Positions 1 to 33,993 of a stretch of DNA of 33,993 nt are shown here, one piece after another (the stretch's first letter is position 1; every line of letters begins with the position of its first letter). This DNA is from Clostridia bacterium. GTDB lineage: Bacteria > Bacillota > Peptococcia > Peptococcales > BICA1-8. The translations under genes were made by a program, and so were the position numbers. The notes beneath the pieces are model-generated. The model was not told the origin of the DNA. It was given only the letters and a program-made list of their open reading frames with translations, and searched no databases. The DNA lies in the NCBI GenBank assembly GCA_012800195.1, contig JAAZJU010000136.1:1-33993 (forward strand), written 5' to 3'.

Positions 1-362
1 CTAGAAATTAAAACGAAGACAAGGCCAGCAGTTAGGCCTGCAATAAACCTGAGAAAGTACCAATGGCCATAGTTGATTGTTAGACCTTGTGCTAGTATTG
101 AAAAAATATTGATAGTCAAAAAAATCGTTAAAGGTCTGACTCTATTAGAAGGCCAATTATAGAAACCTGCAAACAAAGCCCCTAGAAGGTAACCAAAATA
201 ATTTGTTGATGCTAGATAGCCAGCAAACTGGTCAGTAAAGGATAATTCCAATTGCATTAAAGGGAAAAGGGGTGTAAAGGCAAATCTACTTATGCCCATG
301 ACGATTAATAATGTAAATGTTCCTGCTAATAAACTTTTAGCTTCTTTAGAGATACGGATTAT
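1..362 (-). CDS. MFS transporter, YbfB/YjiJ-like, N-terminal part (runs off the left edge)
   Basis: The minus-strand frame is open from about 362 to the window edge. It translates as IRISKEAKSLLAGTFTLLIVMGISRFAFTPLFPLMQLELSFTDQFAGYLASTNYFGYLLGALFAG...RFIAGLTAGLVFVLIS, a typical MFS N-terminus. The SD AAAGGAGG lies just upstream. The start codon is unclear (see findings). Confidence 0.75.
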   Translation of the reverse strand, partial: MIRISKEAKSLLAGTFTLLIVMGISRFAFTPLFPLMQLELSFTDQFAGYLASTNYFGYLLGALFAGFYNWPSNRVRPLTIFLTINIFSILAQGLTINYGHWYFLRFIAGLTAGLVFVLIS

Positions 363-560
363 AAAACCTCCTTTAAAGGTCTTAGCCTATGTATAGGTAT
401 TTTTTGTTTAGCCTAAGTTTATACTATCTAGAAATATTATATTGTAAAAGATTTAAATTAAAAAGTAATTAAAAACTATTTTGATTTAAACAGAATAAGG
501 TTTAATTTTATTATAATAAGTGTAAGTTGTTATTAGTATCTTTAAATGGGAGAGATAGTT

Positions 561-923
561 GTGAAATATCTATTTATTTGTTATCCTCAATGCACTACTT
601 GTCGCAAGGCAAAAAAGTGGTTAGATGAAAATAATATTGAATATGAAGAAAGGCATATTGGGAAAGATAATCCCAACTTTCTTGAATTAGCAAAATGGAC
701 AGCCCAAAGTGGCTTACCTTTAAAAAAATTTTTCAATACAAGAGGAACTTTATATAAAGAAATGAACTTAAAGGAAAAACTTTCTCAAATGAGTGAGGAA
801 GAGCAGTTAGAGCTTCTCGCCAGCAATGGTATGTTAGTTAGACGCCCCTTATTGGTTAGTGAAACAGAGGTTTTAGTAGGATTTAACATCGAGGAGTGGG
901 AGAAGATTCACAAAGATATTTAA
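561..923 (+). CDS. ArsC/Spx-family protein (arsenate reductase-like, CTTC motif)
   Basis: CYPQCTTCRKAKKWLDENNIEYEERHI N-terminus and a conserved RRPLLV segment. The GTG at 561 follows GGGAGAG better than the ORF-track ATG at 546 does. Confidence 0.85.
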   Translation: MKYLFICYPQCTTCRKAKKWLDENNIEYEERHIGKDNPNFLELAKWTAQSGLPLKKFFNTRGTLYKEMNLKEKLSQMSEEEQLELLASNGMLVRRPLLVSETEVLVGFNIEEWEKIHKDI

Positions 924-939
924 AATGGGAGGGATCTAG

Positions 940-1185
940 ATGACCTTTAAAATCAAGGATACAAATGATGCTTTTAAATTTGCTCTTAGTCTATATGATT
1001 ATTTAAGTAAAAACGGATATTCTGAGGAGGCTAAGATTTTAGGAAATTTGGTAGATGATTGCTTTTCCTCTGATGAAGAAGCTCAGAAAGCCCATTGGAA
1101 AGCATTTAAAGAAATAAAAGGTAAAGTACCCGACTTGCCTAAAAAATATCAAATAGCCCTTGAAGAATCGCTAGAAATTTTATAA
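940..1185 (+). CDS. Hypothetical small protein (81 aa)
   Basis: ORF with SD GGGAGG; short gap after the preceding gene. Confidence 0.6.
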   Translation: MTFKIKDTNDAFKFALSLYDYLSKNGYSEEAKILGNLVDDCFSSDEEAQKAHWKAFKEIKGKVPDLPKKYQIALEESLEIL

Positions 1186-1232
1186 AAAAGACTTGGGCTT
1201 GGATACTAACATATTATATGAGGTGTGATAGC

Positions 1233-1646
1233 GTGAAAACAGAAAGGGAATATGCTTTATATGGGTTAGATCCTCTAGAACAAATAATCATTGATGTCTT
1301 AGAGTATCTAGATGATTCTATTGATTTTTTTGATTTACAGCTTATTCTTTCTGAGTCAATTTCCAATGCTTTTTTCCATGGGAATCAAGGAGATGTGACC
1401 AAACCAATATATTTAAAGGTTATAATTCATGAATCAATTATAACCTTTAAAATTAAAGATGCAGGAGCTTGTACTCAGAAATTTAATATTCATGAGGAAA
1501 TTGAAGAAGAAGATATCTTGAGTGATAGGGGTAGAGGCTTGTTTCTTTTAAAATGCTTTACCGATTATATGGATTATAAAAATAATACACTAATTTTAAA
1601 AAAGAAAATCAATTCCATTAATGATAAAATAAGTTTAGATAACTGA
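1233..1646 (+). CDS. RsbW-like serine kinase / anti-sigma factor (HATPase)
   Basis: N-box ESISNAFFHGN, G1-like IKDAG, G2-like RGRGLFLLK. Likely GTG start at 1233, inside the ORF-track call. Confidence 0.75.
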   Translation: MKTEREYALYGLDPLEQIIIDVLEYLDDSIDFFDLQLILSESISNAFFHGNQGDVTKPIYLKVIIHESIITFKIKDAGACTQKFNIHEEIEEEDILSDRGRGLFLLKCFTDYMDYKNNTLILKKKINSINDKISLDN

Positions 1647-1687
1647 GTCTAAAAGTTGTATTTAGGGGAAGGATTTGAAAAACCAGT

Positions 1688-3163
1688 ATGAATAGAATAA
1701 TTGAGCAGGGTGACTATGAAAAGCTGTTATTGCATGTGGAAAGATTAGAATTAGCCTTAAAGGAAAGCGAAGAAAAATATCAAAGCCTCTATAATAATAG
1801 TCACCTCATGATGTTAATTATTGAGCCTAGTACTGGAAAGATTATTGATGCTAATCCTGTTTCCTGTCAATACTATGGTTATTCCCAAAAAGAAATGAGA
1901 ACAAAAACTATTTTTGATATAAATACTCTTTCTAAAGAAGAGACACTGGCAGAAATGGCATTGGCAGTGCAGGAAAAGAGAAAACACTTTAATTTTACAC
2001 ACAGACTGGCCAATAATGAAATAAGACATGTTGAAGTTTATAGTGGCCCCATTTGTATCCAAGGGAGAAAACTATTATATTCTATTATTCATGATATAAC
2101 AGATAAAGTTATGATTGCTAAATCCTTACAAGAAAGTGAAAACCACTATCGAAATTTAATGGAATTAGCTCCTTGTGGTGTAGTGGTTTTTTGTAACAAA
2201 AAAATTGTTTTCGCCAATCCAGCAGCAGCTATATTATTAGGAGCTAAAGAACCTAAAGATTTAGAAGGTGTTAACTTTATAAACTTAATAGACGAGGAAT
2301 ATCGGGAAATTGCTCGGAAGAGAATTAAAAGAATTTTAATAAATAAAAACACAAATACCATTATCAATTATAGTTTTACTGATTTAAAGGGTAGACAAAT
2401 TCAAGTAGAAGCAGCCTCTGCTTTTTTTGATTACAAAGGAAAGCCTGCAGTCCAAACAGTTTTTTGGGATGTGACAGAAAGGAAAAAAGAGCTGGACAGG
2501 GCTGCTAGAATTCAAAAAAAGCGTCTTACCACTCAGTTTCCAATAAAAGAAAAAGGCAAATTAGAGGTTCTTTATAAACCAGCTAGCTTTATTAGCGGGG
2601 ATCTTTTCCATTTTTACAGATTAAACGAGCATACGGTGATTGGCTTACTAGCAGATGTAATGGGCAAGGGTGTTACCGCCGCCTTATCTAATTCGGCAGT
2701 AAAAGTTTTGTTTTACGAAATAGCAGCAAGAGTAAAAGATCCTTTAAAGATTATAGAAGCCCTTAATAAAGAAACACCGGAATTTTTAGAGGATGAATAT
2801 ATAGCAGCTTGCTGTTTTGCCTTTGACTTTTTGGAAAATACTTGTCAGGTAGTTTGTGCTGGGATTAGTAGTTTTTCGGTTAAATTAAATGGTAGATATT
2901 ATTTAGAGGAAACGTTACCTGGGAGCTTTTTAGGTATGTTTAAAGATTCTGTATTTGAAAGGAAGATTTATAAATTTAAAACAGGAGATGTCTTTTATTT
3001 TTATACTGACGGTTTGGAGGAATTGTTAGATAAGAGCTGGGTTAAAAACAAGTTTACATCCTTTACAAATATTAATAAACAAAAAAAATTTCTGGAAAGC
3101 GTAACCTTTGATAATGAGGATGTAAAGGATGATCTTACCTGGTTGGCCATAGAAATCCTATAA
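1688..3163 (+). CDS. PAS-domain PP2C-type (SpoIIE/RsbU) serine phosphatase
   Basis: PAS-like segments (YQSLYNNSHLMMLIIEPSTGKIIDANPVSCQYYGYS and YRNLMELAPCGVVVFCNKKIVFANPAAAILLG), then a SpoIIE-type core (ISGDLFHFYRL..GLLADVMGKGVTAAL..GDVFYFYTDGLEEL). Confidence 0.85.
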   Translation: MNRIIEQGDYEKLLLHVERLELALKESEEKYQSLYNNSHLMMLIIEPSTGKIIDANPVSCQYYGYSQKEMRTKTIFDINTLSKEETLAEMALAVQEKRKHFNFTHRLANNEIRHVEVYSGPICIQGRKLLYSIIHDITDKVMIAKSLQESENHYRNLMELAPCGVVVFCNKKIVFANPAAAILLGAKEPKDLEGVNFINLIDEEYREIARKRIKRILINKNTNTIINYSFTDLKGRQIQVEAASAFFDYKGKPAVQTVFWDVTERKKELDRAARIQKKRLTTQFPIKEKGKLEVLYKPASFISGDLFHFYRLNEHTVIGLLADVMGKGVTAALSNSAVKVLFYEIAARVKDPLKIIEALNKETPEFLEDEYIAACCFAFDFLENTCQVVCAGISSFSVKLNGRYYLEETLPGSFLGMFKDSVFERKIYKFKTGDVFYFYTDGLEELLDKSWVKNKFTSFTNINKQKKFLESVTFDNEDVKDDLTWLAIEIL

Positions 3164-3178
3164 AATTAGCCATACATG

Positions 3179-3206
3179 TTGACAAAATATTTATATTCTT
3201 TAAAAT
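3179..3206 (+). promoter_or_regulatory. Probable sigma-A promoter for the riboswitch-pflBA transcript
   Basis: TTGACA (3179-3184), 16 bp spacer, TAAAAT (3201-3206). Confidence 0.6.
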
Positions 3207-3224
3207 AAAGACAAAGAATAACAA

Positions 3225-3321
3225 GGTCACATGACTGGCGGAAGTGGAATTAACCACAGGGAGTGTGACTGGGATATTGCCGACCGCCTGGGCTCTTATA
3301 TGTGTCCAGGTGGTTTTTTTT
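3225..3321 (+). ncRNA. ZTP riboswitch (pfl motif) with expression platform
   Basis: Conserved GACTGGCG...CCGACCGCCTGGGC. P1 is GGTCACA/TGTGACT, P2 is GTGG/CCAC (3244-3247/3254-3257), the pseudoknot is GGCG (3237-3240) with CGCC (3285-3288). A terminator overlaps the 3' part, and pflB lies downstream. Confidence 0.9.
3283..3321 (+). terminator. Intrinsic terminator of the ZTP riboswitch
   Basis: ACCGCCTGGG (3283-3292) pairs with TCCAGGTGGT (3305-3314), followed by T8. It shares bases with the pseudoknot strand. Confidence 0.85.
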
Positions 3322-3356
3322 CTAGTAATTTAAATTTCGTCAAAGGAGGTAAAGAT

Positions 3357-5579
3357 ATGTTTGTACAATGGGACGGATTTAAAAAGGGAAAGTGGGATAA
3401 GGAAATTAATGTAAGAGATTTTATTCAAAAGAATTACACTCTTTATGATGGTAATGAAGATTTTCTAGAAGATATTTCGCCAAAAACTAAAAAAGTATGG
3501 GAAAAGTGCCAAGAATTACTTCTAGAAGAACTAGAAAAAGGTGTCTTAGATATTGAGACGGAGAGAGTTTCTGGGATTGATAATTTTGAGCCAGGTTATA
3601 TTGATCAAGAAAATGAGGTCATTGTGGGTCTCCAGACAGATAAACCCCTTAAGAGAATAATTAATCCCTTTGGCGGCATTAGAATGGCACAAGAGTCTGT
3701 AGCAGCTTACGGGTATTCAATGAATAAACATCTGGAAGATATTTTTACCAAGTACAGAAAAACTCATAATCAAGGGGTTTTTGATGCCTATACAAAGGAA
3801 ATTAGGACTTTGCGTTCTGCGGGTGTTATAACTGGACTTCCCGATGCTTACGGTAGAGGAAGAATTATTGGGGATTATAGAAGAGTAGCCCTTTATGGAA
3901 TTGATTTTTTAATAGAAGATAAAAAAGCTTCCCTCAAAGAATTAAAAGGCCCCTTTAGTGAAGAAATAATTCGTCTAAGAGAAGAGGTTAGCGAACAAAT
4001 TAGAGCTTTACGAGCTATGAAAAATATGGCCTCGAGATACGGTGTAGATATTTCTAAGCCCGCTAAAAACGCCCAGGAAGCTGTACAATTTTTATATATG
4101 GGTTACTTAGCAGCAATTAAAGAAAATAATGGTGCGGCTATGTCCTTGGGGAGAAATACTGTCTTTCTAGATATTTTTATTGAACGGGACTTACAACGAG
4201 GGATTTTAACAGAAGTAGAAGCCCAAGAGCTTATTGACCAATTTGTTATCAAGCTTAGAATTGCGAGACATTTAAGAACCCCTGAATATAATGAACTTTT
4301 TGCTGGGGATCCCACCTGGGTTACCGAGTCTATTGGTGGAATAGGCTTAGATGGGCGGCCTTTAGTTACTAAAACTGCCTTTAGGTTTCTACATACATTA
4401 ATTAACTTAGGCCCTGCTGCTGAACCGAATATGACCGTCCTCTGGTCTGACAAGCTACCAGAGAATTTTAAAAAATATTGTGCTAAGTTATCCATCCTGA
4501 CTGATTCCTTACAATACGAGAACGATGATATTATGCGTCCTACTTATGGTGATGATTATGGAATAGCTTGCTGTGTTTCGGCTATGACTATCGGTAAACA
4601 AATGCAGTATTTCGGAGCTAGGTGCAATCTAGCTAAATCCTTGCTTTATGCCATTAACGGTGGGGTTGATGAGGTAATAGGAGAATTAATTGTCCCTGAT
4701 ATTCCAGTAATGGAGGATGAAGTTTTAGAATTTGAAAAGGTGAAAGAAAACTATATTAAAGTAATAGATTATGTGGCTGAGCAATATGTTAACGCCATGA
4801 ACATTATCCATTATATGCACGATAAATACGCCTATGAGGCAGGACAAATGGCCCTACATGATACTTGGGTAGAACGATTAACTGCTTTTGGGGTAGCGGG
4901 TTTATCAGTTGTAGCAGATTCCTTGAGTGCCATAAAATACGCTAAGGTAAAACCTATTAGAGAAAATGGAATAGCAGTGGACTTTATTGTTGAAGGAGAT
5001 TTCCCTAAGTACGGTAACGATGACGATAGAGTGGATAACATTGCATTAGAGATAGTAAATAAATTTAGTACCTCTTTAAAGAAGCATAAACTGTACCGGG
5101 ATGCCATCCATACCTTATCGGTACTAACTATCACTTCCAATGTAGTTTATGGTAAAAAAACTGGAACAACTCCCGATGGCAGAAAGGCTGGGGAAGCCTT
5201 TGCTCCTGGAGCCAATCCTATGCATGGCAGGGATGAAAGTGGTGCTTTAGCCTCTTTGAATTCAGTGGCTAAAATACCTTATTGTGATGTTTGTCAAGAT
5301 GGCATTTCTAATACCTTTACTATTGTGCCTGAGGCATTAGGAAATGACCAAGCTGATAGAATAAATAATTTAGTAGATATCTTGGATGGCTATTTTACTC
5401 AAGGTGCACATCATCTTAATGTTAATGTACTTAATAAAGAAACCTTGCTTGATGCTATGGAAAATCCCAGTAAATATCCTACTTTAACTATTAGGGTTTC
5501 TGGCTATGCTGTTAATTTCAATCGTCTAACTAAAGAACAACAGCTAGAAGTAATCAACAGAACCTTCCATAAATACTAA
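3357..5579 (+). CDS. pflB: Pyruvate formate-lyase (glycyl radical enzyme)
   Basis: Active-site ACCVS, glycyl-radical motif RVSGYAV, C-terminal HKY. The real start is MFVQWDGF at 3357 after SD AAAGGAGG; the ORF-track start at 3231 lies inside the riboswitch. Confidence 0.95.
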
Positions 5580-5595
5580 GGTCGGAGGTAGATAA

Positions 5596-6300
5596 ATGGG
5601 GAAGATCCATTCTATAGAAACCATGGGTTTGGTTGATGGACCAGGTATTAGATTTGTGGTATTTTTTCAGGGTTGTTATTTAAGATGTCTCTATTGTCAC
5701 AATCCTGACACTTGGCCTTTAAGGGAAGGGCAAGAAATCTCTGCCCAAGAACTTCTTGAAAAAGCCTTAAGGTATAAGCCTTTTTTCCAGAAGTCGGGGG
5801 GAGGGGTAACCTGCTCTGGTGGAGAACCCCTTCTGCAACCTGATTTTTTAATAGAATTTCTTAAATTATGTAAGGACAATGATATTCATACCGCTCTGGA
5901 TACTTCAGGTTTTGGGGTGGGTAAATATGAGGAAATACTAGAATATACCGATTTAGTAATTCTAGATGTAAAGCACTATAATCAAGAAGACCATAAAATG
6001 CTAACTGGCTGGGGGATGAAGGAACTGTGGAAATTTAAAGAGGCCTTAGACCTTAAAGGAACTAAGCTCTGGATTAGGCATGTGGTGATCCCCGATTTAA
6101 CCGACTCCAGAGAACATATAGAAAACCTTAAGGCTTTTATTTCCCAGTTTAAAAATGTAGAAAAAGTGGAACTCTTACCTTATCATAATTTAGCCATTGA
6201 AAAATATAGAAGGCTAGGGTTAGAGTATAAATTGGCAGGGACAAAACCCATGGATAAGGAGAAACTTGTCTCCTTGGAGAAAATTCTTAAAGGACAATAG
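5596..6300 (+). CDS. pflA: Pyruvate formate-lyase-activating enzyme (radical SAM)
   Basis: CYLRCLYC (CxxxCxxC) motif, GGGVTCSGGEPLLQ, directly downstream of pflB. Confidence 0.95.
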   Translation: MGKIHSIETMGLVDGPGIRFVVFFQGCYLRCLYCHNPDTWPLREGQEISAQELLEKALRYKPFFQKSGGGVTCSGGEPLLQPDFLIEFLKLCKDNDIHTALDTSGFGVGKYEEILEYTDLVILDVKHYNQEDHKMLTGWGMKELWKFKEALDLKGTKLWIRHVVIPDLTDSREHIENLKAFISQFKNVEKVELLPYHNLAIEKYRRLGLEYKLAGTKPMDKEKLVSLEKILKGQ

Positions 6301-6329
6301 AGCATTTATTTGCTCTCATTGTCCTTTTT
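6289..6329. terminator. Shared (bidirectional) terminator between pflA and the convergent regulator gene
   Basis: AAAGGACAAT-AGAGC-loop-GCTCT-C-ATTGTCCTTTTT, a two-part stem with a T-run on the plus strand. Confidence 0.75.
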
Positions 6330-7978
6330 CATTTGAGATCCTTACCAGCCTCTTTAAGCATACTTATATATAAAAGCAATTCTTCTCTAGAACTAACATT
6401 TAGTTTAGTATATATCCTCTTTGTATGGGTTTTAATAGTATTAATACTTAGGCATAAAATTCCCGCGATTTCCTTGGCAGTATATTGTTGAACATAGAGG
6501 TCAAAGACCGAGCGTTCCGCTGGGGAAAGATTCTTAATATTTCTAGCAAATTCATTAAGAGCGGCAGAGGGGGTTTCCTGCTCTGTTTTTTTATGAATTT
6601 CTTCGCTTTGGCTAGCTAGGTATTCAATTAATTCATTTATCTCAAGAATTCCAGTTTTGGGAGTTTCACTTAAATCATTGGATTTAATGATATCCAACCC
6701 AGATGTTATTGGCTTAATGTAGCGCTTACTTAAAAAAAAGGAAAGCAATATTCCTAAAAGCATTAATAAAGTAAACATAAAGGCTAAGCGTAAAGTGGAA
6801 CTAACCAATGTATCCTTGATGTCTTCCTCTGGAACCATGATAGCTAAAGACCATTTCTGGTCGGCAAATGCAGAATCTTTAGGATATAGCTCAAGTGGCA
6901 CATGGAAGCCAAGAAAAGCCTCATTTTTTCCTCCTTCATATGAATAAAAGGAATTGCGTCTTTCCTCTATATTGAGTATTGGACTTAGAGTATTTTTTTT
7001 AAATGAATAACCACCAGAGAACATAGCCCCTGAAGTAAAAATGGTATCCTTTGAAACTGGTGCCAGCACGCAAAAAATGCGACTATAGGTACTATAATCA
7101 GGCATATAGGACAATTTAAACAACATAGCACTAACCTCAAAGCCACATACCCCGAGAATATTTCCTTGAGAATCAATAAGTGGAGCAGAACATAGCATTA
7201 TTTCTTCACTGGTCCCAGGTAGGGTAAAGGCTGGAGTCCAAGAATACAGCCTTGAAAGGGGCAAGGACTCTTTATGGGCATATTCCATAGGTAGATGAAA
7301 ATAGGGAGCTTTACTTATATCAAACTCCATATCCCATTGGGCATGCAGGGGAAGGGAGTTATTACGAGCGATATTAGGAAACCCCCGTAATAAAACAATG
7401 GTGGGGGAAGATGAATTTAAAATATTTGGTTCCATATTTTTAATAAATAGTCCGGCTCGAGAAGTTTCAGATTTCTCTAATTTATTATTAATTGTTGCAT
7501 CCAGAATAATAAAAACGCCACTGCTTTTGGATTTTTCTAAGGAAAATAAAGCACGGTCAAATTGATCTGTAAGGATTTCCTCTAAAATTTCAGGATTATT
7601 TTGTAATCCAGAAAGGTCAATTTCCTTTTCCAGGAGCATTTTCTCAATACTTGTTGCTAAGTTTCTAGAAAAATCTACGGTTTGCACGGAAAGTTGACCA
7701 TAGTATTGAGAAATATGCTGAGAGATATGATTTAATTCATTTTGCAGCAATTTTTTATTTTCATCCACTCCGGCTGTAAATGTACCTGTCAATAATAAAA
7801 TCACTATTATTCCCAGGACCATAGTAAAAACAAGGAGAATTAAAAACAAGAAAAGTCTTAGGCCCATTGATAAACCCAATGTGCCTGTTTCTTTATATTC
7901 TTGTTTTATTTGCTCTAGTTTATTAACAACTAGCACTTCCTCACCTACAATCAAACCAGATAGCGACCTATAAGTCAC
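6329..7978 (-). CDS. Membrane-anchored LuxR-type transcriptional regulator with an extracellular dCache-like sensor
   Basis: N-terminal TM (LFLFLILLVFTMVLGIIVILLL), extracellular region of about 300 aa, second TM (FMFTLLMLLGILLSFFLS), C-terminal LuxR HTH (LSPAERSVFDLYVQQYTAKEIAGILCLSINTIKTHTKRIYTKLNVSSREELL). The exact start is uncertain (GTG at 7978 or further in). Confidence 0.85.
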   Translation of the reverse strand: MTYRSLSGLIVGEEVLVVNKLEQIKQEYKETGTLGLSMGLRLFLFLILLVFTMVLGIIVILLLTGTFTAGVDENKKLLQNELNHISQHISQYYGQLSVQTVDFSRNLATSIEKMLLEKEIDLSGLQNNPEILEEILTDQFDRALFSLEKSKSSGVFIILDATINNKLEKSETSRAGLFIKNMEPNILNSSSPTIVLLRGFPNIARNNSLPLHAQWDMEFDISKAPYFHLPMEYAHKESLPLSRLYSWTPAFTLPGTSEEIMLCSAPLIDSQGNILGVCGFEVSAMLFKLSYMPDYSTYSRIFCVLAPVSKDTIFTSGAMFSGGYSFKKNTLSPILNIEERRNSFYSYEGGKNEAFLGFHVPLELYPKDSAFADQKWSLAIMVPEEDIKDTLVSSTLRLAFMFTLLMLLGILLSFFLSKRYIKPITSGLDIIKSNDLSETPKTGILEINELIEYLASQSEEIHKKTEQETPSAALNEFARNIKNLSPAERSVFDLYVQQYTAKEIAGILCLSINTIKTHTKRIYTKLNVSSREELLLYISMLKEAGKDLK

Positions 7979-9356
7979 CTAATATTTTTTGTGCCTCTTT
8001 AGCTGTGTAACCTACCCATTTATTTGCTCCTTTACTATCTGTGTCTTTTAAGTGATTTAAATATTCTTTCCTTGAATCAGAAGCTATTTTCCTAATCTTA
8101 TTTTCAAAGTCTTTCTCTAATTTATCAATATTCTCAAAGGTGGGAGGAATATAAAAGTCGTATTCCCTTTGCATTTCAATGGCAGTACTTAAAAGCTTTT
8201 TGATGTTTTTATCGGATATATTATTAATCTCTTGGCTCATCATTTCTCCATAGGCTTCCTCCGTTACAGGTAGATATCCTGTTGAGGAAATAAAATAAAG
8301 GTTTTGCTGGGGCTGGGTAAACCATTTAAGAAAGATAGCAGCAGCATATTCCTTTTCTTTAGAGGATTTAGTAACACACATTCCACTTCCTCTTTGGATT
8401 GCAATTTTTTCTCCTTCTTGGAAGGTGGGATAAGGTAAAATGCCATATTCCACTGGTTCAGTTGTATTATCACTATATGTTACAGCAGGAGGAAAAAAAA
8501 CCACCCCTGCCGTGGAGCTCGTGGTACAAATAATATCCCCAGTTTTAGCTAAGTCTGAGGCATAACCGTCAAAAATTGCTATATGACCTTTAACCATTGG
8601 TTCATAAAAAAGATCCCATATCTTAGAAAAAACAGGGGAAGCCAAATCCAAAGTTTCATCTTTTACAAATTCATCCCCTAATTGTCTGTATCCTACTTGG
8701 GTAAGGTTAAAAAGGGAATCAGGTATATAAAAAGCCTTCCCATCATTTTGAATATGAGGAGTTTGATTATCAGACCATTGATAATATAGTTCTGCAGCCT
8801 TAATGATTCCTTCGAAGGTTTTTAAATCGTCAAAACTAATGTCCGTATCTTTGGCAAACCTATTAAACAATGTGTTATTGACAAATAGTACCTCAGTGGA
8901 CTTGGCTGTAGGAAAGACATAAAGTTTGTTATCGAATATTCCTTCTTCTATAAAACGGGGGACATATTTAGCGAGTTCCTCTTCTGTAAACTGTTCGTTT
9001 AAATCCACAAGCAAATCTTTTTCAGCTAGGATAAGGGCAGTTTTAGGATAGGCTGTAGTTATATCGGGAAGTTCGGGAGCACCGGGATCATTGTTGGCAG
9101 CCATAGTTAATTTTTCATGGAGGGTAGCAGAACCAGATATGGAAGTAACATTGACAATAATGCCCTTTTCAGCCCCAATAGTGCCGTTAAATTCATCTAT
9201 CATTTCATCCATTGTGTATCTCATTTGACCGCCATAATTATGCCACATTGTTAGGGTGACGGGATTTTTGGGATCCAAAAGAGTATCCCCTTGGCAAGCG
9301 GACAAGAGACTGAATATTAAGAAAAAGGTGAATAAGAATAGAACCTTTCTTTTCAT
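7968..9356 (-). CDS. ABC-type extracellular solute-binding lipoprotein (family 1)
   Basis: Lipobox LLSACQ, then LTMWHNYGGQMRYTMDEMIDEFN; SD GGAGG upstream. No permease or ATPase gene lies adjacent. Confidence 0.85.
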   Translation of the reverse strand: MKRKVLFLFTFFLIFSLLSACQGDTLLDPKNPVTLTMWHNYGGQMRYTMDEMIDEFNGTIGAEKGIIVNVTSISGSATLHEKLTMAANNDPGAPELPDITTAYPKTALILAEKDLLVDLNEQFTEEELAKYVPRFIEEGIFDNKLYVFPTAKSTEVLFVNNTLFNRFAKDTDISFDDLKTFEGIIKAAELYYQWSDNQTPHIQNDGKAFYIPDSLFNLTQVGYRQLGDEFVKDETLDLASPVFSKIWDLFYEPMVKGHIAIFDGYASDLAKTGDIICTTSSTAGVVFFPPAVTYSDNTTEPVEYGILPYPTFQEGEKIAIQRGSGMCVTKSSKEKEYAAAIFLKWFTQPQQNLYFISSTGYLPVTEEAYGEMMSQEINNISDKNIKKLLSTAIEMQREYDFYIPPTFENIDKLEKDFENKIRKIASDSRKEYLNHLKDTDSKGANKWVGYTAKEAQKILGDL

Positions 9357-9418
9357 TATTTCCTCCAGGACTTAAATATCTAAAACAATTATAACATTTC
9401 AATATTCAAAATTCTACC

Positions 9419-9472
9419 AATCACCCCAAAATCACCCCTGTCCGGTCCTTCCTTATCACCCTGTAGGTGATT
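9419..9472. promoter_or_regulatory. Cluster of ATCACC repeats upstream of the solute-binding protein gene
   Basis: ATCACC at 9420, 9431 and 9455, and inverted GGTGAT at 9466-9471. The last two form ATCACCCTGTAGGTGAT. Confidence 0.45.
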
Positions 9473-9573
9473 ACGAGAGATATTTTTTTGAATATTCTTT
9501 AAATGAGGAACTATAAAAGGGGGGATTTATAAAATCTTCATTTAGAAAGTGTTGAAGATAGGAGTTGAAAACC

Positions 9574-9903
9574 ATGCTTCATGCTTTTACAAAAAAGTGG
9601 ACTGATGAATCTACATCCAAAGAATTTACTTTTACCTTTTATTGCGATTTGTGTGGCAAACCATGGAAAAGCTTTCCCATTCCCTTTAGTGAAGGGGAAG
9701 GGAAAAAATCCTTGTTTAATTTTCTTAGCTTAAAAAATGCCCAGTGGAAAAGCGAATATAAAGATGCCTTTGAAAGGGCAAATAGAGAAGCAATGTTTCA
9801 TTTTAACCGCTGCTTAAATTGTAAAAAGTGGGTTTGTGATGATGATTTCCACGAAGATGAAAACAGTTGCACTCAATGCTTAGAAGAACAGAAAGAAAAA
9901 TAA
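9574..9903 (+). CDS. Zinc-ribbon-like cysteine-rich protein
   Basis: CDLCGKPW, CLNCKKWVC and CTQC pairs. ATG at 9574 with upstream AGGAG. Confidence 0.7.
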   Translation: MLHAFTKKWTDESTSKEFTFTFYCDLCGKPWKSFPIPFSEGEGKKSLFNFLSLKNAQWKSEYKDAFERANREAMFHFNRCLNCKKWVCDDDFHEDENSCTQCLEEQKEK

Positions 9904-9927
9904 TGGAAAAACTAGGGAGGAATTTAC

Positions 9928-10314
9928 ATGTCAGAGATAAACAATAATTTACACAACCAAGAAGTTTCAAATAAACAGGTGACAAATAACGAAATTATAG
10001 AGGAAACCTTTGATCCCGCCGATATTGAAAAAAACAAGACTATGGCAGGATTAGCTTATCTAATTTTCTTCTTACCATTAATCGTATGCCCAGATTCAAA
10101 GTATGGCAAGTTCCATGCTAATCAAGGGTTATTACTTCTGATTACTTCAATTGTAGGGACTGTGGTTTTAAGCATAATTCCTATAATTGGTTGGGTTTTA
10201 TTACTATTTTATCCCCTTGTGATTTTAGTACTTGGGATTATGGGTTTAGTTAATGGTTTTAGTGGCAAAGCAAAGCCTCTACCTATTATCGGTAAATACA
10301 CCATTATTAAATAA
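9928..10314 (+). CDS. DUF4870-like multi-spanning membrane protein
   Basis: MAGLAYLIFFLPLIV...YGKFHANQGLLLLI...LGIMGLVNGFSGKAKPLPIIG pattern; SD GGGAGG. Confidence 0.7.
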   Translation: MSEINNNLHNQEVSNKQVTNNEIIEETFDPADIEKNKTMAGLAYLIFFLPLIVCPDSKYGKFHANQGLLLLITSIVGTVVLSIIPIIGWVLLLFYPLVILVLGIMGLVNGFSGKAKPLPIIGKYTIIK

Positions 10315-10347
10315 AGATTTCATTCCAATTTTAAAGGAGGAAAAATA

Positions 10348-10845
10348 ATGAAAAAAATTCTTATTGTACTTCTTAGTATTTTGTTGGTTTTCAGTCTAAC
10401 AAGTTGTGGAGTAAAGGAGAAAGTTGAACAAAAGGTTGGGGAAAAAATAACTGAGAAAGTTATAGAAGGGGTAGCCGGAGATAAGGATACCAAGGTTGAT
10501 ATTAAAGATGGCACAATAACCTTCAAAAGTGAAGATGGTGAAGTTACCTTTGGTGGCACTGAGTGGCCGGATATAGATATCATTCCAGAGTTTAATGAAG
10601 GTAATATTGTTGCGGTAATGCATGACGGTAAAAACTCTGCGATGATTGTTCTAGAAGAGGTTGATAAAGACGATTTTGAAGATTATTGGGAAGAGATTAA
10701 CGGGGAGTTTTCTGAAAATGTTTATGAAATAAACACAGGGGATATCGTTTCTTTTACAGGGGAAAATAGTGAAAAATTTATAGTTCAGTTAACTTATGAA
10801 ATTGCAAACAAGACCTTAACCATTGTTACCAGTGCCAATGAATGA
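10348..10845 (+). CDS. Hypothetical lipoprotein
   Basis: Signal peptide with lipobox SLTSCG; SD AAAGGAGG. Confidence 0.75.
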   Translation: MKKILIVLLSILLVFSLTSCGVKEKVEQKVGEKITEKVIEGVAGDKDTKVDIKDGTITFKSEDGEVTFGGTEWPDIDIIPEFNEGNIVAVMHDGKNSAMIVLEEVDKDDFEDYWEEINGEFSENVYEINTGDIVSFTGENSEKFIVQLTYEIANKTLTIVTSANE

Positions 10846-10878
10846 TTTGGAAAATTATAAAGAAATAGGAGGGTATCT

Positions 10879-11685
10879 ATGGGCAAAGCACATGAAATAG
10901 ACTATACAATATATGGCGATGATATGCAATTTGTAGAAATTGGCTTAGATCCAGGGGAAACTATTGTGGCCGAAGCTGGAGCTATGATGTATATGGATAG
11001 TAGCATTGTCTCAGATACTGTCTTTGGCGATGGTTCAGAACGAGACGCTGGAAAAGGTCTGATGGATAAAATGCTGGGAGCTGGAAAGAGAGTAATTACT
11101 GGGGAAAGTCTTTTTATGACAACTTTTACAAATAAGGGACAAGGAAAGAAAGTTGTATCTTTTGGTGCTCCCTATCCAGGTAAAATTATTCCATTAGATC
11201 TTAAAGATTATAATAACCAAATTATTTGTCAAAGAGATGCATTTCTTTGTGCTGCTAAAGGTATAGCTATTGAAATTGCTTTTCAGAAAAGAATAGGAGT
11301 GGGTTTCTTTGGAGGAGAAGGTTTTATTATGCAGCGCCTAATAGGCGATGGAATGGCCTTTATTCATGCTGGGGGAACCATTATTAAAAAGAATTTAGAG
11401 GCAGGAGAAGTAATAAAGTTAGATACAGGTTGTCTTGTAGCTATGACTACAGGTATAGATTATGATGTGCAATTTGCAAGTAATGTGCGCAGTGCTATTT
11501 TTGGTGGGGAGGGTTTATTTTTAGCGACCTTAAAGGGACCTGGACAGGTTTGGCTACAATCCTTACCTTTTAGTAGGTTAGCTAATCGCGTATATGCTGC
11601 AAGTAGCAAAGGAGACAACAAAAGCAAGGGAGAAGGAAGTGTTTTGAAAGGTATAGGCCTTAAAGGCTTATTAGGTGACGATTAG
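10879..11685 (+). CDS. TIGR00266 / AIM24 family protein
   Basis: IGLDPGETIVAEAGAMMYMDSSI...GESLFMTTFTN...GLFLATLKGPGQVWLQSLPFSRLANR is characteristic of the family. Confidence 0.9.
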   Translation: MGKAHEIDYTIYGDDMQFVEIGLDPGETIVAEAGAMMYMDSSIVSDTVFGDGSERDAGKGLMDKMLGAGKRVITGESLFMTTFTNKGQGKKVVSFGAPYPGKIIPLDLKDYNNQIICQRDAFLCAAKGIAIEIAFQKRIGVGFFGGEGFIMQRLIGDGMAFIHAGGTIIKKNLEAGEVIKLDTGCLVAMTTGIDYDVQFASNVRSAIFGGEGLFLATLKGPGQVWLQSLPFSRLANRVYAASSKGDNKSKGEGSVLKGIGLKGLLGDD

Positions 11686-11717
11686 ATTATAAATATTAAC
11701 AAAAGGATGTGAATAGG

Positions 11718-12020
11718 ATGGCTTTTTTTAATGAGATAGGTAAAAAAATTGGTTCAGCTGCCGGGGCTACTGCTTCGAAAGCTAAGGAACTTGCGGAGGT
11801 AACCAAGCTCAATTCTCAAATTTCGGATCAAGAGAAACAGATAGATAAGCTTTACATTGAAATAGGTAAACAAATCTATGAGCTAGATAAAGATAATGCT
11901 GAGAGCCCAGTTAAAGAATTGTGTGAGAAGATAACTGAGGCCCAACAGACTATTGCTACTTTAAAAGAAAAGATCAGTGATATAAAAAATGCTAAGGAAC
12001 AAGAGGAAGAACAACAATAA
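11718..12020 (+). CDS. Coiled-coil hypothetical protein
   Basis: Heptad-rich LNSQISDQEKQIDKLYIEIGKQIYELDKD...AQQTIATLKEKISDIKNAKEQEEEQQ. Start likely 11718 rather than 11709. Confidence 0.7.
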   Translation: MAFFNEIGKKIGSAAGATASKAKELAEVTKLNSQISDQEKQIDKLYIEIGKQIYELDKDNAESPVKELCEKITEAQQTIATLKEKISDIKNAKEQEEEQQ

Positions 12021-12061
12021 AATTTTTAAGGGTATGTGCTTTGTGAAAGGAGTATAGATCT

Positions 12062-15000
12062 ATGAAAAAGATTATCTCAATATTGTTAATATTGGCACTG
12101 CTCTTTAGCTTATCGGGTTGTGGAAGGAAAACAGGTGAAAGTAATTCTAGCTTGCCTGTTTCCTCAGCTAAACCTCCAAAAACAGGTCCAGTTGGTATCT
12201 GGGATATCCCCATTCCCGAAATCAATCCTTTAGGTTCTCAAGATTTATATATTTCCACAGATTATGAGGAAGGAGAAAGACATGATCTAAAGTATATCGA
12301 CAATTTCGCTGAGGTTACTAAAGTAATTGATGGTGAAATGTGGACCCTGGAAGTGGAAGACCCCTCGGGTATTCCCCTAATCTTTCTCAAGGATTATGCA
12401 GAAAAATTGGGTGCTAATATTTTCTCAAACCAATATGGTGATCGGTTAACCTTTAATTATAAAAAAGACGAGAATAGCCTGTGGTGGGGGGATGCTCGTC
12501 AAACAGAAAGTGGTTATACTCTTCATGTTGTAAAAGAACTATTTATTCCCGTGGGAAAAGAAGTAAAATTTACTCCCGCCAGTCTGGGTGAAGATGTTGA
12601 AAGTATTACCTTTATGACCAATAGTGAAGGCAAGAAATTTCAATCGGCAAGGATTATGCTCCCTGATGGTGATCTTCAATTACGAATCACATCAGAGTAT
12701 TCATCGGCTATGCTCAAGCGGAGCCTTGACTATAGAAAGGAACTTTATTCTTATAAAACTAACACTTTTGTTCTTGATGACCTTCCTCAGGGCCAGGATA
12801 CTTTAAAATGGACTTTTACCTGGGAAGAACCTCCTACCGAGTTTTCTATTTTAATTGAGGAATTGGGGGAAATTCCTGAAGTCAAGCTAGGTGATGAATT
12901 AGGAGCCTTAAAAGTTTGTGGTGTTCCCTTTGGGGATGTAGTTGTTGAACCACCTAATGAGGTTGATTTTCAATATATCGATGGTTTTTCCCTAGAGGGT
13001 GATATTACTCCTGAGGGAGATACCCTTTTCTGGCTCCCGGCAGGTCTTTGGAATGTAGTTCTCTTGGCCGAGGGGGTAGGTTTATACGACAGTAAAGTTA
13101 GAATGATTCCAGTAAATGCTGGAGAAACTACAGTGCTTACTCTTCCCACTTCCCTAAAGAGTGCTTATGCCAACTTAAACAGTTCATTTGCTGAACCTGG
13201 AAACTATACCGGTGGGATTGAATTTGTGGAAGCCAAGGATATGGGTAATACCGCTTCAATTTCTATGCTGGTCCATGATCCTTTACAGCGGGATATTTTT
13301 CCTACTAAAGAGAATACACAAATCATTGAAGGGGGTAAACCAGTAAAAATTACCGAGATTACTCGGCAGGTGGCACCTCCTAGTGTTGTCTTGGTTCTAG
13401 ATTCCTCAGGGTCCATGGGTAAACAGATGCCAGCTACCACTGCTGCGGCAAAAGAATTTATTCAAGGTCTCCCCGATAAAACTTTTATTAAAGTAATTGA
13501 TTTTGACTCTCAAGTAAAAGTATTAAATGGTGAAACTAAGGAGAATGTTCTTAAAAATCTTTCAAAGATAACTGCAGGAGGCTCCACAAAACTCTTTGAT
13601 GCTACCCTTCAGGGTCTTGAATTACTTGATGGTAAAACTCGACCTGCTCTAGTTGTCTTTGCAGACGGTGCAGATTCCAGCATTGATGGCCAAGGAGAAG
13701 GAAGTTATCGTTCTCAAGAGGAAGTGGTAGAGGCACTAAAAGAGGCTAATATTCCAGCATATACCATTGGATTTGGAGACAAACCCGATGAAAAAGCTTT
13801 AAGGGAGTTTTCAGCGGCCTCTGGTGGAGAATATTATAGTGCCAAGGATGAAAAGGCATTAGCTAATGTTTTTGCCGCCATCGGCAGTAAATTTGGAAAC
13901 TCTTTCGTCATGACCTATGAGCGGCCTAAAGAAGCTGGGCTTTCCGACACACCGGTAATATCTATGATTGTGGATGCTTCAGGCTCTATGGATATCGACC
14001 CTGCTGAAGAAGAAGGCTGTGGTTATCGCATGGATAAAACCAAGGCAATTTTCCATGATTTTATCATGAAGCTGCCAAAAAATGCTCTAATGCAAATGAC
14101 TAGCTTTCAGACTGGCCCCGTGGGTGGCTTGATTATCCGTCAACAGCAGATAACTACTTCTGACAAAATGCAGATTCTACAGGGTTTAGGAGAATTAGAT
14201 GCTTATGGTGGGACACCAATTTTAGAAGCCATCACCATCGGATACGAAAATCTAAGGTCGGTCCCCTCCAATAAAAAGGTTATTGTCTATCTCACCGATG
14301 CTGCCTTAGAGGTGGATGAAGAAGAACAGGAAGCATTTGAATGGATATTAGGAGAAATTAAGAAGGAGAATATTACCGTCCTGTGGGCAGGAATAGGTGT
14401 AGAGGATAAAAAAGAGGTTTTTGCTAAAGCTGCAGAACTTTCCGGTGGGCGCTATGTGGTAACCGAGGATGCAGGGGGATTACAGTCTACCCTGGAGGAA
14501 ATCTTAAACCTTATAAAACAAGATACTATTTCTCGGGAAATACCCCTTTCAGTAACTATTAATGACAAGAATGCCGCTGGGGAGGTGTTAAGTTATGCTG
14601 CCAACACTTCAGTTGTTTTTACAAAGCCGCCCAAATCAGGGGAAGTAATAGAGCCTGACACTGTAAAAATTGCTACCGGTTTACCCATGAAGCGTTACGG
14701 TCAGGATGTAGCTACTATGGTAACAGGTACAGGGGTCCCGGGCGTAGATACTATTCTCACTAAGCGTATTCCCTTTAGTGTTAAAGAAAGTAATAAAGCA
14801 GCAGAACTTACAGTTAAAGAGGCCTACTATTTCAGTAAATTTAAGGGACTGGAGCCTCCTAATCATAAACAGTTTATGGCCCTGGAATTGGAACTGAAAA
14901 ATGTTACCCAGGAAAAAATTCCTTACAATATACCAGGTTTTCAAAATCACTTTTATGTAAGTATCAATAATGAGGGAAGTTTTCCGGCATCTGAGGCTAC

Positions 15001-18000
15001 CTGGCTTACAGAAAACCCCTTAGCACCACCTGGTAATCCGGAAGTTAATGTTCCCGTTAAAGAAACATTAAAAGGAATGCTGGTATTTTTAGTCCCCGAT
15101 GAACCTGTAAAGCAAACTTCCTTACATTTTTACGATACTACCTATGGTCATATTAATGTTCCCTTAATGGGCAAAATGGATAAACAGTTTTTAGAGATCG
15201 AAAAATTACCCACAGGAGATTTGGCTAAAATTAGCGATGCATTTTCTATGAAAGTAACTGGTTCCAGTGTGGTGGACAAAATAGATCAATATCCGGCAGA
15301 GAAAGATGCTTCTTACAGAGTGGTAGAAGCAGAATTCGACTCCAAAGTCCAGGCTCTTCTGGATATTAATCCCCAAGAAAGACTTTGGTTAAAAGTGAAT
15401 ACTAACCAGGGTCCCTTATTAACCAAGATGAGTGATGCTACCCATGTGTTGCCTTTCGGTTTTGTTTCACCGGTGATGCTGGCTCCTGGCTCAGTCAATA
15501 AAGTTCGCTTAGCCTATGAGATTGCCAATGGCCTCAGTGGTACCCAAACGGAAATTTGGGGAGATCTCCAGAGTGGTAGTTTACAGGTTCCGGTAGTTAA
15601 GGGGAGTCCCTATGGTTCTACTGGTAGTGTTGCGACAGCCTCAATGGAGGGCTTAAAAGTTAAGGTTAACCAGTTAACCATCCTTGATGAATCCTTTGAA
15701 AATATGGCTGGTTGGATTGTAGCTGATGTAACCCTAACTGATGTAAAGGATGGTTTTGGGACCATAATTCCGGAAGATTGCTTCCAATTGGTGCGTGAAG
15801 ATTACCAGAATCAATATCAGGCGAATACCCCGAGGGTTACGGGCAAAATTGGGTTGGCTGATTTTGGCTCAGGGGAAAGCACGGAAGGCATTTTGGAACC
15901 TAATTATGCTACTACCAGGTTACTATATGGAATTAATAATGATTGGGCTGTTTTTGATGGGGCTGAACGAAGAGGCATTATCCTCTTTTTTACGCCAAAA
16001 AAAGGCTATAAATGGTCCCTTAAATCACCCTTTTTCACGGATTTGAATGTTCCTGTTGGTACAGAAACCTATCAGAGTCCGGAACTTTTAGTCAATAAAA
16101 TTGAGGCGCCAATAATTGATCGGGAATTTGAAACTCAACTGGCGGAAATGGTACGGAAAGAAATTCAAAGGTATAACAGCATCAAAGGAACAAAAGGCAA
16201 TGCAGGTTTTATCCAGACCGTTGACTTTGACCAGAATGACGGTAAAAATAATATTCCTATGCCTACTATTGTAACCTCCGGAGCCCAAAAGATTGAAGAG
16301 GTAAAAACAATAGCCGATTTTACCAAGACCATGGCTCCTCTCAAATGGATCCCCGCTCATCGGGATAATAAGTGGTATTATTCCTATTCTCCCGAAGCTG
16401 TATTGACCCAGGGCTGGGGAACAGAATGGGATTTAGCTAATGTTGCCATGAGGTTATTGGCTAAAACTGGTTGCACACCAAAATTAAGATCTATGGCCTT
16501 TACTGAAAATGGCAGGGTGAAACTTTTGGAATTATCTAATGTTGAAGAAATTCCTAATGACTTTATACCCGGAATTTCCTACCTTGATGAACAAGGTAAT
16601 TCGAAGCTGTTTGTAATTCCCTTTATGAAGGATATTAAAGAACTTGAGGGTCTAGTATATTTCCCTGCTTCCCAGTATGAAGTCAGCGAATTAAATTCGG
16701 AAAATGCAACTATAAGTGTATCGTTAAAAGTAGAGCCTGGTGAAGATGAAGGCTCAGCGGCCGGCACTATGGGTGATATAGCTGATGTTTTAGGTGGGGG
16801 AGATGGAGAAGGACTCAAAGGCTATGATTATGTAGAAATGCTATCTAAGGAAATATCCCTTGCTGATTTAAGTCATGATCCTATTGAAGTGGGTTATCCT
16901 GAGGCTGGGAACGGAAAAGGTAAACAGTATATGGTAGCTATGAGTACACCCCAAGGGGTGACTGGGAGCTCAGTTGCCATTGATAGCGGGCAAAATAAGA
17001 TACTAGGTGTGAGAATTGATGTGAAGCTACCGAATGGTACCTATACTCATGAGAGTACTCTGGTGGAAGGTGAGACTCCAGATCGAGTTTATCATACCTT
17101 AGCAATCAATTTGCCTGATTTACCAGAGGCTTCCGCTAAAGTATTAGAGGAAGCTACCAATAAAGAATATAAGGCTGCCAATAATCCCAACTCTCTCTCT
17201 GTTCTTAAGTGGTATAGCCGTAATATCATTAATCGTTTTATAACTAATCAGACTATTTTTGATCAAGAAATCAGTGAGGATTTGAAGTTGATTTTAGGTC
17301 GTACGGATAAAGCGCGGTGCATGGTTTTAACCTCTCGTATGGATCCTAAGAATGATAAAATGTGGACCAGTATGGATTTATTACAGGCTGTTAGTCAATG
17401 CCACAATGGAGATGAGGATACCCAAGCAGCCTATAATATCATTGCCGGAATGTTTGTTTCCTCTTTGGAAGGTAGAGCATTGACAGGTAAGGATACAACC
17501 AATTTCTTAGATTTATGGATCAATGCTCCTAAGGGTACTAGCCTGGTCTTTATTCCACCTGATGAGGAAGATTCTGAGGGACGTTTGCAAATCCTAGAGG
17601 AGATGATAAAAGAAGGTAACTACCCAGACCGGCTTATTGAGACAGTTTTCAATACTTCAAAGGCAATTTTTGTTCCCGATAAGCCCACAGATGTAGATGG
17701 AATAAAACGATGGGCCTGGTTAGAAATAGACCCAGAATCCTATGAAACAATTGCGGTCTTTGATACTGGGGAACATGGTTCTTTTGCATCCTATCTTATT
17801 ACAAAGCAAGCTCAAGATATTGGTCAGAATGCCAGTAAATATGCTTTGGGTGCCTTTATTGGTGTTGATGTTTCCATTTGGTCAGTATGCAGTGCTGCTT
17901 TGAAACACGGCGATTATAAAGACATTCTTAATGAAGCCATTATGACTGCCCAAGCAATCGGAAGAGTATTGGATGATTTTATGAAAGGTGTCGATGATAT

Positions 18001-18172
18001 AAAGAATTTAGAAATAACCCTTGGGAGTAAATCTGCAGGTCCTCTTAAAGGAGAGGCTAAATTATCCCTTAAAGGTTTTAAATGGGGTGTAAAGCCAAAT
18101 TATCCTGGCTTTAAGGAAGGATTTGAAGATGCGATGGCAGTGTATTTCACCGCAGCTAAAAAGGCTAAATAG
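12062..18172 (+). CDS. Giant (2036 aa) lipoprotein with two von Willebrand factor A domains
   Basis: Lipobox SLSGCG. MIDAS motifs DSSGS (13400-13414) and DASGS (13973-13987), each followed by a VWA-like region. SD AAAGGAG. Confidence 0.9.
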   Translation: MKKIISILLILALLFSLSGCGRKTGESNSSLPVSSAKPPKTGPVGIWDIPIPEINPLGSQDLYISTDYEEGERHDLKYIDNFAEVTKVIDGEMWTLEVEDPSGIPLIFLKDYAEKLGANIFSNQYGDRLTFNYKKDENSLWWGDARQTESGYTLHVVKELFIPVGKEVKFTPASLGEDVESITFMTNSEGKKFQSARIMLPDGDLQLRITSEYSSAMLKRSLDYRKELYSYKTNTFVLDDLPQGQDTLKWTFTWEEPPTEFSILIEELGEIPEVKLGDELGALKVCGVPFGDVVVEPPNEVDFQYIDGFSLEGDITPEGDTLFWLPAGLWNVVLLAEGVGLYDSKVRMIPVNAGETTVLTLPTSLKSAYANLNSSFAEPGNYTGGIEFVEAKDMGNTASISMLVHDPLQRDIFPTKENTQIIEGGKPVKITEITRQVAPPSVVLVLDSSGSMGKQMPATTAAAKEFIQGLPDKTFIKVIDFDSQVKVLNGETKENVLKNLSKITAGGSTKLFDATLQGLELLDGKTRPALVVFADGADSSIDGQGEGSYRSQEEVVEALKEANIPAYTIGFGDKPDEKALREFSAASGGEYYSAKDEKALANVFAAIGSKFGNSFVMTYERPKEAGLSDTPVISMIVDASGSMDIDPAEEEGCGYRMDKTKAIFHDFIMKLPKNALMQMTSFQTGPVGGLIIRQQQITTSDKMQILQGLGELDAYGGTPILEAITIGYENLRSVPSNKKVIVYLTDAALEVDEEEQEAFEWILGEIKKENITVLWAGIGVEDKKEVFAKAAELSGGRYVVTEDAGGLQSTLEEILNLIKQDTISREIPLSVTINDKNAAGEVLSYAANTSVVFTKPPKSGEVIEPDTVKIATGLPMKRYGQDVATMVTGTGVPGVDTILTKRIPFSVKESNKAAELTVKEAYYFSKFKGLEPPNHKQFMALELELKNVTQEKIPYNIPGFQNHFYVSINNEGSFPASEATWLTENPLAPPGNPEVNVPVKETLKGMLVFLVPDEPVKQTSLHFYDTTYGHINVPLMGKMDKQFLEIEKLPTGDLAKISDAFSMKVTGSSVVDKIDQYPAEKDASYRVVEAEFDSKVQALLDINPQERLWLKVNTNQGPLLTKMSDATHVLPFGFVSPVMLAPGSVNKVRLAYEIANGLSGTQTEIWGDLQSGSLQVPVVKGSPYGSTGSVATASMEGLKVKVNQLTILDESFENMAGWIVADVTLTDVKDGFGTIIPEDCFQLVREDYQNQYQANTPRVTGKIGLADFGSGESTEGILEPNYATTRLLYGINNDWAVFDGAERRGIILFFTPKKGYKWSLKSPFFTDLNVPVGTETYQSPELLVNKIEAPIIDREFETQLAEMVRKEIQRYNSIKGTKGNAGFIQTVDFDQNDGKNNIPMPTIVTSGAQKIEEVKTIADFTKTMAPLKWIPAHRDNKWYYSYSPEAVLTQGWGTEWDLANVAMRLLAKTGCTPKLRSMAFTENGRVKLLELSNVEEIPNDFIPGISYLDEQGNSKLFVIPFMKDIKELEGLVYFPASQYEVSELNSENATISVSLKVEPGEDEGSAAGTMGDIADVLGGGDGEGLKGYDYVEMLSKEISLADLSHDPIEVGYPEAGNGKGKQYMVAMSTPQGVTGSSVAIDSGQNKILGVRIDVKLPNGTYTHESTLVEGETPDRVYHTLAINLPDLPEASAKVLEEATNKEYKAANNPNSLSVLKWYSRNIINRFITNQTIFDQEISEDLKLILGRTDKARCMVLTSRMDPKNDKMWTSMDLLQAVSQCHNGDEDTQAAYNIIAGMFVSSLEGRALTGKDTTNFLDLWINAPKGTSLVFIPPDEEDSEGRLQILEEMIKEGNYPDRLIETVFNTSKAIFVPDKPTDVDGIKRWAWLEIDPESYETIAVFDTGEHGSFASYLITKQAQDIGQNASKYALGAFIGVDVSIWSVCSAALKHGDYKDILNEAIMTAQAIGRVLDDFMKGVDDIKNLEITLGSKSAGPLKGEAKLSLKGFKWGVKPNYPGFKEGFEDAMAVYFTAAKKAK

Positions 18173-18236
18173 AAAGTGGCGGGGTTAACATTATAGGAGG
18201 CTAATTCAAAATATTAATATATTGGAGGTATATATA

Positions 18237-18812
18237 ATGAAAAAAACTTCTTTATTTCTAATATTGCTTATTGTGATAGCTTTCATGGTAACGGCTTGTG
18301 GTGGAGGTAAAGCACCTGTTAACCAAGAGCCTGCCAAATCATCAGATAAAGTTGAAGAGAAAGGTAATCAGGAAGAACCTAAACCCCAAGTTTTTCAAGA
18401 AATGACTTCTTCAATAACAACCATAGATGGTTGGGAGAAAGATGAAGATGTTCCTAGTAATGTAACTTTTTATAAAAAAGACGGTTTTTCAGTAATGCTT
18501 AGCCGAGATCGTATGCCAGAAGAAGCCAATACTCCTGAAAAATTCTTAGAATATGTTCAAGAAACATATAGGGATAGCTTTAGTAATGTAGAATTCCACG
18601 ACACAGCAGAAATTGGTGTATCTGATCCTGATAAACATTTCCTTGTCTATACTTATAAAATAATGAATATGGAACTAAAGGGTTGGAACACCTATATCTT
18701 CCATGATAAATATGCTTACACACTAGGTTGTGGAGGGTCTTCAAAGGATTTCCCAACAGTAGAAGAAGACTTTAGAACATTTATTGAATCCTTTGAACTG
18801 GTAGAAAAATAA
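18237..18812 (+). CDS. Hypothetical lipoprotein (possibly a PsbP/DcrB-like fold)
   Basis: MKKTSLFLILLIVIAFMVTACGGG lipobox. ATG at 18237 after TTGGAGG; the ORF-track start at 18222 is over-extended. Confidence 0.75.
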   Translation: MKKTSLFLILLIVIAFMVTACGGGKAPVNQEPAKSSDKVEEKGNQEEPKPQVFQEMTSSITTIDGWEKDEDVPSNVTFYKKDGFSVMLSRDRMPEEANTPEKFLEYVQETYRDSFSNVEFHDTAEIGVSDPDKHFLVYTYKIMNMELKGWNTYIFHDKYAYTLGCGGSSKDFPTVEEDFRTFIESFELVEK

Positions 18813-18884
18813 GAGTAAGAAAGATTAAGGATGAAGATTAAGATTGAAGAAAAGTTTTTTTCAGGGAAAGGAAGGAAAATTCTT

Positions 18885-19966
18885 ATGAAAAAGAATTATT
18901 TAATCTTGGCGTTATTACTTTGTATAGCCTTATTGATAACAGCCTGTGGTGGTTCTTCCAATCAAGGGCAGGCTGAAAAAAGTGTTGACCCGAAGGAAAA
19001 GGTCGAGACCGAGAAACCGGTTAAGGCGGAAAATTCGACTTCTAAATCTTCAAAAATTCAAACAATTGGCGAGTTTTCGGAGCTCTGGGATAACCTTTAT
19101 AAAGAAAATGAGAAGGTTTTAAATGAATATGAAGGGATGCCTATAATGGAACTTGTTACACCTAGCACTTGTTTCATTAGCGGGGTTCAATATGATTTAT
19201 TAAATATAGATAATAAGGACGGTCGTTTCGAAGGAGAATTAATGTTTGCCGGGTATCAAGGGTTTGTGGAGAAGAATGGTCCTATTTTGACCTTCGGTTA
19301 TGATGATGTATTGGAACAAGACGGTTTTGGTTTTTCTTCTAAGGCCGGTGACAGGAAGGTGGAAAATAGGCACCTGTGATTTAGAGAAGGTATATTTTTT
19401 TGAAGAATCTTATACCGAAAGAGAGGGTGAAATATTTACCCGCAAAGTCAGCGAATTTAGACAGGAAAAGGATGGAAGCATGAGCTGTTTTGTGTTAAGC
19501 GGAGGGAATTTTGATAGTAGGGGTAATGTATCCTCCCATAGTGATTATCTTTTTGTCCGTAATGGTAAAAATCAATATGATTTTGTGATAGCTATAGGTC
19601 AGGAGGGACCTGACTTTAAAGTTATTTCCCTTAAAGATTATGGGGATTTGACCAAAGAAAAGGCTATTGAACTTTTTGAAGCCGCCGGTTATGTAGTTGA
19701 AAAAAGCGGTGGCATTGTAGACGGCAAACTAACCCTAGATTAAGCTTGGCAAGCCCCCAGACCAGAACTTTACCACTAAGAAGCCTTTTAAAGAAGTGGC
19801 AGAATTCTATAAAGAAATTGTTAATGCTATGGACAACGCCAATATTTCTGATGGAGATTATGAGTTCTTCGCAACAGCTAGTAAAGGCGAAAATAGCGTA
19901 GAGATTCAAATTATGGATACTGGCGACAATCAAGCAGTTGTATTAAATAATATTTACCTCGAATAA
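18885..19966 (+). pseudogene. Lipoprotein gene split over three frames by two apparent 1-nt insertions
   Basis: Frame 1 ends ..GDRKVENRHL*. Frame 2 continues (VE)IGTCDLEKVYFFEESYTE...GKLTLD*. Frame 3 continues (D)KLGKPPDQNFTTKKPFKEVAEFYKEIVNAMDNANISDGDYEFFATASKGENSVEIQIMDTGDNQAVVLNNIYLE* to 19966. Confidence 0.7.
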
Positions 19967-19977
19967 GGTTAAGAATT

Positions 19978-20022
19978 CACCCTAAGGCAAAGGAGTAATC
20001 CTAAGCCCTAGGGTGTTTTTTT
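19978..20022 (+). terminator. Intrinsic terminator at the end of the envelope/lipoprotein cluster
   Basis: CACCCTA (19978-19984) pairs with TAGGGTG (20009-20015), followed by T7. Confidence 0.75.
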
Positions 20023-20115
20023 CTTATAAGGAGCTATGCTATAATACCTTCAAGCAACGTGAATTGCCCCTTTAGGGGACAAGAGAGGATAGCCTGGGCT
20101 ATAGGAGTGAATTGT

Positions 20116-20250
20116 ATGAAAAAGAAACTGTTGATCTTAATAATGGTACTTTCTCTAAGCTTGTCTGCCTGTGGTTCTAAAGAGACAGAAGAAAAGGAGC
20201 AGGTTATTCCTCTTTTTAAATTGGACAAGATAGAAAATATTAATATTTAG
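20116..20250 (+). CDS. Very short putative lipoprotein (44 aa), possibly truncated
   Basis: MKKKLLILIMVLSLSLSACGSKETEEKEQVIPLFKLDKIENINI; SD AGGAG. Ends soon after the lipobox. Confidence 0.5.
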   Translation: MKKKLLILIMVLSLSLSACGSKETEEKEQVIPLFKLDKIENINI

Positions 20251-20297
20251 AGTGTGAATAATAGCTAAGATATTTCCCACAAGAGGAGCTGAATAAT

Positions 20298-21269
20298 TTG
20301 AAATTTTCTGTAAGAATTTTACTTTCATTTTTATTATTTACTAGCTTTATATTAGTGGTAGGTTGCACCAATGAAGCTAATCAAGAGCAAGAAAAGCCTA
20401 TAAGAATTGGCTTATTACAGATAGATGATAGCTTACCCTTCTTTGTAGCGGAAGAGGAAGGGCTTTTTGAAAAACATAATGTTCAGATTCAACTAATCCC
20501 TTTTAGTGCTGCAAGAGATAAAGACTTGGCTTTGGAGGCAGGGGAACTAGATGGAGTTTTGACCGATTTAATTGTAACAGCTCTTATCAAAAAGGGTGGA
20601 ACAGATGTTAGGGTGGTTTCTCTAGCCCTAGGGGCTACCCCAGAGGAAGGTAGGTTTGCGATTTTAACAGCTCCCAATAGTGACATAGAAAGCCTGGCAG
20701 AGCTTCAAGATGTGCCCATTGCTATCTCCAATAATACGATTATCCACTATTTAGCAGAGAAAATGTTTCAAAATGTAGATCTTGATGCTAAGTCGATAAA
20801 GACCCAGAGTATTCCCGATCTAAAAATTCGTTTAGAAGCTTTATTGGAGGGAAAGGATGTAAAGTTAGCTCTTTTACCTGATCCTTTAGCTAGTTTAGCT
20901 GAGCAGTATGGAGCTAAAGCAATAATTGATGATACGAAGTTAAATCGCAACTTGTCTCAGTCGGTTATTATTTTCAGGGAAGATGTTTTAACAAGTAATA
21001 GGGAGGCTGTTCGTAATGTGTTAAAAGCCCACCAAGAGGGAGCACAATTAATTAATAACAACCCTGAAAAGTATAATAGTTTGTTAATAGAGAAGGCTAG
21101 GATACCTGAAAGCTTAGTTGAAACCTATCCCATGCCAACTTTTACTCCTGGGTCCTTACCCACAGAGGAAATGGTGGAAGAAGTAATGACCTGGATGGTA
21201 GAAAAGGATTTGCTAAAAGAAGCCTTTTCCTATGAAGATATTGTGGATGAAATTTTGAGGGAGAATTAA
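20298..21269 (+). CDS. ABC transporter substrate-binding lipoprotein (NitT/TauT family)
   Basis: Lipobox VVGCTN; PIRIGLLQIDDSLPFFVAEEEGLFEKHNVQIQL...DGVLTDLIVTALI. Followed immediately by the ATPase and permease genes. Confidence 0.85.
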   Translation: MKFSVRILLSFLLFTSFILVVGCTNEANQEQEKPIRIGLLQIDDSLPFFVAEEEGLFEKHNVQIQLIPFSAARDKDLALEAGELDGVLTDLIVTALIKKGGTDVRVVSLALGATPEEGRFAILTAPNSDIESLAELQDVPIAISNNTIIHYLAEKMFQNVDLDAKSIKTQSIPDLKIRLEALLEGKDVKLALLPDPLASLAEQYGAKAIIDDTKLNRNLSQSVIIFREDVLTSNREAVRNVLKAHQEGAQLINNNPEKYNSLLIEKARIPESLVETYPMPTFTPGSLPTEEMVEEVMTWMVEKDLLKEAFSYEDIVDEILREN

Positions 21270-22028
21270 ATGATCGAGATAAATGATGTTACTTTAAGAT
21301 ATAAAAACATTAAAAATAACAACCTATCCCCAAATGTCCTGGAAGATATCTCTTTTTCTCTTAAGCCGAGGGAAAGGTGTGTAGTAATTGGACCTTCAGG
21401 ATGTGGAAAGAGTTCCCTCTTATATATATTGGCAGGATTACTTTCTCCCACTAAAGGTTCGGTCTATATCAATCAGAAGAAGGTTACGGGACCCCGGGAT
21501 GAGGTAGCTTTAATCCTTCAGGATCATGGACTTTTCCCTTGGAAAACTGTTTATGACAATGCAGAATTGGGGCTATTATTAAAAAAAGTAGATAAAGAAA
21601 CTAGACAAAGGAAAGTCTTGGAGCTTTTAAAAAGACTAGACTTAATAGATCATATTGATAAATACCCTACTCAATTATCTGGAGGCCAGCGTCAAAGGGT
21701 TGCCATTGCCCGAGCTTTGGCTCAAAGACCTCAGATTTTGTTGATGGATGAACCTTTTTCAGCCTTAGATGCTTTAACCAGGGAAAGGCTACAAGATACC
21801 CTTCTCGAGCTTTGGTTAGACAAAGAACTAACCTATATTTTAGTTACTCATAGTATTGAAGAAGCAGTATTTTTAGGGGAGAAGATTATAGTTTTATCTC
21901 CTCAACCAGGGAAGGTTATAAAAATTTTTGATAATAGTACTTCTGGCTCAAGGCTATATAGAAAAACCCAAGATTTTTACGCTAATTGTAATTATCTTCG
22001 AGACTTACTAGAAGGGGAAGTAAAATGA
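21270..22028 (+). CDS. ABC transporter ATP-binding protein (NitT/TauT family)
   Basis: Walker A GPSGCGKSS, signature LSGGQRQRVAIARAL, Walker B ILLMDEP. Confidence 0.92.
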   Translation: MIEINDVTLRYKNIKNNNLSPNVLEDISFSLKPRERCVVIGPSGCGKSSLLYILAGLLSPTKGSVYINQKKVTGPRDEVALILQDHGLFPWKTVYDNAELGLLLKKVDKETRQRKVLELLKRLDLIDHIDKYPTQLSGGQRQRVAIARALAQRPQILLMDEPFSALDALTRERLQDTLLELWLDKELTYILVTHSIEEAVFLGEKIIVLSPQPGKVIKIFDNSTSGSRLYRKTQDFYANCNYLRDLLEGEVK

Positions 22029-22768
22029 TGAAAAAATTAGTAAGTTATTCATTAGCAATTGCCTCATTAATAATCTGTTGGCATTTGGCTAGTATATTAT
22101 TGGCAAAACCCTTTCTGCCAACCCCTTTTGCTGCTTTTACTGGTTTTTTTGGTTTGCTTTTAGGGGGCCAATTGACTAATCACTTTCTTATTAGCCTATA
22201 TAGGATCCTTGTTAGTCTACTTCTTGCCTTTCTATTAGGAGTACCATTGGGACTTGTTTTAGGTAGAAACCAAGCCTTAGATAAATTTGTAGCCCCTATT
22301 ATTTATGTCCTCTATCCCTTACCCAAAGTAGTATTTTTACCAATTCTAGTGGTTTTAATGGGTTTAGGAAATTTGCCTAAGATAGCCTTAATTACTTTAA
22401 TTGTTTTTTTCCAGGTGGTAGTCAAAGCTAGGGATGCAGCCAAAGCTATTCCCTTTCAGAGTCTGCAAGCAATACGTTCTCTCAATCCAACAACCTGGCA
22501 AATATATTATCATTTGATATGGCCCTTTTGTTTACCTAAAATTTTGACCTCCTTAAGGATAACCTTAGGTACAGCCATTGCAGTTTTGTTTTTTGCCGAA
22601 ACCTTTGCTTCCAGTGATGGCCTAGGTTATTTTATCTTAGATGCTATGGAAAGAAGGGAATATAGTGAGATGTACGCGGGCATTATTACTATGGCTGGTT
22701 TAGGTTTAATTATTTATGGTGTTATCGATTTCATAGAGCATAGATTTTGCAAATGGCAAAGGATATAA
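22025..22768 (+). CDS. ABC transporter permease (SsuC/TauC-like)
   Basis: Multi-spanning protein with an EAA-like loop region; ATGA overlap with the ATPase gene. Confidence 0.88.
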   Translation: MMKKLVSYSLAIASLIICWHLASILLAKPFLPTPFAAFTGFFGLLLGGQLTNHFLISLYRILVSLLLAFLLGVPLGLVLGRNQALDKFVAPIIYVLYPLPKVVFLPILVVLMGLGNLPKIALITLIVFFQVVVKARDAAKAIPFQSLQAIRSLNPTTWQIYYHLIWPFCLPKILTSLRITLGTAIAVLFFAETFASSDGLGYFILDAMERREYSEMYAGIITMAGLGLIIYGVIDFIEHRFCKWQRI

Positions 22769-22792
22769 ATATTTATTACCTAATAATTACAG

Positions 22793-22824
22793 GCAACTTA
22801 TTAAATAAAATAAGTTGCTTTTTT
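22793..22824 (+). terminator. Intrinsic terminator after the NitT/TauT-type operon
   Basis: GCAACTTATT (22793-22802) pairs with AATAAGTTGC (22809-22818), followed by T6. Confidence 0.8.
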
Positions 22825-22843
22825 ATTTTTAAGGGAGTATAAT
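22815..22843 (+). promoter_or_regulatory. Candidate promoter for the glycine-betaine-type ABC operon
   Basis: TATAAT at 22838-22843, 17 bp downstream of a weak -35 TTGCTT (22815-22820) lying in the terminator 3' arm. Confidence 0.45.
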
Positions 22844-22962
22844 ATAAACAACTTAAGAACAATCAGTGGTATGTCAGTAAGTATTTGCCTATTTAATTGA
22901 TTAGTGGCTAACTGAGAGCTTGATTATCAGATTTTAGCCATAAATTAAGGAGGATGAGGAAA

Positions 22963-23979
22963 GTGAAAAAATCAAAGAGAGAATGGAAGTTAATAGCCGT
23001 TGCCCTAGTATTTGTAATGGTGATCTCAGTTACAGGATGTAGCTCGGATAGTGGTGATAATGGAGGTAAACCGACTTTGGTCTTAGCCGATGCTGGTTGG
23101 GATAGTATTCAGTTTCATAATAGTGTAGCCCAGTTAATAATTGAAAATGGTTATGGTTATAAAACAGAGATTATGGCTGGATCTTCACCAATTACTGTTG
23201 AAGCTTTAGCAAAAGGAGATATTGATATTTACATGGAAGTTTGGACAGATAATTTTGCCGATATTTACTACCCGGCTATAGAAAAGGGAGATGTTATTGA
23301 GTTAGCAACTAACTTTGATGATAATGTCCAAGGTCTGTATGTTCCTACTTACATGATAAAAGGAGATCCTGAAAGAGGGATTGCACCTGTTGCCCCAGAT
23401 TTAAAGAATATTAAGGACCTTGACAAATATTGGGAATTGTTTAAAGATCCAGAAGATCCAAGCAAGGGTGTAATTTATGGGGCAATACCAGGTTGGGCTG
23501 TAGATAAAATACTATCTGAAAAAATAGATAACTATGGTTTAAATCAGTTTTATAATTATTTAAGTCCTGGGTCTGATGCAGCTTTAGGAGCTTCCATGGT
23601 TAGAGCTTATGAAAGAGGAGAGGCCTGGGTGGGATATTATTGGGAGCCTACCTGGATTATGGGATTGCTGGATATGACCTTGTTAGAGGATGAACCCTAT
23701 AGTGAAGAATTATGGAATGATGGTTATAGATGTGAATTCCCAACAGTTCCTGTTACCGTAGCAGTGAATAAGAACATGCAGGAAAAAGCTCCTGAGGTTG
23801 TGGAGTTCTTAAAAAACTATGAAACTAGTAGTGCTCTTACTAATGAAGCTTTAGCCTATATGCAGCTTAATGAGGTAGATGCGGATGAAACAGCAAAATG
23901 GTTTTTGTCTGAATATGAAGAGATTTGGACTAAGTGGGTTCCTGAAGAAGTAGCCTCGAAGGTTAAAGGAGCTCTTTAA
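22963..23979 (+). CDS. Glycine betaine/proline-type ABC transporter substrate-binding lipoprotein (OpuAC/ProX-like)
   Basis: Lipobox VTGCSS; LADAGWDSIQFHNSVAQLIIENGYGYKTEIMAGSS..DIYMEVWTDN. GTG at 22963 has better spacing from AAGGAGG than ATG at 22954. Confidence 0.88.
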   Translation: MKKSKREWKLIAVALVFVMVISVTGCSSDSGDNGGKPTLVLADAGWDSIQFHNSVAQLIIENGYGYKTEIMAGSSPITVEALAKGDIDIYMEVWTDNFADIYYPAIEKGDVIELATNFDDNVQGLYVPTYMIKGDPERGIAPVAPDLKNIKDLDKYWELFKDPEDPSKGVIYGAIPGWAVDKILSEKIDNYGLNQFYNYLSPGSDAALGASMVRAYERGEAWVGYYWEPTWIMGLLDMTLLEDEPYSEELWNDGYRCEFPTVPVTVAVNKNMQEKAPEVVEFLKNYETSSALTNEALAYMQLNEVDADETAKWFLSEYEEIWTKWVPEEVASKVKGAL

Positions 23980-24006
23980 AATCCTTATATAAAGGAAGGA
24001 TAGAAA

Positions 24007-24858
24007 ATGAGTAGTTTCCCAGATATATTCCGATTTAATTTAGGCCAATATGTAGATCAATTTGTGAAATGGTTAATGACTGATTATGGCGAAGTGTTTG
24101 ATGCAATCGCCTCGGGAATATTAAGCCTTTTAGTAAGTACAGAAAAAATTCTCCTTTGGTTGCCTTGGTGGCTAGTCTTATTGGGGATACTTCTCTTAGG
24201 TTGGAAGGCTATAAATATCAAAGCAGGAATTGTTTTTTCTCTTAGTCTATTTCTAGTAGGTACTTTTGGTTTCTGGGATTTGATGATGATGACTTTGGCT
24301 ATAGTTTTAGCCTCGGTTATTATTTCCCTAGTAATTGGAATACCTTTAGGAGTACTAACAGCTTATTCTGATAGATTTAATGCCGTAATGAGACCAATAT
24401 TAGATGCTATGCAAACTATGCCCAGTTTTGTTTATTTAATTCCTGCCTTGATGCTCTTTGGTATGGGTAAAGTACCAGCGGTTTTTGCTACCATAATTTA
24501 TGCAACACCTCCAGTTATTAGGTTAACGGATTTAGGAATTAGAAAAGTACCTAAAGAAATGGTAGAAGCTTCTATCTCTTTTGGGAGTTCCAATTGGCAA
24601 ACCTTGTTAAAAGTCCAATTACCTCAGGCCTTACCAACCATTATGACTGGTATCAACCAAACTACCATGATGGCCTTATCTATGGTGGTCGTTGCCTCCA
24701 TGATTGGAGCTAGAGGTCTAGGTCTAGAGGTTTTAAGGGCAATTCAACGTATTGATATTGCCAAAGGCTTTGAAGCAGGCATTAGCATTGTCTTCTTAGC
24801 CATTATCATTGACCGAGTGTCCCAGGGCATTGCAGAGCGTTTTAAGTACCCTGAATAG
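24007..24858 (+). CDS. Glycine betaine-type ABC transporter permease (OpuAB/ProW-like)
   Basis: IGIPLGVLTAYSDRFNAVMRPILDAMQTMPSFVYLIPALMLFGMGKVPAVFATIIYATPPVIRLTDLGIR...INQTTMMALSMVVVASMIGARGLG. Confidence 0.93.
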   Translation: MSSFPDIFRFNLGQYVDQFVKWLMTDYGEVFDAIASGILSLLVSTEKILLWLPWWLVLLGILLLGWKAINIKAGIVFSLSLFLVGTFGFWDLMMMTLAIVLASVIISLVIGIPLGVLTAYSDRFNAVMRPILDAMQTMPSFVYLIPALMLFGMGKVPAVFATIIYATPPVIRLTDLGIRKVPKEMVEASISFGSSNWQTLLKVQLPQALPTIMTGINQTTMMALSMVVVASMIGARGLGLEVLRAIQRIDIAKGFEAGISIVFLAIIIDRVSQGIAERFKYPE

Positions 24859-24872
24859 GAAGAGGGATAAGA

Positions 24873-26045
24873 ATGACTGTAAAAATAAAAGTGGAGAATT
24901 TAAGTAAAATTTTTGGTAAAAATCCTAAGAATGTCTTAGAAAAACTTGAACATGGTGTTTCAAAGGAGAAAATACTTCAGGAAACTGGCCATACCGTAGG
25001 AGTTAATAATGTATCCTTCGAGGTTGAAGAAGGAAAAATATTTGTTATCATGGGTTTATCTGGCAGTGGTAAATCCACCTTAATCCGTTGTTTGAATCTC
25101 TTAAATAAGCCTACTCAAGGGAAGATACTAATTGATGGTGAAGATATTGTAGAATATGATAAACAAAAGCTGAAAGAATTTAGACAGAAAAAGGTGGCCA
25201 TGGTTTTTCAGCATTTTGGTTTATTAACTCATAGAACTGTTTTAGATAATGTGGTCTATGGATTAGAAATAAGGGGCATCTCCCCTGAGGAAAGATACAG
25301 AATAGCCCGAGAAAATTTAGCCATTGTGGGTTTAAGGGGCTGGGAAGATCATTATCCCAATGAATTAAGTGGAGGAATGCAGCAAAGGGTTGGTTTAGCT
25401 CGAGCCTTAGCTAATAACCCTGATATTCTCTTAATGGACGAACCCTTTAGTGCTTTGGATCCCTTAATTAAAAGGGAAATGCAGCAAGAGCTTTTAGATT
25501 TACAGGCGCGATTAAAAAAGACCATTGTGTTTATTACCCATGATATTAACGAAGCTTTTAAACTAGGGGATCGAGTAGCTATTATGAAGGATAGTGTTAT
25601 TGAGCAAGTTGGAACACCGGAGGAAATTTTAGCCACCCCGAAAAATGAATATATTAAAAAATTCGTTAAAGACATTGACCGTTCAAAAGTTCTACAGGCT
25701 AAGAATGTTATGTTTAAGCCTTCAACTGTAGTTTCTGTAAAAGATGGAGTAAAAATTGCTATAAATGAAATGGAACAAAGTGGACTATCCAGTGTCTTTG
25801 TTGTAGATAAAGAGAGAAGGCTACTAGGGTTAGTAACAATTGATGACGCTATTAAAGCCCTAAAAGAAAACAAAAGATTAGCGGATATCATCCAGGAAAA
25901 TTATTTTACCACTGGGCCAGAGACCTATGTTCAAGAATTAATTCCTATTGCAACGAAGAACAAATACCCTATCGCAGTAGTGGATGAAGATAAGCGGCTC
26001 TTAGGTATTATTGTGCGGGTTTCCGTTCTCTCAAGTTTAGTTTAA
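24873..26045 (+). CDS. Glycine betaine-type ABC transporter ATPase with C-terminal CBS domains (OpuAA/ProV-like)
   Basis: MGLSGSGKSTLIRCLNLL, LSGGMQQRVGLARALA, ILLMDEPFSALDPL; CBS pair at the C-terminus (SGLSSVFVVDKERRLLGLVTIDDAIKAL...YPIAVVDEDKRLLGIIVR). Confidence 0.93.
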   Translation: MTVKIKVENLSKIFGKNPKNVLEKLEHGVSKEKILQETGHTVGVNNVSFEVEEGKIFVIMGLSGSGKSTLIRCLNLLNKPTQGKILIDGEDIVEYDKQKLKEFRQKKVAMVFQHFGLLTHRTVLDNVVYGLEIRGISPEERYRIARENLAIVGLRGWEDHYPNELSGGMQQRVGLARALANNPDILLMDEPFSALDPLIKREMQQELLDLQARLKKTIVFITHDINEAFKLGDRVAIMKDSVIEQVGTPEEILATPKNEYIKKFVKDIDRSKVLQAKNVMFKPSTVVSVKDGVKIAINEMEQSGLSSVFVVDKERRLLGLVTIDDAIKALKENKRLADIIQENYFTTGPETYVQELIPIATKNKYPIAVVDEDKRLLGIIVRVSVLSSLV

Positions 26046-26065
26046 TTAAATAGCCCCCTATAGTT

Positions 26066-26100
26066 CCCCTACGGACCATGGAAACCTAAGTCTGTAGGGG
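26066..26100 (+). terminator. Possible terminator after the glycine-betaine-type operon
   Basis: CCCCTACGGAC (26066-26076) pairs with GTCTGTAGGGG (26090-26100), an 11-bp stem with one G-U. The following tract is only moderately T-rich. Confidence 0.5.
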
Positions 26101-26159
26101 TTCATTTATTATTCTGTATTAGTACTGGCTTAATAGCTGCCTTTGGGGTATAAATGAAT

Positions 26160-26178
26160 TGATAGTAATTTACTATCA
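26160..26178. promoter_or_regulatory. Perfect palindrome upstream of the A2M-like gene (candidate operator)
   Basis: TGATAGTA-ATT-TACTATCA. Confidence 0.4.
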
Positions 26179-26259
26179 TGGAACTTTACTTTTATTTTCT
26201 CGTCTTAAATATAAGGATAGGTGTATGTTATTTCCAAAAAAACAAAAGAGGGGATTGTT

Positions 26260-29200
26260 ATGAATAGCAAAAAACATCTGATTATTGCTTTAGTCTTGAT
26301 TGTTTTAAGTGGGATTATCTACTTAGGCCTTAATCAAGGCTCTGAAAGTGTTCTAGCTTCGGAAGTAAATATGTTGCCAACTAAGTATGATACTGGGGGA
26401 GTCGAGCTAGATAGTAGTTTTGTCTTTCAAACCGCTGATGAGCTGGATCCCAAGGCTATCGCTGAAAATATAAGTGTTGATCCAGTTATACCTTTTAAAG
26501 TGGAAAAGGGTGAAAAGGGTAATTCCCATGAAGTAATTCTTATACCTCAAGAACCCCTTGAACCCCAAAAGGTTTATAAATTCACCTTAACCACTACAGG
26601 AGATGAATCCTTGAAGTGGGCTTTTCAGACTAAAGGAGATTTTAAAGTTGTTTCCACATTACCTAGAGATAAAGGAACAGGTGTACCCACAGACACAGGA
26701 ATAGAGATTAATTTTAGTCATTTAAACTTTGATAATCTAGATCTTTACTTCTCTATTAATCCCCAAGTTCAAGGTAAATTTGAAATACATAAAAAAACTG
26801 CCGTGTTTATACCCCAAAAGCTAGAACCAGCCACTGTTTACACTGTAACCATTAAAAAGGGGTTACCCCTAGCTGGAAGTAGCCAAGTATTAGAGGAAGA
26901 TTATATTTTCCAATTCGAAACCAGAGAAGAAGATAAACAAAGTTCTCATTATATTGATATTTACAAACAGGATCATGAATTTACAACTCAAGAGGCTCCC
27001 TTTTTTCAAATAGGGTATTTTAGTTATCAGCAAAAGGAATCAATAGAGGCTAAGGTAACAATATATAGCTATAAGAATGCTCAAGAATATATTAAAGCTC
27101 TTCAAGAAAGAGAAAAAACACCTTTTTGGGCTTATCACAGTAGGGTTAATTATAGAGAAAATACCCAGGGACTTTCTGAAGTAGCTTCCTTTAGTACTCC
27201 CATAGAAGGTAGTCAAAATCTAAGCTTTATTCAATTCCCTGAGGCTATTCCTGCTGGGTACTATCTTGCAGAAATAACTTTAGATGATACTGTAAGACAG
27301 CTTTGGTTCCAAGTCACTGATTTGGGTATCTATGCTGCACTAGGTGAAAATAAAAATCTATATTGGGTTCATGATCTCTTAAGTGGCCTTCCCGTAGCTG
27401 GAGCAGATATTAAAGGTAATGGGGAGACTGCCAAGACCAATGATAATGGGTTAGGTGAGTTGCCTAGTACTGGGGACTTTGCTCTAGGGGCCTATGCCGT
27501 AATCAGTAAAGGTAACCAAGAAGGAGTGGCTGCTATCGTTCCCAGATATGTGGACTTTGAGTGGCAGGATAAATACAATTTCCAAAGTTCTTTCTGGCGG
27601 TACCTTTACCTAGACAGAACCTTATATAAACCTGATGATACAGTGCATTTTTGGGGCATCTTAAAGCCTAGAGTGACCAACCAGGAAATCCCTCAGAAAG
27701 TTACTGTAGCCTTAACTAAAGATGGCAGTCAGGGGACCGCAATATTAAGTAAAGAAATTCAAGTATCTGATTATAACTTTACCGATAGCCTAGATTTACC
27801 CAATCTTTTACCAGGCTATTATTATCTTGAGGTTCAAGTGGATAATCAGACCGTAATCAGCCAATTTTTTGATGTGGAGAACTATAGTAAACCAGTGTAT
27901 CAAATTGAGGCTACTCCTCACCAAAGGGCTATCTTTGCTGGGGAAAAGGTAGATTTTAAAGTTAAAACTAGCTTTTTTGAAGGAACAGCTGCGGCTAATA
28001 TTCCTCTAAAGTACTATATTTATAATGACAATGGTACGATCACCACTAATAGCCAAGGGGAAGCTATTATTAGCTATAGGCCTACTCAAGAGGGAGAGAG
28101 TTATAGCTATATTGATCATAGATATCTATACTTAACAACTAATCAGCCTGAAAGTGGAGAAATAGCTGGAGATGCTCTAGTTATGGTCCTTAATAATGAT
28201 GTGGCTATTGAAACTCAAGGTAAGGTTGTAGAAAATTACGGGCAGATAGAACTAAACCTCAAAAAATTAACCTTAGATAAGGTTAATAGGGGAGAAATTG
28301 ATTCTTGGGAAAAAGATGCCTTTACTCAAGGACCGGCTGCCAATCGCGAAGTAAAGGTTAATCTTTATGAAGAGGTTTGGGAGAAAATTGAGACAGGACA
28401 ATATTATGATTTTATCAATAAAAAAGTTATGCCTCGTTATGAATATCGTTATAAGAAAGTTCCACTTGGTGAGGATCAAATAACCACCGATGGAGAAGGA
28501 AGGGCAAATTATAATTTCCCCGTAGATAAAGACAAATCATATTTAGTAGAGTTTTCCACTCTTGATTTCCGGGGAAATACTGCTTTGGCCCAACAAAGGC
28601 TTCAAGGCTCAGGGTTTTACTTAGAATATGACTATCCCTGGTATCAGCTGGAACACGAAAAGGAAAATAGAAAATATAGCATAGATGAAACTGTGCAGGT
28701 AAGTTTTAAGAAGAATACAACCTTAATGCCTGAGCGGGAAAAAGGCTTTTTATTCTTAACCTGCCGTAGGGGTATTCTAGAGGAACAGATTCAAAATACA
28801 GGGATCTTTAAAACTACCTTCACTACTGAAATGCTCCCTAATTTCTGGATTAAAGGCGTATATTTCGATGGTCGTTATTATTATCAAACCCCAGAGGAAA
28901 TCGTTCTTTTTGAAGAGCAGGATAAAGCCCTAGAAATTGAGATTAGTACTGATAAAGAAAGTTATCGACCTGGAGAAAAGGTCCAGGTTAATCTGGCCAT
29001 AAAAGACCAAAAGGGCAAACCAGTTAAAGCCACAGTAAATCTAAATTTAGTGGATGAGGCCCTGTATGCCATTCATAATCAATATGTGGATCTTTTGTAT
29101 TCATTATATGGGCACCCCAATACAGTGCTTTCAGGCATCAAAGGAAGCTTAATTACTCATCAGCCTCCTGATTCCCGATTCGGAGGAGCTGAAGGAGGAG

Positions 29201-31092
29201 GCGAAGGAGGCTCCGAAAGAAAGGATTTTAAAGATACTGTATTCTTTAAAACTCTAACTACTGATGGGAGTGGTAAGGCCACCGTAGAATTCCAGGTACC
29301 GGACAATCTTACCTCTTGGCGTTTGACTTGTCAGGCAATCACTGAAGATTTACAGGGAGCCGCCAAAGCTAGTAAGGTTATTGTTAAACTTCCCTTCTTT
29401 GTGGATATGATTTCAGCAGATACTTATTTAACCGGAGACCAAATTATTATTCCTATTAGAAGTTATGGTACGGAGTTAAAAGAAGGCAGTAATGTGGAGT
29501 ATAAGCTTAGCCTTAAATCAGGAGATAAGATTGTCCATCAGGAGGATCTTATTGGTAAAGCCTTTACTATGGAGGGGGTATCTCTACCTCTTCTAGCAGA
29601 AGGTGATTACAACTTAACTTTAACAGGCACAAATAAGGAAGGCCTTACAGACACCTTGACCTATAGCTTTAAAGTGGTGGATAGTCTGGCTACTAAAAAG
29701 GAAGCTGATTTTTTCCTCTTAAAGAATAAATTAGATCTTGCTGAAAAAGAAGGAATCAATTCCCCTGTAACCTTAATCTTTAGTGATTATCAACGGAGCC
29801 AATATTTAGATCTATTATGGAAATTAAATATGACTTCAGGGGCACGAATTGAACAAAGAATTGCTTCAATGAGGAGTAATACCCTAATTAAGGAATATTT
29901 TCCTGGGCTTACTACCTGGGCAGCAGAAGAAAATGCTGACTTAGTAAAATACCAAACTCCTCAAGGGGGCATTGCCCTATTGCCTTACGGAGATGCTGAT
30001 TTAGAACTTAGTGTGAAACTGGCGAGTCTTAACTTAGGAGTCTTTGATTATAACGCTCTAACTCAATATTTTACTCAGATTACCAATGATCCCTCCGAAA
30101 CCAGGGAAAGGACTATTATAGCCTTAGCAGGATTGGCTGCCTTGGATGAACCTGTCCTCCAGGAACTATTAATAGTAGGAGAAGTCAAAGACTTAAATGA
30201 TAAAGAAAAGCTTTATCTAAGCCTTGCTTTCTTAGAATTGGGAGATAACTATAATGCAGCGAAAATTTTCCAGACACTGCTAAAAGCCAAGTCTGAAACA
30301 CTGGGGAATAGCCTGCGCTTAAATGTTGGCGATGACCAAGATGATATTTTAGAAGCAACAGCAATGGCCTCGGTTTTAGCTATCAACCTAGATTATGCAG
30401 AAGAAGCAGGAAAATTGGCTACCTATGTATCGGAAAATCAGACTAAAGATATCCTTCTATCCTTAGAACAGCTTTTATATTTAGAAAAGGCTTTGCCTAA
30501 ATTAACTGATAGACCAGTGAGCTTTAGCTATAAGCTTGACAGTAAGACAGAACAAATAAAATTAGAACCTCAAAAATCATATTCTCTTATTTTAACTCCT
30601 GATAAAATAACGGAAATGGAAATTAAGAATATAGAAGGGCAGATAGGAGTTACAGCTCTTTATGAGATGCCTTATCAAGCCCAGGATAATGTAAGTGAAG
30701 ATGGGGTTAAAATATCACGGAAATATGAAGTCAATGGTAAAGCTACTAATGAATTTAAGGCTAATGATTTAGTGAAGGTCACCATATCTTATCAATTTGG
30801 TGCCAAGGCTCCTGATGGGCATTATGAGGTTCGAGATTTTCTACCAGCCGGGTTAAAGATTGTTGAAAGGCCCTATCAACGAGGAATAAGTGATAAGAAT
30901 CTTGGTTATCCCGTCTTGATAGATGGTCAAAAGGCTGTATTTGTTGTTTATGATAAGAAGGATGGTCATTTTAACTACTATGCACGGGTTATAAACCCTG
31001 GTCAGTATAAAGCAGAACAAGCGATTCTTCAGCATAGTAAGAGTGGTGTTATTTACAGTGTTAGCCAAGAGGATGGAGTAATTATTAAATGA
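26260..31092 (+). CDS. Alpha-2-macroglobulin family protein with N-terminal membrane anchor and Ig-like domains
   Basis: Big_5-like Ig repeats at the N-terminus; A2M core (FRYLYLDRTLYKPDDTVHFWGILK-type bait/MG region, FKTLTTDGSGKATVEFQVPDNLTSWRLTCQAIT). Start at 26260, after GAGGGGATTGTT. Confidence 0.85.
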   Translation: MNSKKHLIIALVLIVLSGIIYLGLNQGSESVLASEVNMLPTKYDTGGVELDSSFVFQTADELDPKAIAENISVDPVIPFKVEKGEKGNSHEVILIPQEPLEPQKVYKFTLTTTGDESLKWAFQTKGDFKVVSTLPRDKGTGVPTDTGIEINFSHLNFDNLDLYFSINPQVQGKFEIHKKTAVFIPQKLEPATVYTVTIKKGLPLAGSSQVLEEDYIFQFETREEDKQSSHYIDIYKQDHEFTTQEAPFFQIGYFSYQQKESIEAKVTIYSYKNAQEYIKALQEREKTPFWAYHSRVNYRENTQGLSEVASFSTPIEGSQNLSFIQFPEAIPAGYYLAEITLDDTVRQLWFQVTDLGIYAALGENKNLYWVHDLLSGLPVAGADIKGNGETAKTNDNGLGELPSTGDFALGAYAVISKGNQEGVAAIVPRYVDFEWQDKYNFQSSFWRYLYLDRTLYKPDDTVHFWGILKPRVTNQEIPQKVTVALTKDGSQGTAILSKEIQVSDYNFTDSLDLPNLLPGYYYLEVQVDNQTVISQFFDVENYSKPVYQIEATPHQRAIFAGEKVDFKVKTSFFEGTAAANIPLKYYIYNDNGTITTNSQGEAIISYRPTQEGESYSYIDHRYLYLTTNQPESGEIAGDALVMVLNNDVAIETQGKVVENYGQIELNLKKLTLDKVNRGEIDSWEKDAFTQGPAANREVKVNLYEEVWEKIETGQYYDFINKKVMPRYEYRYKKVPLGEDQITTDGEGRANYNFPVDKDKSYLVEFSTLDFRGNTALAQQRLQGSGFYLEYDYPWYQLEHEKENRKYSIDETVQVSFKKNTTLMPEREKGFLFLTCRRGILEEQIQNTGIFKTTFTTEMLPNFWIKGVYFDGRYYYQTPEEIVLFEEQDKALEIEISTDKESYRPGEKVQVNLAIKDQKGKPVKATVNLNLVDEALYAIHNQYVDLLYSLYGHPNTVLSGIKGSLITHQPPDSRFGGAEGGGEGGSERKDFKDTVFFKTLTTDGSGKATVEFQVPDNLTSWRLTCQAITEDLQGAAKASKVIVKLPFFVDMISADTYLTGDQIIIPIRSYGTELKEGSNVEYKLSLKSGDKIVHQEDLIGKAFTMEGVSLPLLAEGDYNLTLTGTNKEGLTDTLTYSFKVVDSLATKKEADFFLLKNKLDLAEKEGINSPVTLIFSDYQRSQYLDLLWKLNMTSGARIEQRIASMRSNTLIKEYFPGLTTWAAEENADLVKYQTPQGGIALLPYGDADLELSVKLASLNLGVFDYNALTQYFTQITNDPSETRERTIIALAGLAALDEPVLQELLIVGEVKDLNDKEKLYLSLAFLELGDNYNAAKIFQTLLKAKSETLGNSLRLNVGDDQDDILEATAMASVLAINLDYAEEAGKLATYVSENQTKDILLSLEQLLYLEKALPKLTDRPVSFSYKLDSKTEQIKLEPQKSYSLILTPDKITEMEIKNIEGQIGVTALYEMPYQAQDNVSEDGVKISRKYEVNGKATNEFKANDLVKVTISYQFGAKAPDGHYEVRDFLPAGLKIVERPYQRGISDKNLGYPVLIDGQKAVFVVYDKKDGHFNYYARVINPGQYKAEQAILQHSKSGVIYSVSQEDGVIIK

Positions 31093-31964
31093 AAAGAATA
31101 ATTATCATAGTTCTAAGCTTAGTAATAGTGCATGGTGGGGGATGGGCCTTGGGCAAGTTCGAAAGTCAGCAAAGCTACAAAAGGGCAGAGCTCACTCACC
31201 CCAATAGTTTTTTTGATAGCCGCTATTTTAACTTTAATCGGGAGCGCCTGGAAAAAGCAGGGGCTCCTAAGTCTAAAGTTTATGGGGCGGTGGTACCTCA
31301 TCATTTATTGGCCTATGAACTTATTGCTGAAGTTTTTACTCAACTAACAGAGGATAAACCATCGGTCATTATACTTATTGGCCCTAATCATGATAATGAA
31401 GGGGAGAAGATACTGACTAGCACCTGGGGTTGGCAAACTCCCTTTGGCACAGTGGAAACAAATAAGGAGATAATTGAAGGTCTAGTAAGTAACAGTGAGG
31501 TAAAAATAAACAATAGTGTGTTTTCCACAGAACATTCCATGGGAGCTTTAATGCCATTTATTAAATATTTCTTTCCAGAGGCCCAGGTAGTCCCTATTAT
31601 TTTTCACTATAATTTAAAAGACGAAGAAGCCCAAAGCTTAAGTGACCAGCTGGCAAACATAGTAAAAGAAAAAGAAGCCCTAGTTATGGCTTCCATAGAC
31701 TTCTCTCATTATCTTACTAATCAAGAAGCCCAAGCCAAGGATCAAGAAACACTGGAGATAATCAGAACTAAAAATATCCCAAGACTCTTGAGTTTAGGGG
31801 ATGACTATTTGGATTCCCCCGGTGCCTTAGCTACTTTACTGTATACTATGGAAAGGCTTGATATAAACGAACCGAAGATTCTCCAGAATACCAACTCCGG
31901 CATATTGATGGGCAATGATTTAATTGAAACAACCAGTTATATTACCATGATTTTTGGGAAGTAG
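31089..31964 (+). CDS. MEMO-family (AmmeMemoRadiSam system protein B-like) protein with N-terminal signal/TM segment
   Basis: VYGAVVPHHLLAYELIAEVF, ILIGPNHDN, TEHSMGALMPFI, ASIDFSHYL motifs; N-terminal MKRIIIIVLSLVIVHGGGWALG. ATGA overlap with the A2M-like gene. Confidence 0.85.
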   Translation: MKRIIIIVLSLVIVHGGGWALGKFESQQSYKRAELTHPNSFFDSRYFNFNRERLEKAGAPKSKVYGAVVPHHLLAYELIAEVFTQLTEDKPSVIILIGPNHDNEGEKILTSTWGWQTPFGTVETNKEIIEGLVSNSEVKINNSVFSTEHSMGALMPFIKYFFPEAQVVPIIFHYNLKDEEAQSLSDQLANIVKEKEALVMASIDFSHYLTNQEAQAKDQETLEIIRTKNIPRLLSLGDDYLDSPGALATLLYTMERLDINEPKILQNTNSGILMGNDLIETTSYITMIFGK

Positions 31965-32084
31965 GCTCATGTATGTACAATATGTCAATAATGCGACATA
32001 ACTGTTTAGTCTAAAATAGTCAAAATATTACTATATGGAGAAATAACAAGCATATGATGTTTTTCAAATTAGGAGGTAGAAAGT

Positions 32085-32258
32085 ATGGGTGCACTTATGT
32101 TTATTTCTGTTATTATAGCATCAATGGCTTTTTTCATTAACTTTGTTGTCTTATTAAAAAAAATAAAAGCAGATGAAGACACTTATACCAATACGGTAAT
32201 AGGGACAATTTTAGTAGGATTTATTGTTTATGTATGGATTGGCTTAACAGCTCCATGA
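32085..32258 (+). CDS. Small two-TM membrane protein (57 aa), absent from the ORF track
   Basis: SD AGGAGG; MGALMFISVIIASMAFFINFVVLLKKIKADEDTYTNTVIGTILVGFIVYVWIGLTAP*. Confidence 0.6.
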   Translation: MGALMFISVIIASMAFFINFVVLLKKIKADEDTYTNTVIGTILVGFIVYVWIGLTAP

Positions 32259-32455
32259 TATTTTCTATGCTTATTGTTGCACATTTCAACAAAATAGTTC
32301 ATCAAGGAAAATTCGACCATAGAGGCTATCACTAGGGTCTCAATGTGTAATTGTTTGAAAAATATTAGCAACTGCTGAATGGGTTATGATAAACTTTTGA
32401 GGGATAGTGTTCTTTTGTGTATTTATCCCATAGTTGTTTAGGAGGTATAGCTATA

Positions 32456-33028
32456 ATGTCTAAAAAATTTACATTTCTTTTTGGGTGCGTATTAGTAATA
32501 GGAGGATTGTTAATTGTAGGGTGTAGTGAACAGCATGAATCCGTTGACAAGTCAACAGATAAGCCTAGCGTGGTTGAAAGAGATTTGAATGGCGAAAATG
32601 TTTCAGGTAAAAATGAATATTATGAAATAAATGAAAGTGAAATTGCAGAGCATCTTGAATATAATAATAAGAAGAGGTCACTCTATATTGCTGGTTTGAA
32701 AGTGTTTGAAGAGTTTAGCACTTCAAATGAAGGTAGCGCTTCAATAAGTACTGATGAAAATACTATAACTTTCAGTATGACTAAATCCACTGGAACTGTT
32801 ACTGGGGCTTTGGATGGTCCTAGCGTGTCTTTTAGAATGGATTTAGATACAAAAAAAATTATCGATAAGAATTTTACACCTGCTCCAAACTACAAGGAAT
32901 TGGGAATGGAAGAATTTAGTGAGCATAGTGAAGAGTTAATCGAATTAACAGAGGAACGAATGCTAGAAATAGGAAAGTATTTTAAAGAATTAATTTTGGA
33001 AATAGAAACAAAAATAGAAGCAAATTGA
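32456..33028 (+). CDS. Hypothetical lipoprotein
   Basis: MSKKFTFLFGCVLVIGGLLIVGCSE lipobox; SD AGGAGG before 32456. Confidence 0.7.
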   Translation: MSKKFTFLFGCVLVIGGLLIVGCSEQHESVDKSTDKPSVVERDLNGENVSGKNEYYEINESEIAEHLEYNNKKRSLYIAGLKVFEEFSTSNEGSASISTDENTITFSMTKSTGTVTGALDGPSVSFRMDLDTKKIIDKNFTPAPNYKELGMEEFSEHSEELIELTEERMLEIGKYFKELILEIETKIEAN

Positions 33029-33166
33029 TATAAAAGAAAATTTAAATGGTTCATTTTATTTGATTTAGTAATTTAGAAACAAAGAAAATTATTATTTCCG
33101 TAATGAACTTTCTGACAAGATGCGCGACACTTAATAAGTGCTAGTTATAACAGGAGGTTATTTACT

Positions 33167-33790
33167 TTGAAAAGGAAAATACTTTTTCCACTAATATTAA
33201 TAATTATTGCAATGGTTATAGTAGCTTGCTCAAACACTACGGATTCACCGAAGCTGCTAACGAAAGAAGGGATTACACCATACGATTTATCAGAAAGCGA
33301 GAAATATATATTGCAATCTTTTGGAATGGAAGGCAACTCACAAATTATTTCTTTTCATGCACCAAAAGAGGCTATAACTTTAAATGTAAATGTTTACAGG
33401 CTTGAAGGCGACAAAAGTTGGAAAAGTATTGGTGGTGGAGCTGTTTCAATAGGCACAGATAGAGAGCCTATCGATCAATTAACTGGAACTTTTACAATGC
33501 AACTAAAAGAAAATTATGCGATTGATTTCAATATAAATACCAGTGGAAGAGCTTCATTTAAAACAAATGAAATCATACTTGATGCAGAAACAATGGCATC
33601 TACTAAAGGTTTCTTACAGGAATTCCAGAAGATAGAAATCAATAAAGAGATTCCTGTTGCTCTTATGGTTTACGATAGCGGTACAAGTATGAGAAGTTAC
33701 TCTCTTCAAGACTATTTTGATCCTTCTAAGTTCGACGGAATGGATTTAGTACAGGTAGTCACACTAACTTTTGCTGATGAAAACTTATAA
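33167..33790 (+). CDS. Hypothetical lipoprotein
   Basis: TTG start after AGGAGG; MKRKILFPLILIIIAMVIVACSN lipobox. Confidence 0.7.
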   Translation: MKRKILFPLILIIIAMVIVACSNTTDSPKLLTKEGITPYDLSESEKYILQSFGMEGNSQIISFHAPKEAITLNVNVYRLEGDKSWKSIGGGAVSIGTDREPIDQLTGTFTMQLKENYAIDFNINTSGRASFKTNEIILDAETMASTKGFLQEFQKIEINKEIPVALMVYDSGTSMRSYSLQDYFDPSKFDGMDLVQVVTLTFADENL

Positions 33791-33867
33791 ATTTCACATT
33801 GGGTCGAAAGATATTACTGGAAGGTTATAGATATGGTTTCATAATGTTTATATTTAATGAAATTAAA

Positions 33868-33993
33868 GAGAGTGTTTAAGGTTTTGTGTAAATGGTAATA
33901 AATACCATTAAAGGAGTGATCATTTATGCAAAACCTTAAGTATCAATTAGCCCAAGAATTGGCTAAAGAATGCAAGTCTGTTGAAGAAGTTCA
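33868..33993 (+). mobile_element. Left end of a probable IS256-family insertion sequence (truncated by the window)
   Basis: GAGAGTGTTTAAGGTTTTGTGTAAATGG resembles IS256-family terminal inverted repeats and lies just upstream of a transposase-like N-terminus. The right end and target-site duplication cannot be seen. Confidence 0.6.
33926..33993 (+). CDS. Probable IS256-family transposase, N-terminus only
   Basis: MQNLKYQLAQELAKECKSVEEV resembles the LAKECKTVEDV-type start of Firmicutes IS256 transposases; SD AAAGGAG. Confidence 0.6.
   Translation, partial: MQNLKYQLAQELAKECKSVEEV

Follow-up and report, generated by a model that had tools for sequence, protein, structure and literature searches.

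Does the compact gene cluster at 9574-20022 of this window, a 33,993-nucleotide stretch of DNA from a Clostridia bacterium, encode an envelope machine built around its AIM24-family protein, as a sequence-only reading had proposed, or is it held together by something else? That reading was right to see these genes as members of a single undescribed envelope programme. The programme is recurrent: other genera and classes have the same set of parts, with shared operators preceding the sub-operons. We place the centre elsewhere, and give a probability of about 0.7 to a ligand-switched surface regulon, in which a solute-binding lipoprotein (SBP) and a two-TM LuxR regulator would act via an operator on the divergent operon.

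Gene content of the operon

The gene calls and coordinates of the sequence-only reading were correct (Table 1). Its co-directional run of six genes, from the zinc-ribbon ORF to the 2036-aa VWA lipoprotein, was confirmed, with gaps of 24, 33, 33, 32 and 41 bp and a Shine-Dalgarno-like sequence before every start. A consensus scan of the + strand gave 0 terminator sites within the operon, agreeing with the claim that no terminator-like hairpin separates the six genes, and the strong terminator said to close the cluster was recovered (dG -25.5 kcal/mol, z -5.8, 0/200 shuffles equally stable), its closing stem of 7 bp being followed by U7. Both of the lipoprotein genes reported further downstream are present, but the last is frameshifted: judged against intact orthologues (288, 323 and 302 aa), a one-base frameshift splits the LipC gene, for which the profile search gave two separate matches (E 5.6e-68 and 6.8e-55), and 19744-19965 is the residual reading frame after it.

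Table 1. Features of the locus (positions in the window) and held-out operator sites in other genomes
Feature	Position or site	Strand	Evidence or context
Membrane one-component regulator, C-terminal LuxR/GerE HTH	6329-7978	-	PF00196 47.1 bits vs cut-off 23.5
Solute-binding lipoprotein (SBP_bac_8)	7968-9356	-	PF13416 106.4 bits vs cut-off 27
Operator	9419-9474	-	palindrome and direct repeats; between SBP/regulator pair and operon
-10-like box TATTCT	9493-9498	+	21 bp past GGTGAT half-site, oriented toward operon
Zinc-ribbon protein ZnR, 109 aa	9574-9903	+	C/H positions conserved in 7 orthologues
Small multi-TM protein, DUF4870-like, 128 aa	9928-10314	+	orthologues; DUF4870 sub-threshold in orthologues
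Lipoprotein LipA, 165 aa	10348-10845	+	lipobox LTSC; orthologues
AIM24/TIGR00266 protein, 268 aa	10879-11685	+	PF01987, TIGR00266; solved relatives 1yox, 1pg6
Coiled-coil protein CC, 100 aa	11718-12020	+	
Giant double-VWA lipoprotein, 2036 aa	12062-18172	+	PF00092 E 1e-19; structure models and PDB search
Lipoprotein LipB, 191 aa	18237-18812	+	lipobox; related lipoprotein
Lipoprotein LipC, interrupted near 19366 by a frameshift in this assembly	18885-19743	+	
Intrinsic terminator closing cluster	19978-20022	+	
Held-out operator site	G023:C6		before CC-ZnR2-VWA
Held-out operator site	G023:C6:45479		before DUF4870-LipA-lipoprotein
Held-out operator sites	G023:C58		before AIM24-LipC-VWA and TM/CC
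Held-out operator site	G366:C16		before VWA; regulator on different contig
Held-out operator site	G366:C36		before DUF4870-like gene
Held-out operator site	G385:C41		before DUF4870-LipA-1902-aa SLH protein
Held-out operator site	G304:C58		before ZnR/LuxR-HTH fusion plus SLH protein

AIM24/TIGR00266 membership is clear (PF01987 239 bits vs cut-off 25.7, E 4.5e-71; TIGR00266 112.4 bits vs 96.6), and so is the VWA assignment, both MIDAS sets (DxSxS...T...D) being invariant in four homologues. In the giant lipoprotein the VWA domains lie at about 441-611 and 632-820, flanked by Ig-like/beta domains, and carry the MIDAS residues D447, S449, S451, T509, D535 and D638, S640, S642, T718, D746. The DUF4870-like call survives as a sub-threshold likeness in orthologues (23.7 and 19.1 bits vs the PF09685 cut-off of 25), the window protein having no Pfam match at E 0.01. 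The CC orthologue in G023 bears an additional zinc ribbon. A transglutaminase-like reading of the C-terminal part of the VWA lipoprotein (TQGWGTEWDLA, RWAWLEID) was rejected, as the catalytic Cys is absent, Pfam gave no match, and nothing of the kind came out of a model of low confidence (pLDDT 66). PADLOC defence models yielded HTH cross-matches only, with no link to anti-phage defence.

The upstream pair and the adjacent operator

The interval 9574-20022 leaves out a functionally important upstream half (6329-9500), and the sequence-only reading made no mention of the pair encoded there. The SBP and regulator genes overlap by 11 bp and are transcribed divergently from the operon, just upstream of it. 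Hydropathy and a seven-sequence alignment predict for the regulator TM1 at 44-62, an outside sensor of ~335 aa, TM2 at 398-416 and a cytosolic HTH at 483-536; no kinase or receiver domain was found in it, and its outside domain has no convincing Pfam family (dCache_1 is a weak match, 16.7 bits vs cut-off 45). The HTH helix LSINTIKTH is kept in orthologues, and the recognition helix is near-invariant, diverging in G022, a genome with a weak operator. The nearest solved structures to the SBP are sugar and glycerol-3-phosphate binding proteins. Directly beside the SBP gene, ABC permease or ATPase genes were recognised neither in the window nor at most of the loci checked.

The operator has the layout TAATCACC-N5-GGTGATTA plus two direct GGGGTGATT repeats. 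Its palindrome in the window (ATCACC-N5-GGTGAT, 9455-9471) and its direct repeats (GGGTGATTTTGGGGTGAT, 9420-9437) were each found 0 times in 100 shuffles. At 12 loci the element is conserved 5′ of the SBP gene, with none seen before that gene in G173 and G022, and the window's copy is the only strong site in its whole genome. Across 19 operator sites the -10-like box keeps a fixed 21-bp spacing (0/5000 shuffles, p < 1/5000): the mean -10 match at 21 bp is 4.0/6, compared with 3.0 at the next offset and 3.1 for the best of 5000 shuffles. The operator-associated promoters have no recognisable -35 box.

The regulon across genomes

The operator model was built from SBP-gene upstream regions only, and all other sites count as held-out. 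Because copies of this operator precede separate sub-operons in other genomes (Table 1), the unit appears to be a regulon with exchangeable effectors, which may include giant VWA or SLH proteins, AIM24 being present in some cases and absent in others. That the shared operator defines a regulon of cell-surface genes is strongly supported at the level of sequence.

The regulator was found full-length in 9/170 genomes, with the SBP adjacent in eight of these nine; in G188 the two genes are close to contig ends and the operator site is incomplete, covering model positions 3-33. The pair adjoins the cluster or its parts in seven genomes (G000, G026, G027, G023, G022, G366 and G385), and the cassette also occurs without these effectors, in f31 genomes and in G053. 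At locus L271 an ABC-type gene pair lies downstream of the regulator. Full-length LipC is present in 4/399 genomes, all four of which carry the regulator. Strong operator sites are confined to regulator-positive genomes plus G304, whose sites have other LuxR-HTH proteins; G304:C4 faces a different membrane LuxR. In regulator-positive genomes the operator E-values span roughly 1e-4 to 1e-15, except in G022 (best 0.003), and the best among 20 regulator-negative control genomes was 0.0015. No convincing operator was found at the VWA homologues of G177, G206, G152 and G187. Most ZnR2 relatives are without an operator and are grouped with double-zinc-ribbon and PH-like genes. ZnR was rejected as an anchor gene, since the longer form that is widespread characterises another trio, whose other members are a double-zinc-ribbon protein and an apparent PH-like repeat protein (without Pfam match).

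Proposed mechanism

The pair, the operator, the layout of the regulon and the promoter geometry, as read from the DNA, suggest the following course of events. The system is likely to be triggered from outside the cell, by a ligand that the SBP lipoprotein and the membrane LuxR regulator sense. There the lipid-anchored SBP would capture a small molecule, with a sugar or a glycerol-phosphate-like compound as the likeliest candidate, and would engage the outside domain of the two-TM regulator. Next, the cytosolic LuxR HTH of the regulator would bind the GGGTGATT half-sites of the operator, the inner arm of which may stand in for the -35 box, and recruit RNA polymerase to the -10 box 21 bp away. 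The divergent operon would thus be activated, not repressed, yielding the zinc-ribbon, DUF4870-like, LipA, AIM24 and coiled-coil proteins, the double-VWA giant, LipB and LipC. These products would remodel the cell surface, probably for MIDAS-dependent adhesion or matrix binding.

Alternative explanations

We consider it improbable that the lipoproteins and the AIM24, zinc-ribbon and coiled-coil proteins make up a single physical machine for envelope stress or surface assembly, centred on AIM24. Such a machine would fit the compactness of the operon, the adjacency of AIM24 and VWA in two families of the class, and the role of yeast Aim24 as an inner-membrane organiser (PMC3975624). However, AIM24 is present in 66/399 Bacillota genomes and is mostly unlinked, any other operon protein being found at just 3 of the 80 named AIM24 loci; it was therefore rejected as the anchor gene, and its place as the centre of the operon is not supported. 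Moreover, the VWA operon of G026 lacks AIM24, the AIM24 operon of G027 lacks VWA, and AIM24 shows no clear enrichment among VWA-positive genomes (2/7 in one draw vs 66/399 overall). AIM24-VWA adjacency is rare (2 genomes). No direct support was found for a role in envelope stress. Chance clustering of unrelated envelope genes is far-fetched: gene order and content do differ between genomes, but the recurrence of the part list and of shared operators in different classes speaks against it, and the held-out operator sites already disfavour it.

The shared element might instead be an RNA leader hairpin or the site of a different, global regulator, with the SBP/LuxR pair a bystander. It does hold a strong inverted repeat, and neither the site at G027:C56 nor that at G173:C46 faces a recognised effector; but the element lies 5′ of the -10 box at constant spacing and so would not be in that transcript, it adjoins the SBP gene at those 12 loci, and its strong sites keep to regulator genomes and G304 with its other LuxR-HTH proteins, so that we doubt this explanation seriously. 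Possible, though still unlikely, is that the pair represses the operon, or senses wall damage products instead of a nutrient. An operator over the -35 region could act either way, but the want of a recognisable -35 box would be typical of activator-dependent promoters, and the SBP is closest to sugar-binding proteins.

Comparison with known systems

The ligand-switched regulon probably represents an undescribed extracytoplasmic ligand-sensing class in Bacillota, in which an SBP lipoprotein, a two-TM LuxR regulator and a GGGTGATT operator would control a modular cell-surface regulon, and bacterial AIM24, DUF4870-like, zinc-ribbon and giant VWA/SLH proteins would gain their first regulatory context from it. 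Envelope genes of 'function unknown' thereby become a defined regulon with predicted sensor, operator and promoter, and the operator permits a DNA-only search for new members, even at unlinked genes. The signalling layout seen here is a binding protein with a membrane LuxR regulator and no kinase; in the open-access literature we found no description of such an arrangement, and nothing relevant on AIM24 with VWA or zinc ribbon.

DadR, HcdR and CadR of Eggerthella lenta are transmembrane LuxR regulators with 10-12 TM helices that control metabolic enzymes (PMC9734109). The regulator described here is likewise a membrane-embedded one-component protein with a C-terminal LuxR HTH and neighbouring genes as predicted targets (the E. 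lenta proteins being activators), but in contrast to that Coriobacteriia family it has two TM (by hydropathy), an outside domain of ~335 aa and an SBP partner. ToxR/CadC-type regulators also join an outside sensor and a cytosolic DNA-binding domain in a single chain; they have one TM, an N-terminal OmpR-like HTH and no known SBP partner, whereas here there are two TM, a C-terminal LuxR HTH and an SBP partner. In LuxP-LuxQ, an SBP-coupled sensor kinase, a solute-binding protein presents ligand to a membrane sensor, as proposed here, but the signal of the present pair would run straight to an HTH; neither a kinase nor a receiver was found. MalT, a large cytosolic ATPase that binds GGATGA boxes, shares the LuxR-type HTH and repeated G-rich asymmetric half-sites, but only the HTH aligns (NCBIfam MalT 20.5 bits vs cut-off 537), and the full-length MalT architecture is absent. 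Beside the known members of the TIGR00266/AIM24 family (1yox, 1pg6 and yeast Aim24), the AIM24 protein of the window clearly belongs with them, and here it appears as one exchangeable element of the regulon.

Regulator pair and operator

Upstream of the operon, and divergent from it, lie genes for a solute-binding lipoprotein (SBP) and a membrane regulator. The pair adjoins the cluster or parts of it in the window's genome (G000) and in G026, G027, G023, G022, G366 and G385, spanning at least two classes. When 170 Bacillota genomes were searched with a profile, nine had the full-length regulator, and the SBP gene adjoins it in eight of them; in the ninth (G188) each gene is close to a contig end and adjacency cannot be judged. 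A ~200-aa lipoprotein gene adjoins the regulator convergently in five genomes of one family, counting one copy split by ORF calling and one off the fetched stretch. The nearest solved SBPs are named for binding sugars or glycerol-3-phosphate compounds, which suggests such a compound as ligand.

A conserved element precedes the SBP gene at 12 loci: TAATCACC-N5-GGTGATTA, followed after ~10-15 bp by two direct GGGGTGATT repeats spaced 11 or 12 bp. Neither half of the window's copy occurs in 100 shuffles. A model trained solely on SBP-upstream copies was applied to all fetched DNA and to 45 whole genomes, chosen rather than random, and recovered the held-out sites listed in the table. By its E-values, which are rough (shortened calibration), the window's genome has a single strong operator (2.2e-12; next site 0.018), and 20 genomes lacking the regulator (absence judged at E 1e-25) have no site below 0.0015.

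Window features, gene orders in other genomes and held-out operator sites
Feature	Location	Arrangement
Regulator	6329-7978 (-)	upstream, divergent; two TM segments around a ~335-aa outside region, LuxR/GerE HTH at end
SBP_bac_8 lipoprotein	7968-9356 (-)	upstream, divergent
Operator	9419-9474	
-10-like box TATTCT	9493-9498	21 bp beyond operon-facing GGTGAT
Gene order	G026	ZnR-TM-LipA-zinc ribbon-ZnR2-CC-VWA-LipC; AIM24 absent from operon
Gene order	G027 (JAAXZE010000069.1, Clostridia MAG)	ZnR-TM-LipA-AIM24-CC-LipC; no VWA
Gene order	G023:C58	ZnR; opposite strand CC and TM, each with zinc ribbons; then AIM24-LipC-VWA
Gene order	G023:C6	CC-ZnR2-VWA
Held-out site	G023:C6	faces CC-ZnR2-VWA
Held-out site	G023:C6:45479	faces DUF4870-LipA-lipoprotein
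Held-out sites, back to back	G023:C58	face AIM24-LipC-VWA and TM/CC
Held-out site	G366:C16	faces VWA; regulator on different contig
Held-out site	G366:C36	faces DUF4870-like gene
Held-out site	G385:C41	faces DUF4870-LipA-1902-aa SLH surface protein
Held-out site	G385:C77	faces AraC-type regulator, then lipoprotein, then 1499-aa secreted protein
Held-out site	G304:C58	faces ZnR/LuxR-HTH fusion, then SLH protein

The G304:C58 fusion (L310:701-1228) joins half a ZnR domain to a LuxR HTH and stands directly behind the operator. No recognized effector was found opposite the strong sites G027:C56, G173:C46 and G304:C4, the last of which faces another membrane LuxR protein. The G027:C56 operator (L303:470-526) lies by a contig end, oriented away from a D-glutamate cyclase family gene; its target probably lay beyond the contig edge. 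In G053 and the f31 cassettes, operator and regulator are present and the operon's effectors are not beside them. The VWA-bearing genomes G177, G206, G152 and G187 and most loci of ZnR2 (a longer ZnR relative) gave no convincing operator; these families therefore also work outside the regulon.

Over 19 sites, with a five-member family represented by one, the hexamer 21 bp past the operon-facing GGTGAT matches TATAAT at a mean of 4.0/6; the second-best offset reaches 3.0, and none of 5000 shuffles scored above 3.11. Since the matching hexamer sits there, the half-site would occupy the place of the -35 box, as at an activator-dependent promoter.

Operon and gene neighborhoods

The sequence-only reading had described an envelope operon built around AIM24 (TIGR00266 family) at 9574-20022, and the genes were found as described, with correct coordinates. 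Genes for a zinc-ribbon protein (ZnR), a DUF4870-like multi-TM protein (TM), lipoprotein LipA, AIM24, a coiled-coil protein (CC) and the giant VWA lipoprotein run in one direction, spaced 24, 33, 33, 32 and 41 bp, each preceded by a Shine-Dalgarno-like sequence; gaps of 64 and 72 bp precede LipB and LipC. The terminator (19978-20022) has a folding energy of -25.5 kcal/mol (z -5.8). Compared with intact orthologues, LipC is broken by a one-base frameshift near 19366, which may be decay or an assembly error in this 2.01-Mb draft of 256 contigs. The frameshift region (19300-19379) is followed by a coding-like leftover (19744-19965) ahead of the terminator, and right behind the terminator a very short lipoprotein-like ORF (20059-20250; signal peptide plus ~25 residues) is perhaps a remnant.

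Neighborhoods were searched in the class and phylum of the window's genome; genes in other loci were called by a simple ORF script, and some loci stop at contig edges or include masked stretches. The part list recurs, reshuffled, in other genomes, but AIM24 did not hold as its center: common in itself (66 of 399 genomes, E 1e-50), it is mostly unlinked, with any partner gene beside it in 3 of 80 loci. The VWA family is rare (7/399, E 1e-20) and full-length LipC rarer (4/399). Many Bacillota carry a recurring trio (L183:9155-11427, L188:8118-10483, L192:7076-9596 and similar) of a 110-aa double zinc ribbon, a long ZnR form and a ~400-490-aa repeat protein that has no Pfam match and that we read as carrying repeated PH/GRAM-like segments. 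In Sinanaerobacter chloroacetimidivorans (L022:9857-19359), AIM24 with an N-terminal zinc ribbon precedes two secreted proteins (495 and 2136 aa), assigned by eye to the SLH type, and a LipA relative; here the SLH giant stands in for the VWA giant. The 495-aa protein shares its C-terminal domain with a lipoprotein (L307:4602-5291) downstream of the G385:C77 operator.

The giant VWA protein carries an LSGC lipobox. In both of its VWA domains the metal-site residues do not vary among four homologues, including the window's, to which the other three are 34-68% identical. The model of its N-terminal half (pLDDT 77) is closest to solved tandem-VWA proteins, mussel byssus PTMP1 and, second, inter-alpha-inhibitor heavy chain 1. 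For the C-terminal half the model is poor (pLDDT 66, pTM 0.42) and gives short matches to uncharacterized Listeria, C. difficile and B. anthracis proteins, of which one or more is a beta sandwich. From these structural relatives and matches, surface binding can reasonably be proposed as its role.

Other features of the window

A ZMP/ZTP riboswitch (3221-3300; Rfam 60 bits) overlaps the listed start of ORF 3231-5579, a pyruvate-formate-lyase-like glycyl radical enzyme followed by a radical-SAM activase-like gene, so the ORF probably begins downstream of position 3231. At 1218-3163 an anti-sigma-type HATPase adjoins a PAS-PAS-SpoIIE phosphatase, likely a partner-switching pair. A 1623-aa bacterial alpha-2-macroglobulin-like protein (26221-31092; MG2, bait region and A2M domains) has a Memo-like gene behind it.

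Proposed circuit and comparison with known systems

In our best reading, a ligand would be sensed by the SBP and signaled through the membrane LuxR regulator to the operator, and the regulator would activate the surface operon, whose output may be adhesion. The recognition helix LSINTIKTH is near-invariant in operator-bearing genomes and altered in G022, where the operator is weak; the predicted regulator-operator pairing agrees with both observations.

Known systems include SBP-coupled sensing on the one hand and, separately, membrane one-component regulators. In the open-access literature searched we found no description of an SBP combined with a membrane LuxR protein, or of its regulon. The membrane LuxR regulators of Eggerthella have metabolic targets and 10-12 TM helices (PMC9734109), whereas the window's regulator has two TM segments.
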